Positions 1 to 64,000 of a stretch of DNA of 64,000 nucleotides are shown here, one piece after another. The notes beneath the pieces are model-generated. The model searched no databases. It was not told the origin of the DNA and saw only the letters and a list, made by a program, of their open reading frames with translations. The translations under genes and the position numbers were made by a program. The stretch covers positions 1-64,000 of the forward strand of contig NZ_JACVPJ010000002.1 of assembly GCF_018881975.1 (NCBI RefSeq). The letters run 5' to 3'. Source of the DNA: Polynucleobacter sp. JS-Safj-400b-B2. Lineage in GTDB: Bacteria > Pseudomonadota > Gammaproteobacteria > Burkholderiales > Burkholderiaceae. Each line of letters begins with the position of its first letter. Position 1 is the stretch's first letter.

Positions 1-114
1 ACTACAACCATGATCGAATCAAACAAAAACTAAAGGGATTAAGCCCGGTGCAATACCGAACTCAATCCCTCGTGCTAACCTAACTAAACTGTCTAACTTT
101 TGGGGGTCAGTTCA
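1..114 (+). mobile_element. IS3-family insertion sequence, right end only
   Basis: The window opens inside an insertion sequence. Positions 3-83 encode the last residues of an IS3-family OrfB transposase, and positions 89-114 carry a terminal inverted repeat that on the minus strand begins TGAACTGACCCCCAAAAGTT, the form seen at the ends of IS150-like IS3 elements. The element therefore ends at about 114, and unrelated sequence begins immediately after. The left end, target duplication and the rest of the transposase lie outside the window, so whether the copy is intact cannot be judged. Confidence 0.8.
3..83 (+). CDS. IS3-family transposase OrfB, C-terminal end (partial)
   Basis: Reading frame 3 is open from the window edge to a TAA at 81-83 and gives 26 residues beginning YNHDRIKQKLKGLSPVQYRT. 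This is the conserved tail of IS3-family OrfB (DDE integrase, rve domain): a Y-N-x-x-R-I-x-x-K-L-x-G-L-S-P-x-x-Y-R block found in most IS3, IS150 and IS51 group transposases. The catalytic DDE residues lie upstream of the window. The terminal inverted repeat follows only a few bases after the stop codon, as expected for this family. Confidence 0.8.
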   Translation, partial: YNHDRIKQKLKGLSPVQYRTQSLVLT

Positions 115-159
115 TCGGGTGGCTTTTTATATTCCGCAAACAAGCAAAACTTTAGCTAC

Positions 160-1152
160 TTAAGAGCGCAGATCCTTGCCGTTTAATGTTAAGCGATTAG
201 ATGAGCGGTTTTGGCATAAGCCAATGAGGCGATTTCTTTCGGCCATGACCTTATCGGCATAGCCGCCATCATCATCAGCATTAGCAGCGCCAACGTAGTA
301 CTTCAAGCCATTGCGTAATGAGCCTGCAGTAGCAATGAGGTATTTCAGAATATAGGCACCAACGCGGATGTTGACTTCTGGTTTGGCGGCCTCAGAAGTT
401 CCACCGAAGATGGCATATTTATCCTTATGCACTGAAGTCATTACCTGCATGAGTCCCTCAGCGCCAGCATGACTCTTGGTATTTGGATTGAAATTAGATT
501 CAACTGAGATGACAGCTAATAAAAGCACCGGATCAATATTGACTTCTTTTGCAATCAAAATGGTGTTCGATACGTACTCTTCAATCTTGGCGCGATCTAA
601 GCTGTATTTCTTTTCGAAAAAGTCTGCAACCGCACGTTGATTTTGAATAGAGCCCATCAAATTGCTATCTAAGGCCTGGGGATCCATCTTTGAAGCTGGG
701 ATGCGATCAGAAAGGTGGGATATTGACTTCACCTGCATTTGGGCTACAGAAGGCATTAACAGAGCAACTGTTTGCTGTTTGGCGCTCGCCAAGCCGGTAG
801 CAGTTTGCGCTTTTGCTTTGCTATAGATAACAGCAGCTATTTCAGTATCAGCAACTTGAGCGGCTGCCACCTCATTGGAATCTTTATATTGGTTGAGCAT
901 GCCAAAGCCATTACTCCAAAACATGTGCCGAGCTTCGTCAGGGACTAGGATGCGAGCCAAGTCAAAAGGACCGGCATTGGTACCATTACCTGAGAGCCAG
1001 AGACCTACGACCATAAATACGGTAACAGCGAGAACGCCATTAATGACTCGATAGACTGGAGCCATGGCATGCGCTAGCAGCTCATTGGCAGTCAACATAG
1101 TTGGCTGCGCATTCTGCATGTCGCTCAAATTGTTAGTTAAACATTTACTCAT
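160..1152 (-). CDS. Membrane-anchored lytic transglycosylase, SLT domain
   Basis: A peptidoglycan-cleaving enzyme of the soluble-lytic-transglycosylase (goose lysozyme-like) fold, 330 residues. One hydrophobic segment lies at about residues 36-54, so the protein is probably anchored in the inner membrane and faces the periplasm. The catalytic domain covers about 200-300: SVESNFNP carries the likely catalytic Glu218, followed by GAEGLMQVM (about 230-238) and YYVGAAN (285-291), a variant of the family YNAG motif. The middle (60-190) shows no known domain. The start is uncertain, since Met12 and Met19 are alternatives. It ends 45 bp from the insertion sequence. No operon partner is visible. Confidence 0.85.
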   Translation of the reverse strand: MSKCLTNNLSDMQNAQPTMLTANELLAHAMAPVYRVINGVLAVTVFMVVGLWLSGNGTNAGPFDLARILVPDEARHMFWSNGFGMLNQYKDSNEVAAAQVADTEIAAVIYSKAKAQTATGLASAKQQTVALLMPSVAQMQVKSISHLSDRIPASKMDPQALDSNLMGSIQNQRAVADFFEKKYSLDRAKIEEYVSNTILIAKEVNIDPVLLLAVISVESNFNPNTKSHAGAEGLMQVMTSVHKDKYAIFGGTSEAAKPEVNIRVGAYILKYLIATAGSLRNGLKYYVGAANADDDGGYADKVMAERNRLIGLCQNRSSNRLTLNGKDLRS

Positions 1153-1658
1153 TCATTGTTTGCAAGGCCTCAAAAAACGAGACTGCCGTTTTATGCTGCA
1201 TTGCAATATCTTAAAAACATGGGTCATCCTAAGAAGTTTCTTATATCAAGTCAAGAATAAGGAATATCAAACCCATAACTTTTTGATCTAGAAATCCGGG
1301 AGATCCTATAGATGCTCATTAAAATAGGTATATAAATCAATTAAATCAACAACATATAAAAGTTAGGGGGCACTAATTTCACTCTGTAAAAAATTGACTA
1401 AAAAGGGACTTTTTTACGTTTTAGACCAAAAATTCAGCCTCAAAAACCATACATCTAGTACTTTGAAGTCTTTTATTTTCTAGGGATAGTAGCGTGCTAA
1501 AGGTTACTGCGAAGGGCCGTTTACTCAACGCCTCGCATTAAAAATACAGGTCTTACCTCTAGAAAAATATCGGAAGACCCCCTGATTATTACCAGCTCTT
1601 AAGCTAGCAAAAGACAAAAAATGGGATACCTGAGGCAGAGGTCATACACTTAGAAGCC
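1153..1658. other. 506-bp gap without a recognisable gene
   Basis: AT-rich intergenic DNA between the divergent transglycosylase and nuclease genes. It presumably holds both promoters. I see no convincing open frame, tRNA-like fold, tandem repeat or strong inverted repeat. Confidence 0.5.
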
Positions 1659-2684
1659 ATGAAATTCCTTAGCAACCTTCTTGCCCTAATAGCGATTTCT
1701 ATCTCGTTCAATACGCTGGCAGCTTTTGAAGACTGCAAAGATCTGTTTCCAGCCCAGCAAATACCAACAACACCTCAAGCTGGACGTGACCTTTGCTTTG
1801 ATAGTTTTGCGGTTTATTACTCCCCTCAAGATAAGAAGCCGATCTATACAGTTGAGAAACTCAACAAAGAGCAACTTTCTGCTCAGCGCCCTCGGAGAAG
1901 CAATCAGTTTTACGAGGAAGCTAGGTTGCCTTTCTCGGAAAGAGCCCTGCTTTCAGATTACCGCGGCAGCGGCTATGACCGGGGTCATAACGCTCCAGCT
2001 GAGGATATGAGCAATGAACGCTCCATGTCTCAATCATTTTCTTTGGCCAACATGATGCCCCAAGCCAGGCAGAACAATCAGGGCATCTGGGCTAAGAACG
2101 TCGAAGAACCAACTAGGGCTTATGTCAAAAGAGCTGATGGCGATGTTTATGTATTTACAGGGTCAATTGGAAATGGCGGGAGTATTGGCAGAGGGCAAGT
2201 CACCATTCCTACTTATCTATATAAACTGGTTTACGACCCTCATAAAAATACTGCGTGGGGCTATTGGATTGAAAACGCCAATGAAGCAAGAATGAGTGCG
2301 CCCATATCCTATCAAGAGTTGACTCAAAAAACAGGGATTGATTTTCATTTGCCGGTGGATGGCAGTGCCAATAAACCACCTCTTTTATCGACAGAACCCA
2401 TTAAAACAAAGACTCAGAAGCCATTGCTTGGTGGATGGTATCCCGTATTTTTTGATGAATATGTCCCGAGCAAACTAAACGATGTCATCAGCAATATCAA
2501 GTCAGGCAAGGTAGCAAGCATCCAGATTCAATATGATCAAAATGAAGGTCTTGCAAACCAAATAGCCACTCAAATTGAATCTCAGACTAACCTAAAGGTA
2601 AGTCCCATTCACAGCAGCCCACCCGAATCGTCAGCGGTGACTTATGAACGTAAGCGCGTTACGCTAATCATTCATTCAAAGTAA
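1659..2684 (+). CDS. Secreted DNA/RNA non-specific endonuclease
   Basis: A beta-beta-alpha-metal nuclease of the NucA/Serratia endonuclease family, 341 residues. Residues 1-22 form a signal peptide ending at LAA, so the protein acts in the periplasm or outside. The catalytic motif is YDRGHNAPAEDM with DRGH at 107-110 (His110 the general base), followed by SLANMMPQ and the paired Asn139-Asn140 that supply the metal-binding Asn. The nuclease domain ends near residue 235, and about 100 further residues have no domain I can name. The family cuts DNA and RNA, usually for nutrient recovery or defence. Its 3' end meets the DUF3820 gene in convergent orientation with a 9-nt overlap. Confidence 0.88.
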   Translation: MKFLSNLLALIAISISFNTLAAFEDCKDLFPAQQIPTTPQAGRDLCFDSFAVYYSPQDKKPIYTVEKLNKEQLSAQRPRRSNQFYEEARLPFSERALLSDYRGSGYDRGHNAPAEDMSNERSMSQSFSLANMMPQARQNNQGIWAKNVEEPTRAYVKRADGDVYVFTGSIGNGGSIGRGQVTIPTYLYKLVYDPHKNTAWGYWIENANEARMSAPISYQELTQKTGIDFHLPVDGSANKPPLLSTEPIKTKTQKPLLGGWYPVFFDEYVPSKLNDVISNIKSGKVASIQIQYDQNEGLANQIATQIESQTNLKVSPIHSSPPESSAVTYERKRVTLIIHSK

Positions 2685-2918
2685 TTTAGATTTGGCTTGT
2701 ATGCCATGAGCCCTCTGTATTGGAGCCAATAGTCCACGTAAACCATTGTGGTCTAGGGTATGCATTAACTCCAACAACTCACCAAGCTCGCCTTTAGGGA
2801 AACCTTCACGAGCAAACCACGCTAGGTAGTTTCCAGGCAAATCAGCCAATGCTCGGCCCGCATGCTTTCCAAAGGGCATCTTCATCAAGACCAATTTTTC
2901 CAAGGACTCAGCGTTCAT
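2676..2918 (-). CDS. DUF3820 family protein
   Basis: A small protein of about 80 residues with the DUF3820 pattern: MPFGKHAGRALADLP followed by NYLAWFAREGFPKGELGELL. The family is widespread in proteobacteria, is sometimes labelled putative quorum-sensing-regulated virulence factor, and has no firmly known reaction. I prefer the ATG at 2918 (MNAESLEKL) because family members begin close to this point. A TTG at 2939 would add seven residues, and neither has a clear ribosome binding site. The gene converges on the nuclease gene, and the next gene upstream is divergent. Confidence 0.8.
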   Translation of the reverse strand: MNAESLEKLVLMKMPFGKHAGRALADLPGNYLAWFAREGFPKGELGELLELMHTLDHNGLRGLLAPIQRAHGIQAKSKLL

Positions 2919-2994
2919 GGAGAGAAATCTTACAAGCAAAGAGGAATAGGCCTAAGGATTTCACCATTTTTAAGAGAATGGTCATTTATCTATT

Positions 2995-3037
2995 TGAGAA
3001 TCATTCTCATTTGATGATATATTGAGAACCGTTCTCA
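2995..3037 (+). promoter_or_regulatory. Two Fur-box-like palindromes
   Basis: Two near-identical palindromes, TGAGAATCATTCTCA at 2995-3009 and TGAGAACCGTTCTCA at 3023-3037, sit 28 bp apart and 38 bp before the start of the next gene. Each has perfect six-base arms (TGAGAA/TTCTCA) around three bases. This matches the inner part of the Fur box known from enterics and pseudomonads. A Zur-type regulator binds similar sites and cannot be excluded. The position predicts metal-dependent repression of the operon that starts at 3076. Confidence 0.75.
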
Positions 3038-3075
3038 TTTAGATTTTTAACCATCAACCTTAAGAGACCCTGAAA

Positions 3076-3984
3076 TTGACCATTAATAGACTTCTCGCCT
3101 TTAGCCTTTTATTAGTAGCCACTCTGCATTGTTCGTTTGTTCACGCTGGTGAGGGAGCATTTGGCTGGATATACACCTTGGATTTGCAGCCCAAGGGTAA
3201 GGTGGAGTTTGAGCAGCGCCTCCAGCTGAATAAACAACAAGCGGCGGGAACCTACGATGCATGGACTGCCAGAACAGAATTGGAATACGGACTAACTAAT
3301 GACTTACAGATAGCCGGGTACATCAACTCCTACTACACAAGCGCCAATCAAAATTACACAAACCCTGAGGCATGCGGGGACTCACCAACCTGCACAGGTG
3401 GCTATGGAGTCCCCTCCTCACACGATCCATCAACGGCGTATAAAAAAAGTGGGATTGAAGGTGGCTCCCTAGAAGCAATCTATCGCATCACTAATCCAGT
3501 GACTTCACCAGTAGGTGTAGGACTTTATCTAGAGCCAACATGGGGCAGAAATAAAGATGAATTAGAAGCAAGGCTGTTGCTGCAATCCAATTTTATCGAC
3601 GACCGCTTGATTTTGGCAGGCAACGTCGTGGTTGCAAACGAACGCCTGAAGTTTATTGAGAACGGAAACGTGCCCGAATCGATGTTGGATTTCCTAGTTG
3701 GTGCAAACTATCGATTTGCACCTAAATGGTCCGCTGGAGTAGAGGCTCGCTTTCATAACGATTATTCAGAGTTGAACTTACGCAATCAAGTGCAAAGAGC
3801 TACTTTTGTAGGTCCTAATATCCATTACGCAGCTAAAGACTGGTGGGTCACAGGCGCATGGCGCTACCAACTTGCAGGCGGAACCTGCATGGGTGGTGGT
3901 GAGGCAGAGTGCTCTAACGCCCGCGTTTGGGATAGTCATTCAGTAAATGAATTCATCGTCAAAGTTGGTTTTCCTCTTAACTAA
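3076..3984 (+). CDS. Secreted beta-barrel-like protein (DUF6662-like)
   Basis: 302 residues with a signal peptide (about 1-24, ending VHA), then a protein rich in alternating hydrophobic and aromatic residues typical of outer-membrane barrels, for example GEGAFGWIYTLDLQPKGKVE and ELEYGLTNDLQIAGYIN. It resembles proteins annotated DUF6662 or membrane-anchored barrel, and the function is unknown. Four Cys (in EACGDSPTC and GTCMGGGEAEC) suggest disulfides in loops. It starts at TTG 3076 with AAGAGA upstream. It is the first gene after the Fur-like boxes and precedes the flavinylation genes, so an iron-linked role at the outer membrane is an inference from position. Confidence 0.7.
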   Translation: MTINRLLAFSLLLVATLHCSFVHAGEGAFGWIYTLDLQPKGKVEFEQRLQLNKQQAAGTYDAWTARTELEYGLTNDLQIAGYINSYYTSANQNYTNPEACGDSPTCTGGYGVPSSHDPSTAYKKSGIEGGSLEAIYRITNPVTSPVGVGLYLEPTWGRNKDELEARLLLQSNFIDDRLILAGNVVVANERLKFIENGNVPESMLDFLVGANYRFAPKWSAGVEARFHNDYSELNLRNQVQRATFVGPNIHYAAKDWWVTGAWRYQLAGGTCMGGGEAECSNARVWDSHSVNEFIVKVGFPLN

Positions 3985-4003
3985 AAACTAAACGAAAAAA
4001 CTT

Positions 4004-4183
4004 ATGGAAACTCAGAACCTATTAGTTGCAGCCCTGACTCACTTGTTGAAGTTTCAAGCCACCCAATGCCAAACAGCCAAGGAGAGAGCATTAATGATGT
4101 TTGAAACACTCTCTAACCTCAAAGGCGTTAACCCCGATATCCAAGCGCTTTGTAATGAAGCCAACGAATTACTTGCCGCTTAA
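4004..4183 (+). CDS. Small helical protein, 59 aa, unknown
   Basis: A 59-residue frame starting METQNLLVAALTHLLKF and ending NEANELLAA fills the gap between the barrel-like gene and the FMN-binding gene with only 19 and 6 spare bases, on the same strand. The sequence is amphipathic and probably two to three helices, with no signal peptide or membrane segment, so it would stay in the cytoplasm. I do not recognise the family. The snug fit in the operon is the main argument that it is translated. Confidence 0.6.
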   Translation: METQNLLVAALTHLLKFQATQCQTAKERALMMFETLSNLKGVNPDIQALCNEANELLAA

Positions 4184-4189
4184 ATTGAA

Positions 4190-4765
4190 ATGAAGATCTG
4201 GAAACCTAACCCCTTAGCGCTTATTGGCATAGCAATGATTAGCGCACCAATCATTGCCCATGCAAAAATTTATGTTTCTGCCGAGCAAGCACAAAAGATT
4301 CTTTTCCCCAACAAAACACTCACAAAAAATTCCATCATCATTACTGATGATCTACAAGACAAAATGCGCTCTGCCTCTAGCATCCGGCACCCCTTTCAAG
4401 GTGATCGTATCTGGAAGGGGCCTGATGGTAGCTGGCTAATAATTGATGAAGTCGTTGGTAAACATGAAATGATTACCTATGCTGTTGCCATTAACCCTAA
4501 TGGTAGCGTTGCTGGTATTGAGATTTTGGAATACGTTGAGTCTTATGGCTATGAAGTAGCGGAAGCACAATGGCGCAAACAGTTTGTAGGCAAGACTGCA
4601 AATGATCCTATTAAGCTCAATCAGGATATTCAAAACATTGGTGGTGCCACGCTATCCTGTAAGCATCTCACCGATGGCGTGAAGCGGATAACGGTTTTAT
4701 ATGACCTAGCCCTGAGGAATGTCTCCCCATTAACAGCTCCAACTCAGATATCCAAAACAAAATGA
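4190..4765 (+). CDS. Periplasmic FMN-binding domain protein
   Basis: 191 residues: signal peptide (1-25, ending AHA) and one FMN_bind domain like those of NqrC, RnfG and extracellular flavin reductases. The flavin attachment motif is GGATLS at 151-156, with Thr154 the residue to which ApbE would couple FMN through a phosphoester bond. The gene overlaps the following ApbE gene by 4 nt, which supports a modifier-substrate pair. The domain would shuttle electrons in the periplasm. With the membrane protein at 5580 and the Fur-like boxes upstream, a role in ferric iron reduction or iron-responsive electron transfer is plausible but not shown. Confidence 0.85.
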   Translation: MKIWKPNPLALIGIAMISAPIIAHAKIYVSAEQAQKILFPNKTLTKNSIIITDDLQDKMRSASSIRHPFQGDRIWKGPDGSWLIIDEVVGKHEMITYAVAINPNGSVAGIEILEYVESYGYEVAEAQWRKQFVGKTANDPIKLNQDIQNIGGATLSCKHLTDGVKRITVLYDLALRNVSPLTAPTQISKTK

Positions 4766-5583
4766 TTCGCTGCAAACCTCTCCTTGGGACATTTGTTGAA
4801 ATCTCCGTGACCCAAGAAGATGGACATATAGCTATTGAGAATGCTTTTACAGCTATTCAGCATGTCCATGACCTCATGGGGTTTCACAACCCTAAAAGCG
4901 AGCTCAGCGAAATCAATCTACGCGCTCATACACAAGCAGTTGAAATTCATCCATGGACCGCTCAAGTGATTCGAATAGCGAAAGAGGTTCACCTTGAATC
5001 TATGGGTTTATTTAATTGCGGTATCGGACATCGCTTAGTTGCTGCAGGCTTATTGCCGCAACATATTACCTTTGCCAATCATGATCTCGGCGGCATTGAA
5101 GATATTCACTTCTTGGCACCTGACTTGATACAGTCTTCACGCCCAGTTTGTCTAGATCTTGGCGGAATTGCTAAAGGGTTTGCAGTAGATATGGCGGTAA
5201 GAGTCTTAATATCAGAGGGTATTACATCTGGTTTAGTGAATGCTGGTGGAGATATGCGGGTATTCGGAAATACCTCTTTTCCTATTCAAATTCGTCACCC
5301 CGAAACCCCTGAGGAGTTAATTGAAATTGGCTTATTGAAAGATGGGGCCATTGCCACCAGTAGTCTTTATTTTGCAAAAAGAGATCATCAGAAGAGTCAC
5401 ATCATCAACCCCCTAGCTCAGCATTGTTCTGAAGTGCATGCCGAGGTTTTGGGATCATTCTCAATTCTTGCTAAAGAGTGTGTATATGCAGATGCACTAA
5501 CTAAGGTTTTGGCTTTGTCCAATAATGAGCATCACCCCTGCTTTAGTCGTTTCTCGGCACAAGCACTGAGGATTGCAGCATGA
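4762..5583 (+). CDS. apbE: FAD:protein FMN transferase ApbE
   Basis: 273 residues, slightly shorter than most ApbE proteins (about 300-350). ApbE transfers FMN from FAD to a Thr or Ser of a target protein, using Mg2+, in the periplasm. Recognisable blocks are KPLLGTFVEI at the N-terminus, CLDLGGIAKGFAVD, VNAGGDMRVFG and the C-terminal HIINPLAQ, a variant of the usual HIIDPxTG. No signal peptide or lipobox is visible at this start, which is unusual for a protein whose substrate is exported; cytoplasmic ApbE forms are known. The obvious substrate is the FMN-binding protein just upstream. It overlaps the next gene by 4 nt. Confidence 0.85.
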   Translation: MIRCKPLLGTFVEISVTQEDGHIAIENAFTAIQHVHDLMGFHNPKSELSEINLRAHTQAVEIHPWTAQVIRIAKEVHLESMGLFNCGIGHRLVAAGLLPQHITFANHDLGGIEDIHFLAPDLIQSSRPVCLDLGGIAKGFAVDMAVRVLISEGITSGLVNAGGDMRVFGNTSFPIQIRHPETPEELIEIGLLKDGAIATSSLYFAKRDHQKSHIINPLAQHCSEVHAEVLGSFSILAKECVYADALTKVLALSNNEHHPCFSRFSAQALRIAA

Positions 5584-6005
5584 GCCGCCTTGGGAAGATG
5601 CCCAACTGGCAAAGAACATTTGTCATTTGCGGCCTGATGACTTGCTCTATTACAGGCCTCATGTATCTACTAGGCCATCAATTCCAAATTCAACGATCTG
5701 CTCTTGGCACCCATAGCATCTTGGCTGCCCATGGAATTGCAGCCATGCTTGCTACCTTAGCTATTGGCTCAGTGCTGCCCTTTCATATTAAGGCGGGCTA
5801 CAAGTCCAAGAAGCAGTGGTGGAGCGGCTTTAGTCAGCTCATTTTTCTTGCCGTACTACTTATTTCTGGAGCCCTTCTGTACTACGGCCCTGAAGAGATA
5901 AGGGATGAAGTGCTAGATACCCACTGGATAGTGGGTCTCCTATTTTTTTCCATTTTTATACTGCATGCATTCACTAAAGTACGTAGTGTTAGCCATCGCA
6001 GTTAG
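5580..6005 (+). CDS. Four-helix His-rich membrane protein, possible cytochrome b-like partner
   Basis: 141 residues with four predicted membrane helices (about 12-31, 42-66, 80-101, 113-131). Histidines lie in or near the helices at 45, 51, 69, 114 and 129, a pattern compatible with haem b ligation as in DUF4405 or PepSY-type cytochromes. Placement as the last gene of the FMN-binding/ApbE operon suggests that it carries electrons across the inner membrane to the flavinylated protein. I do not recognise the exact family, so haem binding is inference from the His pattern. It converges with the next gene, with a 4-nt 3' overlap. Confidence 0.65.
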   Translation: MSRLGKMPNWQRTFVICGLMTCSITGLMYLLGHQFQIQRSALGTHSILAAHGIAAMLATLAIGSVLPFHIKAGYKSKKQWWSGFSQLIFLAVLLISGALLYYGPEEIRDEVLDTHWIVGLLFFSIFILHAFTKVRSVSHRS

Positions 6006-6517
6006 CGCTCATGAGCAGGCATATGTGCATCTACTGAATGCGCGCCACCTTGATACCCAAGCAATCCTGGATCAAGCATTCCACTAATCATTGCAATGTG
6101 GCCGAAGACTAAAAACAATGCAACACAGATTGCATGAATCTTGAGCTTACCCTCTTGATCTAATTGCTTGTTCACGAAACCCATTTCTTGCAAGGCAATC
6201 CAGATCAACGGCAATCCACCAATTAAATAAGATCCCACTGCCACCACATCAATTACTGTTCTCCACTCCCCAGCTTTAGTAATGGGAATAACCGCAGTAA
6301 ACAAGAGATAGCCAATAACTCCAATGAAGTAAATGCCAACCGCAGCTCCTGCGAAGCGGTTAAGGCTCCACCCAAAACCATGAAATTTTCTTGTAAATAA
6401 AATATAGAGCTCTGTAATTGCTAAAGTTTCAGCGAGCACAATCGGAATGGCCATAAAGATCATGAGATTCCATGGCTGATTCTCTGCCAATAACTGCATG
6501 TAGTGGGTCATATTCAT
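6002..6517 (-). CDS. Conserved membrane protein of sulfide-response loci
   Basis: 171 residues with four hydrophobic helices (about 17-39, 52-76, 90-110, 127-148) and no known catalytic motif. Family members are listed under names such as DUF6803 or permease. It is the last gene of the run 8051 to 6002 that holds the BLH-type hydrolase, the BigR-like regulator and the YgaP-like protein. Co-occurrence with these genes suggests a role in handling sulfide or other small sulfur species at the inner membrane. The His-rich tail (AHSVDAHMPAHER) may bind metal. Confidence 0.6.
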   Translation of the reverse strand: MNMTHYMQLLAENQPWNLMIFMAIPIVLAETLAITELYILFTRKFHGFGWSLNRFAGAAVGIYFIGVIGYLLFTAVIPITKAGEWRTVIDVVAVGSYLIGGLPLIWIALQEMGFVNKQLDQEGKLKIHAICVALFLVFGHIAMISGMLDPGLLGYQGGAHSVDAHMPAHER

Positions 6518-6589
6518 GCTTAATTCCTAAAGTATCCAAAAATAAAGGGTATATACATTAAGCATATACCCCTTAAATCTATTTCAGGA

Positions 6590-6802
6590 TTACTTGCAGC
6601 AAGAGTCTTTATTGGAAGCGTTTCCACACGAATTAATTCCTAACAAAGGATAGGCAGGGCAAAAACGAAATAAGCCCGTTGCAAGTGGAATAAAGCCAAG
6701 CCAAGCCCACCAACCCACTACTCCATTTGCAGCTAGACCGACTAATAATGCGCCTACAGCAATTCTGAGAATCCGATCAATACCGCCGACATTGCATTTC
6801 AT
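6590..6802 (-). CDS. YgaP-like transmembrane protein (DUF2892)
   Basis: 70 residues matching the DUF2892 module: MKCNVGGIDRILRIAVGALL, two membrane helices (about 11-27 and 31-46), then FRFCPAYPLLGINSCG. In E. coli YgaP the same hairpin anchors a rhodanese that handles persulfides. Here there is only the membrane hairpin plus a Cys-rich tail (Cys3, Cys48, and NSCG and DSCCK near the end). Such stand-alone copies are common next to BigR-type regulators and sulfur genes. The Cys residues could carry persulfide sulfur, which is inference. Confidence 0.82.
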   Translation of the reverse strand: MKCNVGGIDRILRIAVGALLVGLAANGVVGWWAWLGFIPLATGLFRFCPAYPLLGINSCGNASNKDSCCK

Positions 6803-6847
6803 ATTGAACTCCTTTTGGTAAAAAATGACTTTGATGTGGTCTAACCA

Positions 6848-7171
6848 TTACCTTTTGCAATAGTATTTGTAAAGCAAGCTCATCACAGCTACGGCAACCT
6901 CACTAGCTAGGGAATAGTAGATTTGCTTACCTGCTCTGCGTGTCTTTACTAACTTTTCCTTGCGCAGGACCGTTAGTTGCTGGGATAAAGTGGGTTGATG
7001 CAAATCTAATGCATCCTCCAATTCACTGACGCATTTCTCACCTTGGCCGATTTCGCATAACAGCATCATGCGGTTACTATTGGATAAGACCTTCATTAGT
7101 TTGCAGGCATCCGCAGCTGATGCCTGCATTTTTTTCAGTTCAGATTTTGTAATAGTCATATTAAAGAGCAT
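6848..7171 (-). CDS. ArsR-family persulfide sensor, BigR/SqrR-like
   Basis: 107 residues, a winged-helix ArsR/SmtB repressor. The recognition helix region reads HQPTLSQQLTVLRKEKLV and the wing RRAGKQIYYSL. Two cysteines, Cys39 and Cys105, are 66 residues apart, the same spacing as the redox pair of SqrR and BigR that forms a polysulfide bridge when sulfane sulfur rises; the ArsR metal motif is absent. It lies directly downstream of the BLH-type gene in the bigR arrangement. Two starts are possible: ATG 7171, overlapping the preceding gene by 11 nt, or ATG 7159, just after its stop. Neither has a strong ribosome binding site. Confidence 0.85.
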   Translation of the reverse strand: MLFNMTITKSELKKMQASAADACKLMKVLSNSNRMMLLCEIGQGEKCVSELEDALDLHQPTLSQQLTVLRKEKLVKTRRAGKQIYYSLASEVAVAVMSLLYKYYCKR

Positions 7172-8051
7172 TCAACGGAATTTTTAAATACGATGTGCCA
7201 TTAGCCTCTGGCTCAGGCAGGTGGCCTGCGCGAATATTGACCTGAATAGATGGCAGCATGAGATTGGGCATATCTAAGGTAGCATCACGTTTATTGCGCA
7301 TTTGCACAAATTGCTCTTCACCAATACCCTCGTGCACATGGATATTAGACTTTTTCTCTTCGCGAACTGTTGTGCAATAGGCTACAGGGCGATCTGTAGG
7401 GGGATAGTCATGGCACATATATAGCTTCATCTCATCAGGGTAAGCCAATACTTTCTGAATAGACTTGTATAAAGTCTGAGCGCTACCCCCAGGAAAGTCG
7501 CAGCGCGCTGTGCCAACATCAGGCATAAATAGTGTATCCCCAACAAATAAGGCATCGCCAATCTCATAAGCCATGCAAGCAGGAGTATGTCCTGGCAAAT
7601 AAAGCGCTTTTAAGGAGAGGCCTCCAAATGAAAGGGATTCGCCGTCTTCCAATAAATAATCAAATTGAGATCCGTCAACAGCAAACTGATCATCTAGATT
7701 AAAGACCTCCTTAAAAACATTCTGAACACTAGTGATGTGATCTCCAATAACAATCTTGCCACCTAACTTGCTTTGAATGTAGGGAGCTGCCGTTAGGTGG
7801 TCTGCGTGGGCATGAGTTTCTAAAACCCAAGTTAGCTGTAATTGCTCGCTTTGTATAAAAGCAATTACTTCATCAGCAGATTTTGTTGAGGTTCGACCTG
7901 ATTTAGGGTCAAAGTTCATTACCGAATCAATCACTATGCATGGGCTTTGCTTACCTGCATAAACGACATAGCTAAAAGTCCAGGTTTCTGGATCGAAAAA
8001 AGCCTTAACATTGGCTGGAATATGTGATTTCATAGCATTCTTTCCTGACAA
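7161..8051 (-). CDS. BLH-type metallo-beta-lactamase-fold sulfur hydrolase
   Basis: 296 residues of the metallo-beta-lactamase fold. The metal motif is THAHADH with its three His at 80, 82 and 85, followed by GHTPACMAYEIGDALFVGDTL and the C-terminal CHDYPP. It matches BLH, the beta-lactamase-like hydrolase of bigR operons, which is related to the ETHE1 persulfide dioxygenases and takes part in sulfide detoxification, probably as an iron enzyme in the cytoplasm. Met7 (MKSHIPANVKAFF) is an alternative start and fits the family better. It is the first gene of the operon that runs through the BigR-like regulator, opposite the TauE gene. Confidence 0.85.
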   Translation of the reverse strand: MSGKNAMKSHIPANVKAFFDPETWTFSYVVYAGKQSPCIVIDSVMNFDPKSGRTSTKSADEVIAFIQSEQLQLTWVLETHAHADHLTAAPYIQSKLGGKIVIGDHITSVQNVFKEVFNLDDQFAVDGSQFDYLLEDGESLSFGGLSLKALYLPGHTPACMAYEIGDALFVGDTLFMPDVGTARCDFPGGSAQTLYKSIQKVLAYPDEMKLYMCHDYPPTDRPVAYCTTVREEKKSNIHVHEGIGEEQFVQMRNKRDATLDMPNLMLPSIQVNIRAGHLPEPEANGTSYLKIPLNAL

Positions 8052-8080
8052 TATCGCAATTACACTTTAAAAGAGTAATT

Positions 8081-8100
8081 AATATATTTATTTATATATT
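8081..8100. promoter_or_regulatory. AT-rich palindrome, candidate BigR-like operator
   Basis: Between the divergent BLH-type and TauE genes lies AATATATTTATTTATATATT, with perfect seven-base arms (AATATAT/ATATATT) around six bases. BigR operators are AT-rich palindromes of about this size. The position, 30 bp from one start and 24 bp from the other, would let one regulator control both arms. The whole 72-bp gap is very AT-rich, so a chance palindrome is possible. Confidence 0.5.
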
Positions 8101-8123
8101 ATCTTAATATAAAATTAATTGCA

Positions 8124-8945
8124 ATGGACTACTCAATCTTCATCAGCCCCTGCTTAGGTCTTTTTGTGGGCTTATTAATGGGTCTAACCGGTGCTGGCGG
8201 TGGGATCCTATCAGTTCCTTTGCTGGTGTTTTTCCTGCATTTGCCGGTAGCTGAGGCTGCTCCAATTTCTCTCTCAGCAATTGCACTCTCTGCAGGAGTT
8301 GGTGCCCTATTAGGGCTAAAAAACAAAATTCTCCGGTATAAAGCCGCAGGATTTATGGCGATGTTTGGGCTGATACTTTCTCCAATCGGCTTATGGGCAT
8401 CACAACGCATTCCAAATGCTCCACTATTAATTCTATTTAGCTGCACACTATTCTATGTATCTATTCGCCTCTATAGGCAAGCGTATAAAGAAATTCATGG
8501 CATACCTGATTTTGAAGGAAAGCCTCCGCCACCATGCTTACTGGATTCTTCCAGAGGAAAGTTATCGTGGAATATTCCCTGCGCCAGAGCACTCATGTTT
8601 TCTGGTGGACTAGCAGGCCTACTATCCGGACTCTTAGGTGTGGGTGGAGGCTTTGTAATTGTCCCTGCACTTAAGCGCTATACCGATTTACCCATAAACT
8701 CTATAGTTGCCACATCATTGGGTGTGCTTACCATTATTGCGGGGGGTGGCACTCTTTTCTCTGCCATATCCGGAAATCTTGACCTAGTAATTGCAACACC
8801 TTTTGCACTGGGCACCTTACTTGGCTTATTGATTGGCAGAGGTTTTGGTAAAAAACTCAGCGGGCCTAGATTGCAACAAATTTTTTCTGTATTAACGTTT
8901 TTTGTTGCCATCAGCCTCATTCTCAAAGGCGTTAATAGTCTATGA
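8124..8945 (+). CDS. Sulfite exporter TauE/SafE family permease
   Basis: 273 residues, eight hydrophobic segments in two related halves. Each half begins with the family glycine-rich motif: GLTGAGGGILSVPLLVFFLH near residue 20 and LLGVGGGFVIVPALK near 172. TauE/SafE proteins export sulfite or organosulfonates, or move related anions, across the inner membrane. Divergent placement from the BLH-type/BigR-like operon suggests that it removes sulfite formed by persulfide oxidation. It overlaps the next gene by 4 nt. Confidence 0.88.
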   Translation: MDYSIFISPCLGLFVGLLMGLTGAGGGILSVPLLVFFLHLPVAEAAPISLSAIALSAGVGALLGLKNKILRYKAAGFMAMFGLILSPIGLWASQRIPNAPLLILFSCTLFYVSIRLYRQAYKEIHGIPDFEGKPPPPCLLDSSRGKLSWNIPCARALMFSGGLAGLLSGLLGVGGGFVIVPALKRYTDLPINSIVATSLGVLTIIAGGGTLFSAISGNLDLVIATPFALGTLLGLLIGRGFGKKLSGPRLQQIFSVLTFFVAISLILKGVNSL

Positions 8946-9505
8946 GAAAGCCTTTGGCATCTTTTATCTATATTCTTGTATTCATCATGTTAGGAGCTCT
9001 ACTGATGTCGATATCTAAACCTAGCTCTTTGTTGTCTAGCTCTATCAGCTCAATATCCGGGACCGTTAGTAATCTCAATAGTGAGTTGCTTGAATACGTT
9101 AATCCCGAAAAACCTACTCACGATCATTCCTCGGTCTATTACAAGCGCTTCTTCATCTCCAAATTTAACTTAGGCGATAAAGCAATCGAAGCAAAATTTT
9201 CAGCCCCAATGAAGATTGCTGAAGACGATCAAATCACCGTGTCGGGATATCAAAGAGATGGTGCTTTTCAAGTTCTGGCCTATAACAATCAAACGCAGCA
9301 AGTTACTAGCAATGAAAATTGGATCGTACTGGGATTGGGCGCCCTATTTTTCTTTGCTGTAGCTATTGGCTTACTTAATAGTGAAATAGTTGCTGAAGGC
9401 GCTCTAATTCCTAAGCTCTTTCTATTTGGATTTACTTTGGTAGCAATTTATATGGGCTACCGAGCACTCTTGATACGCGAGGCCATTAAGCTGATCTCCA
9501 ATTAA
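8942..9505 (+). CDS. Membrane protein of unknown function next to TauE
   Basis: 187 residues: an N-terminal membrane helix (about 9-26), a 90-residue soluble middle that looks mostly beta (FISKFNLGDKAIEAKFSAPM, DQITVSGYQRDGAFQVLAYN), and two C-terminal helices (about 128-147 and 155-175). I do not recognise the family. The middle is probably periplasmic or cytoplasmic, bracketed by helices, as in DUF3592-like proteins. Coupling by a 4-nt overlap with the TauE gene suggests an accessory to sulfur compound export. A strong terminator follows 17 bp after the stop. Confidence 0.6.
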   Translation: MRKPLASFIYILVFIMLGALLMSISKPSSLLSSSISSISGTVSNLNSELLEYVNPEKPTHDHSSVYYKRFFISKFNLGDKAIEAKFSAPMKIAEDDQITVSGYQRDGAFQVLAYNNQTQQVTSNENWIVLGLGALFFFAVAIGLLNSEIVAEGALIPKLFLFGFTLVAIYMGYRALLIREAIKLISN

Positions 9506-9521
9506 ATTGGCACTGAAATAG

Positions 9522-9550
9522 AAAAAGCCCTTATTACTAAGGGCCTTTTT
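9522..9550. terminator. Bidirectional intrinsic terminator
   Basis: A stem of GCCCTTA (9527-9533) and TAAGGGC (9538-9544) with a TTAC loop has an A-run before and a T-run after it, so it can end transcription from both the TauE operon and the convergent livF gene. Confidence 0.88.
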
Positions 9551-9586
9551 ATTGCTTACAGTTTAGTGATCTGCTTGTTACGCTAC

Positions 9587-10315
9587 TTAGTGACCACCAG
9601 CACCACCTAAGTAAGCCGCTTTCACAGCTGGGTCATCTTTGAGCTTAGCAGCAGGTCCGTGAGTAGCGATCTTACCGTTCTCAAGTACATAACCGTAATC
9701 AGCTACATTCAAGGCAGCAGCAGCGAACTGTTCAACCAACAACATCGTTACGCCTTGTGATTTGAGGTTAGAGATGATCTTAAACACCTCCTCAACCAAG
9801 ATTGGCGCGAGACCCATTGATGGCTCATCCAAGAGAATGATCTCAGGATTCAACATCACAGCACGAGCCATAGCCAACATCTGTTGCTCGCCACCAGATA
9901 GTGTTCCAGCCAACTGGTTGCGACGCTCTTTAAGGCGCGGGAACATTTCGAGAGACTTCTCAAGATCGTTCTTAATGTCGCCTTTTGGACGGCTACCTGT
10001 AAAGCGTGGAAATGCGCCTAACAACAAATTGTCAGTTACAGACATGGTTGTAAACACACGGCGACCTTCAGGACTGTGAGCCAAACCTAAACGAGCGATT
10101 TTATGAGAATCGTAACCGTCGATTTTTTCGCCGCCTAATGTCACTTCGCCGGCTGTTGGTTTGATCATACCCGTGATAGCGCGCATGGTAGTGGTTTTGC
10201 CAGCACCGTTTGAGCCAATCAAAGTAATTACTTGTCCTTTAGGAACATCAATATTGATGCCGTGGAGGACCTTTACTTTGCCGTAGCCTGCTTCAAGATT
10301 CTTAATAGATAACAT
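9587..10315 (-). CDS. livF: Branched-chain amino acid ABC transporter ATP-binding protein LivF
   Basis: 242 residues, the usual LivF length. The ABC motifs are all present: Walker A GSNGAGKTTT near 34-43, signature LSGGEQQ near 140, Walker B IILLDEPSMGLAP, and the switch His in the last third is replaced by VEQFA as in other LivF proteins. It pairs with the LivG half of the next gene to drive uptake of branched-chain or related amino acids. It is the last gene of the liv run and is followed by the bidirectional terminator. Confidence 0.93.
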   Translation of the reverse strand: MLSIKNLEAGYGKVKVLHGINIDVPKGQVITLIGSNGAGKTTTMRAITGMIKPTAGEVTLGGEKIDGYDSHKIARLGLAHSPEGRRVFTTMSVTDNLLLGAFPRFTGSRPKGDIKNDLEKSLEMFPRLKERRNQLAGTLSGGEQQMLAMARAVMLNPEIILLDEPSMGLAPILVEEVFKIISNLKSQGVTMLLVEQFAAAALNVADYGYVLENGKIATHGPAAKLKDDPAVKAAYLGGAGGH

Positions 10316-10345
10316 GGTATTTACCGATTCAATATGTTCTAGTGA

Positions 10346-12277
10346 TTAAGTACCCAAGTAGGCATGAATCACCTTCTCGTCTGCCTGAACTTCAGCTGGT
10401 TTACCTTCTGCAATCTTCTGACCGAAGTCCAATACAGAAACGGTATCGCAAACTGACATCACCACATCCATATGATGCTCAATCAGGATGAAGGTAATAC
10501 CGCTATCGCGGATCTTGCGAATAATGCGCAAGAGCTCTTTAATGTCAGGAGCTGTCAAACCTGCAGCTGGCTCATCTAACAAGAGCAACTCAGGATCCAA
10601 TGCCAAGGCACGAGCAATCTCAAGCAAACGTTGCTTACCATAAGGCAAGTTGCGCGCTTCTTCATTCGCTAAATCATCTAGACCAACGAATTTAAGCAAA
10701 GCCATTGCACGAGCATAAGCTTCAGCTTCTTCTTTCTTGTAACGTGGTAGATGTAACGCAATTTCTACCATGTTCGATTTGAAGGTGTGATGTAGGCCAA
10801 CCAAAATATTTTGGATTGCTGTCATTTCACCGAAGAGCTGAACGTTTTGGAAGGTACGCGCAATGCCGGACAAGGCGATGTCAGAAGATGTCTTACCAAC
10901 TACGCTTTCACCTGCGTACAACACGTTACCTGCTGTAGGCACATAAATACCAGTCAACACGTTCATCATGGTGCTCTTACCGGAGCCGTTAGGGCCGATC
11001 AAACCATGAATAGTGCCGCGCTTGATACTTAGATCTACATTGTTCAAGGCCTTCAAGCCACCGAACTGCATTAATACAGAATCTACTTTTAAGAGCTCAG
11101 CACCAGTATTTTGATTGGCAACAGTACTAATAAAGCTGATGGAATCATCTACCACTTCAGCATCACCGCCGCGAGTAGTTTTAGCTTTACCAACGATAGT
11201 TTGGTAGAAGCTCTTGGTAAAACCAACGATACCGTTTTGCAAGTAGTAAACCACTAACAAAATCATGAAGCCGAAAATACTCAAGCGCCAGTCAGAGATG
11301 CTATTGAGCCAAAATGAGAACGCAGCCAAGCCAACCACGCCGATGATAGGAACTGCAACACGTCGTGGAGTAGTGGCTTGCTTAGACAAGGCCAGCGCCG
11401 CTCCCGCTACTACTACGATTGCAATAATAGAAGCAACAATGCGGAATAAGAAGATATCGTCCAGCAGTTTTGGCAACAACACAATAATGGCAGCACCAAT
11501 CACCGCACCCAAACGTGACTTACGTCCGCCCATGATGATGCCGAGCAAGAACAGAACAGCCAGTTCATTGTTATAGGTGTTTGGTGAAATATATTGCTCT
11601 GAGTAGGCATACAAGCAACCAGCCAAGCCAGCAAAGCCAGCGCTAATCACAAATGCAATCACCTTAAAGCGATATACGGATACACCCATACAGTCACAAG
11701 CAATTGGGGAATCGCGCAAGGCTTCAAATGCACGACCGATTTGAGATTTCACAAAACGGTCAACTACGATAAGGGAAATAATCAGAACAATGGAAACCAA
11801 CCAGAAATACTCTGCTTTGGTCATTGGTACACCCATCAACTCAGGCTTAGGAATCTTGATACCCAAAGGGCCTTCAGTCAACCAAGTCATCTCGTTAATG
11901 AGAATCTGAGCGATCGTACCAAACGCCAAGGTCACCATCGCCAAGTAAGGTCCGATTACCTTCAGCGCTGGCAAAGCCAAAATTCCACCAAAGATCGCAG
12001 TCACAATAATGGAAGCTGGAATGTTGATCCAAATTGGGAAGCCAAAGTGAAAATACAAAACACCAGCGGTATAGGAACCGATTCCAAAAAGGGCTGCATG
12101 CCCCAAAGAAACCTGACCTACATAACCCACCACAATATCCAAACCAAATAACAAAATGGTGTAGATCAGAATCGTTTCAACTAAGTGAATGTAATAGGGA
12201 TTATGGATAAATAGGGGTAATACGAATAGCCCCGCAATCGCAATTAATATGGGTAATAGAGACTTCAATTTCATCAT
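10346..12277 (-). CDS. livM-livG: LivM-LivG fusion: ABC permease and ATP-binding protein
   Basis: 643 residues combining two subunits that are usually separate. Residues about 1-350 are the LivM permease (about ten helices, with the VGYVGQVSLGHAALFGIGSY motif at the start), followed by a linker and the LivG ATPase from about 395. LivG shows Walker A GLIGPNGSGKSTMM, a degenerate signature (NLPYGKQRLLEIARAL, with Y in place of the usual S) and Walker B LLLLDEPAAGL. Such fusions occur in Polynucleobacter and related betaproteobacteria. The stop codon overlaps the start region of livF's upstream gap by nothing; the start overlaps the end of livH by 1 nt. Confidence 0.92.
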   Translation of the reverse strand: MMKLKSLLPILIAIAGLFVLPLFIHNPYYIHLVETILIYTILLFGLDIVVGYVGQVSLGHAALFGIGSYTAGVLYFHFGFPIWINIPASIIVTAIFGGILALPALKVIGPYLAMVTLAFGTIAQILINEMTWLTEGPLGIKIPKPELMGVPMTKAEYFWLVSIVLIISLIVVDRFVKSQIGRAFEALRDSPIACDCMGVSVYRFKVIAFVISAGFAGLAGCLYAYSEQYISPNTYNNELAVLFLLGIIMGGRKSRLGAVIGAAIIVLLPKLLDDIFLFRIVASIIAIVVVAGAALALSKQATTPRRVAVPIIGVVGLAAFSFWLNSISDWRLSIFGFMILLVVYYLQNGIVGFTKSFYQTIVGKAKTTRGGDAEVVDDSISFISTVANQNTGAELLKVDSVLMQFGGLKALNNVDLSIKRGTIHGLIGPNGSGKSTMMNVLTGIYVPTAGNVLYAGESVVGKTSSDIALSGIARTFQNVQLFGEMTAIQNILVGLHHTFKSNMVEIALHLPRYKKEEAEAYARAMALLKFVGLDDLANEEARNLPYGKQRLLEIARALALDPELLLLDEPAAGLTAPDIKELLRIIRKIRDSGITFILIEHHMDVVMSVCDTVSVLDFGQKIAEGKPAEVQADEKVIHAYLGT

Positions 12278-13155
12278 TAAACTTTCTTAATTGCAGATTT
12301 GCCGAAGAGACCAGATGGTTTGTATGCCAAAACAAGCAATAACAAAATCAAACCTGGAACATCTTTGTAACCAGTAGAAATATAGAAACCAGTTGCTGTC
12401 TCAACAATACCCAGAATCAAACCACCAACAATAATTCCGAGTCCGCTAGACAAGCCGCCAATAATCGCAACTGCAAAAGCCTTTAAACCTAAGGCGCCAC
12501 CCATAGTCGCACCAGTCAAGGTTAGAGGCGCGATCAATACGCCTGCGAACGCTGCTGTCAATGAAGAGAGCGCATAAGAAAACGTAATAACTACGCTAGT
12601 GTTGATGCCCATGAGGCCAGCTGCATCACGGTCGTTTGCGGTAGCAACAACCGCTTTACCGTAAATCGTTTTACGGTTAAAGAACTCTACCAACAACATC
12701 ATGACCAATGCACCAACTACTACCAAAATTTCCATCGGGAGAATATTAGCCCCCATGAAATTCATTGGCTCCATTGGCAATGGTGATGGGAACGGCAATG
12801 CATCGCGTCCCCAGATGTTTTCAGCTACGTTCTTGAAAATAATACCGAGCGCAATGGTGGACATAATCCAACCAAATTCGGATTTAATCTTGATTGCAGG
12901 ACGCACACCAATTAATTCAACGAAGCTACCTTGGATCATTCCGAATAAACAAACTACAGGAATCATTACCCAGTAGTTCATGCCAAAAGTGTCAACGCAG
13001 GTTAAGCCTACCAAAGCGCCAAGCATCAAAGCTTCACCTTGACCGAAATTCAAGGTACCAGATGTGGCAAAAGTGAGCTGGAAGCCGAAGGCGATGACCG
13101 CGTAGATCATCCCCACCGCTATACCGCTCGAGAGGATTTGTGCAAACATGTCCAT
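12277..13155 (-). CDS. livH: Branched-chain amino acid ABC transporter permease LivH
   Basis: 292 residues, eight hydrophobic helices, typical LivH length. The start MDMFAQILSSGIAVGMIYAV and the block GTLNFGQGEALMLGALVG (the LNFAHG-type motif of the family) identify it. The inner-membrane protein forms the channel together with the LivM half of the fused gene. A hairpin separates it from livK, so binding protein and membrane complex may be expressed at different levels. Confidence 0.92.
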   Translation of the reverse strand: MDMFAQILSSGIAVGMIYAVIAFGFQLTFATSGTLNFGQGEALMLGALVGLTCVDTFGMNYWVMIPVVCLFGMIQGSFVELIGVRPAIKIKSEFGWIMSTIALGIIFKNVAENIWGRDALPFPSPLPMEPMNFMGANILPMEILVVVGALVMMLLVEFFNRKTIYGKAVVATANDRDAAGLMGINTSVVITFSYALSSLTAAFAGVLIAPLTLTGATMGGALGLKAFAVAIIGGLSSGLGIIVGGLILGIVETATGFYISTGYKDVPGLILLLLVLAYKPSGLFGKSAIKKV

Positions 13156-13207
13156 GTTATTGGCCTAAATATTCAAAAAACTGTTTTATTAACGAATCCA
13201 ACATTGT

Positions 13208-13241
13208 AAGCAAAACGCCGCTTGTGGGCGGCGTTTTGCTT
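13208..13241 (-). terminator. Long hairpin between livK and livH
   Basis: AAGCAAAACGCCGC (13208-13221) and its exact complement (13228-13241) form a 14-bp stem with a 6-base loop. The run of T is inside the arm rather than after it, so it may act as a partial terminator or an RNA processing or stabilising hairpin that favours livK transcript over livHMGF. Confidence 0.65.
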
Positions 13242-13296
13242 TATCTAATGCTGCAGTGCAAAATAAGTATTTAGATTGCCTGCCCTAGAACTTAAA

Positions 13297-14481
13297 TTAC
13301 TTCTTTTTCGCTGTAGCGTCCTCAGCATTTAAGAACTGAACACGGCCGCTTTCAACTACACCCATCACTACGTCTTTTGACTTGATGGCTTCATGGTCTG
13401 TTGCAGTGAATGGCTTGTTATAAGTAATCACAACGCCTTCAACTGGGGTCTTCAGATCTTGCAATGCCGCCAAAATCTTTGGTCCCTCTGTACTGTTTGC
13501 CTGCTTGATAGCGGCAGCCAGTAAATAAACAGAGTCATATCCTTGAGCAGCAGAAACCGGAGAAGCAATGATGCCATTCTTAGGCTTGAAGTCTTTCAAG
13601 TAAGCATCAACGAAAGCTTTGCGCTTTGGAGTTGTTGCAGGCTGTTGAATGAAAGTCTCAGGCATAGTTGCGCCATCACCATTTTTACCTGCTGTATCAA
13701 TAAAGCTAGCCATAGACAATGTCCAGCTACCAATCATTGGTTTTTTCCAACCCAACTTCGCCATACCGTTAGCAATTTGCGCCAACTCAGGTCCAATTGC
13801 GTATGTCAAAACTACATCGGCACCAGCGTTCTTTGCCTTGAGCAATTGTGAAGTCATATCCACGTCACCAATATTGAACTTTTCAGTTGCAACTGGAGTT
13901 ACGCCGTAACTTTTCAATGCCTTCTCTAAGTCCTCGCGGCCTAACTGACCGTAGTTTGTTGAGTCAGCCAAAATGGCTACTTTCTTCAAGCCACGCTTCT
14001 CAACCGCTTCTTTAGCGATCATTGGCGCTTGAATATTGTCAGCTGCAGCATTACGGAAAACATAGTTTTCGGCGGCATTTGGGAACTGATGAGTAATTAA
14101 AGAGCCAGTAGCAACGTTGTTAAATACCGGAATCTTTGCCTCCTGATAGAAGCGTTGTGAAGCCAATGCAACGCCAGTATTGATGTAGCCCAAAGTAGCA
14201 ACTACTTTTTCATTGTTAATCAATTCTTGTGCAATTTGTACACCACGCTCGTTTTTCGCTTCATCGTCGCGCTCAACCAAAACGATTTTGTTTCCGTTGA
14301 TACCACCAGCAGCATTAATTTCTTTTGCAGCAAGGCGAACACCGTCACGCATACTGACACCCATTGAGGATGAACCACCGGTAAATGGACCTGCAACACC
14401 AAGCTTGATATCGGCGGCATAAGCACCGGTTGAGAGCATTGCAGTAGCAGCTACTGCAAAAATGTGATGACGAATGTTCAT
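13297..14481 (-). CDS. livK: Branched-chain amino acid-binding periplasmic protein LivK-type
   Basis: 394 residues with a signal peptide (1-22, ending AYA) and a type I periplasmic binding fold: DIKLGVAGPFTGGSSSMG, then RDGVRLAAKEINAAGGINGN near residues 45-64. It delivers the ligand to LivH/LivMG/LivF. Substrate range cannot be read from sequence; members take up Leu, Ile, Val, other amino acids or amides. Separated from livH by 141 bp with a strong hairpin. An inverted repeat (14558-14587) lies upstream, in the promoter region. Confidence 0.9.
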   Translation of the reverse strand: MNIRHHIFAVAATAMLSTGAYAADIKLGVAGPFTGGSSSMGVSMRDGVRLAAKEINAAGGINGNKIVLVERDDEAKNERGVQIAQELINNEKVVATLGYINTGVALASQRFYQEAKIPVFNNVATGSLITHQFPNAAENYVFRNAAADNIQAPMIAKEAVEKRGLKKVAILADSTNYGQLGREDLEKALKSYGVTPVATEKFNIGDVDMTSQLLKAKNAGADVVLTYAIGPELAQIANGMAKLGWKKPMIGSWTLSMASFIDTAGKNGDGATMPETFIQQPATTPKRKAFVDAYLKDFKPKNGIIASPVSAAQGYDSVYLLAAAIKQANSTEGPKILAALQDLKTPVEGVVITYNKPFTATDHEAIKSKDVVMGVVESGRVQFLNAEDATAKKK

Positions 14482-14557
14482 AAAGTCTCCATGACTAAAA
14501 ATTGCTAATAAATAATTTTTTATAAGTAAAACCGAAACGAATAGTTATCTTACTGTT

Positions 14558-14587
14558 AATACAAAGGCAAAAAAAGGGCTTTGTATT
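14558..14587. promoter_or_regulatory. Inverted repeat upstream of livK
   Basis: AATACAAAG (14558-14566) and CTTTGTATT (14579-14587) are exact complements around a 12-base A/G-rich spacer. It lies 77 bp upstream of livK and 26 bp past the end of the EamA gene. It could be a terminator for a read-through from the EamA side or an operator for livK; there is no T-run in the expected place, and I cannot decide. Confidence 0.4.
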
Positions 14588-14612
14588 AGGGTTTTACATT
14601 AGCTCCAAGGCC

Positions 14613-15530
14613 TTAGGAGAGCCGTCTCTTAAGGCTGGTTTCAATATTGGGCCAAAAAAGGTTAATAACCAATCCGACAATTACCAATCCGGCCGCCAAG
14701 ATCTTCCATAGCGGCAAGGGCTCAGCCAAGAAATAAGCAGCTGCTCCCATTCCAAAGATAGGTACCAGCAGGGGTGCTGGAGCTACTACGGCTGCGGGAT
14801 GCCTAGAAAGTAACCAGGCCCAAGCTGAGTATCCAAAGATAGTGTTCGCCCAAGACTGCCAAAGAACTCCTGCCCATGCCCCTACAGGCGCTGAGGTTAA
14901 TGAGTTATTCATGTGCTCCCATCCCCCTTCAAATACAAGGGAGATAGCAAATAAGGGTGGAATTGCAAAAGCGCTGGCCCAAACCACATAGGAAAGCATA
15001 TTGATAGAACCTGCCCTGCGACTGACAGTATTTGCGACACCCCAAGAAAAGCCGGTAAACACTACCAATGCCAAGCCAAGAAAAGTAGTACTTGCATCAG
15101 TATGCAGCGCAATAGTTCCTAAACCAGTCATAGCCACAAGCACTGCTAGCGTCTGATAGGTGCGTAATCGCTCTTTGGCAAAAAACATCGCAAAGCCGAT
15201 AGTAAAAAATACCTGCGTCTGAATGACTAAGGAAGCTAGGCCCGGGGAAATGCGGCCGTCAATCGCAAAATACAAAATACCAAACTGCCCCACGCCAACT
15301 GCTAACCCGTAAATACATAAGTTAACCCAAGACACTTTGGGTCTGGGCAAAAAAAACACTAAGGGCAAAAAGGCAAAGGTGTAGCGAAGGGCAGCAAATA
15401 AAAATGGTGGAAATACGCCAAGCGATAACTTGATCACCACAAAGTTCGTTCCCCACACTGCCACGATAGCGAGTGCCAGCAATAAATGACTGGCTGGCAG
15501 TGAGTAAACCTTCTGCGAAGTCTTAGGCAC
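14613..15530 (-). CDS. EamA-family (DMT superfamily) transporter
   Basis: 305 residues, ten hydrophobic helices in two EamA repeats, like the E. coli YdcZ/RhtA/EamA exporters of amino acids and metabolites. Landmarks are VAVWGTNFVVIKLSLGVFPP at the start of repeat one and GFSWGVANTVSRRAGS in repeat two. The substrate is unknown. The gene overlaps the end of the upstream GMC oxidoreductase gene by 8 nt, so the two are cotranscribed and may handle the same compound, for example export of an oxidation product. Confidence 0.88.
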   Translation of the reverse strand: MPKTSQKVYSLPASHLLLALAIVAVWGTNFVVIKLSLGVFPPFLFAALRYTFAFLPLVFFLPRPKVSWVNLCIYGLAVGVGQFGILYFAIDGRISPGLASLVIQTQVFFTIGFAMFFAKERLRTYQTLAVLVAMTGLGTIALHTDASTTFLGLALVVFTGFSWGVANTVSRRAGSINMLSYVVWASAFAIPPLFAISLVFEGGWEHMNNSLTSAPVGAWAGVLWQSWANTIFGYSAWAWLLSRHPAAVVAPAPLLVPIFGMGAAAYFLAEPLPLWKILAAGLVIVGLVINLFWPNIETSLKRRLS

Positions 15531-17148
15531 TCGTCAGCAATTCTGCGACACGCTCAGCAATCATCATCGTAGGTGCAGCAGTATTACCCGAAGTAATTGT
15601 TGGCATTGCTGAAGCATCCACTACGCGAAGATGATGAATACCCCTCACGCGCAACTCTGAGTCAAGCACTGCCATCGGATTGTCTTCGCGACCCATCTTG
15701 CATGTGCCAACTGGATGGAAGATGGTGGTTCCAATATCACCAGCCGCCTTGATTAATTCGGCATCAGTTTGATATTGCATACCAGGCTTATATTCTTCAG
15801 GGGTGTATGATCCCAACGCAGCCTGCCCCACAATCTTGCGAGTAAGGCGCAAAGATTCTACTGCTACCTTACGGTCTTCATCTGTTGATAAATAATTGGG
15901 GCTAATGACTGGTGGTGCTTCTGGGTTAATTGAATTAATGTGCACACTGCCGCGCGAAGTGGGACGCAGGTTACAAACACTTGCAGTAAATGCATTAAAC
16001 GAATGCAAGTCTTCGCCAAACTTTTCTAATGACAAAGGTTGCACGTGATATTCCACATTAGCGCGCTTTTGTTCCGGTGAACTATAAGCAAATGCACCGA
16101 GCTGTGATGGCGCCATGGACATTGGCCCAGAGCGCTTGAGCACATACTCCAAACCAATCATCATCTTGCCCCAGAGCTTATTGGCTTTGGTGTTCAAGGT
16201 CTTAATCCCGTTCACCTTGAAAATCATTCGAAGTTGCAAATGGTCTTGCAGGTTCTCACCAACCCCTGGAAGATCAGCAATAACGGGGACTCCTAATTGG
16301 TTTAAGTGTGCAGCAGCACCAACACCAGAGCGCTCTAGAATTTGCACACTACCAATTGCACCGGCGCTTAGCAATACTTCACCATCCCGCTCGATGGCAC
16401 ATAAGGCTTCGCGGGATTGGCCATCCTTGATGTATTCAACCCCAAGACAATTTTTAGTAGCAGAATCAATTTTGAGCTTGGTCACAATGGCTTGAGTTAA
16501 TACTGTGAGATTAGGACGCGTTGCAGCATCCCTTAAAAAAGCTTTTGAAGTATTTAGGCGCCAACCAGCACGCTGACTCACATCGAAATAGCCTACGCCA
16601 AAGTTATCACCACGATTGAAGTCTTCCGAAGCCGGAATACCGGCCTCAACTGCGGCATCCTTAAAGCGATCCATAATGGGCCAACGTAAGCGTTGCTTAG
16701 AAACAGTCCACTCACCACCTTTGCCATGCCACTCATTTGCAGCACTGTGGTAATCCTCAAATGATTTGTAACGCTTCAGTGCGTTTTCCCAAGACCAAGA
16801 CTCATCACCAGTTGCTTGCACCCAAGACTCATAATCACCCGCTTGGCCGCGCATATAAATCATGCCGTTAATGGATGAGCATCCACCTAAAACGCGCCCA
16901 CGGGGATACAACAAGGAACGACCATTCAAACCTTTTTCAGAAGCCGTTTTAAAACGCCAATCTGCCCTTGGGTTATCAATGCAATATAAGTATCCAACTG
17001 GAATATGGATCCAGATGTAGTTGTCATTCTTACCCGCCTCAATCAGCAGGACTTTTTTATTGGGGTTCTCAGTCAAGCGCTTAGCAAGCATGCAGCCAGC
17101 ACTACCTGCTCCGATGATGATGTAATCGTAAGTATTTGCTTGAGCCAT
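15523..17148 (-). CDS. GMC-family FAD-dependent oxidoreductase (choline dehydrogenase-like)
   Basis: 541 residues, usual length for the family. An N-terminal Rossmann motif YIIIGAGSAGCMLAKRL binds FAD. GRVLGGCSSINGMIYMRG is the GMC signature 1, and LLSAGAIGSVQILERSGVG is signature 2. The C-terminal HPVGTCKMG contains the catalytic His, followed by NTAAPTMMIAERVA. Members oxidise primary alcohols to aldehydes (choline, polyethylene glycol, aliphatic alcohols). The natural substrate is not evident. No signal peptide, so cytoplasmic or membrane-associated. It is the first gene of a two-gene operon with the EamA transporter. Confidence 0.9.
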   Translation of the reverse strand: MAQANTYDYIIIGAGSAGCMLAKRLTENPNKKVLLIEAGKNDNYIWIHIPVGYLYCIDNPRADWRFKTASEKGLNGRSLLYPRGRVLGGCSSINGMIYMRGQAGDYESWVQATGDESWSWENALKRYKSFEDYHSAANEWHGKGGEWTVSKQRLRWPIMDRFKDAAVEAGIPASEDFNRGDNFGVGYFDVSQRAGWRLNTSKAFLRDAATRPNLTVLTQAIVTKLKIDSATKNCLGVEYIKDGQSREALCAIERDGEVLLSAGAIGSVQILERSGVGAAAHLNQLGVPVIADLPGVGENLQDHLQLRMIFKVNGIKTLNTKANKLWGKMMIGLEYVLKRSGPMSMAPSQLGAFAYSSPEQKRANVEYHVQPLSLEKFGEDLHSFNAFTASVCNLRPTSRGSVHINSINPEAPPVISPNYLSTDEDRKVAVESLRLTRKIVGQAALGSYTPEEYKPGMQYQTDAELIKAAGDIGTTIFHPVGTCKMGREDNPMAVLDSELRVRGIHHLRVVDASAMPTITSGNTAAPTMMIAERVAELLTSA

Positions 17149-17263
17149 CTTTTTATTTAAGTTTATTTGTCACGCTCTCATTATTTACCAATACAAAACT
17201 TCAGGTATTTCTTGGCATTTTTTTTGATTTGTTATAGAATCATATTTGATCTAATATTAGATC

Positions 17264-17567
17264 ATGAGAACCACCTTTAAAAAAGCATTTGCCCAATTTG
17301 TAAAAAAGGCCTCTAAGCCTTTACAGCTAGCAATTGAAATCAGAGTCGATGAAGTTTGCAATAACCCGAGGATAGGTCAACAAAAGCAAGGAGATCTTTA
17401 GGGGGTATTTTGTTTATAAATTTCGCTTTAATGCACAGGAATATTTGATGGCTTACCAGTTTGATCATTTTGCTGATGAAATAAAAATAACCTGGATTGA
17501 GTTTTACCAAATTGGATCTCATGAAAATTTTTATACCCAGTTAAAAAAATCTATTCGACTCAAATGA
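17264..17567 (+). pseudogene. RelE/ParE-family toxin, broken by a stop and a frameshift
   Basis: The first 45 codons encode MRTTFKKAFAQFVKKASKPL to KQGDL and end at TAG 17399-17401. Skipping that codon and one extra T in the T-run 17408-17411 restores a frame that reads VYKFRFNAQEYLMAYQF to ENFYTQLKKSIRLK and stops at 17565-17567. Both halves match one RelE/ParE-like mRNA interferase or gyrase toxin of about 100 residues, whose usual sequence at the break is GDLKGVxVYKF. The total length, 304 nt, is one more than a multiple of three. The toxin is therefore inactive unless read-through and frameshifting both occur. The cognate antitoxin follows at 17608. Confidence 0.85.
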
Positions 17568-17607
17568 CGACTTCAATCTACCTCAATAGAGAAAGTGAGT
17601 ACTACAT

Positions 17608-17925
17608 ATGACTCAATCCATGACAGCAGAGGATCTATATGCTCACGTGCAAAAAATGCCCTCAAAAGAACGTATTAAATTTTTCTCATTAATTGCTATC
17701 AATGCCTTTCAGGAGAATGACTATACGCATGAGCAAGTATTTGGACACCTCCGAAACGCGACGTTCTCAGCAGAAGAGGCAGCAGAATTTTTAGAAATCT
17801 CACTTCCCACCTTGCGAAGGTACGTTCAGGCTGGCAGATTAAAGCCTACATCACTCATTGGAAGAAGCCAGCTATTTTCTAGTGCCGATCTGAAACTACT
17901 AAAGCAGAAAATCAGCAAAGCATAG
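17608..17925 (+). CDS. Helix-turn-helix antitoxin/excisionase-like protein
   Basis: 105 residues. The C-terminal half (about 50-105) is an excisionase-like or MerR-type helix-turn-helix: AEEAAEFLEISLPTLRRYVQ followed by the wing LKPTSLIGRSQLFSSADLK. The N-terminal half, MTAEDLYAHVQKMPSKERIK, is the typical beginning of antitoxins found directly after RelE/ParE toxins of the kind at 17264. The protein would bind toxin through one part and its own promoter through the other. With the toxin inactive it may persist as a plain regulator or as protection against similar toxins. Start ATG 17608, with GTGAG upstream. Confidence 0.78.
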   Translation: MTQSMTAEDLYAHVQKMPSKERIKFFSLIAINAFQENDYTHEQVFGHLRNATFSAEEAAEFLEISLPTLRRYVQAGRLKPTSLIGRSQLFSSADLKLLKQKISKA

Positions 17926-17956
17926 CTAAAGTCCAATACACGTCTAAAATAGCGAT

Positions 17957-18484
17957 ATGCATATTAATGAGAAGAATCGCACTCCTAAGCTTGTTGAAGC
18001 TGATGACGGGCCCAGCAAGTCTGAGCTAAAGCGCCAAATGACAGAGCGCCAGAAATTGGCGGAAGTTTTGGCTGCCCTGAGTAGCGATGCCTTAAAGACC
18101 ATCCCCTTGGACGAGGCAATTAAAACCGCTATTGCCGAGACAAATAAGATCAAGAGTTTTGAGGCGATTCGTCGTCATAAGCAATACCTTGGCAAGCTAA
18201 TGCGTTTTTTGGATGATGAAGAATTAGACGCAATTCAGAAACGCTTGGATGCGATTCAGGGCGTTAGTAAAGCGGAGGCCGCTAAGTTACATTTTTTAGA
18301 GAGCTATCGCGATAGACTGATTGCGAATGATGAAGCGTTTACTAAAATGATTGAGCAATATCCCGATATGGATATTCAGAATATGCGCACTTTAATTCGT
18401 AATGCGCGTCGTGAAAAAGAACTAAACAAGCCGCCTAAGGCCTACCGCGAAATCTTCCGCGTTCTTAAAGATATGGGTCTTTAA
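17957..18484 (+). CDS. darP: Ribosome biogenesis factor DarP (YjgA, DUF615)
   Basis: 175 residues, the family length. The DUF615 pattern is clear: PSKSELKRQMTERQKLAEVL, FEAIRRHKQYLGKLMRFLDD, and RREKELNKPPKAYREIFRVL at the C-terminus. YjgA/DarP binds pre-50S particles and helps late maturation of the large ribosomal subunit in the cytoplasm. The gene stands alone on this strand between the antitoxin and a convergent acyltransferase gene, with a 4-nt 3' overlap to the latter. Confidence 0.93.
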   Translation: MHINEKNRTPKLVEADDGPSKSELKRQMTERQKLAEVLAALSSDALKTIPLDEAIKTAIAETNKIKSFEAIRRHKQYLGKLMRFLDDEELDAIQKRLDAIQGVSKAEAAKLHFLESYRDRLIANDEAFTKMIEQYPDMDIQNMRTLIRNARREKELNKPPKAYREIFRVLKDMGL

Positions 18485-19596
18485 AGTTTAATCTTGCGGG
18501 CTGGTACTTCCACCCACCGATAAAGATAGGTTGCCGCTAACCAACTAGCTACTATAGCAACCAACATCAAAGCAAGCGCCATGACACCATCATGAGGGCG
18601 ACTCATTCCCCAGGCGATATATAGCGTATTTGCCAGTAATACAAACGAGAAATGAATCAAGAAAGCGCAGTACGATCTTCTGCTTCCCCAGAGAATGACA
18701 TTGACCAGCTTATGTTTTCTAGACTGATGTTGAGGACGCTTCTGATCTTGCTTCTGATCTTTGTAAGCCGAGTCCCCCCATAGGATAAGAGCAATGGCGA
18801 CTATGTAGGCCAAAATGTTTCTGGGCCAAATTTGGTGAAAGCTTGAAATAACGATAACTACACCAATTCCTACAAACATCATTTTGGCAAATCGATTTAC
18901 CTTAGGGTCAGGATAGTTTTTACAAAGCTGTGCCAGTACCCCAAGTCCATAAGCACCCATAAAGTAAATGAAGTAGTTTTCATAAGCGCCAGAGCGATTA
19001 AAAAATAGCAAGGATGCTACGCAGAGCACCAACAGAATCCATATCAGGGAACGAAAACTGGAAAACATGCTCAACATGATTGCCAGAATGGCATAAAGCT
19101 GCCAATCAATTGCCACATACCAAACACCAGCAGAAATCGAATCTAATCCTAAGATGCCCTGGAGAAAAAATAAATGGGCTAAGAACTGCCCTAGGGTTTC
19201 TGATTCACCAACAAATTCATCCTGAACCCAAAAGCGCGCAATCCAGGCACAGATAATTGTGATGATGAGTGCAACTACATAGGGTGCAAATAAACGCAGG
19301 TAACGATTAAAGATTACCTTCAACACATTGCGGACACTCTTCAGGTCAGTGGAACGAGTCAATGATTGGGCTGCCAAATAGCCGCCCATCACTAAAAAGA
19401 TTTGCACTGCGTAACGGCCATACTCAAATAACCAAGTCATCACCCCTGGAAGTAGCAGCCTTGCATCTTCTGCAATTTGCCCATAACTCGAGAAATGATG
19501 CAGGATGATGATTAACGCTGCGAAGGTCTTTAAAAAATCGACGAGAAGAAAATGGTTTTTTGACTGCAATGAAAATTTGAATAAAGGGTTGGTCAA
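18481..19596 (-). CDS. Acyltransferase family 3 membrane protein
   Basis: 371 residues with about ten hydrophobic helices. The start FLLVDFLKTFAALIIILHHF carries the conserved His pair region of acyltransferase_3 (here HH near residues 38-39), and YGRYAVQIFLVMGGYLAAQS is the usual second block. The family transfers acetyl or other acyl groups to sugars of O-antigen, peptidoglycan or lipids at the inner membrane. The acceptor is unknown. It lies 3 bp after the cytochrome gene on the same strand, which may reflect read-through rather than function. Confidence 0.85.
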   Translation of the reverse strand: MTNPLFKFSLQSKNHFLLVDFLKTFAALIIILHHFSSYGQIAEDARLLLPGVMTWLFEYGRYAVQIFLVMGGYLAAQSLTRSTDLKSVRNVLKVIFNRYLRLFAPYVVALIITIICAWIARFWVQDEFVGESETLGQFLAHLFFLQGILGLDSISAGVWYVAIDWQLYAILAIMLSMFSSFRSLIWILLVLCVASLLFFNRSGAYENYFIYFMGAYGLGVLAQLCKNYPDPKVNRFAKMMFVGIGVVIVISSFHQIWPRNILAYIVAIALILWGDSAYKDQKQDQKRPQHQSRKHKLVNVILWGSRRSYCAFLIHFSFVLLANTLYIAWGMSRPHDGVMALALMLVAIVASWLAATYLYRWVEVPARKIKL

Positions 19597-19599
19597 GAC

Positions 19600-20199
19600 C
19601 TACTTGAGTGAGGCAGCATATGCAGCCAAGTCTTGAATATCCTCATCGCTTAAGCCACGTGCAGCACTTCCCATTGTGCCATCCATATCGATGCGAGCTC
19701 CGGAACGAATATTCTTTAGCTGCGCAATGAGATATTCCTTGGATTGCCCAGCCAATCGTGCAATGTGTTTCTGGCCTTGCAGTTGTGCGCCATGACATGA
19801 ATTGCAATACTGTGTGCCAGAGATTTGCTGCCCCCTCGCAATTTGATCAGCATTACCTGATTTTGCAGGCGGTGCAGGTAGGCTAGCAAAGTAAGCGGCA
19901 ATGTCTCGCATATCCTGATCACTAAGTGGTGCGGCAAGAGCCTCCATTGCGCCACCCTTACGTTGCTGCCCTCTAAATTGGATCAGTTGATAAGTAACAG
20001 ACAGTGGTGGTTGCGCAGCAAGATTAGGGATATCCGGTGATACAGAAATTCCGTCTTCGCCATGACAAGCAAAACAAGTTTGTGCTTTTGCTTTGCCGGC
20101 CACTGCATCAGGAGGTGCAGCATAGGCAACTGGTGATAGACCCAGGGTAGTAAAAAAGGCCACCCCGAGGATGGCCTTAGTGTTAATTACAAACCTCAT
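19600..20199 (-). CDS. Dihaem cytochrome c, c4-like
   Basis: 199 residues: signal peptide (1-27, ending AYA) and two c-type cytochrome domains, each with a CXXCH haem site, CFACHGEDG near residue 42 and CNSCHGAQL near 133. Each domain has a downstream Met ligand candidate (GGAMEAL and GTMGSA). It resembles cytochrome c4, which carries electrons in the periplasm to a terminal oxidase. It overlaps the PQQ dehydrogenase gene by 4 nt, so it is the likely electron acceptor of that enzyme. Confidence 0.9.
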   Translation of the reverse strand: MRFVINTKAILGVAFFTTLGLSPVAYAAPPDAVAGKAKAQTCFACHGEDGISVSPDIPNLAAQPPLSVTYQLIQFRGQQRKGGAMEALAAPLSDQDMRDIAAYFASLPAPPAKSGNADQIARGQQISGTQYCNSCHGAQLQGQKHIARLAGQSKEYLIAQLKNIRSGARIDMDGTMGSAARGLSDEDIQDLAAYAASLK

Positions 20200-21434
20200 T
20201 TACCGTAAGACACGCGGAAGATTGCACCAGTCTCATCATCGGATACCAACATAGAACCGTCTTTGAGCATTTGTACATCTACTGGACGGCCCCAGAACTT
20301 ATCGCCCTCCAGCCAGCCTGTAACAAATGGTTCAGATTTAACAACCTTATTATTAGAATCCAATACCACACGAACAACTTGGTAGCCTACGCGCTGTGTT
20401 TTATTCCAAGATCCATGTTCAGCAATAAAAATATTGCCTTTGTAATCCGCCGGAAATTGTTTACCGTTGTAAAAACGCATACCCAGTGCTGCTACGTGAG
20501 CGCCTAAGTTATATACAGGCTTATCAAACTCCTCACATGAACGACCTTTGCCGAACTCAGGATCCAAGAAGTCTCCTTGATGACAGAACGGATAGCCGAA
20601 GTTCATCCCTTTAGGACGCACCAAACGATTCAAAGTGTCACCTGGCTTATCTTCAGCAGCCCAGTCACGTCCATTGTTCGTAAACCAAAGCTCTTTGCTA
20701 CCCGGCTGGAAATCCATGCCAACACTATTACGCACGCCAGATGCCACTGTTTCCAAAATATTGGTTTTGAGATTCAGCCTTACGATCGTGGCATGTGTAA
20801 CTGGTTGCACAACAATATTCGCAGGAGTACCAATTTGGAAATACAGATATTGACCGTCAGGGCTGAGCTTCATAAACTTCCAGCCATGCGGCTCATCCTT
20901 AGGAAGCGCATCGAACACTACCACCGGAGCTGGCGGATTATCTAAATTCTGCTCAATATTGTCATAGCGAATAATGCGCGAGAGTTCAGCAACATAAAGT
21001 GAGCCGTTTACAAATGCAACGCCATTAGGACGATGTAAGCCTTTGGCAATTGTCTTCACTTCGCGCTTGCCATCTTTTGTCACTACCGCATAGACATTTC
21101 CAGTAAAGCGAGTGCCCACATAAACAGTGCCACTTGGAGACTCAGTCATGGAACGACCATTAGGCATGCCCGATGCCCACAGCTCCACCTTAAAGCCCGC
21201 AGGAACTTTCAGCTTGCTAACTGGAATTTCATCCGCAGGCATCGCAGAGATACCAGGAGGATTAGGCGCCAATGAAGGATTCATACCATCTGGCGTTCTG
21301 CCTTGGGCCCAGGTTGGCGGAATACCGCTTGCTGGTGGAGCGGCCGGAGCCTGCGCGCCTGCAATGCTAACAACTGCCATACCGGCAGCAAACATTAATG
21401 CGTGAAGAGCGCTGTTCTTCATATTGTGCTTCAT
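20196..21434 (-). CDS. PQQ-dependent sugar dehydrogenase-like protein
   Basis: 412 residues with a signal peptide (about 1-28, ending AGA; Met5 is an alternative start) and a six-bladed propeller of the soluble glucose/L-sorbosone dehydrogenase family. Landmarks are LKVPAGFKVELWASGMPNGR, KGLHRPNGVAF, SGVRNSVGMDFQPGSKELWF with the Arg-Asn pair, FCHQGD, and FIAEHGSWN near the end. Members oxidise aldoses or related aldehydes in the periplasm with PQQ. Overlap with the c4-like cytochrome gene supports direct electron transfer. The substrate is unknown. Confidence 0.85.
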   Translation of the reverse strand: MKHNMKNSALHALMFAAGMAVVSIAGAQAPAAPPASGIPPTWAQGRTPDGMNPSLAPNPPGISAMPADEIPVSKLKVPAGFKVELWASGMPNGRSMTESPSGTVYVGTRFTGNVYAVVTKDGKREVKTIAKGLHRPNGVAFVNGSLYVAELSRIIRYDNIEQNLDNPPAPVVVFDALPKDEPHGWKFMKLSPDGQYLYFQIGTPANIVVQPVTHATIVRLNLKTNILETVASGVRNSVGMDFQPGSKELWFTNNGRDWAAEDKPGDTLNRLVRPKGMNFGYPFCHQGDFLDPEFGKGRSCEEFDKPVYNLGAHVAALGMRFYNGKQFPADYKGNIFIAEHGSWNKTQRVGYQVVRVVLDSNNKVVKSEPFVTGWLEGDKFWGRPVDVQMLKDGSMLVSDDETGAIFRVSYGK

Positions 21435-21542
21435 TCTGAATCTCCCATGATTTTGTTTGTTTTTATGGATAAAGCAATGCTATAGCATTTTGTGTGTCTA
21501 ATTTAACCGATTCAATCTACTGCACCGCAACAAATCCATTGC

Positions 21543-23702
21543 TTAAAACTGAAAGCGCGCGCCCACTGAAATCGCCTGAGGCATGCCAGCTTGATAGGCT
21601 GATGCTTGAGAGGCAATATTAAATGTCACGTACTGCCGGTTAAATAAGTTAACTACCGAGGCAAAAACAGAGGCCTGCTGTGTTACTTGATAATTGGCTC
21701 TGAGGCCTACAATCGCATAAGCTGGCACCGGCAATGAGCCCGTAGACATCCACGAATTACCAACATACCGAACTGTTGTGGTGAGGCTCGCTTGTGGAAC
21801 TGGGTAATAAGTAATGCCCGCATTAGCCATATTTCTTGGGACGCCACCAACCTGGGTATTAGTGGGATCTGTTGTAGCACTCCAAGTCAGGATCGTGTTG
21901 GTATAGCTGTAACCGCCATCTAAAGCCCACTGCGCATTCACATCGTGGTGATACTGCAGCTCAATACCGCGACTTAATAAATTTTGCTGGTTTGTGTAGT
22001 AGCTGACGTTTGTGAAGCCGCCCGTACTCGCACCACAACCCGAAATACCTACCCCAGCACATAGGCTAGTTGCAAAAGCTACATTTGCATTGGTGATCTT
22101 ATAACTGGCAATTGCATTCTGAATGTAATTGTTAAAAGCAGTTAATTGCGCAAAGCCACTCTTCCATCGATAGTCCGTACCAATTTCATAGCCAGTCATT
22201 GTTTCAGGCGTTAAATTCGGATTTGCTAACGAATAGCCGCTCACTGAGTTGCCATAGCTGCGAAGAGTGTTATTCATACTGGGCGCATGGAAGGCTTGAT
22301 AAGCAGCACCGCGCAAATCCCAATTTGATGTCGCCTTATAGAGCAATCCCAAGGATGGGCTCAATTGCGTTTTACTCTGATTGGGTATAGCTTGGTACAA
22401 AGGGTTTACACCATTGGCGCCAGCGTTGTATGAAGTTGGAGTTTGGCTGTTCCAAGCATCCACGCGTGCACCCAGAGTTGCCTCAAGAGGAATTGCATTT
22501 GCACTGGATTTAATCTGACCCAATAATCCATAAAAGTTTTGCTGACCCTGGGCATAGCTTACAGAGTTCACAGCACCCGATGAAGCAAGATTATTCGTCT
22601 GATTGGATGCAGAAATATTTCTGGCATCAAGCCCAACGATGTATTGGTCGATTCCAGCAAAATTTAGGTCGTGCGTATATTGCGCTGATGCACCTACCGT
22701 AGAATAAGGATCCGTGTAATTGGCATTGATGTATGGTTTATATGATGGTGCCGCTAAATTGTTGGCAGTTTGCTTATAGAAATTGGTTGCTTGATAGTAA
22801 ACATTAACCTGCACTTTTTTATTGACATCCAGATTAGTAGTGGAACCTCCCGCTACATCTGCCATCTGAATCAAATTTGGGGCAATCGCATAGTTATTGC
22901 TTAAATCGGCCATAGTGCTATAGCCCAATCTTAGAAAGGCATTCGTATCTTGAGTGGGTTTAAAGTAATTTTGTAACCGGATATTCGAATTCTTGACGGC
23001 ATCTGTCCCCATGCCATTTTTAATATTACCTGGCGATCCCGGTGAAATCGTAGCGTAATTCTGAAAACCTTCGCTCGAGAAATAGTCTGCCGAGAAACGC
23101 ATCTGCACGGCATCTGAAACAATTAAATCTTTTGATGCTGCAACATTGCCCGTGGCAAATGATCCATAGCTGGCAGATATATCTTGGGAGCTATTTTTGG
23201 GTGTCTTAGTGTTGATATTAATGACACCGCCCATGCCATAGTTACCCCACAAACTAGAAACGCCGCCACGCACAAATTCCACAGATTCAATTGAGGACAT
23301 GGGAACTAAATTCCATTGCACCGTTCCATAGAAGGCATCATTCGCCGGTAAGCCATCTATTAAGACAAGGGTACGACCGTAACCCAAGCCGCGCACATTA
23401 ATACTCTGCCCTGTTGGATCTTTTTGATAGTAGGGCACATCATTTAGAAAAACCCCAGGGACATTCTTAAGCACTTGGTCAATTGTTTGATCAGGAGAGG
23501 CCTCTAAAACCTCCTTAGTCAGGATGGTGGTATTTAAGGACATCTGATCAAGCGGAGTACCTGAACGCGTTGCATTGACAACAACATCGCTGAGCTTTTG
23601 ATCGTAATCCGGAGGTGGCGCAACTTGTGCAATCGCCCCATACTGCGGAACGAGCAAAATAAGCGTCAAAAGACAAAAACTGGAGAGTGTCCCTTGACGC
23701 AT
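21543..23702 (-). CDS. TonB-dependent outer membrane receptor
   Basis: 719 residues: signal peptide (about 1-25), a plug domain from 35 to 165 (SDVVVNATRSGTPLDQMSLN, INVRGLGYGRTLVLIDGLPA, VEFVRGGVSSLWGNYGMGGV) and a 22-strand barrel ending in GARFQF, with the required C-terminal Phe. It imports a large ligand with energy from TonB. The ligand cannot be read from sequence. Its neighbours downstream are a PQQ dehydrogenase and a cytochrome c, which makes PQQ a candidate ligand (compare PqqU of E. coli); copper, cobalamin or siderophores remain possible. No Fur-like box is visible upstream. Confidence 0.9.
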   Translation of the reverse strand: MRQGTLSSFCLLTLILLVPQYGAIAQVAPPPDYDQKLSDVVVNATRSGTPLDQMSLNTTILTKEVLEASPDQTIDQVLKNVPGVFLNDVPYYQKDPTGQSINVRGLGYGRTLVLIDGLPANDAFYGTVQWNLVPMSSIESVEFVRGGVSSLWGNYGMGGVININTKTPKNSSQDISASYGSFATGNVAASKDLIVSDAVQMRFSADYFSSEGFQNYATISPGSPGNIKNGMGTDAVKNSNIRLQNYFKPTQDTNAFLRLGYSTMADLSNNYAIAPNLIQMADVAGGSTTNLDVNKKVQVNVYYQATNFYKQTANNLAAPSYKPYINANYTDPYSTVGASAQYTHDLNFAGIDQYIVGLDARNISASNQTNNLASSGAVNSVSYAQGQQNFYGLLGQIKSSANAIPLEATLGARVDAWNSQTPTSYNAGANGVNPLYQAIPNQSKTQLSPSLGLLYKATSNWDLRGAAYQAFHAPSMNNTLRSYGNSVSGYSLANPNLTPETMTGYEIGTDYRWKSGFAQLTAFNNYIQNAIASYKITNANVAFATSLCAGVGISGCGASTGGFTNVSYYTNQQNLLSRGIELQYHHDVNAQWALDGGYSYTNTILTWSATTDPTNTQVGGVPRNMANAGITYYPVPQASLTTTVRYVGNSWMSTGSLPVPAYAIVGLRANYQVTQQASVFASVVNLFNRQYVTFNIASQASAYQAGMPQAISVGARFQF

Positions 23703-23723
23703 TTCAGATAACTAAGCAGGCAA

Positions 23724-23900
23724 CTACTTAGACTTGGTCTTGCCCATCAGAGAAGCTAGCAAGGGATTGGCGCTTGCTAGTTCTTTTTTGGATTTTGCCT
23801 TCTCATCTGCACCCAACTTAGGATTCTTAGCAGCATTTTTCATTCCCTGCGCAGTTTTCAAAGCCAAGTTTTTATAGAGATCTGTTTTTTTCATTGTCAT
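23724..23900 (-). CDS. Small Lys-rich protein, 58 aa, unknown
   Basis: A 58-residue frame on the minus strand, starting MTMKKTDLYKNLALKTAQGM and ending SLMGKTKSK, 21 bp upstream of the TonB receptor gene. A strong ribosome binding site AGGAGACC lies six bases before the ATG at 23900. The protein is basic with about 15 Lys, has no signal peptide or membrane segment, and is probably cytoplasmic. I do not know the family. Good translation signals and the operon position before the receptor argue that it is real. Confidence 0.65.
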   Translation of the reverse strand: MTMKKTDLYKNLALKTAQGMKNAAKNPKLGADEKAKSKKELASANPLLASLMGKTKSK

Positions 23901-23940
23901 GATGAAGGTCTCCTGTTCTTGATCAAATTACTCTCTTATT

Positions 23941-23995
23941 TGGTTACTAAGTTACTTAGTTAATTACTTAGTTAGTTAGTTACTTAGTTAGTTAT
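23941..23995. repeat. TTAGTTAC-type simple repeat
   Basis: About 55 bp of degenerate TTAG/TTAC units, including TTAGTTAGTTAGTTACTTAG. It lies between the HdeD-like gene and the 58-aa gene and supplies the TAA stop of the former. It looks like a slippage product; the irregular units and absence of spacers rule out a CRISPR array. Confidence 0.75.
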
Positions 23996-24570
23996 TTCGT
24001 GAGTGAGCGTGCTGCCAAACCCATAAATAACAATGACCAACCTTGTAACAGCAACTCGATCGCAATCAACATGCCTGGAAGCCAAAGGCTAGAGTCTGGG
24101 TAGCCGTTTATGATGAGAACGCCCATCAAGATGGAAATTGCTGATGACAAAACCAACCAGAACCATTCGCGAAAATGACGATGCTGAAATGCTGAGATCA
24201 AGCGCAGTACACCAGTCACAAAAAAGATTGCAGCTAGCCATAAAGTAATTGCCTCAAGCGCTGGAATTGGAAACGCCCAGGTAAAGATCGCTGCAGCAAT
24301 ATAAAGCGCTGCCAAGATCAGTTGAATGCCTACGCTTTTCCAACCCTGTGATTTAAGAGCATGCGCACCTTGGAGAATGCCGCCCGCGAACAAGAAAATT
24401 CCCAAGACATTGACTGAGATAAAAGAGAACAAAGTTTGGCCCGCAATGCCAATCATGCCTAATACGATGAATAAAATTCCAAGGCCAATTAATGCGCCGG
24501 GGATTTTTGCTGCTGCACCCAATACTTTTGTACGGAGCTCTTGAATCTGAGCATTTGATAGTTCGGCCAT
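23992..24570 (-). CDS. HdeD-like membrane protein (DUF308)
   Basis: 192 residues with six hydrophobic helices in three pairs, the layout of HdeD-family DUF308 proteins. Typical blocks are GLGILFIVLGMIGIAGQTLF, VNVLGIFLFAGGILQGAHAL and SSAISILMGVLIINGYPDSS. HdeD is linked to acid resistance at high density in E. coli; elsewhere the role is unclear. The 3' end runs into the simple repeat. It is 56 bp downstream of the enol-lactonase-like gene on the same strand. Confidence 0.85.
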   Translation of the reverse strand: MAELSNAQIQELRTKVLGAAAKIPGALIGLGILFIVLGMIGIAGQTLFSFISVNVLGIFLFAGGILQGAHALKSQGWKSVGIQLILAALYIAAAIFTWAFPIPALEAITLWLAAIFFVTGVLRLISAFQHRHFREWFWLVLSSAISILMGVLIINGYPDSSLWLPGMLIAIELLLQGWSLLFMGLAARSLTK

Positions 24571-24626
24571 AAAGGTACCTTTTTTCTAAATGAATGTTAT
24601 TAATAAAATCTAAATATTGCTAAGCA

Positions 24627-25442
24627 CTACAAAGTGTCTTGAACGGAATCTATAAATCGACGCACTGTCTTATTAAAGGCTTCTGGCTGCTCAATATTCG
24701 ATAAATGTGCCGCCTCCTCCAGTATCACCATTTTGGAGTGATCTATTAAGCGATGTAAAACAATACCTTGATCAACGGTACATGCTGGATCATCGCGCCC
24801 TGACAGCACTAGGGTGGGCGTCTTAATCTTTAGCAACATTGTACTTTGCGCCATATCGCGTACCGCGCTACCGCACGCCATGTAGCCCTCAACACTAGTA
24901 CCCAAAATCATTTGGCGCACTTTCTCAATTTCTTGGGGAGCACGCTCAATAAATGGAGCGGTAAACCAGCGCTTAATCGTGCCTTCCACCAATCCAGCAA
25001 TGCCTTGTGAGCGCGCAATTTCAAAACGCTCCTCCCACAAACTGCGTGGCGGCATTTCTGAGGCGGTATTACAAAGTGACAACGAGAGGATGCGGTCAGG
25101 AAAGCGAGCTCCTAGTTGCTGACCGATCATGCCGCCAATAGATAAACCCATGAAGTGCGCTTTCTGAATGCCAAGAGCATCTAGTAATCCGATAGCATCA
25201 TCCGCCAATTGAGCAATGGTGTAAGGACCAGCGCTAAGACCAGAGCCGCCATGCCCTCTTTTGTCATAGCGTAATACGCGATAGCGGTCTTCTAATGCAG
25301 GAACATTGCCATCCCACATGCTGCCATTAGCCATCAAACTATTGGCGACTAATAAAACGGGGCCGTCTTTGGGGCCATCAAAGCGATAGGCAACATCGAC
25401 GCCATTTACCTTAATGATTTTCTGATCCTGCATTTGAGTCAT
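24627..25442 (-). CDS. pcaD: Alpha/beta hydrolase, 3-oxoadipate enol-lactonase-like
   Basis: 271 residues, alpha/beta-hydrolase fold. The nucleophile elbow is GLSIGG (Ser about 107), preceded by the oxyanion region VANSLMANGSMWD and RYDKRGHGGSG; the acid lies in SGRDDPACT (about 225) and the base is AAHLSNIEQP (His about 254). The pattern AHFMGLSIGGMIGQQLGARF is that of PcaD, which opens 3-oxoadipate enol-lactone in the beta-ketoadipate pathway. No other pca gene is nearby, so the substrate is not certain and the symbol is tentative. Confidence 0.72.
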   Translation of the reverse strand: MTQMQDQKIIKVNGVDVAYRFDGPKDGPVLLVANSLMANGSMWDGNVPALEDRYRVLRYDKRGHGGSGLSAGPYTIAQLADDAIGLLDALGIQKAHFMGLSIGGMIGQQLGARFPDRILSLSLCNTASEMPPRSLWEERFEIARSQGIAGLVEGTIKRWFTAPFIERAPQEIEKVRQMILGTSVEGYMACGSAVRDMAQSTMLLKIKTPTLVLSGRDDPACTVDQGIVLHRLIDHSKMVILEEAAHLSNIEQPEAFNKTVRRFIDSVQDTL

Positions 25443-25482
25443 TTATCTCCACCCTCTCTCAAGTTCTGCTCATCTTCTCTTT

Positions 25483-25515
25483 AACTTCTATTTAACCTCT
25501 ATTCAACTTCTATTT
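25483..25515 (+). repeat. Three 11-bp direct repeats upstream of tctC
   Basis: AACTTCTATTT, AACCTCTATTC and AACTTCTATTT follow one another without a gap, 61 bp before the TctC-type gene and inside the divergent promoter region. The period of 11 bp is near one helical turn, so the units would present the same DNA face and could bind a regulator or bend DNA. A matching regulator gene is not in the neighbourhood. Confidence 0.6.
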
Positions 25516-25576
25516 ATCTATTTGTCAGAGCATGTTAGATTATCCAACGAAACTATAAAAATACTAAGGAGACAAG

Positions 25577-26572
25577 ATGTTTACAACACCTAAGTGGGGG
25601 AGAGACACCCATAAGCGCAATAGTCTTATCCTGGCGTTTTGCCTTGCTTTTGGGGTGAGCCTTGCCAACGCGCAAAGCTATCCTAACCGCACCGTAAAAA
25701 TGATCGTACCCCTAACTACAGGCTCAGGTGCCGATATTGCAGGTCGGGTTGTAGCCAAAAGCCTCACTGAGACCTGGAAACAACCCGTCATTGTTGAAAA
25801 CCGGCCTGGTGCTGGGGGACTCATTGGCACTGGAGTGGTTGTGAACTCTGAACCCGATGGATACACCTTATTAGTTCAATCAGCCTCGTATGCAGCCAAT
25901 CCCGCAATCTACAAGAAGTTGCCATATGACCCTCTCAAGAGTTTGGTTGATGTCGCTATTTTGGGACAGACACCTTATGTGATGATTACTGCCGCAGATG
26001 GTCCCTATCAATCTATTCGCGAACTTGTCATTGCAGCCAAATCCAAACCCAATGAAATTACTTTTGCTTCTGCCGGTGTTGGCAGTTCAACCCACCTAGC
26101 TGCTGAATATTTCAATCAAGTCATGGGAATCAAACTCATTCACGTTCCTTACAAGGGATCGCCTGAAGCCATTCAGGATACGATGTCTGGGCGCACCGCT
26201 TTTTACATGGCCCCTCTAGATACCGCTATTAGTCAACTTAAAGGCGGAAAACTGCGCGCCTTAGGAGTCACCAGCAAAACTCGCAATGCTGCAGTTCCCG
26301 AGATTCCCAGTGTTGCTGAACAGGGCTATGCCAATTTTGAAATTGGCCTATGGTTTGGTGTGTGGGCACCAGCAGCCACGCCCCCTGCAATCGTGAAAAA
26401 GATTAATCAAGATATTAATCAAGCAATGCTAGACCCTGAAGTCAAAACTGCTTATGAAAGCAAAGGCATCAAGGCAACACCAATGAGTCCTGCGGAGTTT
26501 ACAAAGTTTGTTCGCGAAGAAATGGGTAAATATCAAAAGATCGCTAAAGAAGCAGCCATTGAACCCCAGTAA
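25577..26572 (+). CDS. TctC/Bug-family periplasmic binding protein
   Basis: 331 residues: signal peptide (about 1-32, ending ANA) and the Bug fold, with the characteristic SYPNRTVKMIVPLTTGSGAD, VENRPGAGGLIGTGVV and FASAGVGSSTHLAAEYF. Bug proteins bind carboxylates or aromatic acids and are greatly expanded in Burkholderiales, often without the TctAB membrane partners, as here. A strong AAGGAG lies six bases before ATG. The amidohydrolase gene overlaps its 3' end, so the ligand is probably the substrate of that enzyme or its precursor. Confidence 0.9.
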   Translation: MFTTPKWGRDTHKRNSLILAFCLAFGVSLANAQSYPNRTVKMIVPLTTGSGADIAGRVVAKSLTETWKQPVIVENRPGAGGLIGTGVVVNSEPDGYTLLVQSASYAANPAIYKKLPYDPLKSLVDVAILGQTPYVMITAADGPYQSIRELVIAAKSKPNEITFASAGVGSSTHLAAEYFNQVMGIKLIHVPYKGSPEAIQDTMSGRTAFYMAPLDTAISQLKGGKLRALGVTSKTRNAAVPEIPSVAEQGYANFEIGLWFGVWAPAATPPAIVKKINQDINQAMLDPEVKTAYESKGIKATPMSPAEFTKFVREEMGKYQKIAKEAAIEPQ

Positions 26573-27470
26573 TTTGGCGCCTCTTTGCCAAGCTCCGAGT
26601 AGTGAGGTCCGCTCACCCCTGATCCAGTTCCCGGCAGGGGCTGTGGACTGTCATGCTCATGTATGCGGTCCTGCTACGCAATTTCCGTATGCTCAGGAAC
26701 GCATATATACACCGCCTGATGCCACCCTTGAAAACTATCAAGCACTCTTAAAGATGTTAGGGGTAGATCGTTCGGTTTTAGTGCAACCCAGCGTGTATGG
26801 CACTGACAACCGGGCGATGCTGGCTGCGCTGAAATCCAACCCCCAGCAATTTAGAGGTGTTGCAGTTATCTCTAACGATCCCCATAAAGTAAAGGATCAA
26901 GATTTTGCTGACTTGCATGCGGCGGGAGTAAGAGGACTGCGTTGCAATATTGTCGACATCGCTGATAAATCTGCCGGACTCCCAATTGAGCAACTAAAAA
27001 ACTTAGCAAAACGGATTCAAGGATTTGGCTGGCATCTAGAACTATTGATGCATGTGAATGAATACCCCGATCTTGCTAAGACCTTTGAAGATTTTCCGGT
27101 GGATTTAGTATTCGGTCACTTTGGTTATACCCATGCAAAGTATGGCGTTGCCGATAAGGGATTTCAGGGTCTTCTAGATTTAATGAAACATCAGCGTGCC
27201 TGGGTCAAAATGACAGGACCTTATCGTATCTGCGATGGTGATCTTCCTTATGTTGATATGCGTCCATTTAACGATGCTGTCGTTGAGGCAAATTCCCATC
27301 GCTTGATCTGGGGAAGTGACTGGCCGCACGTCATGGTAAAGAAGCAAATGCCGCACGATGCCGACCTATGTGACCTTCTAGGGACATGGGTACAGGACGA
27401 CACCCTCAGAAATTCCATACTGGTCAGCAACCCCTGTATCCTGTATGACTTTCCGGCCCCCAAAAGCTAG
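26559..27470 (+). CDS. Amidohydrolase-family (PDC lactonase-like) hydrolase
   Basis: About 303 residues, TIM-barrel amidohydrolase_2. The metal-site motif VDCHAHVCGP is near the start, LMHVNEYPDL supplies a further His, FGHFGYTH follows, and LIWGSDWPHVM carries the C-terminal Asp. The closest characterised relatives are 2-pyrone-4,6-dicarboxylate lactonase and similar hydrolases of aromatic acid breakdown. The TTG at 26559 (NPSNLAPLCQ), with AAAGAAG upstream, gives a 14-nt overlap with the binding-protein gene; a TTG at 26508 would lengthen it by 17 residues with a poorer fit. The cytoplasmic reaction is not specified by the sequence. Confidence 0.83.
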   Translation: MNPSNLAPLCQAPSSEVRSPLIQFPAGAVDCHAHVCGPATQFPYAQERIYTPPDATLENYQALLKMLGVDRSVLVQPSVYGTDNRAMLAALKSNPQQFRGVAVISNDPHKVKDQDFADLHAAGVRGLRCNIVDIADKSAGLPIEQLKNLAKRIQGFGWHLELLMHVNEYPDLAKTFEDFPVDLVFGHFGYTHAKYGVADKGFQGLLDLMKHQRAWVKMTGPYRICDGDLPYVDMRPFNDAVVEANSHRLIWGSDWPHVMVKKQMPHDADLCDLLGTWVQDDTLRNSILVSNPCILYDFPAPKS

Positions 27471-27542
27471 AGGACCTAAATCCCTACGAAATAAGAGGTA
27501 GGTCTACATTTATGAATTTAGTAAGAGAGATTAAAAATCATT

Positions 27543-27767
27543 ATGGATAACACGCTCACCGTTATTTTAGGAATCGTTGCAATACTCCTGCCCCTAGTTG
27601 TAGGGCGCCTTTTCTGGAAACGTTTCGATCATTACTTTGGTAGAGGTGATGAGGTCTATATGGATACTCTTGAATATTTTCTCAAAAAGATTGGTTCCAC
27701 TGTTTTAGTTGCATTTGTTATTTTGTGGATTGGTATGAGCCTGGTATTTAACGGTAGCGCTTCATAG
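27543..27767 (+). CDS. Small two-helix membrane protein, unknown
   Basis: 74 residues with membrane helices at about 5-22 and 51-68, and a charged central loop (FWKRFDHYFGRGDEVYMDTL). I do not recognise the family. It is followed after 15 bp by another small membrane protein on the same strand, so the pair probably forms an operon. Confidence 0.55.
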   Translation: MDNTLTVILGIVAILLPLVVGRLFWKRFDHYFGRGDEVYMDTLEYFLKKIGSTVLVAFVILWIGMSLVFNGSAS

Positions 27768-27782
27768 AAGAAAAATATCAGC

Positions 27783-28154
27783 ATGAGTGATCAATTTAAA
27801 ACTATTCTCCTTAAAGCAAAGCTAAACTTTGCGATCTTAGCTGCCATCTTGGTGATTGCCGTATTGGGGAAATTTACCAACCCAGAACTGACCAATAGCA
27901 TCTTTATCACTGCCGATCAATTGCTGTCGGAGTTGTATCTCATCTTTGTTGCAATTACTTTGGGTGCTTTTATCCCTAATTTCAAACTCGTTGTATTTGG
28001 TGCGATCGCAGCCTTTATTGGTGCGGCTGTATTGATTCAGATGGGTATCTTTACTTACCTCACTACTGAGTACTTATTTTCAGTACTGATTGTGGTTCTT
28101 GGATTTGCCTCTATCGCCAATCTCTACAGACACTATCGAGAGTTTAAATTTTAA
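27783..28154 (+). CDS. Four-helix membrane protein, unknown
   Basis: 123 residues with hydrophobic segments at about 15-31, 52-70, 71-90 and 96-113, and almost no loops. The start MSDQFKTILLKAKLNFAI has AGAAAAATATCAGC before it. I cannot assign a family. It is coupled to the two-helix protein upstream and ends 4 bp before the end of the convergent toxin gene. No transport or enzyme motif is visible. Confidence 0.55.
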   Translation: MSDQFKTILLKAKLNFAILAAILVIAVLGKFTNPELTNSIFITADQLLSELYLIFVAITLGAFIPNFKLVVFGAIAAFIGAAVLIQMGIFTYLTTEYLFSVLIVVLGFASIANLYRHYREFKF

Positions 28155-28158
28155 CAAA

Positions 28159-28884
28159 CTAGCTTTGCCGATCATTCAAGTATTGATTGTGATTTGTTTT
28201 TAAGTCGGTAAGTTTTTGCCATAGCGATGCTCTTGGTAAATTCATTTGTAGTTTTTTCATTGAATTCTCCAGCTTACCCTCACGAGATAACAAAGCATCT
28301 ATAGCCCTTTGGAGATCCCTATGAATGCTATCTCCATAAGCAATATAAGATTTTTCAAGTGCATCATTTAACTCTGACTTACTTGGGTTAAGCATGACAA
28401 GATCAATGACGTCTCTACTGAACACCGCATCATCATTCCAGCGATCAGAGTTAGCTAGCAACTTACTTGCCAATAGATCAACTCTCGTTAATGTAAAAAT
28501 ATTACCAATTCGATCTTTGGGGCCGGGGTCGTCAAATAAAATACGTCCCTCCAAAACAATCTCAAATTTAATTTTACTTTCGCCCGACTGAATGATTGTG
28601 CGGATTCCATATTGGTCAGCCCTAAGCTCGCGGGCCAGCATCAGACCCCTACCTCCGCTGCTAATTGCATGGATACCATCAGGTCCAGTCAAAAGTTGGC
28701 GTAGATTTCGATAGCCCTCCACATCAGAAACTAAAAAATCAATATCTACGGACTCACGATACTCATCTTGTAATAGCGCAATCGCAGTGCCGCCACCAAA
28801 GTAACAGCAATGCTCTTTTAATAAATGATGATTTAACTGACCCAAAACATGTTCAATATTTTGATGGTGTTTACGCTTAAACAA
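28159..28884 (-). CDS. AbiEii/AbiGii-type nucleotidyltransferase toxin
   Basis: 241 residues of the nucleotidyltransferase superfamily. The catalytic signature is FGGGTAIALL with GGT at 31-33, followed by DIDF with Asp47 and Asp49; a further Lys (TLTRVDLLASKLLAN) is in the expected later position. AbiEii-type toxins add nucleotides to RNA, for example to tRNA acceptor ends, and stop growth during phage infection. The gene overlaps the upstream HTH antitoxin gene by 8 nt. The antitoxin is of the XRE type rather than AbiEi, a pairing seen in several proteobacteria. The gene converges with the small membrane-protein operon. Confidence 0.85.
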   Translation of the reverse strand: MFKRKHHQNIEHVLGQLNHHLLKEHCCYFGGGTAIALLQDEYRESVDIDFLVSDVEGYRNLRQLLTGPDGIHAISSGGRGLMLARELRADQYGIRTIIQSGESKIKFEIVLEGRILFDDPGPKDRIGNIFTLTRVDLLASKLLANSDRWNDDAVFSRDVIDLVMLNPSKSELNDALEKSYIAYGDSIHRDLQRAIDALLSREGKLENSMKKLQMNLPRASLWQKLTDLKTNHNQYLNDRQS

Positions 28885-29368
28885 ACAACTGCTCCATACC
28901 TCTATTGATAGTCAGTCTTTGCATTAACTCTCTCTCATGATTTTCGAGGTGCTCCAAATCCAAAAAACGTTTATTCCGCTCATAAATTGACATTGCCTCA
29001 GCATCCGTTAAATACTCCTCCTCATCTAACTGCCAAGCTAATGTCTTTAATTGCGGATAGTCTTTAATTCGAAGGTGCGGAGTATCAGGGCCTGCAATTT
29101 GTTTTGTGCCCCCCTCAATCGCTTGATTACCCAGGGGAACTAAACCCAAATGCAAATCCAGTACCTCGCATACCTGCAGATAGGCACCCATATTGACACC
29201 TGACTCACCCTTCTCAATACGGTGCAATGTGACCCTTGAAATACCAGCCGCTCCAGCACATGATTGAGCGCGAATTTTCAAGGCCTTTCTTCTAGCGGTA
29301 ATCTGCCCTCCCAAGCGCACAAGGACAGGTAGATTCTGTATGGTTTGATTATTGGGAGGTATAGTCAT
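28877..29368 (-). CDS. XRE-type HTH antitoxin paired with the AbiEii-like toxin
   Basis: 163 residues from ATG 29368 (MTIPPNNQTIQNLPV). The helix-turn-helix, about 25-75, reads QITARRKALKIRAQSCAGAA then GISRVTLHRIEKGESGVNMG. The C-terminal half (YPQLKTLAWQLDEEEYLTDA onwards) is typical of antitoxins coupled to nucleotidyltransferase toxins and should contact the toxin. An ATG at 29389 would add seven residues but lies within the inverted repeat upstream, so I prefer 29368, which has AAGAAA as a ribosome binding site. Autoregulation through that repeat is likely. Confidence 0.83.
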   Translation of the reverse strand: MTIPPNNQTIQNLPVLVRLGGQITARRKALKIRAQSCAGAAGISRVTLHRIEKGESGVNMGAYLQVCEVLDLHLGLVPLGNQAIEGGTKQIAGPDTPHLRIKDYPQLKTLAWQLDEEEYLTDAEAMSIYERNKRFLDLEHLENHERELMQRLTINRGMEQLFV

Positions 29369-29371
29369 GAT

Positions 29372-29417
29372 GTTTCTTATTATATACATTTATATATATT
29401 TGTAAATTATAAGAAAC
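29372..29417. promoter_or_regulatory. Inverted repeat, candidate operator of the toxin-antitoxin pair
   Basis: GTTTCTTAT (29372-29380) and ATAAGAAAC (29409-29417) are exact complements separated by 28 AT-rich bases, directly before the antitoxin start and covering its ribosome binding site. The spacer holds TATATACATTTATATATATT, a likely -10 region. The layout fits binding of the XRE antitoxin to its own promoter. Confidence 0.6.
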
Positions 29418-29458
29418 AATATTTTGAAATAATCGACATATTAGTCATATACTGAGTT

Positions 29459-29501
29459 GCCCATGTCAGAAATCTTTTATAGCGCTTTCTGAAATATGGG
29501 C
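29459..29501. repeat. Hairpin-forming inverted repeat between two antitoxin genes
   Basis: GCCCATGTCAGAAA and TTTCTGAAATATGGGC are near-complementary around a 13-base loop. Flanking AGTTGCC (29455-29461) and GGCAACT (29521-29527) form a wider imperfect repeat. It is in the 228-bp gap between the XRE antitoxin and the orphan antitoxin, where no gene is seen. There is no T-run, so it is not an obvious terminator. It may be a remnant of a mobile element end or an RNA structure. Confidence 0.45.
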
Positions 29502-29617
29502 TTTCACGCCAAAGAATTGAGGCAACTAACTTCCTAACCTCTACACCAACACAATTTCAGCCTTTTATCGGGGGTGATATCAATCCCCCAAGCGCCGAAA
29601 GTCACACCAGGTTCTTG

Positions 29618-29812
29618 TTATTTATCGTCAAGATAGTCAATAACATGACCTATCTTGGCCAGCTTAAACTCAATAAATGCAGTCACTTGAACTGTTGAGG
29701 CAAGCTCTAATTCAATAATATCCAGAGCACTTTTAGGCACAAAATAGCCAGCAACTTTATTCCGACTCAGAATGGCAACAGTTTGATTACCCACACGAGT
29801 AATTGGCATCAT
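29618..29812 (-). CDS. Orphan Phd/YefM (StbD)-like antitoxin, short
   Basis: 64 residues. The stretch RVGNQTVAILSRNKVAGYFV matches the core of StbD/Phd-type antitoxins (compare the VAVLxxNKPAFY pattern), but the usual N-terminal DNA-binding helix (about 20 residues) is missing and the C-terminal part is divergent. A strong AAGGAG lies seven bases before the tandem ATG codons 29812/29809, so it is probably translated. No RelE/StbE toxin frame is adjacent. It may be a degraded or solitary antitoxin. Confidence 0.55.
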   Translation of the reverse strand: MMPITRVGNQTVAILSRNKVAGYFVPKSALDIIELELASTVQVTAFIEFKLAKIGHVIDYLDDK

Positions 29813-29846
29813 ATTGAGCTCCTTAGGAAAAATTGAAACAATAAAA

Positions 29847-29875
29847 AAACGCAGTCATATTTAGTGACTGCGTTT
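29847..29875 (-). terminator. Intrinsic terminator after the serine hydrolase gene
   Basis: AAACGCAGTCA (29847-29857) and TGACTGCGTTT (29865-29875) form an 11-bp stem with a 7-base loop; on the minus strand it is followed by a run of seven T. It lies 49 bp after the stop of the hydrolase gene at 29924. Confidence 0.88.
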
Positions 29876-29923
29876 ATTTTAAAGAGCAGAAAAACCATAC
29901 TCAAATAATGGCGCTTAGATAGA

Positions 29924-31207
29924 TTATTTTTCTAGCGCTCCATAAATCACTGCATTGAGTTGCTCACGATGCACCTTGCGAATTTCTCCCGGTGCAACAC
30001 CCATCATGACAACCACCATCTGTTCTTTTGGATCAGCCCAGAAGATCGTTCCGTAAGCGCCATTCCATGTGAAATCGCCGACGTTACCGTTGATAGCTGA
30101 AAGACCCCTATCAGTGCGTACCGCTACACCCAAACCAAATCCATAACCCATACGGCCTGGCTCAGTACCGCTCACATTATTTTTAATGTCTTTGTTGAGA
30201 TGGTTTGATGTCATAAAGGCAACTGTTTGAGGGCCTAACACCTTCTTGCCATCGAGACTTCCACCATTGAGCAACATTTGACCAAAGCGAATGTAATCGC
30301 CAGCTGTTGAGTACGCACATGATCCGCCGCAATCAAACTTTACTTTCTGCGTATGGATATCGACCTTCTGTGCCTTACCTGTCAATGGATCTGTTGGTAA
30401 TGGTTGCGCTAAACGTGGACGATCTTTTTCAGCAAGATCAAAAGTGGTGTTCGGCATTCCAACTTTATTCCAGATGCGCTCTTGCATTACTGCACCCAAA
30501 GGTTTGCCGGCAATCTTCTCTTCAATAATGCCGAGCACATCGAGGCCAAATCCATAGTCCCAAGCAGTGCCTGGCTCATACAGCAAGGGATTACTTGCTA
30601 ACTTGTCAATAAATTCTTGTGCGGTGTATTGCACTGCTGCTGGTGCAGAACCTGCCGGATATGTCTTATGTACTGGAGTGGCGCCACGGCCGCCATAGGT
30701 AAGGCCATTGGTATGGCGCATCAAGTCTTGCACAGTGATCGGATTTTTTGCAGGAACTAGATTGAGCTTTCCATCGGCATCCACTTGGCCAACTTTCATA
30801 TCCTTAAATTGCGGCAACCAATTGGAGATCGGTGCATTTAATGGAAGTTTGCCTTCTTCATAAAAAGTGAGGGCACTCACTGAAGCCATTACCTTAGTCA
30901 TCGATGCCAAATTAAAAACGGCATCCGTAGTCATCGGCTTGTTATTTGCTTTATCCAAATAGCCATAAGGTTTAAAAATAGTTAGCTTGCCATTTTTAGA
31001 AACTGCCAGAACGGCACCAGCCATATTGTTGGCAGCAATCTGATCGGCAAAGAAGGCATCGATTCTTTTGAGACCTTCTTGGCTAAATCCTTGCCCCGGG
31101 GTAGCACTAAGGGGGAGCGGGAAGGGCGCTTTTGATGTATCGGCTGCAAATAAACTTGCACTAACTAATAAACCAGCGATTAGGCTAGTTGCCTGCATTT
31201 TTCTCAT
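29924..31207 (-). CDS. Secreted serine hydrolase, class C beta-lactamase fold
   Basis: 427 residues from ATG 31207 (MRKMQATSLIAGLL), chosen because it starts the signal peptide (about 1-22) and has GGAG six bases upstream; an ATG 33 bp earlier has no such site. The penicillin-binding fold shows NLASMTKVMASV, the SxxK motif with the nucleophile Ser102 and Lys105. A later WDYGFGLDVLG is the usual Tyr motif of this esterase/lactamase VIII group. Relatives include EstB-type esterases, 6-aminohexanoate hydrolases and D-Ala carboxypeptidases, so the periplasmic substrate is unknown. Transcription ends at the strong terminator downstream. Confidence 0.85.
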   Translation of the reverse strand: MRKMQATSLIAGLLVSASLFAADTSKAPFPLPLSATPGQGFSQEGLKRIDAFFADQIAANNMAGAVLAVSKNGKLTIFKPYGYLDKANNKPMTTDAVFNLASMTKVMASVSALTFYEEGKLPLNAPISNWLPQFKDMKVGQVDADGKLNLVPAKNPITVQDLMRHTNGLTYGGRGATPVHKTYPAGSAPAAVQYTAQEFIDKLASNPLLYEPGTAWDYGFGLDVLGIIEEKIAGKPLGAVMQERIWNKVGMPNTTFDLAEKDRPRLAQPLPTDPLTGKAQKVDIHTQKVKFDCGGSCAYSTAGDYIRFGQMLLNGGSLDGKKVLGPQTVAFMTSNHLNKDIKNNVSGTEPGRMGYGFGLGVAVRTDRGLSAINGNVGDFTWNGAYGTIFWADPKEQMVVVMMGVAPGEIRKVHREQLNAVIYGALEK

Positions 31208-31390
31208 ACTATCTCCACTTTTTATTGTTTTATATGGCATTTCGGGGGGAATTTATCCCCCTCTTGAGCTATTGAAGCAGACTTTTTAGGAGATAGTGGT
31301 ATTCACCTGTTTTATATACTTTTTTTCGTATATAGAATCAACTTTTAATTATTTGTAGAAATATCTATCAAATATGACAATAGCGGTCTT

Positions 31391-33100
31391 ATGTATAAAT
31401 ATGACGCCATTGACCAAACCCTGGTAGATCAACGAGTTGCCCAATTTCGCGACCAGGTTGCGAGGCGCCTAGACGGCACTCTTGCAGAAGAAGAATTTCG
31501 CCCCCTGCGTTTGCAAAATGGTCTGTACCATCAACGCCATGCTTATATGTTGCGCGTTGCCATTCCCTATGGTTTATTTAGTGCAAAACAATTGCGCACC
31601 TTGGCGCTCATCTCCGAAAAGTATGACCGCGGTTATGGCCACTTCACAACACGTCAGAACATTCAATACAACTGGGTCACACTAGAAGATACTCCCGATA
31701 TTTTGGCTGAGCTGGCTAAAGTAGAAATGCATGCCATCCAAACTTCGGGTAACTGTATTCGCAATATTACGAGCGACGCCTTTGCTGGTGTAGCCGCCGA
31801 TGAATATGTAGACACCCGTCCGGTTTGTGAACTCTTACGTCAATGGTCAACGCTGCATCCTGAATTTGCCCATCTACCGCGTAAATTTAAGTTTGCAGTC
31901 AATGGTGCAAAAGAAGATCGTACAGTACTCCTTTGTCATGATGTGGGCATTGAACTTCGAAAGAATGCCGCCGGTCTATTAACGGCAGATATCTATGCTG
32001 GCGGTGGCATGGGTCGCACTCCAATCCTTGGATCCCTGATTAAACAAGGACTGCCTTGGAATGTACTACCGAGTTATCTCACTGCCTTACTGCGCGTATA
32101 CAACCGCTTTGGTAGAAGAGATAACCTCTATAAGGCGCGTATTAAGATTTTGGTCAAAGCCTTAGGACCAGAAGAGTTTGCTCGTCAAGTTGAAGGTGAA
32201 TGGGCTCATATTAAAAACAGTGATGATAATTTCACGCAAGCAGAGTGGGATCGCGTTGCTCAGCATTTTACTAAACCGGCATATAAGTCCTTGCCGGCTC
32301 TCAGCGCTGAGCAAGTATTAAATAGCGCACCAGAAGCAGAACGAGCTGCATTTGCTCGTTGGATTGAGCGCAATGTAAAACCACATCAAATTCCTGGTTA
32401 TGCCAGCGTGATTCTGTCACTCAAACCCCATGGAACAGTTGCACCTGGTGATGCCACTACAGCACAAATGTTGGCCATTGCAGATTTAGCTGATCAATAT
32501 AGTTTTGGCGAACTACGTGCCACCCATGAACAAAACTTAGTGCTTGCAGATGTTGAGCAGTCCAAGTTATATGAACTGTGGCAAGAAGCGAAGAAGCAAA
32601 AAGTAGCCTTACCAAACATTGGCTTGCTCACTGACATCATCGCTTGCCCTGGCGGAGACTTCTGTTCGCTCGCTAATGCTAAATCCCTTCCGATTGCTAA
32701 GGCCATTCAAGAGCGTTTTGATGATTTAGATTATTTATTTGATTTAGGTGACATTAGTCTTAATATCTCTGGCTGCATTAATTCTTGCGGCCACCACCAC
32801 GTTGGCAATATTGGCGTACTTGGTGTCGATAAAGATGGAGAAGAGTGGTATCAAATCACATTAGGTGGCGAGCAAGGCAATGACGCCTCTATCGGCAAAG
32901 TAATTGGTCCCTCCTTCTACGCCGATGAAATCCCGGATGTCATTACTAATGTGATCAATACGTATGTAAAGCAGCGTACTGATGATGAGTCCTTTATCCA
33001 AACCTACAAACGCCTAGGGGTTACGTTGTTCAAAGAGGCGGCTTATAAAGATAAAAGCGAAAACGCAAAGAAAAAAGATAAAGCGGGGGTGGATGCATGA
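31391..33100 (+). CDS. cysI: Sulfite reductase haemoprotein subunit CysI-type
   Basis: 569 residues, two nitrite/sulfite reductase half-domains. The siroheme and [4Fe-4S] ligands are CPGGDFC and CINSCGHHH, i.e. C-x5-C then C-x3-C, in residues about 420-465. The enzyme reduces sulfite to sulfide with six electrons in cysteine synthesis. No CysJ flavoprotein is nearby, so it is probably fed by ferredoxin or another reductase, as in many betaproteobacteria. The next gene overlaps by 4 nt. The order cysI-DUF934-siroheme synthase is typical of Burkholderiales. Confidence 0.93.
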   Translation: MYKYDAIDQTLVDQRVAQFRDQVARRLDGTLAEEEFRPLRLQNGLYHQRHAYMLRVAIPYGLFSAKQLRTLALISEKYDRGYGHFTTRQNIQYNWVTLEDTPDILAELAKVEMHAIQTSGNCIRNITSDAFAGVAADEYVDTRPVCELLRQWSTLHPEFAHLPRKFKFAVNGAKEDRTVLLCHDVGIELRKNAAGLLTADIYAGGGMGRTPILGSLIKQGLPWNVLPSYLTALLRVYNRFGRRDNLYKARIKILVKALGPEEFARQVEGEWAHIKNSDDNFTQAEWDRVAQHFTKPAYKSLPALSAEQVLNSAPEAERAAFARWIERNVKPHQIPGYASVILSLKPHGTVAPGDATTAQMLAIADLADQYSFGELRATHEQNLVLADVEQSKLYELWQEAKKQKVALPNIGLLTDIIACPGGDFCSLANAKSLPIAKAIQERFDDLDYLFDLGDISLNISGCINSCGHHHVGNIGVLGVDKDGEEWYQITLGGEQGNDASIGKVIGPSFYADEIPDVITNVINTYVKQRTDDESFIQTYKRLGVTLFKEAAYKDKSENAKKKDKAGVDA

Positions 33101-33678
33101 GTCAAGATCGATTGAATGCTATCGCCTCCCATCAGGAGATTTTGCATTTCCCTAAAGGTGGCAAACCTTCCCTAGCTCCAAATGATTGGCAAGTATGGAG
33201 CGGCAGCCAAGATGAGGGTGGTTTACCTGACTTGGAGCATGGTGCCCACAAAGCATTGGTGCCGTTTACTTGGTGGCTTGAGCATCATCATGAAGTCGAC
33301 ATTCAAGCGCTCGCCAAGAATGGTCAGATTGGTGTATGGTTTGCCGCCGATGATGACATTCTGAAACATGCCGATGTGATTGAAGTAGGTAAACAGGCTT
33401 GGCCTTTAGTGGCAGCGCACTTCCCCATTTTTAGAGATGGTCGCAGCTTTAGTACTGCAGCTTTATTGCGTGATCGTTTTGCTTGGCAAGGTGAGATCCG
33501 TGCTATTGGTGATGTGTTGATTGACCAGCTCCTTCAGGGTGCTCGTGTTGGCTTTGATAGCTTTGCTTTGCGCCCTGATCAGAATTTGGATGTTGCCTTA
33601 AAGCAGTTTGACTTGTATTCAGTAACAACTCAGAACAGCTGGCGCGACAAAAGAACTTTCATTGCAGAAACTGTTTAA
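33097..33678 (+). CDS. DUF934 protein, sulfite reductase partner
   Basis: 193 residues. The DUF934 pattern is in the second half: PIFRDGRSFSTAALLRDRF, GDVLIDQLLQGARVGFDSFA and ALKQFDLYSVTTQ. DUF934 proteins occur directly after cysI in Burkholderiales and pseudomonads and are thought to help sulfite reduction, possibly in place of CysJ; the mechanism is unknown. It overlaps cysI by 4 nt, and its end is 4 bp before the next start. Confidence 0.9.
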   Translation: MSQDRLNAIASHQEILHFPKGGKPSLAPNDWQVWSGSQDEGGLPDLEHGAHKALVPFTWWLEHHHEVDIQALAKNGQIGVWFAADDDILKHADVIEVGKQAWPLVAAHFPIFRDGRSFSTAALLRDRFAWQGEIRAIGDVLIDQLLQGARVGFDSFALRPDQNLDVALKQFDLYSVTTQNSWRDKRTFIAETV

Positions 33679-33682
33679 GCAA

Positions 33683-34576
33683 ATGACCGTCATGACGCAA
33701 TTTTCTAATATAGCTCACTTAGCTAATAGGACTAACTCAACTAATACATCCGCTACCCCACGGGGTAAAGTGTATTTAGTTGGAGCTGGTCCAGGCGCGG
33801 TTGATCTCATTACCGTTCGTGGTGCCAAGCTGCTAGCCCAAGCAAATATTGTTTTTTATGATGCTTTAGTAGATCCAGAAATGCTGACGCTCTGCCCACA
33901 AGCCGAGAAGATCGAGGTTGGTAAGCGTTGTGGCAAGCTATCTTCAGCACAGCAATTTATTAATAAGCGCTTAGTAGATGCTGCGCAGAAACATCAAGTG
34001 ATTGTGCGTCTCAAAGGTGGTGATCCCATGTTATTTGGGCGTGCCGATGAAGAAATCCAGACTCTGAAAGCCGCTGGGATTGAAGTTGCAGTAGTCCCCG
34101 GTATTACCGCAGCCTTGGCGGGAGCGGCAAGCATTCAGCAATCACTGACATTGCGTGGAGTATCCCGTAGTGTGGCATTTATTACCTTAGCCCAAGGTGC
34201 TGAAAATCTTGCTCCCGGACAGCCGATCTCTAACCCTAGCGCTGATACCCTGGTGTATTACATGGGCCGCAAAGATGCCGCGCGTATTGCACAGCAACTG
34301 ATTGAGCAAAGCCCTAATCAAAGCAGTAATACGCCAGTACAGATCTTAGAGGCTGTAAGCACTCCACGTGAGCGCTTATGGACTAGCACTCTACAAGAAT
34401 TGGCTTTTGGTAAAGCGGATCAATGGTTTGATAGCAGATCACCCGCCCTCATCATGATTGGTGAAGCGCTAAGAGATAAAGCTCAAAGTATCCAGAATCT
34501 AGAGAGCCCTGGCTCCGAAATCGACAATGGCTTGCAAGACCGCCAAATCCTCACCAACGGCCGGCGTAGCGCTTAA
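33683..34576 (+). CDS. cobA: Uroporphyrinogen-III C-methyltransferase
   Basis: About 297 residues. Adds two methyl groups from SAM to uroporphyrinogen III, giving precorrin-2, the precursor of siroheme needed by CysI. Motifs: VYLVGAGPGAVDLITVRGAK, VRLKGGDPMLFGRADEE, VVPGITAALAGAASI and YMGRKDA. It lacks the CysG oxidase/ferrochelatase domains. ATG 33683 is chosen because it follows the DUF934 stop; ATG 33692 and a TTG at 33662 are alternatives. The last 26 codons run past the usual end of the family and overlap the convergent chelatase gene by 78 nt. Confidence 0.9.
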   Translation: MTVMTQFSNIAHLANRTNSTNTSATPRGKVYLVGAGPGAVDLITVRGAKLLAQANIVFYDALVDPEMLTLCPQAEKIEVGKRCGKLSSAQQFINKRLVDAAQKHQVIVRLKGGDPMLFGRADEEIQTLKAAGIEVAVVPGITAALAGAASIQQSLTLRGVSRSVAFITLAQGAENLAPGQPISNPSADTLVYYMGRKDAARIAQQLIEQSPNQSSNTPVQILEAVSTPRERLWTSTLQELAFGKADQWFDSRSPALIMIGEALRDKAQSIQNLESPGSEIDNGLQDRQILTNGRRSA

Positions 34577-34861
34577 TGTCACGCCGGGGAATTTACCCCG
34601 ACATTCTTCAAGCAGTACTGGGAAGTCATTTCGCAGGTGTCCGCCCTGCCCAAAGAAAACAGGCACCACCGTTAATTCAGTAGCACCCTGAGCGCTGAGG
34701 CTAGCCACAGCCTCCTCCAGTGAAGGTTGCATCATTTCCAAGAAAGCGAGTGCAACAGGAGTGGCAGGATGCTGCTCTTGCCATAGGGTAGCTAGGCGAT
34801 CAAAAGGCTCACGCCAGCGGCTATCGCGGGCACCATGCCCAAACAAGATAATGGCTTTCAT
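34499..34861 (-). CDS. cbiX: Sirohydrochlorin chelatase CbiX-type
   Basis: 120 residues, the short single-domain CbiX/SirB length. MKAIILFGHGARDSRWREPF holds the metal-binding His of the family (His9), and VVPVFFGQGGHLRNDFPVLL the second His. It inserts iron (siroheme) or cobalt (cobalamin) into sirohydrochlorin; iron is likely, beside cysI and cobA. The C-terminal LSATPAVGEDLAVLQAIVDF is conserved in relatives, so the 78-nt overlap with cobA lies within genuine chelatase sequence. Confidence 0.9.
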   Translation of the reverse strand: MKAIILFGHGARDSRWREPFDRLATLWQEQHPATPVALAFLEMMQPSLEEAVASLSAQGATELTVVPVFFGQGGHLRNDFPVLLEECRGKFPGVTLSATPAVGEDLAVLQAIVDFGARAL

Positions 34862-34968
34862 GGATGCTTATAAACTTTCAGTAAAAGTGTTTTGGTACTA
34901 TAAGATTGAACTTCTTTACGATATAAACCAATAGCTTAACCTTCTTTTAAAGATCCCATTGCCACTCT

Positions 34969-35988
34969 ATGTCTAGCTTACTCAGTCAAACTTGGTTTAT
35001 CGCCCTGATGAGCGTCACGCTCATTGGAGCAGTTCTCTCAGCAGTTCACCATGCAGAAGTGATTGCCCATAAAACCGGCGAGCCATTTGGCACCTTGATA
35101 CTGTCGATTAGCGTCACCATCATTGAGGTCTCTCTCATCATTTCGATGATGCTCACAGGTCACGAAGGCTCTGAATTCATAGCAAGAGATGCAGTATTTG
35201 CCACCGTCATGATTGTGATTAATGGTGTGATTGGTCTTTGTATTTTTATGGGCGGACTAACCCATCATGAAATGAGCTTTCGTAATGAGGGTACAAATTC
35301 AGCGCTAGCAGTACTTACTGCCCTAGCCACATTTATTTTGGTCATGCCAATCGTCACTGTGAGCACACCTGGACCAGATTTCACGAAGAGTCAGCTGGCA
35401 TTTGCAGGTATTGCTTCGTTTGCGCTGTACATCGCTTTTTTATTCTTCCAAACAGTAAGTCATCGCGACTATTACCTACCTAAAACGAAAGATAAAAAGA
35501 CTGATAACAGTATTCATGCAATCAAGCCTAGCAATCTCAAGACTACAGTCAGTAGCGTTTTACTCATCCTCTCACTCATCACAGTGGTTGGCCTGGCGGA
35601 GTTACTGAGTCCAGCAATTGAAAAAGGGGTCGCCGCTGCCGGCGCCCCAAAAACGATTGTGGGTATTGCGATTGCACTATTGGTATTGATGCCGGAGGGC
35701 TTTGCGGCCGTTAGAGCCGCAAGGGCCAATCGATTGCAAAGTAGTTTGAACTTAGCGCTAGGCTCGGCCTTAGCCAGTATTGGCTTAACGATTCCAACGG
35801 TGGCTGCCATTGCCATCTTCTTTGACTTAAATCTCAGCTTAGGTATTAGCACCCTCAATATGACGCTGATGTATTTGTCATTCTTTATTGGGGCACTCAC
35901 ACTAGCAATCGGAAGAACCACCCTCCTGCAAGGGATAGTCCATATCATTATTTTCTTGGAGTTTTTGTTCTTAAGTCTGGTTCCTTAG
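34969..35988 (+). CDS. chaA: Ca2+(Na+)/H+ antiporter ChaA-type
   Basis: 339 residues, about ten hydrophobic helices in two repeats, as in ChaA/CAX exchangers. The first repeat has HHAEVIAHKTGEPFGTLILS and IEVSLIISMM, the second LMPEGFAAVRAARANRLQSS and LGSALASIGLTIPT, the two acidic motifs (Glu near 36 and Glu near 244) that bind the cation. It expels calcium, sodium or potassium against protons at high pH. It stands alone, convergent with the polysaccharide locus. Confidence 0.9.
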   Translation: MSSLLSQTWFIALMSVTLIGAVLSAVHHAEVIAHKTGEPFGTLILSISVTIIEVSLIISMMLTGHEGSEFIARDAVFATVMIVINGVIGLCIFMGGLTHHEMSFRNEGTNSALAVLTALATFILVMPIVTVSTPGPDFTKSQLAFAGIASFALYIAFLFFQTVSHRDYYLPKTKDKKTDNSIHAIKPSNLKTTVSSVLLILSLITVVGLAELLSPAIEKGVAAAGAPKTIVGIAIALLVLMPEGFAAVRAARANRLQSSLNLALGSALASIGLTIPTVAAIAIFFDLNLSLGISTLNMTLMYLSFFIGALTLAIGRTTLLQGIVHIIIFLEFLFLSLVP

Positions 35989-36028
35989 TACTAGCTGAAA
36001 TCCGAAGCAAAAACTTTTTCTTAATATA

Positions 36029-36967
36029 TTAGAAGTTAATTCGCTCTTCTTCTACAACAATTGGCCTCTTGCTTACATGAGTTTGTATAACTCCAATATA
36101 TTCGCCAAGAAGGCCCATAAAGATGAAAAGAAGTCCAAATAGCCCAAATAGAGCTATTGCAATTGGAGCCACTCCTACCGGGAAATAATCCCACCAAATC
36201 AGTTTAGCGATTAAAAATACTCCGCCCATAAAGATACTCAGGAGGCCAATCACTAAACCTAAGAATGAGGCAATTCTGATGGGCACTAGAGAGTGGCTAA
36301 CCAAACCCAACATTGCGATATCGTATAAGGTGTAGAAGTTATTTTTGGAGATTCCTCTCACACGACGCGGCTGCTTAAATTCTATAGTCTTAATCGGGTA
36401 ACCCAACTCACAAATAAGTCCTCTTAAATAAGGATAAGGGTCATTAATTTTTCGTATTTCATTAAGTACTTTTTTATCGTAGAGACCAAATCCAGTTGCA
36501 TCCCTAATTAACTTAATATCCGAAATTTTATCTAAAATGCGGTAATACATTTTGCGCAAAAAATGTACGAATTGATTTCCCTCAGATACTGGCTTAGTAG
36601 CTAGCACGATCTTATAACCGGCCTCCCACTCCCTAATAAACTCCATGGCCAATTCAGGAGGATCCTGCAGGTCTGAAGCCATATAAATAGTAGCATCACC
36701 ACTCGTTTGTAAGATGCCCCAGTATGGAGAACGAATGTGGCCAAAATTACGAGTATTGACAATTACTTTTAATCTGGAATCTTTAGAAGCAATCGCTTTT
36801 AACTTTTCAACCGTTCTATCTGTCGATGCATTATCGATAATTACATATTCATAATTAAATTGTGGATTCGCATCCCATATTGCGCTGACTCTTTGGTATA
36901 GATCATCGACGTTATCTTCCTCATTAAAGCAGGGTGATATGAAGCTGATTGTTTTTTTAATAGTCAT
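36029..36967 (-). CDS. Glycosyltransferase family 2, GtrB/DPM1-like
   Basis: 312 residues. The GT-A domain (about 1-220) starts TISFISPCFNEEDNVDDLYQ, with IDNASTDRT for nucleotide binding and MASDLQDPPE as the DxD-type site, followed by RGISKNNFYTLYD; two membrane helices (about 230-253 and 266-290) end the protein. This is the form of GtrB/ArnC enzymes that load a sugar onto undecaprenyl phosphate at the cytoplasmic face. The adjacent GtrA-like gene supports this. The donor may be the CDP-linked sugar made by the neighbouring genes, which is inference. Confidence 0.88.
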   Translation of the reverse strand: MTIKKTISFISPCFNEEDNVDDLYQRVSAIWDANPQFNYEYVIIDNASTDRTVEKLKAIASKDSRLKVIVNTRNFGHIRSPYWGILQTSGDATIYMASDLQDPPELAMEFIREWEAGYKIVLATKPVSEGNQFVHFLRKMYYRILDKISDIKLIRDATGFGLYDKKVLNEIRKINDPYPYLRGLICELGYPIKTIEFKQPRRVRGISKNNFYTLYDIAMLGLVSHSLVPIRIASFLGLVIGLLSIFMGGVFLIAKLIWWDYFPVGVAPIAIALFGLFGLLFIFMGLLGEYIGVIQTHVSKRPIVVEEERINF

Positions 36968-36994
36968 ATATAGATCGCAAAGGGTAAGGAACGA

Positions 36995-37384
36995 TTATTT
37001 TTTAAAGGTAAAGAATTTATGGCCTAGATAAGATGCCCCAACAGTAATCAATATTACCAGCGCTTGCGCATACCAAATCTGCCACCCCAATATATCAACG
37101 AATATCCATATCAGGATGATGCCGAATATAGCCATTCCTCCATAAACAATATAGCTACGGCCATACTCAAGTAGCCAATTTCCAGAGGTTTTAAATACGA
37201 ATAACTTATAAGTCAAAAAGGACATCGTGATAGCAAAAATATTGGCAATCGCTGCAATTACAGTTATATGCAACATATCTGCAAGCAAGGCATATAGGCC
37301 GACACTAATCCCGTACCCAAAAACTGTATTCCAGCCGCCCGCCAACAAATAGCGCAGAGGTTTATGCTCTAAATATTTACGCAC
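36995..37384 (-). CDS. GtrA-family flippase-like membrane protein
   Basis: 129 residues, four hydrophobic helices, usual length for GtrA. Start RYLLAGGWNTVFGYGISVGL and the end YLGHKFFTFKK match the family (the F-x-x-N and KF-x-F blocks). GtrA proteins are thought to flip undecaprenyl-phosphate-linked sugars to the periplasm for O-antigen or teichoic acid modification. It overlaps the epimerase-like gene upstream by 8 nt and lies 27 bp before the GtrB-like gene. Confidence 0.87.
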   Translation of the reverse strand: MRKYLEHKPLRYLLAGGWNTVFGYGISVGLYALLADMLHITVIAAIANIFAITMSFLTYKLFVFKTSGNWLLEYGRSYIVYGGMAIFGIILIWIFVDILGWQIWYAQALVILITVGASYLGHKFFTFKK

Positions 37385-38333
37385 CCTGAATTTGCTTTGC
37401 CGTTTCAGAAATGGAGGAGGATAAATCGTATTCGACTTTCAGACCAAGCTCGGCAAATGCTTTCTCAACTGAGGGTACGTAACGATCTGTGTCGGGGCTA
37501 TTGATTTCTGCTGCATCAATATTGACACCAAAATAATCGCCCACCATCTTAGCCAATTCCCTAATCTCAACCGCATCATCTGAGCCAACGTTATAGATTG
37601 GACATTGAGGGCTACTTGAATGTGCAATAGTCATCAGCCACTTAACCAAATCATCAGCATACATATAGCTACGATAAACGGACTTAGTTGCACTTACCGT
37701 GATTGGCTTTACAGCCAATCCATCACCAATGAAGTTTCCAATCGCAAAATGCTGATCCCTTGGAAGATATTGGCCAACAAAAGCAAAGCAGCGGGCAATA
37801 CTGACAGAAAACCCCTGCTGTCCAAGCTTCTCGATTGCCGCTTCAGCATCGCGCTTAGCCAATGCATAGTCGCGTTTATTAATTGCCAAGGACTCAACAG
37901 GCTTAAGTGGGGCAGACTCACTAAGAAACTCACGTTTAGCGTCCTGTTGCCCATAGACAGCGCCTGAACTGGTATACACAATCCTGGGGTTGTTTTGTTT
38001 ATTTTGAATTAAACGACAGAAATTATAAGTAGCTGCCTGGATATTATCTCGCTCCACCTGAGGTTGAGACAGGTAGTTGGCAGCATTGGTAGATGCTGCC
38101 GCGTGAATGATGTAGTCAGCATCTGGAATGATTTTTGTACTGCCAATATCCACATCCAATAGTTCAATAACTGCGCCAACAAGCTCAGGGTGATCAATTG
38201 CTAGCTGTGAGGCCCGTCTAGCTACTACAGCGACTCTATCAACACCCCAGGGGTGTAGTAACCCCCTTTTAAAAGCACTTAAAATCGACTTTCCAAAAAA
38301 TCCAGATCCGCCAATCACTAAGAGCTTAGCCAC
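37377..38333 (-). CDS. NAD(P)-dependent sugar epimerase/reductase (extended SDR)
   Basis: 318 residues, extended short-chain dehydrogenase. LLVIGGSGFFGKSILSAF is the nucleotide-binding motif, the catalytic set is SSGAVYGQQ (Ser) and YALAKRDAE (Tyr-x3-Lys, about 160-164). It acts on nucleotide sugars as epimerase or 4-keto reductase. It is the last enzyme gene of the CDP-sugar run, where a reductase is needed to finish a 4-keto or branched sugar (the role of YerF in yersiniose synthesis); this assignment is inference. Overlaps the GtrA-like gene by 8 nt. Confidence 0.85.
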   Translation of the reverse strand: MAKLLVIGGSGFFGKSILSAFKRGLLHPWGVDRVAVVARRASQLAIDHPELVGAVIELLDVDIGSTKIIPDADYIIHAAASTNAANYLSQPQVERDNIQAATYNFCRLIQNKQNNPRIVYTSSGAVYGQQDAKREFLSESAPLKPVESLAINKRDYALAKRDAEAAIEKLGQQGFSVSIARCFAFVGQYLPRDQHFAIGNFIGDGLAVKPITVSATKSVYRSYMYADDLVKWLMTIAHSSSPQCPIYNVGSDDAVEIRELAKMVGDYFGVNIDAAEINSPDTDRYVPSVEKAFAELGLKVEYDLSSSISETAKQIQGA

Positions 38334-38362
38334 TAACTATTTACCTTTACTTAAATCCGACT

Positions 38363-39451
38363 TTATAAACCGCGCTCCTTAAAGCTCTTGAGCATTTTCG
38401 GATCTTCAGAGTAAGGGGTATCCAAAATATCAACAGTAATTGGCTCATCCTTCTTGCAGGAATTTAATAGCTTATGCCCGAACTTGCCAAGCATCAATTC
38501 GCGACTAGACACTTGCCCTTTTTGCAAAGGGATCGCCAAGTAGCAGTCATCTTCGGTGAGTGTTTGACCAGCCTCTAAATCACGTTTTGCGTAAACACCA
38601 CGGACGTAAGAATCAAGATAAGTAATTTCTCTATCTAAGAAATTACGTCTCTGAGTGGAGGACGTTCCACACATCTCAACCGCCTTATGCCAAGCCTTAA
38701 ACCAAGTATCAATTTGGCCAGGCAAAGAAGAGTAGGTAGCAACCTGAAAGCCGTCATCATCTATATCGACATGGCGCTCAAAAGTTCGAGCACCCTTTCC
38801 ATAGGCAATATACATTGAGGCCGACCAGTCGTGGTACTCATGACATGAATAACCAATGACAGTATCAGGATAGCGCTTCTTGAGGTAATCAATTTGATTC
38901 AATTCGCATTCTTTATCCTCATGCGGATAAGCAGCAATACAGTGATTGAGAGATAAAGGAATTGAACGATGCGCAAAGAATGTCACTACGTCATCCATGT
39001 CTTTTTGCGACATTCCGCCAGTAGAAATAATTACTGGACGGCGAGTTTTTGCAATTTTCTCAAGCAGTGTCCAGTCGTTGTTGTCGGCACTAGCCACCTT
39101 AATAATTGGCATATCAAACTCAACACACCAATCAACTGATTTTTCATCAAATGGAGTAGACATCGGAATACAGCCACTCTGACGGATTGCGTTCACCAAT
39201 TTTGCAAAATCTTCTTTAGACATCTTTGTATCAGACAGGCGTTTTACATAGCGAATGTCTTGACGATCCAAAAAGTCCTTGTGGATAAAGTTATCGATAT
39301 CTCTGAATTGCAACTTAATGGCAGCACGCACATTATTGAATCGAACCACTTTAGAAAAGCGGTCGATAATGGCCAAACCTCTCTCAAGACTGCCTTGGTG
39401 ATTACTTGCCATCTCTAGTACAAATAAATCTTCGAATATTTGATTACCCAT
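38363..39451 (-). CDS. NeuB-like sialic acid/nonulosonate synthase-family protein
   Basis: 362 residues. The N-terminal TIM barrel has FVLEMASNHQGSLERGLAII and RAAIKLQFRD (PEP-binding region), ISTGGMSQKD and VIGYSCHEYHDWSA (family GYSDHT with Cys for Asp), and FERHVDIDDDG. An antifreeze-like SAF domain (about 285-345: VYAKRDLEAGQTLTEDDCYL) follows. NeuB enzymes condense PEP with a free N-acyl sugar to give nonulosonic acids. No other nonulosonate gene (NeuA, NeuC, PseB) is nearby, and the active-site residues differ, so the substrate is probably different: a three-carbon extension of an unusual sugar is the inference. Confidence 0.85.
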   Translation of the reverse strand: MGNQIFEDLFVLEMASNHQGSLERGLAIIDRFSKVVRFNNVRAAIKLQFRDIDNFIHKDFLDRQDIRYVKRLSDTKMSKEDFAKLVNAIRQSGCIPMSTPFDEKSVDWCVEFDMPIIKVASADNNDWTLLEKIAKTRRPVIISTGGMSQKDMDDVVTFFAHRSIPLSLNHCIAAYPHEDKECELNQIDYLKKRYPDTVIGYSCHEYHDWSASMYIAYGKGARTFERHVDIDDDGFQVATYSSLPGQIDTWFKAWHKAVEMCGTSSTQRRNFLDREITYLDSYVRGVYAKRDLEAGQTLTEDDCYLAIPLQKGQVSSRELMLGKFGHKLLNSCKKDEPITVDILDTPYSEDPKMLKSFKERGL

Positions 39452-39508
39452 CGCTATACCTTATATCAGATTCATGCACTTTCTAAGCGCATTAAAAAAC
39501 TCATTATA

Positions 39509-40168
39509 TTAAGAATTGATTACATTACCCAAACTCGGAATCAAATTTTTTAGATCCCTATGATGGTTTATCTTCATTTGGGGGTTAAATAACTCAATTC
39601 CATCATCGTAACCTGGCAAATATTGCACAAAAGCCACATCAGTAGCCTGAGCCAAACTCTGATCCACCGTACTATCCCCAACCAAAATTGCTTCTCTTGA
39701 ATCCACACCAAAAAACTCTAGACACGATAAAAGGGTCTGGGGGTGTGGTTTTTTGTAAGGCAAATCACCACCCGCATTCATATACCCAAAATAATCATAC
39801 AGTTGGGTCTCTTTTAAAACTTTTTCAGCCAGTACTCTAGGTTTATTAGTGCAAACAGCCAGCTGAAATCCCGAATTTACAAAATGATTCAAAGTCTCTT
39901 TAATTCCTGGATAAATTGAATCGTTTGGGGTATCTATCTCGGAATATCTCTTTCTAAAATCAGTCAAATGCGACTGAATACCTTTCACTGGCAACCCCAA
40001 GGCATTTGCCACTAAATCTTCGCCACCCATACTTAACCAAGGAACCAGTTGTTCAGCCTCCAGATGCTCAAGCCCTCTCTCAGTGCGCATTTGGTTTAAT
40101 ACACTAGTGACAATTTTGGCGCTATCAATTAGCGTGCCATCGAGGTCATAAACAATTAACTTAGCCAT
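39509..40168 (-). CDS. HAD-family phosphatase
   Basis: 219 residues, HAD subfamily IA, like phosphoglycolate phosphatase. Motif I is YDLDGTLIDSA (Asp8 and Asp10), motif II VCTNKPR, motif III KKPHPQTL and motif IV VGDSTVDQ. It removes phosphate from a small sugar phosphate in the cytoplasm. It shares one base with the next gene and sits between the ThDP enzyme and the NeuB-like gene, so it may free the product that the NeuB-like enzyme extends. The exact substrate is not known. Confidence 0.88.
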   Translation of the reverse strand: MAKLIVYDLDGTLIDSAKIVTSVLNQMRTERGLEHLEAEQLVPWLSMGGEDLVANALGLPVKGIQSHLTDFRKRYSEIDTPNDSIYPGIKETLNHFVNSGFQLAVCTNKPRVLAEKVLKETQLYDYFGYMNAGGDLPYKKPHPQTLLSCLEFFGVDSREAILVGDSTVDQSLAQATDVAFVQYLPGYDDGIELFNPQMKINHHRDLKNLIPSLGNVINS

Positions 40169-42036
40169 TAAGGATTGATAATATTTTCACTGAGCTCTTC
40201 TCTGGATAGGAATGGGGCCATATCTTCTAAAGACGGCGAAACCATCGTTCCATCGGGCAACTTACGCGAAGCAAGCTTGGGTGAGAAGGTTTGTTCGATA
40301 TCTAACATCACCTCCAAGATTGCAGCGCCTTTTTCTTTATTCAAAAACCACTCTAATGCGGTGGATAAATCCTGAGAACTAGACACCTGCTTTGAGGGAA
40401 TGTTGAAGGCTTTTCCGAGCTCAACAAAATTAGGCAAGCTAACGCCCGTATCCGGACCAATTCCTATCAAGCTATCTGAGAAATAAGCCTCCTGAGTTTG
40501 ACGAATGGAGTGGTACCCATCGTTATTCAAAATAACGATTTTTATAGGCAGTTTGTATCCAACTACTGTCTGCAGCTCTTGCAGATTCATCATCAAGCTG
40601 CCATCGCCCGCAAGGCAGACAACACGTTTTTTGTCATTTGCCACTGCAGCGCCAATGGCTGCGGGTAAGTCATAGCCCATTGAGGCATTGCCAGAGTTGG
40701 TATAAAGACGCTGGCCCTTCTTCAAATCTGCAGCCTGAAATCCAACTACGCATGCAGATCCATTGCCAGCAACCACTACATCATTACCGTCTAATTTAGC
40801 AAAAAGCGCCTCAATAAATACATACGGATTGACTGGATTGGATTTCTGTTTGTACCCAGGCAGTACAGTCGGGTACTTCATGAGACGCTCTTTAGCCCAT
40901 ATTAAAAATGCTTGATGTGCTGAAGGTACTGTATAGCCTTGCAGGGCCTGCTGCATTGCTGGAATGAACTTTTGCAGAGTTTGCTGTACAGGCAGATCAA
41001 GATCTAGCGTCGGTTTTTTCAACTCCGCCTCGTCTACATCCACCATGGCAATCCAAGCTTTATTAGCAAAACTCTTCCAGTTATAGCTTACTTGCCTAAT
41101 GTTTAAACGACATCCCAGTACCAATAAGAAATCCGCATTTTGAATAACAAAATTACCCGCACGGTTACCCACAGTTCCTGGTCTACCAGCATAGCAAGGA
41201 TGATTATTCTCCAGTGCGTCATGCGCATTCCATCCAGTGACTACTGGAATCTTGAGTGCTTCAATTAACTTTAAGAACTCGGGATGCATACCTGAAATGC
41301 GCACACCAGATCCAGCCATAATTACTGGAAACTTTGCTTTTTTTAAATGCTCAATAATAAGTGCAATCGATTTACCTAAATCGTTAGAACCCAATGTTTG
41401 TAGCTCTAAAACAGTATTTGGAGTAAGTGCTGGATCTTTTGCTAAGGCTTGCAAGTTTGTGCAATCAAAATGACTGAGTTGGCTCGGATCAATTAAGGCG
41501 CCCTGTATATCAACGGGAACATCAACCCATACTGGACCAGGCCTGCCGTTTGTTGCTAGGAAGATCGCCTTATCCATTACTTCGCCAACTAAAAGGGGAT
41601 CTTGCAAAACCGTAGCATACTTCACCGCTGGTTGAGCCATGCTAACAATATCAACCTCTTGGTCACCCAACTGCCTCATAGGTATGGGGTAGTTGCGCAA
41701 ATAAGTTTCCCTTTTGACCTGTCCAGAAATTACGAGCATTCCCAAAGAGTCAACATAGGCGCCGTATACGCCATTCAAGGCATTAATGCCCCCAGGGCCG
41801 GTAGTAACATTTAAAACAGCTAATTTGTTGCTCAATCTGAAATAGCTTTCAGCTGCAATTGCTGCCGCTTGCTCATGATGAAAGCAAATAGGCTCTAAGG
41901 CTTTATTTCTGCCAAATGCATCATTTAAATGCATTGCACCACCGCCAGTAACTAAAAAGACATGGCTTGCACCAGCCTCTACGCAACGTGTAGCAATATA
42001 GTCAGCAACCCTTACTTTTTTTGCGTCCACGGACAT
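40168..42036 (-). CDS. ThDP-dependent carboligase-like enzyme (acetolactate synthase family)
   Basis: 622 residues with the three domains of acetolactate synthase-like enzymes. The activating Glu is in HHEQAAAIAAE (Glu55), and the ThDP/Mg motif is GDGS (477-480) followed by NN at 504-505. It shares one base with rfbH. YerE, which adds a two-carbon unit from pyruvate to CDP-4-keto-3,6-dideoxyglucose in yersiniose synthesis, belongs to this family and also acts after the RfbH (DdhC) step. By analogy it would make a branched sugar here. A role in amino acid synthesis is unlikely, since no small subunit is present and the genes around are for sugars. Confidence 0.85.
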   Translation of the reverse strand: MSVDAKKVRVADYIATRCVEAGASHVFLVTGGGAMHLNDAFGRNKALEPICFHHEQAAAIAAESYFRLSNKLAVLNVTTGPGGINALNGVYGAYVDSLGMLVISGQVKRETYLRNYPIPMRQLGDQEVDIVSMAQPAVKYATVLQDPLLVGEVMDKAIFLATNGRPGPVWVDVPVDIQGALIDPSQLSHFDCTNLQALAKDPALTPNTVLELQTLGSNDLGKSIALIIEHLKKAKFPVIMAGSGVRISGMHPEFLKLIEALKIPVVTGWNAHDALENNHPCYAGRPGTVGNRAGNFVIQNADFLLVLGCRLNIRQVSYNWKSFANKAWIAMVDVDEAELKKPTLDLDLPVQQTLQKFIPAMQQALQGYTVPSAHQAFLIWAKERLMKYPTVLPGYKQKSNPVNPYVFIEALFAKLDGNDVVVAGNGSACVVGFQAADLKKGQRLYTNSGNASMGYDLPAAIGAAVANDKKRVVCLAGDGSLMMNLQELQTVVGYKLPIKIVILNNDGYHSIRQTQEAYFSDSLIGIGPDTGVSLPNFVELGKAFNIPSKQVSSSQDLSTALEWFLNKEKGAAILEVMLDIEQTFSPKLASRKLPDGTMVSPSLEDMAPFLSREELSENIINP

Positions 42037-43379
42037 TAGAAGTTCACGCCTAAGAATGTTTCAATCTGAGATGCTGCGTACTCAAGCATTTCAGGAGTAA
42101 GGGAGGGTTGAACACCAATCCAAAATGTATTGTTCATCACGATATCGGTATTGGTTAATTCGCCACTAATGCGATATTCGGCATCTGCTATGTAGGGCTG
42201 ACGAATTAAATTACCAGCGAATAGAAGACGAGTGCCAATCTTATGTTGATCAAGATAAGTTGTGAGATCAACTCTTGAAACAGGGCAATCTGCCTTTAGG
42301 GTAATTGGAAAACCAAACCAAGAAGGATCTGAATCTGGGGCTGCCTCAGGTAATTGTAAAAATTCCGTACAGGTAGCAAGACGCTTTTTTAAGAATTTGA
42401 AATTATCCTTACGCGCCTGAATAAATGCTGGCGCTTTTTCTAACTGAGCTAATGCGCAAGCAGCTTGCATATCAGTAATCTTCAGGTTGTAACCTAAATG
42501 ACTATAGGTGTACTTATGATCATAGCCATAAGGAAGGTCACCTAATTTCCACGCAAAGCGTTTGCCGCAAGTATTGTCTTTGCCTGGAGGACAGTAGCAA
42601 TCTCGACCCCAGTCACGGAAGCTTTCGGCAATCTGTTTGAGTTCGTAGTTATTCGTAAATACCGCCCCACCCTCACCCATAGTGATGTGATGCGCCGGAT
42701 AAAAACTTAAAGTTGCAATGTCGCCAAAGGTGCCAACCATTTGACCTTTGTAGGTGGTACCAAGTGCATCGCAGCAATCCTCTACCAGCCAGAGATTATA
42801 TTTTTTACAAAGCGCTGTAACTACATCCAAGTTAAATGGATTACCCAATGAGTGCGCCAACATGATCGCCTTAGTCTTAGAGCTAATCGCCGCCTCAATC
42901 TTGGATGCATCAATATTGTGCGTAATGGGATCAACGTCTACAAAGACCGGAATAGCGCCAAATTGCACAATTGGATTAACGGTTGTGGGGAAACCTGCAG
43001 CAACACCGATGACTTCATCGCCCTTTTTAATTGCACGATCGCCCAACTTAGAAGATGTCAGTGCTGAAAAGGCAACTAGGTTTGCTGAAGATCCAGAGTT
43101 GACGGTAATCAGATGTTTAACGCCAATAAACTCGGCTAGCTTTTTTTCAAATAAGTCATTAAAGCGCCCTGTAGTCAGCCAGCCGTCCAAAGAGGCTTCG
43201 ACCATGTTTTCCAACTCTTCGGAGCCAATCAACTTTCCCGAAGGTGGAACTACTGTTTGACCAGGTACAAATGTTTTTGGCACAAATTCTAATGCGGCGT
43301 AATCTTTTACCAACGCCAAAATTTGTTTACGCAATTTATCTTTTGCAAATTGACTGGCTGGAATATTCGTTTCTGTCAT
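42036..43379 (-). CDS. rfbH: CDP-4-keto-6-deoxyglucose-3-dehydrase E1 (RfbH/DdhC)
   Basis: 447 residues, DegT/DnrJ/EryC1 fold. The usual PLP-binding Lys is replaced by His230 ([14 protein letters not shown]), the hallmark of E1. The [2Fe-2S] cysteines follow the known C-x57-C-x-C-x7-C rule exactly: Cys203, Cys261, Cys263, Cys271. The enzyme removes the 3-hydroxyl of CDP-4-keto-6-deoxy-D-glucose, with electrons from an E3 reductase, to give CDP-4-keto-3,6-dideoxyglucose. No E3 (DdhD/RfbI) gene is in the window; another ferredoxin reductase must serve. It forms one run with rfbG and rfbF. Confidence 0.93.
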
Positions 43380-43414
43380 GATTATCTTATGAGAAAAAAA
43401 CTAAATGGGGCTGA

Positions 43415-44509
43415 TTAACTGGCTTGGTAAGCCTTGATTTGCTGCAAAGAGACTTCTTGCATGTTTTCTTTTGCTAAGTGCGCCCTTTGCCACTCAGCAA
43501 TATTTTGTATAGCCACCTCCAGAGACCAGCGGGGTCTCCAACCTAACAATTGATCTGCTTTAGAGCAATCCAACTTTAGTGAATGGGCTTCATGAGGTTG
43601 CTCACCTTGATCCTGCTCCCACTTTGCACCAGCCGGCGATTTCTCGATTAGCAGATGAATAACCTCTTTAACAGGCCGCGCATCTTCATCGCGTGGTCCA
43701 AAGTTCCAACTACTTGCAAACTTCACGCCATCTTTATACAAAGCTTGCGCAAGCACCAAATATCCCGATAAAGGCTCAAGGACATGCTGCCAAGGGCGAG
43801 TGGCCAATGGGTTGCGAATCATCAAAGGCTTGCCGCTATCGAATGCCCTTAGGGCATCCGGAATTAAACGATCCTCTGACCAGTCACCTCCACCAATCAC
43901 ATTACCAGCCCTAGCTGAAGCCAATGCGTGACGATGTTTTGCATAAAGTGAATCTGAAAAATAGGATTGACGAAAAGCTGAAGTAACTAACTCTGCACAG
44001 CCCTTGCTATTGCTGTAAGGATCGTAGCCACCCATGGGCTCATTCTCACGATAACCCCAAACCCACTCTTTATTTTCGTAACACTTATCCGTTGTAACAA
44101 CTACTGTTGCACGGACACAGTCCAAGCCTCGAATGCTTTCCAATACATTCACTGTACCCATGACATTCGTTGCATAGGTTTCGACTGGGTTGAGATACGA
44201 ATAACGCACCAATGGCTGAGCGGCCATATGGATCACAATTTCAGGATTTGAAGCAGTCATCGCGGAGCGTAACTTTTCTAAGTCACGAATGTCTGCAATA
44301 AGTGACCTCTCCATTACGCTTTCAACACCAGCAACCTCAAAAAAACTGGGGGTGGTATTTGGCGCCAAGGAATAACCCGTTACTTTTGCACCCATGGAAG
44401 ATAACCAAAGAGAAAGCCATCCTCCTTTAAAGCCGGTATGGCCCGTCATAAAAACGCGCTTGCCCTGCCAGAATGCAGAATCAATAGTCGCAGTTTTCAG
44501 AGAGCTCAT
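43415..44509 (-). CDS. rfbG: CDP-glucose 4,6-dehydratase
   Basis: 364 residues, extended SDR. KRVFMTGHTGFKGGWLSLWL binds NAD+ and VVVTTDKCYENKEW plus YDPYSNSKG give the catalytic Thr, Tyr and Lys. It converts CDP-D-glucose to CDP-4-keto-6-deoxyglucose in the cytoplasm. I place the start at ATG 44509, whose ATGA overlaps the rfbF stop; an upstream ATG at 44545 would overlap rfbF by 40 nt with no extra conservation. It supplies the substrate for RfbH. Confidence 0.93.
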   Translation of the reverse strand: MSSLKTATIDSAFWQGKRVFMTGHTGFKGGWLSLWLSSMGAKVTGYSLAPNTTPSFFEVAGVESVMERSLIADIRDLEKLRSAMTASNPEIVIHMAAQPLVRYSYLNPVETYATNVMGTVNVLESIRGLDCVRATVVVTTDKCYENKEWVWGYRENEPMGGYDPYSNSKGCAELVTSAFRQSYFSDSLYAKHRHALASARAGNVIGGGDWSEDRLIPDALRAFDSGKPLMIRNPLATRPWQHVLEPLSGYLVLAQALYKDGVKFASSWNFGPRDEDARPVKEVIHLLIEKSPAGAKWEQDQGEQPHEAHSLKLDCSKADQLLGWRPRWSLEVAIQNIAEWQRAHLAKENMQEVSLQQIKAYQAS

Positions 44510-45273
44510 GCCCAGAATTTCCAAGGGGCTTTGCCCGTTGCCCACAATTCTTCAAGGTGGTTCTTATCTCGCAAGGTATCCATCGGCTGCCAAAAACCTG
44601 AATGGAAATATGACTGTAATTGACCTTGTTTAGCTAGACTCTCTAGGGGCTGCTTTTCCCAAAGCGTTTCATCGCCCTCAATCAAACTTAACACTTTTGG
44701 ATTGAGTACAAAAAAGCCGCCATTGATCCAGCCGCCATCACCTTGGGGCTTCTCTAAAAAGGAATTAATTTGGGTACCATCAATTTCCAAGGCGCCAAAT
44801 CGACCTGGAGGCTGCACAGCAGTCATGGTAGCTGATTTTCCATGGGCCTTATGAAACTTTACTAAGGCTGAAATATCTACCGAGCCAACGCCGTCGCCAT
44901 AAGTCATGCAAAAGTCACCATCAATGTAATCCCCAACACGTTTAAGTCGACCCCCGGTCTGAGTGGTTTCGCCTGTGTCGACAAGCGCCACCTTCCAAGG
45001 CTCGGCTTTCTTATGGTGCACTTCTATACTGTTATTGGTCATATCAATCGTAACGTCGGACATATGCAAGAAGTAATTTGCAAAGTACTCTTTGATGACA
45101 TACCCTTTGTAGCCGCAACAAATTACAAAATCATTCACCCCATGGGCGGAGTACATCTTCATAATATGCCAGAGAATTGGCTTTCCACCAATTTCAATCA
45201 TAGGTTTGGGCTTAGAGACACTCTCTTCTGAAATGCGGGTACCTAGACCGCCAGCAAGAATTACAGCTTTCAT
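44506..45273 (-). CDS. rfbF: Glucose-1-phosphate cytidylyltransferase
   Basis: 255 residues, the family length. AVILAGGLGTRISEESVSKP is the nucleotidyltransferase signature, with GYKGYVIKEYFANYFLHMSD typical of RfbF, and NGGFFVLNPKVL later. It makes CDP-glucose from CTP and glucose-1-phosphate, the first step of the CDP-3,6-dideoxyhexose branch. The 124-bp gap upstream is AT-rich and probably carries a promoter for the CDP-sugar run down to 36029. Confidence 0.94.
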   Translation of the reverse strand: MKAVILAGGLGTRISEESVSKPKPMIEIGGKPILWHIMKMYSAHGVNDFVICCGYKGYVIKEYFANYFLHMSDVTIDMTNNSIEVHHKKAEPWKVALVDTGETTQTGGRLKRVGDYIDGDFCMTYGDGVGSVDISALVKFHKAHGKSATMTAVQPPGRFGALEIDGTQINSFLEKPQGDGGWINGGFFVLNPKVLSLIEGDETLWEKQPLESLAKQGQLQSYFHSGFWQPMDTLRDKNHLEELWATGKAPWKFWA

Positions 45274-45397
45274 AATATGTAGCCTAAAATTTAATGCTCG
45301 AATTATATCAAATTATAAAAATAAAATACGCATTAATTTTTGCCCTAAAAATTATTAATGATTATGTCTAATAAAATTTAGATAATTATTAATTTAA

Positions 45398-45973
45398 TTA
45401 CTTAGCATAATTTTTATCAGTATTATATACAGAGGTAATAAGCCCCATCAACTTGACAGTCTCAATGCCTTTAGGGGTTAACTTGTAACCACCTTCAAAC
45501 TTTTCAACATTTCCGATTTCTACTTGCTCTAACAGGCGTCGTTGAACAGCGTTCTCCTTCTTGAAATAGAGCTCATCTATGTATGTGTCCATATCCTTCT
45601 CTGACACCAGCGTATCTTGATGATTGAATAAATATCCAACAATCATGACCGAGACAGATCTTGAGGCATTAAAGGGAATTAATCCATAAAAAATATGGTT
45701 TGTAGTAAAAAATATTATTGTTATTAATAATATATCTCTATACGTTAACGATTTTAAAGATGATACTTTAAACTTTAGAAAAATCAGTATAAATATTATT
45801 AATAAACAGACTGTAAATAGATATATGAGTGATTTAAAAAATAAAATATCTCCACTATTTAGAAAATTAATCCAAAAGAGAGATAAAAAAAGTCCAGTTC
45901 CAGCAATAATTGTAATGAGATATATGCATCCTAATTTTAATATTTCCCCTATATTTTTCATCATAACCCTCAC
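45398..45973 (-). CDS. Membrane protein with a C-terminal soluble domain, unknown
   Basis: 191 residues with helices at about 12-33, 43-65 and 78-98, then a soluble tail. The tail (about 125-180: VSEKDMDTYIDELYFKKENA, QVEIGNVEKFEGGYKLTPKG) resembles a small winged-helix or end-of-operon regulatory fold (a KLTxKG turn), which in a membrane protein is odd. I do not know the family. It overlaps the large membrane protein gene by 4 nt and is likely an accessory of it. The codons are very AT-rich. Confidence 0.6.
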   Translation of the reverse strand: MRVMMKNIGEILKLGCIYLITIIAGTGLFLSLFWINFLNSGDILFFKSLIYLFTVCLLIIFILIFLKFKVSSLKSLTYRDILLITIIFFTTNHIFYGLIPFNASRSVSVMIVGYLFNHQDTLVSEKDMDTYIDELYFKKENAVQRRLLEQVEIGNVEKFEGGYKLTPKGIETVKLMGLITSVYNTDKNYAK

Positions 45974-48261
45974 TTTGGGAGACTCTTGGAGTAAGTAAAA
46001 TTATTGATCTTTATATGCAAAGACCTTGGATCAGACGGGGCGACAATAGCATCTGCGTCAGTGAATAACGAAATCACATATGTTTCTCCAGCCTGAACTT
46101 TTACAGACCCATTAAATTGGGATGCCCTATTGTTGACTTTAATGGAGTCACTTATAGCCTTACCTTTAATAGTTAAGTTAGAGAATTTTTCTGACCCAGT
46201 TTGTACGTAAAAGTTAAAGTTTACTAAGATAGGAATATTTGCGTAATTCTTAAATGCTAGTGATGATGATTTACCGCACCATCTCCAGCTATTAGCCCCA
46301 GACATCTCTTCAGGGTAACAGCCTGATAGCCATTGGTCTAAAACTAGAGTTGATTTCATTTCAGCAATTTTTTTCGAATCACTCTGACGCTCAATATCAG
46401 CCTCAAATTCTCTGGGAACAAGCTCAACAATCTTAAAGTCATACTTGTACTCAGGACTGCTTGAGAAATAAGGAACAACGAAGTTCTGCAAACGCAATGG
46501 AACAAAGCCGCTTTTAGCGAGTTCATTCAAAGACCAATCAAGAGATAAGCCCAAAGTACCGGGATTAATTAAAGAAAAATATCTCTTCGCACCCAAGTCA
46601 TGAATAGTTTCATTGAATTTATTAGTCCCTGCTGCCCCCCTCATGGAAAGATGATGAAGATCTACATAGGGGATAAATGGATTAAGCAAAACCATATAAC
46701 CACTTACTACTGGGCTACTTGGAATCCAGACCTGCGCCAGGTTAACTATGCTTTTAGACTGCTCTGGCAAAAACTCATACAAAGAGTAATCTTTTAAAAC
46801 ATATCTAAGTTCTTTGATATACCCGCTAAAGTTAGAAAATACTGTCGGTCTTCCAGCCCATTCATATTTCAGTATATTGTTGATAGAAAAGGTACATTTT
46901 AAAACGCAAAAAACAACGATGATGATCTTAAGTATTTTTAAGACTGAAATAGAAACAAACCTTTTATTACTAAGCCAGTGATTTTCCCTTAAAAATAATT
47001 GTCCGACACTAATCAGAATTACACCCCCGAGAATTTCAAAAACAGTAACATATCTAAAATCTCCAGAAACGACTCCCCATATAAAAACCGATGGAGCAAA
47101 CAAGAGGCAAAGAATTTGAATATTATTAGGTACTCTTATTTTTCTCAGGGCAATAAATAAAAATAGACCGATAGATGTCAGGTACCCAAGGCTGGCAAAA
47201 AAGGGATATGTTGGTGTAGGCGATAGTCTACCAACCTTATAAAGCATCACTATCGGCCAAAAATAAGCATCAAATCTACTTTCTGGCCCCAAAGTATCAT
47301 CAGACATAACTTTCAAACTTGCGTAAGGAGACCGGAAAATCCAGTTGTAATGGGGATAAATCGGATTTCCAGTTATCCAAAAAACATATGAATGAAATGG
47401 AATAATGGGCAGCGCAAAAAAGACAACACATACTAAAAAAGAATAATAAGTGGAGGGAGACTTTAAATTATTATTTTTTGTGTATTGATAAAGAGCAATC
47501 GCCAAAGCCGGCAAAATAATATATAAGTTTGTCAGTTTTAAGCCAACTGCCATCCCCATTAGGAGGGAGATAAAGAAATATTGGCGCTTTGTTTTGTGCT
47601 TAACAAAAGAAAGCAAGTAGGTGATTTCAAGAATGAGGGGAATTGCCAATAAGTCAACCCAATAGTTACTTATCTCATAAATAATGCCTTCAAAAGATAG
47701 TAATGTAATAATAAAAATACATCTTAAATAGTTTCTATGAGTAAAAAATTTTAAAATTTTCTCCAGAATAAGTCCTGACCAAATAAGAACTAGTAAATTG
47801 AGAACAGTTCCAAGGCGATGACCAAGAGTGTGACGAAAAACTGTCGTCAACATATCGCTTATTGGATTTGAGTAGGAGAGATAAAAAAAGTCTCCCTGAA
47901 TAAAGGGAAATCCTACAACCGCCCTTTCCCCATTAATAAAGTGATAATTGATGACATCCCATGAGCTATCCGGGAACGGGAATCTCAATAGATAAAATAA
48001 GCAAAGTGGTAGAACAACAATTAATAAAAATGGAGTATTAAATTTCTTATTTTCATTTTGAATGTCGCCATTGGGAGGGCGTAAATAAAGAATGATTGAG
48101 GTAGCTATAATCAAAGAAGTGATCCAAACGACCAACCCATTAAAGCTCCAAAAATATTGCCTAATATATATACTTAAATAGCAGATAAACAGTAAATTTT
48201 CAAAAGAAAAATATTTAAAAGCCCTTAATAAGTAATTTATTATATTTTCTTTTATGAGCAT
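45970..48261 (-). CDS. GT-C-type membrane glycosyltransferase with a C-terminal domain
   Basis: 763 residues. About twelve hydrophobic helices in 1-450, with an acidic first periplasmic loop (PDSSWDVINYHF, Asp98 and Asp103) as in GT39-type polyprenyl-sugar transferases, then periplasmic sequence. Residues 647-763 form a domain shared with the two next genes: GxYxxE, a WxW pair (659 and 661) and DPR (744-746). It probably moves a sugar from undecaprenyl phosphate to a glycan in the periplasm. Low GC sets the gene apart from the flanking synthesis genes. Specific donor unknown. Confidence 0.72.
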   Translation of the reverse strand: MLIKENIINYLLRAFKYFSFENLLFICYLSIYIRQYFWSFNGLVVWITSLIIATSIILYLRPPNGDIQNENKKFNTPFLLIVVLPLCLFYLLRFPFPDSSWDVINYHFINGERAVVGFPFIQGDFFYLSYSNPISDMLTTVFRHTLGHRLGTVLNLLVLIWSGLILEKILKFFTHRNYLRCIFIITLLSFEGIIYEISNYWVDLLAIPLILEITYLLSFVKHKTKRQYFFISLLMGMAVGLKLTNLYIILPALAIALYQYTKNNNLKSPSTYYSFLVCVVFFALPIIPFHSYVFWITGNPIYPHYNWIFRSPYASLKVMSDDTLGPESRFDAYFWPIVMLYKVGRLSPTPTYPFFASLGYLTSIGLFLFIALRKIRVPNNIQILCLLFAPSVFIWGVVSGDFRYVTVFEILGGVILISVGQLFLRENHWLSNKRFVSISVLKILKIIIVVFCVLKCTFSINNILKYEWAGRPTVFSNFSGYIKELRYVLKDYSLYEFLPEQSKSIVNLAQVWIPSSPVVSGYMVLLNPFIPYVDLHHLSMRGAAGTNKFNETIHDLGAKRYFSLINPGTLGLSLDWSLNELAKSGFVPLRLQNFVVPYFSSSPEYKYDFKIVELVPREFEADIERQSDSKKIAEMKSTLVLDQWLSGCYPEEMSGANSWRWCGKSSSLAFKNYANIPILVNFNFYVQTGSEKFSNLTIKGKAISDSIKVNNRASQFNGSVKVQAGETYVISLFTDADAIVAPSDPRSLHIKINNFTYSKSLPK

Positions 48262-48262
48262 T

Positions 48263-50245
48263 TTAATTTTTATTATTATTTAATATATGAGGACTGAAGA
48301 TCCTAAAGCTAAATAGACGAGGGTCCCTTTCAGATAATGTTATCGCATTACCAGCAGATTTAAGGAGCACGGAATTCATTCCAGGGCGAAGAACTGCCTC
48401 TACAACCACATTCTCCATTGCAGATGAATTTAAAGTTTTTGTAAAGAGAGGTTTGCCATTTAAGAAACCAGATAGGACTTGGTTAATTGCTGACTGCAAG
48501 GGAATAGTTAACTTAACCTCAACGGGACTACCTGCATAGTTATAGAAACTAATCTCTGAATTTCCGCTTGACCAAGCCCATTCTTTTCTTTGTGTTGGCT
48601 CCCAACCATAAAACCCACTTCCAAGAACTGGTCCCAATACCAAACCAGGCACATCTTCCAAGAAATGAATTGTATTTTTTTTAACCTCCCAGGTGCCTTC
48701 AAGAGATCCAATTCGAATTTGCTCTTCATTACCCTTCGTAGTTTGCCTAGAAAATATGAAGCGATTTTTGGGATCAGTTTTTATATCCGTAAGACTTGAC
48801 GAGCTTGATGCATTATTTAATAGATCTTTAACAAAAATACAATCGACTTTTCTGCCTAAAATCATGGAAAAGAATGTGACGCAAGAGTCACCGGTCTCCC
48901 AAGGAAGCAAGGAATCCACAATTAGCGTATCACTGCTTTTAACCTGCTCCATAAACCCCATATCAACGGCAGTTTGGATTTCTTTTCTTGGATTTAGAAA
49001 ATCTATATTTTTTTGTTCGATCCTTGAAATATTAGTTGCGGTAGTTAAACCACAAATTGCAGAAATGAGCAAAAAGAGGGGAATTATAAAAATATATGCT
49101 GAAAAGCGAGTACACAAGTAGGTAGCACATATAGCAAATAATAGGGCTACACCCCAATATTGAAAATATACGATGATGTATGGATCGCCATAAGAAACTA
49201 TAGTCTGATATCTAGAAGATAGCGCCAATAAAAATGGGGGCACGCATGCGAGCAAAATTCCGATAAATATTATTAGCAAACTCTTCTTTGGCAGTCGATG
49301 TTTACCAACCCCATCCAGCCTAGAAAGAGTAGCGTTGAATAGAAAACTCAATAAAAAGTAAGTGAGACTTAATCCAAAAAATGTTTCGAAATTTAAGTTT
49401 ATTGGAAGAACTTTATTTCCAAGAAAGCTCAGGGGTAGCGCAGAAAAAAACTGATAGAAAAACGTTGCAACAGATGGATGATGGCTAACATTAATTCCGT
49501 CATAGGAAGATGACCGCATCGCAATAAGTAACAAGCAAATAATTCCATGTGTCAATGCAACCAATAGGGTTGATATCAATGCAGGCTTATTGAGCTTCTC
49601 ATTTTTCTGCCTCCAAAAAAAACATATTAATATTTGAACTGGAATAATTACAATACTTACCTCATAGGTAGACAAAGCCAAAAACTCTAAAACCAGCGCA
49701 AGCACTAGGAATATTTTTTTACTTTGGTCTAAATAATTGACTAGAGATAAACAAGAGCATGTAACCAATAAAAATGCCAGTTGATTTAATGGCCCAAAGC
49801 TAGTGATGCCATCCCACCTAGGATTGAACTGAAATAGCATTGGTAAAAAGACGATAGTGAACCCTGCGATAAGCAAATCACCAGAGAGCTTTTTAATCAG
49901 AAGAAAAAAGGTGAAGCCATTTAGGCAGATGAACGCAAGATGGATCGCTCTATATTTTAGAAGGGTATCACAGACATCCCAGATATAAGACACAACAATG
50001 ATGGCAACTGGAAAGAATCGACCAACGGCGAACCACTGCTGAAATTGGGAGGCAACAAATCTACTAAGAGTTACTTCTTCGTACTTAATTCTTCCCGAGA
50101 TAAGACTGTTATATATGTCGTCAAAATAAAATCCAGAGATTGCATATGGATATAGACATATTCCAAAACAACCAATTACCGCAAAATAAAAACAAAACCT
50201 CGCAACAAGAGGACGATTTAAATATCCACCCATTGAAATCTTCAA
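48263..50245 (-). CDS. GT-C-type membrane protein with the shared C-terminal domain
   Basis: 660 residues, about twelve helices in 1-420. The first periplasmic loop carries YFDDIYNS with Asp42-Asp43, the acidic pair of many GT-C enzymes such as GtrII-type O-antigen glucosyltransferases. Residues 544-660 are the same module as in its neighbours: GFYGWE, W556/W558, and DPR 641-643. It overlaps the next gene upstream by 4 nt. A GtrC-like role, attaching a lipid-linked sugar to O-polysaccharide, fits the GtrA and GtrB-like genes of the locus, but this is inference. Confidence 0.7.
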   Translation of the reverse strand: MKISMGGYLNRPLVARFCFYFAVIGCFGICLYPYAISGFYFDDIYNSLISGRIKYEEVTLSRFVASQFQQWFAVGRFFPVAIIVVSYIWDVCDTLLKYRAIHLAFICLNGFTFFLLIKKLSGDLLIAGFTIVFLPMLFQFNPRWDGITSFGPLNQLAFLLVTCSCLSLVNYLDQSKKIFLVLALVLEFLALSTYEVSIVIIPVQILICFFWRQKNEKLNKPALISTLLVALTHGIICLLLIAMRSSSYDGINVSHHPSVATFFYQFFSALPLSFLGNKVLPINLNFETFFGLSLTYFLLSFLFNATLSRLDGVGKHRLPKKSLLIIFIGILLACVPPFLLALSSRYQTIVSYGDPYIIVYFQYWGVALLFAICATYLCTRFSAYIFIIPLFLLISAICGLTTATNISRIEQKNIDFLNPRKEIQTAVDMGFMEQVKSSDTLIVDSLLPWETGDSCVTFFSMILGRKVDCIFVKDLLNNASSSSSLTDIKTDPKNRFIFSRQTTKGNEEQIRIGSLEGTWEVKKNTIHFLEDVPGLVLGPVLGSGFYGWEPTQRKEWAWSSGNSEISFYNYAGSPVEVKLTIPLQSAINQVLSGFLNGKPLFTKTLNSSAMENVVVEAVLRPGMNSVLLKSAGNAITLSERDPRLFSFRIFSPHILNNNKN

Positions 50246-52344
50246 TCTAAAGCCACAATCCGGATAGAGCTTAATCTAAACCCAAATTTTCTAGGGTCAG
50301 GTTTAATTTCAACTGGAGGCATGCCAGTATTGAATGCAATAATATTCTTTCCCGGTGCTAGCTGGAATTCTAACGTCACCCGCTGCTCTTCATTCGGTAT
50401 GAAGGCTATTTCTTGTAAAGTTGATCGATTGTCAATGCTTAACTTCGATGAGTTCACAACTGAAATCCTCGCCTCAAACACAGCCTTCACCGGATCTTTA
50501 GAAAAGTTATAGACCAATAATTTTGCATTTGCACCAGCCCAACTCCAGCTCTCACCGTTCCGATTAGATTCAAGACCATAAAAGCCATCTGCCGGTATAT
50601 AAGATAGCTTCGGCGTTATTTCCGGAAGTCTTGCAGGCTGGATTGGATAAAAAACATTAACCCCATCAGGACTAATCAGCGGATCAAATCGACTCACACT
50701 CTTTAAGGCTTGCAACATATCAATGCAGCCATTTTTACAAGCATCTGTATTTACTAAAACCCCCGAGAATCCTGATTTCCGAAGGCTTTTAACCCGCTCA
50801 TTAGGATCTAGTGTACTTATGGCATTATTCCAAAAATCAGCGGGCCTGCCTTTTATTGCCCCATAACTCCAGCTGATGCCTATCGTCTGGAGATATGGCT
50901 TGAAGTATGAGTAATACCCCTCCTTATAAAGTTCAGCGCTTTCAGGAAACTGAACATAAGGATACTGATAAATAACTGATCCCGGGGGTACCAAATCTTC
51001 GAGGTCTTTATAAAATTTCTTCTCAACATAAAAGCTCTTGATCAATTCTGGATTTTGACCTATTACGCCCTTCGGCACTTGATCAAATAAAGCGAATACA
51101 CTAATGCATAAACTCAAAGCTAGAAAATAAACTTTCTTGTATTGGGAATTAATGGCATTCAAAATTTTGTCTAAGATAATTGCCAAAGCCAGGAGAGAGA
51201 AAAATGCAATAAAAATACTTATCCTGTTTAAACCCCTAAACTCAGGCGTGATAAAAAAAGCAAAAATCCCGCCAAGGCCACCGACAGTTCCAATTAAAAA
51301 TGCAAATAAATTGATTCTGGATAAAACTTGCAACCTCTCATCCAACACTGGGCGTAATCTAGCAATCAATGAGATGAGTAAGTAAAAAAATCCCACTGAT
51401 GCTAAGATTCCTAACGCACTTGAAGTTGCCTCAGTGATTAATATTTGCTCCTGATATCGATGATTCAAACTGGCAAATAGGTTGCTACTGTGGCCCCAGA
51501 TTGGCAATATCAATTGAATTAACTTTAGCCCGTAAAGTTCGCTCTCGATAAAACTACGTTGAGCCACCAAGAGATTGGGGCCTTCAACCAATCTGTAATA
51601 GAGGGATGGCAATAAGTTAGATAATGCAGCCAAAAGAATCACAAAGATGCCAATGACTGTATTTTTAATAACAGCTAAATCTTTGTAGCGTAAATAACCG
51701 ATTATTCCTAATAAAGAAAATATAAGAATACTAAAAAAAGCATAGTAAATACCGCACATTCCAGCCAGCACTAAGATGAAAAAATAACTTAATGTTAACT
51801 TTCCAAACCTACCGCTAGAGTTTTTTAAAATGCCATTAGTGAGATCAATCATGACTGCACTAATTATTGGGACTATAAAATAGGTTGCCAGAAATAAATG
51901 CTTGGCATTTCTTAAAAAATGGTATGGCGCCACCGTAAATGCAATTGCAAATGCAACCGAGAGAAAAATATTCACTTCATATTTTCTAAGGGACCAATAT
52001 GTCGCAAAATAAATAAGGGCAAACCCAAATATATAGAATATGTTAAGGATTAAAAAATGATCACTTGAAAAAATTGTGAACATTTTTAAGACAACTAAAA
52101 AAAAGTTATCCGCTCCAGGGAAATCTAAAAAGTTAAAACCGAATGGGGCACCCAGTTGAGTTCCACGAAATACCCAGCCATCACTAATCATTGTTTTAAT
52201 GGCAGCCAAACTCAATAATGCATCACCATCGTAACTAAATGGCACCCTCAAATCCAGAAGATGAAATCTAAACAAGTACTGCAAAAGAAGCAGAAGTGGC
52301 AGCAATACAATCAAAATTTGTGAGGGCCTCAATTTATTTAGCAC
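50242..52344 (-). CDS. YfhO-like GT-C membrane protein with the shared C-terminal domain
   Basis: 700 residues, about twelve helices in 1-410, then a periplasmic half. The first loop has YDGDALLSL (Asp39, Asp41) and the block FPGADNFFLV, resembling DUF6311 or YfhO-like proteins that transfer sugars from polyprenyl phosphate. Residues 587-700 are the module shared with the two genes downstream: GFYGLE, W600/W602 and DPR 683-685. It is separated by one base from the glycosyltransferase upstream. Substrate unknown. Confidence 0.7.
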   Translation of the reverse strand: MLNKLRPSQILIVLLPLLLLLQYLFRFHLLDLRVPFSYDGDALLSLAAIKTMISDGWVFRGTQLGAPFGFNFLDFPGADNFFLVVLKMFTIFSSDHFLILNIFYIFGFALIYFATYWSLRKYEVNIFLSVAFAIAFTVAPYHFLRNAKHLFLATYFIVPIISAVMIDLTNGILKNSSGRFGKLTLSYFFILVLAGMCGIYYAFFSILIFSLLGIIGYLRYKDLAVIKNTVIGIFVILLAALSNLLPSLYYRLVEGPNLLVAQRSFIESELYGLKLIQLILPIWGHSSNLFASLNHRYQEQILITEATSSALGILASVGFFYLLISLIARLRPVLDERLQVLSRINLFAFLIGTVGGLGGIFAFFITPEFRGLNRISIFIAFFSLLALAIILDKILNAINSQYKKVYFLALSLCISVFALFDQVPKGVIGQNPELIKSFYVEKKFYKDLEDLVPPGSVIYQYPYVQFPESAELYKEGYYSYFKPYLQTIGISWSYGAIKGRPADFWNNAISTLDPNERVKSLRKSGFSGVLVNTDACKNGCIDMLQALKSVSRFDPLISPDGVNVFYPIQPARLPEITPKLSYIPADGFYGLESNRNGESWSWAGANAKLLVYNFSKDPVKAVFEARISVVNSSKLSIDNRSTLQEIAFIPNEEQRVTLEFQLAPGKNIIAFNTGMPPVEIKPDPRKFGFRLSSIRIVALD

Positions 52345-53652
52345 TTACCTAACCTCATTCTTAATAGATAAGCCTAAACATTTTTCCCCGAGCATCCGCG
52401 CGCTCTCAGGCCAGCTGATCCACTTTTTCTCAAGCTCCCTAGTGGGTAAATACTGATTAATATGATCCTCAATCAGCAACTCTAAAGAATGGCTGTTATT
52501 AAATGAAAAATAAGTAACATTCTGCTCGCCAATTTCCCTAAATACCGGGATATCGTTACAAATTACCTTAGCACCCAGTTGCAGAGCTTCCACAATTGGC
52601 AAACCAAATCCCTCCGCAATAGAGGCCATTATTAGGGCGCAACAACTTTTATTAAGGTACACAAGATCCCTATCCGAAGCCTTTTCAACGAGAAATAATT
52701 GCTGATTTAACTGTGGGTGAGCTTTAATGCGCTCCATTAATTCTTCTGACATCCATGAATTATTAGCGCAAATTACCAAACTCCCTGAAATCCCCCTTAG
52801 CCATAAGGACTCAAAAGCATCAAGAACTATAGAGTGATTTTTTCTTGGCTCAATGGAACCCACCATCAAAAAGAAAGGAGAGGGGGTATTAAGAACTTTG
52901 ATTACAGGGTCACTTTCATTCAGCTCAGACCCTAGATAAAAATAATCTACAGGCAACTTATTGTGAGTAATTTTTAACTGCCACTCATTAAGCTCATTCT
53001 GTACGGCTTTTGAAATACAGACGACGCCATCTAATTTTTTAATAGCACTTCTCCACCAATTGGTATGCAATTTCCTAGTAGTGATCTCGACGGTTTCAGG
53101 ATGGGAGAAAGGAATTAAGTCATACAGCACGGCATAAACAAAGCCACCAGATTTCTGAAAATCAGATACTCGGGGCCACATATCATCGTGCCATGATGAG
53201 TCGAGTAGGATTAGTATCTTTTTGGCTTCAGAGGGAGTTTTGTGTTTGTTAAGTTTCAGAAGTTCTGAACGCCCCTTCTTGGCAGCCTTTACATGACCCC
53301 AGCGAATACGTGCATTAACTAATTCTGCATAGGTGCCGTGCAAAATATATTTAAATATCTTATGTAAATGTGGGTTGCACTTCTTCTTAAAAAATATATT
53401 AGTCGATTGTAAAAATCTCAGTACCGCATCCGCCTTAACAACATCTGGGGCAATGGTTGTTTTGGGTAAAATGTAAAAGTCTTGATCTACATACTCAACC
53501 AGATGACACTCATCAACAAAACTTAGATCCTCAATACTCTTCTTGTTATTGATAATATTTCTAACTACGCGTTGAATGCCAGTATTAAAACTAGACCTTA
53601 TCGTTGTTCCGCATTCCAAATAGATTATTGTCATTGTCTTTACATGCATCAA
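52345..53652 (-). CDS. Glycosyltransferase, GT-B fold (family 1/4)
   Basis: 435 residues. The C-terminal donor domain (about 250-420) shows FFLMVGSIEPRKNHSIVLDA and IMASIAEGFGLPIVEALQLG, the GT4 EX7E region. The N-terminal domain holds TGIQRVVRNI for the acceptor. Met7 (MTIIYLECGTT) is an alternative start. It lies 4 bp after wzt, so it probably acts on the exported polysaccharide in the cytoplasm. Linkage and donor are unknown; GDP-rhamnose or GDP-mannose is likely given the genes upstream. Confidence 0.85.
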   Translation of the reverse strand: MMHVKTMTIIYLECGTTIRSSFNTGIQRVVRNIINNKKSIEDLSFVDECHLVEYVDQDFYILPKTTIAPDVVKADAVLRFLQSTNIFFKKKCNPHLHKIFKYILHGTYAELVNARIRWGHVKAAKKGRSELLKLNKHKTPSEAKKILILLDSSWHDDMWPRVSDFQKSGGFVYAVLYDLIPFSHPETVEITTRKLHTNWWRSAIKKLDGVVCISKAVQNELNEWQLKITHNKLPVDYFYLGSELNESDPVIKVLNTPSPFFLMVGSIEPRKNHSIVLDAFESLWLRGISGSLVICANNSWMSEELMERIKAHPQLNQQLFLVEKASDRDLVYLNKSCCALIMASIAEGFGLPIVEALQLGAKVICNDIPVFREIGEQNVTYFSFNNSHSLELLIEDHINQYLPTRELEKKWISWPESARMLGEKCLGLSIKNEVR

Positions 53653-53656
53653 ATAA

Positions 53657-54877
53657 CTACTTTTTTACTACCTGAGGGGGCAGCCAACTAGACCCTAAAA
53701 AGAATGGTTTATCTATGTTTATCGCCGTAAATACCAGTGCCAAATCCTGCCAAGCAAAATTTTTACTCAAATGAGTATCGCCAGTATGCAAAGAACAAGC
53801 AATAGAAAAGGTTCCAACCCCCATATTTGCGACAAACTTAAACTCAACCGCCACCTCCTGCTGAGCTTTCAAGTTTTCCAATGGAAAACCTAGGTGGTGT
53901 GTATTGGTTCCATATAAGATTAGACCCAACCTATCTTTAATGGAATAACCTACTGTTAATTGAGGTATATCAACAAATGTCCGAAAGACGATTCTCAGGA
54001 TGACAGTTTGTCCAACCCCTATAACCTCAATGTCTTGACCGTCTAGATTCTGAAGAGAGATGCTTTCGAATTGAATTTCTCCACTACCAGACTTAATTTT
54101 AAGGCGTCCATCAATACTTGACCCCTGAAGAATTTTTTGCGCGTCTTGATGGCCTGACAACATTGCATTGTAGTAATCCATTACCCCTTCAGGCTCGCCC
54201 TCCATTAATACCTTTCCATCACCCAATAAAATAGCGCGCGAACAGATTGACTGAATGGCTGCTTTATCGTGACTAACAATCAATAAGGTAGTGCCAAGCC
54301 TCTGAAACTCTCGAATACGCTCAAAACTTTTATGTTGAAAATAAGCGTCGCCCACTGAGAGGGCCTCATCGATAATTAATACATCTGGACGTATGGCGGT
54401 TGCAACGGCAAATGCCAGTCGCACCTGCATTCCACTGCTGTAGACTCGTACTGGTCGATCAAAATAATCGCCAATCTCAGCAAAACTCTCAACACTAGGC
54501 ATTAAACTTGATAATTCTTCTGTACTAATCCCCATGAGCTGCCCAGCCATGTATGCATTTTGCCTGCCAGTAAAGTCTGGATGAAACCCCATACCCAATT
54601 CAAGAAGTGCGGCCACCTTTCCATTGATTATTACTTCGCCTGTTGTGGGCTTCACAGTTCCAGTAATCATTTTTAGAAGGGTACTTTTACCCGCACCATT
54701 AATACCAATAATACCGAGAGCCTCTCCTGGCTTTACTGAAAAACTAATATCTTTTAATACCCACTTTAATTTATGCCTATCTCCAAAAAATGGGACTACC
54801 CATTCTGCAAACCTAGCCCACTTTGAGCTGTACTGCTTATAGGCCTTGCTTAAGTCAGAAACGATGATTGCACTCAT
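53657..54877 (-). CDS. wzt: O-antigen ABC transporter ATP-binding protein Wzt with a C-terminal glycan-binding domain
   Basis: 406 residues. The ATPase (about 1-235) has Walker A GINGAGKSTLLK, signature YSSGMQVRLAFA and Walker B VLIIDEALSVGD. Residues about 255-400 form the Wzt C-terminal beta-sandwich (FESISLQNLDGQDIEVIGVG, LIFGTNTHHLGFP-type block reading LILYGTNTHHLGFP). In E. coli O8/O9a this domain recognises the finished chain end, so the exported glycan probably carries a specific terminal group. It shares one base with wzm. Confidence 0.92.
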   Translation of the reverse strand: MSAIIVSDLSKAYKQYSSKWARFAEWVVPFFGDRHKLKWVLKDISFSVKPGEALGIIGINGAGKSTLLKMITGTVKPTTGEVIINGKVAALLELGMGFHPDFTGRQNAYMAGQLMGISTEELSSLMPSVESFAEIGDYFDRPVRVYSSGMQVRLAFAVATAIRPDVLIIDEALSVGDAYFQHKSFERIREFQRLGTTLLIVSHDKAAIQSICSRAILLGDGKVLMEGEPEGVMDYYNAMLSGHQDAQKILQGSSIDGRLKIKSGSGEIQFESISLQNLDGQDIEVIGVGQTVILRIVFRTFVDIPQLTVGYSIKDRLGLILYGTNTHHLGFPLENLKAQQEVAVEFKFVANMGVGTFSIACSLHTGDTHLSKNFAWQDLALVFTAINIDKPFFLGSSWLPPQVVKK

Positions 54878-55668
54878 TACAGTTCATCCACCATATCGCC
54901 AGCATGACGTCTGAATAAATAGAGACCAAGGAAACATAAGCAAATACTTAAGATCAATGGATAGACCAAATCAATCCATTCAGGCATAGCCTTCATCACC
55001 AAGATGCCTTGGAATGCGCCGATAACCGGAACAAGTGGATTTAGACTCATGAGGCTTTGCACTTTTGAAGGCAAGATACTAATTGGATAAACAATGGGCG
55101 TTAGCCAAAACCAAAACTGTAGAAAAATACCAAAGAATTGACCTACATCCCGAAAAAAAACATTAAGCACCCCCAATGTCACACCCAAACCAATCGCAAA
55201 TAACAATAAGATAAGCAATGGTGGAATTAGAGCGAAAAAAAAGATGCCAGGAAAATTTCCAGTGATTATTAGAAAGATTATAAAAAGCCCAAAAATAATT
55301 GCAAAGTTAACAAGCGCATTACCCAAAACAATGACTGGCAAACACATTCTTGGAAATATTAGCTTTTTGAGTAAATTGGCATTCTCAAGAAAGCACACTT
55401 GCATACGCTGAACAATTTCACTGAATAACCCCCAAGTGAGAGCCCCTGCACATAAATAAATACTATAGGCAACGTTACTCTCAACACCCGGTAACTTGGC
55501 CTTCATGACCTGAGAAAACACGACGGTGTAGACCACAATCAAAGCCAAAGGGCTTAATACCGCCCAAACCACACCAAAAAGTGAGTTCTGATATTTTGCT
55601 TGAAAGTCCCGCTTAATAGTTCCAGTTATGAAACCGCGATAACTCCAGAGAGATTTAAGTATATTCAC
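54877..55668 (-). CDS. wzm: O-antigen ABC transporter permease Wzm
   Basis: 263 residues, ABC-2 family, six helices. Typical blocks are IKRDFQAKYQNSLFGVVWAV near the start and GVLNVFFRDVGQFFGIFLQF near the middle. It forms the channel with Wzt for undecaprenyl-linked polysaccharide. The 88-bp gap upstream separates it from the GDP-sugar genes, without an obvious terminator. Confidence 0.92.
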   Translation of the reverse strand: MNILKSLWSYRGFITGTIKRDFQAKYQNSLFGVVWAVLSPLALIVVYTVVFSQVMKAKLPGVESNVAYSIYLCAGALTWGLFSEIVQRMQVCFLENANLLKKLIFPRMCLPVIVLGNALVNFAIIFGLFIIFLIITGNFPGIFFFALIPPLLILLLFAIGLGVTLGVLNVFFRDVGQFFGIFLQFWFWLTPIVYPISILPSKVQSLMSLNPLVPVIGAFQGILVMKAMPEWIDLVYPLILSICLCFLGLYLFRRHAGDMVDEL

Positions 55669-55756
55669 AGGAGTCTATTTTATTGGAAAACATATGCACT
55701 GCTAGCGATTAATTCCAATTTAATTAACCTAGTAGAGATTTCTATTGCCTAAAGCT

Positions 55757-56617
55757 CTATTTTTTAGAATTAGTCAGCATCCAGGCCAGGGTATCCTTCA
55801 ATTCATGCCAATGAATTTTCCCAATGCAGCGCTCCAACTTTTCTGGGTTGCCAGAAAGCACAGGGATATCATTCTTGCGCACAAAGGCTGGATTAACGCT
55901 TACATGCATTGATTGACCGAAGATATTCCGAAGGAGGTCAATAACAACCTCTAAAGAATAGGCTCTGCCAGAAGCAATATTGTAAATCTCGCCCTTGTGT
56001 CCTTTTTGCAATAAATCAAGATAGATTTGAGCCACATTTCTAACATCATTGTATTCACGTTCAACTTTTAAATTACCGAGCTCAATCTGACTTTTCCCAT
56101 TTGAAAAATGCTCGACAATCTTAGGGATAACAAAACGATTATCGTGCCCAACTCCTGTGTAATTAAAGGGGCGGGCAATGACAATTGGCAGCTGATCAAG
56201 ATACGAGCGCGCCATATATTCCATGGCTAACTTACTCATAGCATATTGATTAACTGGCATCGGACAATAATCCTCACCAATCGAATCGCCACCTTTAATC
56301 ACGCTACCATATACATTAGCGCTGCTAGCCAAGATAATTTTTTGTATTGGTCCGCTTACCTTCTGGAGCGCATCCAAAAGATTTAAGGTGCCAAATAAAT
56401 TGACTTTATAAAGCTCTTGTTGATCCTCGTGCGTGACCGCACTAATACCAGCTAGATGAATCACATGCGTTGGCGCAATCCGAGTTACTTCTTCTGAAAT
56501 AGCTACAGCATCACTTAAATCAGACTTTAAGGGGAATACCTCATAACCAGCATTACTTGCTGCCTTACTAAGATGAACTCCTGTAAAGCCATCGGAACCA
56601 GTTAGCAAAAGCCGCAT
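55757..56617 (-). CDS. rmd: GDP-6-deoxy-D-mannose reductase (Rmd-like)
   Basis: 286 residues, extended SDR: MRLLLTGSDGFTGVHLSKAA, SSANVYG and YAMSKLAMEY (Tyr-x3-Lys). Following directly after gmd (2 bp), it would reduce GDP-4-keto-6-deoxy-D-mannose to GDP-D-rhamnose. The alternative, GDP-fucose synthase, is longer and differs in sequence, and GDP-perosamine synthesis would need an aminotransferase, which is absent. D-rhamnose is therefore the best reading. Confidence 0.85.
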   Translation of the reverse strand: MRLLLTGSDGFTGVHLSKAASNAGYEVFPLKSDLSDAVAISEEVTRIAPTHVIHLAGISAVTHEDQQELYKVNLFGTLNLLDALQKVSGPIQKIILASSANVYGSVIKGGDSIGEDYCPMPVNQYAMSKLAMEYMARSYLDQLPIVIARPFNYTGVGHDNRFVIPKIVEHFSNGKSQIELGNLKVEREYNDVRNVAQIYLDLLQKGHKGEIYNIASGRAYSLEVVIDLLRNIFGQSMHVSVNPAFVRKNDIPVLSGNPEKLERCIGKIHWHELKDTLAWMLTNSKK

Positions 56618-56619
56618 TA

Positions 56620-57681
<1,062 letters not shown>

Positions 57682-57690
57682 TCATATTTT

Positions 57691-59130
57691 TTAAGCTCGC
57701 CCATAGTTATCTTCAAAACGAACAATATCGTCTTCGCCAAGATAGCCACCACACTGCACCTCAATCATGACTAAATCTTCTTGAATGGGGTTTGATAACC
57801 GGTGCTTATGTCCAGCCGGAATATAGGTAGATTGATTTGGTAAAAGCGTGATGCTCTCGTCGCCATTGACCACTTGGGCTTGACCCTTAACCACAATCCA
57901 ATGCTCGCTGCGATGATGATGCATTTGCAAGCTCAGCTTTCCACCAGGTTTGACTTCGATGCGCTTAATTTTAAAGCCTGGATGATCCTCTAAAACCGTA
58001 TAAGTACCCCAAGGACGAGCAACTGTTTTATGCAGCTTAGCGGCATCATGACCCAATTCTTTTAATTTAGAGACAACCGCCTTCACATCCTGAGCATAAT
58101 CAGGATTGGCCACCAAGAGTGCGTCTGGTGTGTCAATAATCATGAGGTTATTCAATCCAACAGCCGCTACTAAGCGATCTTCTGATTGAATAAAGGTATT
58201 TGATGAGTTAATGAAAATTGCTTCGCCTATAGCGCGATTATTAGCAGCATCCGGAATTGCTAGATCTCGCACCGCATTCCACGAGCCAATATCATTCCAA
58301 CCAAAACTACCAGGCACTACCGCAACCTTATTGGACTTCTCCATTAAGGCGTAATCGATAGAGTCATTTGGGGCGCTATCAAAGACTGCCTCTGGAATTT
58401 CTAGGTAAGTAGAATCATTCCCGTTATCTGGAACAGCATCCCAGCACTGTGCAGCATGATCAGCAATCTTTGGAGAATGGGCGCGCAATTCCTCTAGAAA
58501 TGTTTTCGCTTTAAAGCAAAACATTCCAGAATTCCATAAATAATCACCAGCGTCTAAATACTGCTGAGCAGTTTGAGCATCAGGCTTTTCAACAAAACGC
58601 TTCACCAAAAATCCATCTGTAATAGCTTGGCCCTGCTCTATATAACCAAAGCCTATTTCTGGGGCTGTTGGAGTAATGCCAAAAGTAACTAAATAACCAT
58701 CTTTAGCCAAATGGCAGGCCTTTTTAACGCACACAGAAAAGGCCGCTTCATCACCAATCAAATGGTCAGAAGGTAAAACCAGCATGATGACATCGTCACC
58801 GTACTTTTTTAATAAACGGTGGGCTGCAAGCGCAATGGCTGGAGCAGTATTACGACCGAAGGGTTCCAGCAAAAAGGCACCCTCAGCACTGGCTTTTGCC
58901 AACTCATCGCGACTCATAAAGTAATAGTTGCGGTTAGTGACGGTCAATATTTTGGATTTACCGTTTTCACTAAGAACATCTGGAAGATTAGCCGCACGGC
59001 GGTACGTCTTCTCCAATAGGGTTTGACCATCTGCCAACTTCATAAACGGCTTTGGATGGCCCTCACGGGAAACTGGCCAAAGGCGGCTTCCTGCACCACC
59101 AGAGAGAATGACGGGTACCAATAAATTCAT
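57691..59130 (-). CDS. manC: Mannose-1-phosphate guanylyltransferase / mannose-6-phosphate isomerase
   Basis: 479 residues from ATG 59130 (MNLLVPVILSGGAGSRLWPV), the usual length; an upstream TTG at 59178 adds 16 unlikely residues. The transferase part has the GGxGxRLWPxSR signature, PKPF and FVEKPD. The C-terminal cupin isomerase has PWGTYTVLE, GKLSLQMHHHRSEHWIVVKG and the double-stranded helix His residues. It makes GDP-mannose, the precursor for Gmd. It is probably the first gene of the operon that runs to wzm and beyond. Confidence 0.95.
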   Translation of the reverse strand: MNLLVPVILSGGAGSRLWPVSREGHPKPFMKLADGQTLLEKTYRRAANLPDVLSENGKSKILTVTNRNYYFMSRDELAKASAEGAFLLEPFGRNTAPAIALAAHRLLKKYGDDVIMLVLPSDHLIGDEAAFSVCVKKACHLAKDGYLVTFGITPTAPEIGFGYIEQGQAITDGFLVKRFVEKPDAQTAQQYLDAGDYLWNSGMFCFKAKTFLEELRAHSPKIADHAAQCWDAVPDNGNDSTYLEIPEAVFDSAPNDSIDYALMEKSNKVAVVPGSFGWNDIGSWNAVRDLAIPDAANNRAIGEAIFINSSNTFIQSEDRLVAAVGLNNLMIIDTPDALLVANPDYAQDVKAVVSKLKELGHDAAKLHKTVARPWGTYTVLEDHPGFKIKRIEVKPGGKLSLQMHHHRSEHWIVVKGQAQVVNGDESITLLPNQSTYIPAGHKHRLSNPIQEDLVMIEVQCGGYLGEDDIVRFEDNYGRA

Positions 59131-59178
59131 ATAGTTAGATTCAAGACGATCGTTGATTATAGAGTATAAAAGCACCAA

Positions 59179-59468
59179 ATTGATTCACTACCCCCCCCTG
59201 GAAACCCCTTGATTTACTTGATTCATTGGCCCATTGAGCCTGAGCGCTATACAGGGAAAAACTGGTAAAAATTAACTTATTTGACAGCACTCAACTAAGG
59301 TGCTTTTGACTCTGGGGCTCTTATTGAGTCTATTGACGTAAAAGGGGTAGTTGCCTAAAAATTAAGCATTTTCACCATAAAAACGATCTTATAAACGATT
59401 TAATTGTCGATATTTTAGTAAAAATATCAATAAAATCAATTACTTATCTATTTATTTTGGTTGATACC
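59179..59468. promoter_or_regulatory. 290-bp gap upstream of manC
   Basis: AT-rich DNA likely to hold the main promoter for the manC-gmd-rmd-wzm-wzt run on the minus strand. A run of eight C lies at 59191-59198, 61 bp before the manC ATG. No JUMPstart/ops motif, riboswitch-like fold or open frame is evident. Confidence 0.45.
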
Positions 59469-60632
59469 CTATGCACGCTGGTAAAAGGCCCGAACCTCTT
59501 TATCAACACAATCCACCAAAGCCTTACGGAAGATTTCTGGGGAAAATTTCAAGGCCTGGTCTCGGCAGTCTTGAGGTGCAATGGCTGAGGAAAGCGTTTC
59601 AAAGGCCTCAATTGCAGCGCACAGAGAGGGTACAGTTTGCCGATCAAAGAACACACCCGTCCTTGGAGTCTGGTTTTCCCCACCCCGAATGGTTTCCAGC
59701 GCCCCTCCCTTGCCGTAGGCAATGACTGGAGTTCCACAGGCTTGCGCCTCCAAGGGAGCAATTCCAAAATCCTCTTCGGCCGCAAAGATAAACGCTTTTG
59801 CCTTTTGTAAATGCTCCAGTAGCACCTCATGGGACTGGTAACCCAGCATGGTGACATTTGAGGTGGCAACTTTTTGGATTTTTGCAAAGTCAGGCCCCGC
59901 GCCAATCACAATCAAACGCTTGCTTGGCATGCTGGCAAACGCTTGTACGATCAGTTCAATTTTCTTATAAGGAACTAAGCGTGAGGCTGTGAAATAAAAA
60001 TCCTCTTTGTTCTTTGTCAGAACAAAGTCTTCAGCAGCTACCGGAGGGTAAATGACTACTGAGTCACGTCGATAAACTTTATGGATACGACGCGCTACAA
60101 ACTTGGAAATCGCAATAAATTGATCGACGCCATTAACAGTGCGCAAGTCCCAAATACGTAGTCTATGGAGCAGGTATTTAGCAACCCAGCCTTTAATCCC
60201 TTTATCCAGGCCGCTTTCCTTCAGATACTGATGCTGCAAATCCCATGCATATCGCACTGGTGAGTAGCACATACAGATATTCAATTGATCGGGCCCCGTA
60301 AGTACTCCCTTAGCTACAGCATGACTACTAGACAGAATCAGATCATATGCAGATAAATCCAACTGCTCAATGGCCAAGGGCATTAATGGCAGATAGGCGC
60401 GGTATTTAGATTTAGAAAAAGGTAATTTTTGAATAAAAGAAGTAGTTACCTTTTTTCCCTGCAAAAACGCTCGCTGAGAATCTGGTAAAAAATCAACCAA
60501 ACTAAACATGTCCGCCTGGGGATAGCAGAGTAACATTTGCTCGAGCACCCTCTCGGCACCGGCATACACCGTAAGCCAGTCATGAACAATGGCGATGCGC
60601 AAATTGGCAGGGATGGTAGTGGTGGTAGACAA
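59469..60632 (-). CDS. Glycosyltransferase family 4 (WbaZ-like)
   Basis: 387 residues, GT-B fold. The start RIAIVHDWLTVYAGAERVLE is typical of mannosyl- and rhamnosyltransferases of this group; SRLVPYKKIELIVQAFASMP and EEDFGIAPLEAQACGTPVIA hold the donor site and the EX7E pair. It works in the cytoplasm on the lipid-linked chain. Donor is likely GDP-mannose or GDP-D-rhamnose, from the genes next to it. A 120-bp gap precedes it. Confidence 0.88.
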   Translation of the reverse strand: MSTTTTIPANLRIAIVHDWLTVYAGAERVLEQMLLCYPQADMFSLVDFLPDSQRAFLQGKKVTTSFIQKLPFSKSKYRAYLPLMPLAIEQLDLSAYDLILSSSHAVAKGVLTGPDQLNICMCYSPVRYAWDLQHQYLKESGLDKGIKGWVAKYLLHRLRIWDLRTVNGVDQFIAISKFVARRIHKVYRRDSVVIYPPVAAEDFVLTKNKEDFYFTASRLVPYKKIELIVQAFASMPSKRLIVIGAGPDFAKIQKVATSNVTMLGYQSHEVLLEHLQKAKAFIFAAEEDFGIAPLEAQACGTPVIAYGKGGALETIRGGENQTPRTGVFFDRQTVPSLCAAIEAFETLSSAIAPQDCRDQALKFSPEIFRKALVDCVDKEVRAFYQRA

Positions 60633-60752
60633 GAAATGAATAGGAGTTTTAGTTACTTAGATGACTGCTTAGTTGCCTAATAATTTGCTTATTGTTTCAT
60701 TAAAATGCTATTTACCCCAATATAGCAAACCCTGTTTGACCTCTTTGATCTT

Positions 60753-61913
60753 TTAGGTAATTTGACTATACGCTTGAAGAGTCTCTTGAACCGTTCTATC
60801 CCAGCTAAACAACTTGGCTCGCTCTAAACCTTTCTGCGAGAGAGTTTGGCAATACAGGTCATCCTCCAAGACAGTCTTTAAGGCGTGAGTAATCTGCTCA
60901 GTTTGATTGGGGTTGACATACACGACTGCCTCACCACCCACTTCAGGTAGGGAGGCAACATCTGAAGAAATCACTGGGATACCAGATGCCATGGCTTCCA
61001 AAACAGGCAAACCAAAACCTTCGTAATGAGAGACACAGGCAAAGACGCGGGCACCCGAATAAATGGCTGCCATATCTAGATCCGGAACAAAGCGCAAATA
61101 TTTGAGCCAGCCCTCCTGAGAATATTTCGCAATAAGAGCATGAATATGCTCACTATTCCAACCTGCGCCACCTATCAGCACCAAAGGATATTGCGCGCGC
61201 AAACTGAGAGGCAATTGGGCATAAGCCTCAATTAAGCGATCAACATTTTTACGGGGCTCAACGGTACCTACAGATAAGGCGTAATTGCCGGGACTTAATC
61301 CATAGCGCGCTAATGTTGGTGCAATAGTTAAAGGATCTCGTACACAAAATAAGGGGTCAGCACCCAAAGGCACACTCATAACACGTCCTTGAGCTGATGG
61401 GTAAAAATCCAAAAGTTCATTTTTAGAGAACTCGGAATCCGTAATAAAAAGGCTCCCTTTTTGCATCAAATTGGGAAACATAGCTTCTTGATAACTCACC
61501 CGAACCGCAGGATGATATTGAGGGCAACGCAGCACTGACAAGTCATGTACTGTACTTACGCATTTACCAGCGAAGTGCGGAATCTCATAATTCGGCGAGT
61601 GATAAATGTGGTCCTTGTACGGCAAAGTTATGAGACCCTTCGCCGCGGGAGAAGTTACCCGATATCCCGAGCGCAACGCATGGTAGACGGAGCTTCTTAA
61701 CCAACTTGCGCGCTGATTTTTTCCCTGTACTTGCTCAGCAGAATGGTACTTTTTAATAAGGGTTTCTGGCCCATCTGTCCAGCCCAATAAAAACTGAAAT
61801 TTAATGCTTTCCAGTTGACATGAATCTCGCAATCCCTTTGCAAGCTCATAGGTATAACGACCAATTCCAGTAATAGATACTCGCAATGGGTCTAAACAAA
61901 ATATTAACTTCAT
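60753..61913 (-). CDS. Glycosyltransferase family 4
   Basis: 386 residues, GT-B fold. Conserved blocks are [18 protein letters not shown] at the N-terminus, [20 protein letters not shown] and [20 protein letters not shown] (EX7E) in the donor half. It resembles mannosyltransferases of A-band-like D-rhamnan and mannan loci. It acts on lipid-linked intermediates in the cytoplasm. It lies 27 bp after the flippase gene. Confidence 0.88.
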
Positions 61914-61940
61914 AGATCGTTCTTGGTTGAGGGTAATCTA

Positions 61941-63260
61941 CTAAACATGATTTTTTCTCATTTTCACTACGTCTAGAACACGCTGAAAAACATAGGGAAA
62001 CTGGCGATAACAAGTGAAGATAAAAATGATATTTTGAGGCTTGAAAAAAATATCAAGAACAAAATTAGAAATAATTAAACCAATTAATCCTGAAATTGCC
62101 GCACCCTTTAACCCCCAAATAGGGATTAAGACTGCACTAGAGGCTATAGTAGTCAGTAAACCAACGGCTGCACAAACAGGCGCATAACGTAAGCGGCCTT
62201 CCATCACCAAAAAAATACCTCGTATCGCACCAAGAGCAATAAATAATGGCCTTAAAGCCAACCAAGGGATCAACTCTTGTGCTGGCAGATATTTTGGTCC
62301 ATAAATCCATGGGAACAAAATATAAATTAACGCCATCAGCAGAAGCGCTCCTGCAAAAAAAATGAGACCCAAAAGATAGGTTCGCTTTGCTAAAATGGGT
62401 AATTCCATATGATCTCGCTTGGCAAGCTCTGGCACTAATGCCATAGTCAACACCAAGAGCAGGACATCAATGACTTCCATGAATTTTAGGACGGCCGCAT
62501 ACAGACCTAGTGACTCTAAATCCATGTAGTGGGCTATCAAATAATATTCACTACGACTTTGGCAGGCAACTAAAAAACCGCTGAGCATTACCATTGATGA
62601 AGAAAGCAACAATGTTCGGGCATATTCCGACTGGAATTTTCCGGTAAAGCCAGACCAATTCCGCAATCTATAGCGCGCCAAGAAACCCCAATTAGCTGCA
62701 TACTCCCCAGACATAAAAGCTGCAATGGCAATAAGAGGCCAAGACAAGATAATGGTGACTAGCTTTAATATGCTCGAACATAGACCAGTCACTATATGCA
62801 TGCCAGCGACTACAGGAAGATGGCCCTCTATCCGAAGCCGATATTCCCAAACTTCACTAGCTTGAAAAATAAAAACAAGTCCATACACCATGGCCAAATA
62901 GAGAGGTAATCCGAATCCTTGCGTGGTTAAAACGAGGGTCACGAGGCCGGCGTAGGATAAAACACCGAATGCAAGGCGCAAAATGATGGCTGTTTTTTGA
63001 ATATCTTCGCGCTCTTGCTCTGAGTTACTTTTAGCGAGGTCACGCAAAATTAGATTTTCACTACCAGCCGATGCAATTGAGCCAAATAAGATGGCAGAAG
63101 CAAGAACATAATTTAATGCGCCCCAGTCACTAGGGCCATAATGACGCGCTACCAAGATGCCTACAGCAAAGCCAAGCCCCAGCCTGATGACGCGATCAAA
63201 TAGGAGCCAGCCTGAAGCTGAAGCCATACGTTCGACTGAGTTTTTTTGGGTGTTCATCAT
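61941..63260 (-). CDS. Oligosaccharide flippase, Wzx-like (MOP superfamily)
   Basis: 439 residues, twelve to fourteen hydrophobic helices. The start SGWLLFDRVIRLGLGFAVGI and GPSDWGALNYVLASAILFGS match the polysaccharide biosynthesis/Wzx family. It moves an undecaprenyl-linked oligosaccharide to the periplasm. The locus also has the Wzm/Wzt exporter, so this flippase must serve a different product or a second polymer. No Wzy polymerase is clearly identifiable. Met2 is an alternative start. Confidence 0.88.
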   Translation of the reverse strand: MMNTQKNSVERMASASGWLLFDRVIRLGLGFAVGILVARHYGPSDWGALNYVLASAILFGSIASAGSENLILRDLAKSNSEQEREDIQKTAIILRLAFGVLSYAGLVTLVLTTQGFGLPLYLAMVYGLVFIFQASEVWEYRLRIEGHLPVVAGMHIVTGLCSSILKLVTIILSWPLIAIAAFMSGEYAANWGFLARYRLRNWSGFTGKFQSEYARTLLLSSSMVMLSGFLVACQSRSEYYLIAHYMDLESLGLYAAVLKFMEVIDVLLLVLTMALVPELAKRDHMELPILAKRTYLLGLIFFAGALLLMALIYILFPWIYGPKYLPAQELIPWLALRPLFIALGAIRGIFLVMEGRLRYAPVCAAVGLLTTIASSAVLIPIWGLKGAAISGLIGLIISNFVLDIFFKPQNIIFIFTCYRQFPYVFQRVLDVVKMRKNHV

Positions 63261-63443
63261 TATTGAAGGTTGTAGGCTAACCGCTTAATACCAATATGTC
63301 TATTTTCCACTGATAGTGACGACCTGCAACAAACGTCCAATAACCGCCTAATTCTAGATATTGCTATCCAACGGAAGCCCTTATACTAAGTAAGCCTTTT
63401 TAAATAGCAATATTCCATGGTCTGAATAGCAAGCACCACATTA

Positions 63444-64000
63444 ATGCCAATTAACAATAACCATCCCCGTGGATTTCAATTTGAGCTAGCTCACATTAAT
63501 CGAGTGCTTGATGCCGCTATTATTTGGTTTAGCCTTTATGCATTGCGCACTTTTTTTCAAATAGAGTCCATTAATCAGCAACTCTATGTCTTACCAGCGT
63601 TGCTAGCCATTATTATTTATTTTCTAGTAGCCGAATTATTCTCTCTTTATCACCTTTTTCGCCTTACCTCCTTAGGTGAGATTACAAAGAAAATATTTCT
63701 GATTTGGGGCATTGTTGCGCTCTCAATCATCCTCATTGCATTAATAACGAAGTCCTCAACTGATTATTCACGACTAACAATAGGTTGGTGGCTTACTTTG
63801 TGCCCCATCGCCCTCATACTATCGCATGTCAGTATTTACCAGTTATTTCATCATTTCAGCAGCCAAGAAAATCATTTTCGTTCATATGTCATCTTGGGCA
63901 ATGATGAATCAGTGATTAATTTACCCGAAAAAATTTCGCAAGCACCCGGTGCCAGATTACGGCTAGTGGGAACTTTTAATAATTTGTCGGCTACATTAAA
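63444..64000 (+). CDS. Undecaprenyl-phosphate sugar phosphotransferase, N-terminal part (runs off the window)
   Basis: An open frame from ATG 63444 to the window edge (185 codons) on the plus strand. It has four or five hydrophobic helices (RVLDAAIIWFSLYALRTFFQ, LPALLAIIIYFLVAELFSLY, and later pairs) then the start of a soluble domain (FRSYVILGNDESVINLPEKI), a Rossmann-like CoA_binding_3 region. This is the N-terminal layout of WcaJ/WbaP-type polyprenyl sugar transferases; the catalytic C-terminal domain is outside the window. It would start the lipid-linked oligosaccharide. It is divergent from the flippase gene with a 183-bp gap. Confidence 0.8.
   Translation, partial: MPINNNHPRGFQFELAHINRVLDAAIIWFSLYALRTFFQIESINQQLYVLPALLAIIIYFLVAELFSLYHLFRLTSLGEITKKIFLIWGIVALSIILIALITKSSTDYSRLTIGWWLTLCPIALILSHVSIYQLFHHFSSQENHFRSYVILGNDESVINLPEKISQAPGARLRLVGTFNNLSATL

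Follow-up and report, generated by a model that had tools for sequence, protein, structure and literature searches.

Three consecutive membrane proteins of Polynucleobacter sp. JS-Safj-400b-B2, P1, P2 and P3, end in homologous tails attached to membrane halves that have no detectable kinship, and the same tail recurs, rarely, on several unrelated cores beyond the window (the whole stretch of 64,000 nucleotides that was analysed). We consider it fairly probable that the tail is a mobile glycan-binding module of the CBM35/CBM6 type, which would anchor periplasmic, O-polysaccharide-decorating GT-C enzymes on the polymer.

A common tail on three membrane cores

The three ORFs are arranged head-to-tail on the minus strand. 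P1 (45970..48261, 763 aa) and P2 (48263..50245, 660 aa) have about 11 hydrophobic segments each and P3 (50242..52344, 700 aa) about 10, as counted by plain hydropathy, which gave just 4 for the tail-bearing protein of genome G558. GT-C enzymes have 7-13 TM helices and an acidic motif in their first extracytoplasmic loop; candidates for this motif follow the first segment in P2 (FDD) and P3 (YDGD) and the second in P1 (DSSWD). P2 and P3 had no family match in Pfam or NCBIfam searches, the matches of P1 were below the cut-off (PMT_2, E = 0.003; LIC_10190, E = 1e-4), and phmmer searches of PDB sequences with full-length P1 and P2 returned nothing at E = 1. Topology and motif, and in P3 also the homologues of its core, suggest that all three are probable GT-C enzymes.

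Homology of the tails was assessed over residues 647-763 of P1, 544-660 of P2 and 587-700 of P3, which the earlier note had aligned by eye. For each pair, none of 500 shuffles scored as well as the real alignment. Smith-Waterman z-scores were 18.8 (P2/P3), 10.1 (P1/P2) and 7.3 (P1/P3), at pairwise identities of 15-24%. BLASTP against a tiny database gave, in the same order, E-values of 1.5e-10, 3e-6 and 5e-4 for tails and 7e-8, 6e-4 and 0.07 for full-length proteins. With the database scaled to one million letters, P2/P3 stays strong (3e-7) and the pairs involving P1 become weak (0.009 for P1/P2, >0.01 for P1/P3), so that membership of P1 rests on the wider family. In leave-one-out HMM searches with nine tails, the omitted tail ranked first of 911 sequences every time, with E-values from 4e-7 to 1e-24 (2e-17 for P1); the best decoy in any run, among 900 shuffled tails and nine reversed proteins, reached 0.053. 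The membrane parts, by contrast, gave z-scores of only 1.6, 2.4 and 0.4 for the three pairs, with 36, 20 and 145 of 500 shuffles scoring as well, and their best pairwise BLAST match had E = 0.37. Both halves of the original observation, similar tails and dissimilar membrane parts, are thus confirmed.

The motifs that had suggested the alignment are also in place. GxYxxE begins with its G at residue 647 in P1, 544 in P2 and 587 in P3; counted from this G, WxW comes 12-13 residues on, N-[YF] at 25-26 and DPR at 96-97. Among relatives, neither the Y of GxYxxE (GFS, GWH or GWS instead) nor the first W of WxW (FRW, YHW or RWA instead) is universal. The E of the first motif is kept in all nine aligned tails and in the tail of a plasmid-borne GT4, and DPR in eight of the nine, the exception being that of genome G600. 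The expectation that no existing Pfam domain describes the module held as well: Pfam and NCBIfam searches gave no match above cut-off on the three window tails, and Pfam gave none on the tails of G558 and G449. Within its own genome the tail occurs only in these three copies (query P3 tail, E up to 10).

Other carriers and the predicted fold

Beyond the window, the domain turned up in six further genomes and on the plasmid-borne GT4. The module extends beyond GT-C proteins, as it also terminates this GT4 and is doubled in one protein fragment with no membrane segment. Its carriers include P3-type, P1, P2, G853 and G558 cores, which have no BLAST match to one another at E = 1e-3. All nine aligned tails form the C-terminal end of their protein, and the one carrier that matched a family model is a glycosyltransferase. 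Most carriers sit among sugar genes; that of G449 does not, and of the two genomes sampled from its order G449 alone had a match. P3-type enzymes lacking the tail exist in Roseobacter, and some others have an unrelated C-terminus in its place, indicating that the tail is dispensable for this family. The genome samples overlap, so the hits cannot be summed into a single rate, and with profiles built from few divergent tails distant members are missed.

A number of weaker matches were set aside. L007, L008, L011-L014, L019-L021 and L026-L028 were judged to be chance matches by frame reading or internal stops. Rescoring with the nine-tail profile gave weak scores for four of them (E = 7e-6 for L014, 0.007 for L021, 0.013 for L020 and 0.04 for L019), L014 and L021 showing only separate 32-37-residue pieces around WxW in repeat-bearing proteins; all four were kept out. 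PDB entry 4epc (E = 0.41, 0.0022 and 0.026) was rejected, as its match spans just ~45-55 residues. A Nostoc match (H3, E = 0.5) failed the nine-tail profile, and a Methylocystis glycosyltransferase (H5, E = 5e-4 with the GT4 tail as query) was not recovered by the profile. We found no support for reading L031 and L032, P3 homologues from the same genus, as ending in degenerate tails. Searches of plasmids by tblastn with the tails of P3, G558, G449, G853 and P2 or with full-length P1 and P2 found nothing, as did searches of genome contigs and viral contigs with the tail pattern.

Structures were predicted with AlphaFold (AF2) for the P1 and P3 tails, the least similar pair in the window, from three-sequence alignments of the window sequences only. 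Both models are all-beta, with pLDDT of 64 for P1 and 70.5 for P3, and agree on a CBM35/CBM6-like fold, in keeping with the prediction that the tails fold alike. The best Foldseek matches of both were mostly CBM35/CBM6-type modules or enzymes bearing them: arabinoxylanase 5la2 (E = 1.4e-4) and CBM35 2w47 (5.4e-4) for P3, and 2w47 as the top match (9e-4) for P1, with listed TM-scores on the query of 0.27-0.56. In VIA comparisons, a tail model aligned with 2w47 over 113 residues (Z 8.8, rmsd 3.9), and the best Z values, 8.8 and 8.4, lie slightly over the level that the tool calls "common". For the P3 tail, Ape1 and binary-toxin receptor-binding domains stand level with CBM35 (7.9-8.6); for the P1 tail, toxin domains lead and CBM35 follows at 6.4-6.9. 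Profile searches of PDB sequences with the tails found no CBM35/6, and the tails differ from these modules in having no detectable sequence match to them and in sitting on biosynthetic rather than degrading enzymes. Taken together, these models of moderate quality support a beta-sandwich of ~120 residues of the CBM35/CBM6 (galactose-binding-like) type, extending over residues 637-763 of P1 (45973..46353) and 577-700 of P3 (50245..50616); residues 534-660 of P2 (48266..48646) are assigned to the same module by homology, all three on the minus strand. Of the earlier proposal of a beta-rich glycan-binding module, the beta-rich part therefore stands for the two modelled tails, and glycan binding is probable only.

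The surface-sugar locus and the proposed role

Several genes of the locus, all on the minus strand, point to surface-polysaccharide synthesis. A GtrB-like GT2 with a C-terminal membrane part (36029..36967; PF00535, E = 7e-23, above cut-off), probably a maker of polyprenyl-phosphate sugar, is 52% identical to a like protein in the tail locus of G1093; it falls below the cut-off for PgfS and PRK10714 and matches no GtrB model above cut-off. Next to it lies a GtrA-like flippase (36995..37384; PF04138, GtrA_DPMS_TM, E = 3e-13, above cut-off). A ThDP enzyme of the acetolactate-synthase kind (40168..42036; TPP_enzyme N, M and C domains; PDB 8rph, E = 2e-113) is a candidate maker of a two-carbon branch, and rfbF, rfbG and rfbH (42036..45273; TIGR02623, TIGR02622 and NF011936, all above cut-off) are genes for CDP-4-keto-3,6-dideoxyhexose. 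Wzt, with a Wzt_C domain, and Wzm (53657..55668; PF14524, E = 6e-28; PF01061, E = 1e-23) form an O-polysaccharide ABC exporter and are 63% and 60% identical to their counterparts in the tail locus of G853. The Wzt_C domain was rejected as a relative of the tail, since hhalign gave a probability of 0.2-0.6% against Wzt C-terminal domains and Pfam no match.

In G853 and G1093, both of which have a GtrB-like gene, a tail-bearing membrane protein directly adjoins rfbF-rfbG-rfbH; counting the window, where one small gene lies between, a tail gene adjoins rfbFGH in three of seven tail-bearing genomes. Conversely, rfbF was found at E = 1e-40 in 33 of 121 genomes of the genus (35 matches, 30 fetched as loci with a flank of at most 1.5 kb), and only one of the 30 loci, the window's own, had a tail within this flank, the next best match having E = 0.84. 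The linkage is thus one-directional, and rfbF was rejected as a fixed companion of the tail.

We propose that glycosyltransferases of surface-polysaccharide clusters carry the tail at their C-terminus as an accessory, movable module for glycan binding. The GtrB-like protein would make undecaprenyl-phosphate-linked sugars and the GtrA-like protein would flip them; P1-P3, which would carry the tail into the periplasm, would use the flipped donors to decorate the O-polysaccharide exported by Wzm/Wzt, each held on its polymer by the tail. A rough charge count places the tail in the periplasm in six of eight proteins, two of these by one charge, with P1 tied and the G1093 protein against.

EmbA, EmbB and EmbC are homologous over their full length; the cores of P1-P3 differ in not being detectably related to each other, and no Emb model was among the matches in a Pfam search of the window proteins. 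The likeness to EmbA/B/C and AftD lies in several GT-C enzymes of one pathway having acceptor-contacting CBMs, as far as described in the relevant passages of PMC3044687 and PMC11127046. According to the same passages, EmbC has a C-terminal CBM (PMC3044687), and that of the GT136 enzyme ORF12 of Citrobacter youngae O1 binds undecorated O-polysaccharide in vitro, ORF12 lacking its CBM still being active under the conditions tested (PMC11127046). We count both as precedents for a glycan-binding role of the tail. ORF12, described there as a GT-C with a C-terminal beta-rich CBM, in a Wzm/Wzt-type locus with a three-component decoration system, resembles what we propose for P1-P3; however, its donor comes from a polyprenyl phosphoribose synthase, whereas the window has GtrA/GtrB-like genes and three consecutive module-bearing proteins. 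With the ORF12 CBM compared by description, the tail probably represents a new domain family, whose role would be of a known kind. As in GtrABC systems, a GtrA-type flippase, a putative GtrB-type GT2 and probable GT-C genes share one locus, but in the window they do not lie side by side as a trio, the probable GT-C number three where GtrABC systems have one, and these carry the tail in addition.

The three tails might all bind the same O-polysaccharide motif, placing three side-chain sugars on one backbone. They share an operon and a domain family, in a locus with the genome's sole Wzt_C match at E = 0.01, but their identity is low (15-24%), they group separately in the tail tree, and CBM35/6-type folds take various ligands; a single acceptor is possible but less likely than not. 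A structural or protein-protein domain, serving folding, enzyme pairing or exporter docking with no glycan binding, is in our view an unlikely identity for the tail. The sandwiches of BcsB, Ape1 and toxin receptor-binding domains among the VIA matches, some level with CBMs, and the tail on a GT4 would fit such a domain, but the best Foldseek matches are mostly sugar-binding modules or their carrier enzymes, carriers apart from that of G449 mostly lie among sugar genes, the one with a family match being a glycosyltransferase, and the two modules characterised in the passages cited above (PMC11127046, PMC3044687) bind glycan.

Tail phylogeny and mobility

In the tail tree, whose nine rows, long branches and lack of any starred branch make it moderate evidence, the P1 tail groups not with its neighbours but with the tails of the P3-type enzymes of G449 and G600 (93/94). 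AU tests rejected a clade of the three window tails (p = 0.03) and a clade of the tails of P3-type enzymes (p = 0.008). As neither set forms one clade, the module seems, from these sequence comparisons, to have been transferred between enzyme cores. That the three tails are instead copies arisen within the operon, common only through recent descent, is very improbable: the genes are adjacent, P2/P3 is the best pair in the window and a P2+P3 clade survives the AU test (p = 0.39), but the window tails share just 15-24% identity, the P1 tail is nearer to that of G449 (31%, E = 2e-13) and the three-tail clade is rejected, within the limits of that tree.

Beyond a mobile glycan-binding module, the tail might be an undescribed, freely exchanged address module that places unrelated GT-C and GT4 enzymes on one polymer and, beside rfbFGH, a ThDP/transketolase-like enzyme, GtrA and GtrB, marks a periplasmic polyprenyl-phosphate route adding CDP-derived 3,6-dideoxy or branched sugars. 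We regard this wider reading as quite doubtful. In classic systems, O units already bear their terminal dideoxyhexose when moved by Wzx, as stated in the relevant part of PMC6436433, so a periplasmic route would be new; if true, it would be a novel way of adding such sugars. Acceptor-binding C-terminal modules on GT-C enzymes are known from a few cases, among them, in the passages cited above, the arabinan enzymes of mycobacteria and an enzyme of O-antigen synthesis. Further members of the family can be sought with the nine-tail profile and the motif G-[FWC]-x3-E ... W ... D-P-R-x-[LF]. A module common to unrelated neighbours, seemingly moved between cores and lying beside a candidate periplasmic decoration system, offers a means of recognising such enzymes from sequence and of studying how several transferases reach one polymer.

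A C-terminal domain common to three adjacent proteins

The genes of three probable GT-C membrane proteins, P3 (50242-52344; 700 residues), P2 (48263-50245; 660 residues) and P1 (45970-48261; 763 residues), follow one another in this transcription order on the minus strand, overlapping or almost abutting; the contig, C23, belongs to a genome of 2.6 Mb. An earlier note proposed that they share a C-terminal domain (the tail; residues 587-700, 544-660 and 647-763, respectively), and its residue numbers and motif spacings proved right to within one. The tails are indeed common to all three: none of 500 shuffles scored as well for any pair, with z-scores of 18.8 (P2/P3), 10.1 (P1/P2) and 7.3 (P1/P3). 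For the same pairs, BLASTP gave E-values of 1.5e-10, 3e-6 and 5e-4 with the cut-out tails and 7e-8, 6e-4 and 0.07 with the full-length proteins. The membrane parts are, as was also claimed, far less alike (pre-tail z of 0.4-2.4, with 145, 36 and 20 shuffles in 500 reaching the real score). If the database is taken as one million letters, the P1/P2 tail E-value becomes 0.009 and the P1/P3 match drops below notice; because these pairwise values are weak, the membership of P1 rests on the family profile, which recovered the P1 tail, when left out of it, at E = 2e-17.

No existing Pfam domain describes the module, since Pfam-A and NCBIfam models leave the tails of the full proteins uncovered. Pfam searches with the three tails alone, at E-values up to 10, returned two rows, for the P1 tail only (E = 0.07 and 0.11), both below the cut-off, the former being a carbohydrate-binding family. 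AlphaFold2 models were built with the three window tails as the alignment; those of the P1 and P3 tails are not independent, because the same three sequences were used. Both tails are predicted to be β-stranded, with ten strands in P3 (pLDDT 70.5) and eight in P1 (pLDDT 64.4), and the best Foldseek rows of the fold search suggested earlier are mostly of the CBM35/CBM6 type or enzymes carrying such modules. Foldseek against the PDB gave 19 matches at E = 0.001 for the P3 model, mainly CBM35/CBM6 chains or glycan-active enzymes, and two for the P1 model, whose top three rows (E = 9e-4 to 1.1e-3) are CBM35 chains; further down, each list also includes sandwiches of other kinds, Cry toxins among them. 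With VIA-align, where Z below 8 may reflect merely a common arrangement, the modelled P3 tail matched CBM35 2w47 best (Z 8.8, rmsd 3.9, 113 residues aligned), tied within 1 with Ape1 and binary-toxin receptor-binding domains, and the modelled P1 tail matched CDTb best (Z 8.4, rmsd 6.2), with CBM35 chains at only 6.4-6.9.

One tail family on unrelated cores

The profile search for the tail elsewhere, likewise proposed in the earlier note, found it in further genomes and on a plasmid, on several unrelated cores. In leave-one-out profile tests each of nine tails, from P1-P3 and the proteins of six other genomes (G449, G558, G600, G853, G905 and G1093), ranked first among 911 sequences (E = 4e-7 to 1e-24, the best decoy reaching 0.053); judged by sequence, the nine are one family. 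The motif described earlier, running from GxYxxE to DPR, narrows to a smaller conserved core, with the E in 9/9 tails and DPR and G-[FWC] each in 8/9, the G600 tail, with degenerate motifs, being the single exception to both.

As far as sequence tells, the tail carriers are not one family. Relatedness among the cores is confined to P3, G449, G600 and G1093 (24-41% identity, E-values no higher than 4e-26); the cores of P1, P2, G853, G558 and G905 match no other core at E = 1e-3. The G905 protein (L041:5315-6322), a fragment whose N-terminus lies beyond the contig end, is without a hydrophobic segment and carries the tail twice in tandem (32% identity over 107 residues). Roseobacter litoralis has the P3 core without the tail, and two of 151 genomes of the window's own genus (P3-core homologues L031 and L032, in frames of 725 and 744 codons) carry in its place a different C-terminus of ~135 residues, similar between the two and without a match to the tail profile. 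One protein of the P3-type set of five has a weak Pfam VipE match (E = 0.003).

Within the genus, the tail occurs in one of 151 genomes, the window's own, in three copies. Searches in wider samples, which overlap one another, covered 274 genomes of the class by phmmer (seven matched at E = 0.1; the own genome, G449 and G558 stand), 369 of the class with a five-sequence profile (seven at E = 0.01; four stand, adding G600), 200 of the order with a six-sequence profile (own, G853 and G905) and 131 of G853's family with an eight-sequence profile (G853 and G1093). Among 299 genomes of the phylum the own genome alone stood, twice, the remaining matches (two and three) being chance. A GT4 enzyme on a Pseudosulfitobacter pseudonitzschiae plasmid, weak by tblastn (E = 0.4), shows G-W-x3-E, RW and DPRSLSF within its last 120 residues, and with the nine-tail profile its tail came top among 1002 sequences (E = 4e-5, against 0.78 for the best shuffle). 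GT4 enzymes act in the cytoplasm, and this carrier therefore suggests that the module serves there too. A glycosyltransferase on a Methylocystis plasmid (L081:3870-5942) has a diverged GKGW..E stretch followed by more C-terminal sequence; it is perhaps a remote tail, and the nine-tail profile search did not match it.

The closest relative of the P1 tail is the G449 tail (31%, E = 2e-13), the rest of the two proteins being unrelated, and the nine-tail tree groups P1 with G449 and G600 (support 93/94, branch not starred). AU tests gave p = 0.030 for a clade of the three window tails, 0.008 for the four P3-type tails, 0.013 for P3, G449 and G600, and 0.39 for P2 and P3; all four followed inspection of the tree, the two main groups being set by the finding and the cores, not by the tree. 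On these sequence comparisons the module seems to move between cores rather than to have been copied within the operon, and, given long branches of which not one is starred, the evidence for exchange and against such copying is moderate.

Genomic surroundings of the tail

Upstream of P3-P1 lie Wzm (54877-55668) and a Wzt whose Wzt_C domain is the genome's sole match at E = 0.01. A Wzx-like polysaccharide transporter (61941-63260, by eye) is present in addition to this exporter, and the cluster may thus have two export routes. Downstream of P1 are rfbF, rfbG and rfbH (all above cut-off) and, behind them, a ThDP enzyme of the acetolactate-synthase kind (40168-42036; closest solved relative 8rph, E = 2e-113), together with a GtrA-like protein (PF04138, E = 3e-13) and a GtrB-like GT2. 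A further unusual sugar is suggested by NeuB-family and phosphatase-like genes (38363-40168) that separate an epimerase from the ThDP enzyme and for which BLAST found no counterpart at E = 1e-6 in either the G853 or the G1093 stretch. A 191-residue membrane protein encoded between P1 and rfbF (45398-45973), with a 4-base overlap with P1, belongs to no family among Pfam-A and NCBIfam models; its last 60 residues look, by eye, like a small soluble domain.

The tail is linked to rfbFGH in three of the seven tail-bearing genomes. In both G853 and G1093 the tail-bearing protein directly precedes rfbF, rfbG and rfbH. The GtrB-like gene of G853 shares 27% identity with that of the window, and its Wzm/Wzt 60-63%; neither there nor in the other tail stretches did the window's GtrA yield a BLAST match at E = 1e-6. 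In G1093 an epimerase (31%) follows, further on a transketolase-like pair and a GtrA-like ORF (both named by eye), and its GtrB-like gene is 52% identical to the window's. The transketolase-like pair near the place matching that of the window's ThDP enzyme suggests that there may be two kinds of enzyme for making branched CDP-sugars. Elsewhere, the tail gene is one gene away from a Wzm/Wzt pair in G600 (30% and 36% identical; the Wzt, at 250 residues, leaves no room for a C-terminal domain), adjoins a membrane protein matching PMT_2 above cut-off in G558, and adjoins gmd (55%) and an fcl-like gene (the latter by eye) in G905; in G449 no sugar genes were seen by eye among ORFs of at least 180 residues in 18.7 kb. 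In the reverse direction, the genus has 35 rfbF matches in 33 of 121 genomes, and among 30 of its rfbF loci (flanks up to 1.5 kb) the tail occurs at the own locus only.

Possible role and precedents

From the probable GT-C assignment and a rough charge count (6/8 for, one tie, one against) we infer that the tails lie on the periplasmic side. By analogy, lipid-linked donors for P1-P3 would be supplied by the GtrA/GtrB-like pair, and the tails would concentrate the polymer around three periplasmic transferases. According to PMC11127046, the C-terminal β domain of ORF12, a GT-C of Citrobacter youngae O1, binds undecorated O-polysaccharide in vitro, and the enzyme lacking it is still active under the tested conditions. 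EmbC has a CBM in its C-terminal domain, and changing its conserved tryptophans inhibits the enzyme (PMC3044687). Among the titles and abstract openings found on GT-C, O-antigen and GtrA/GtrB, in a collection without most subscription journals, none describes the tail module, and the papers found on GtrA/GtrB, O-antigen and undecaprenyl phosphate do not mention dideoxyhexose. For the proposed role of the tail there are precedents; what looks new is the domain family, its occurrence on unrelated cores and the presence of three copies in one operon.
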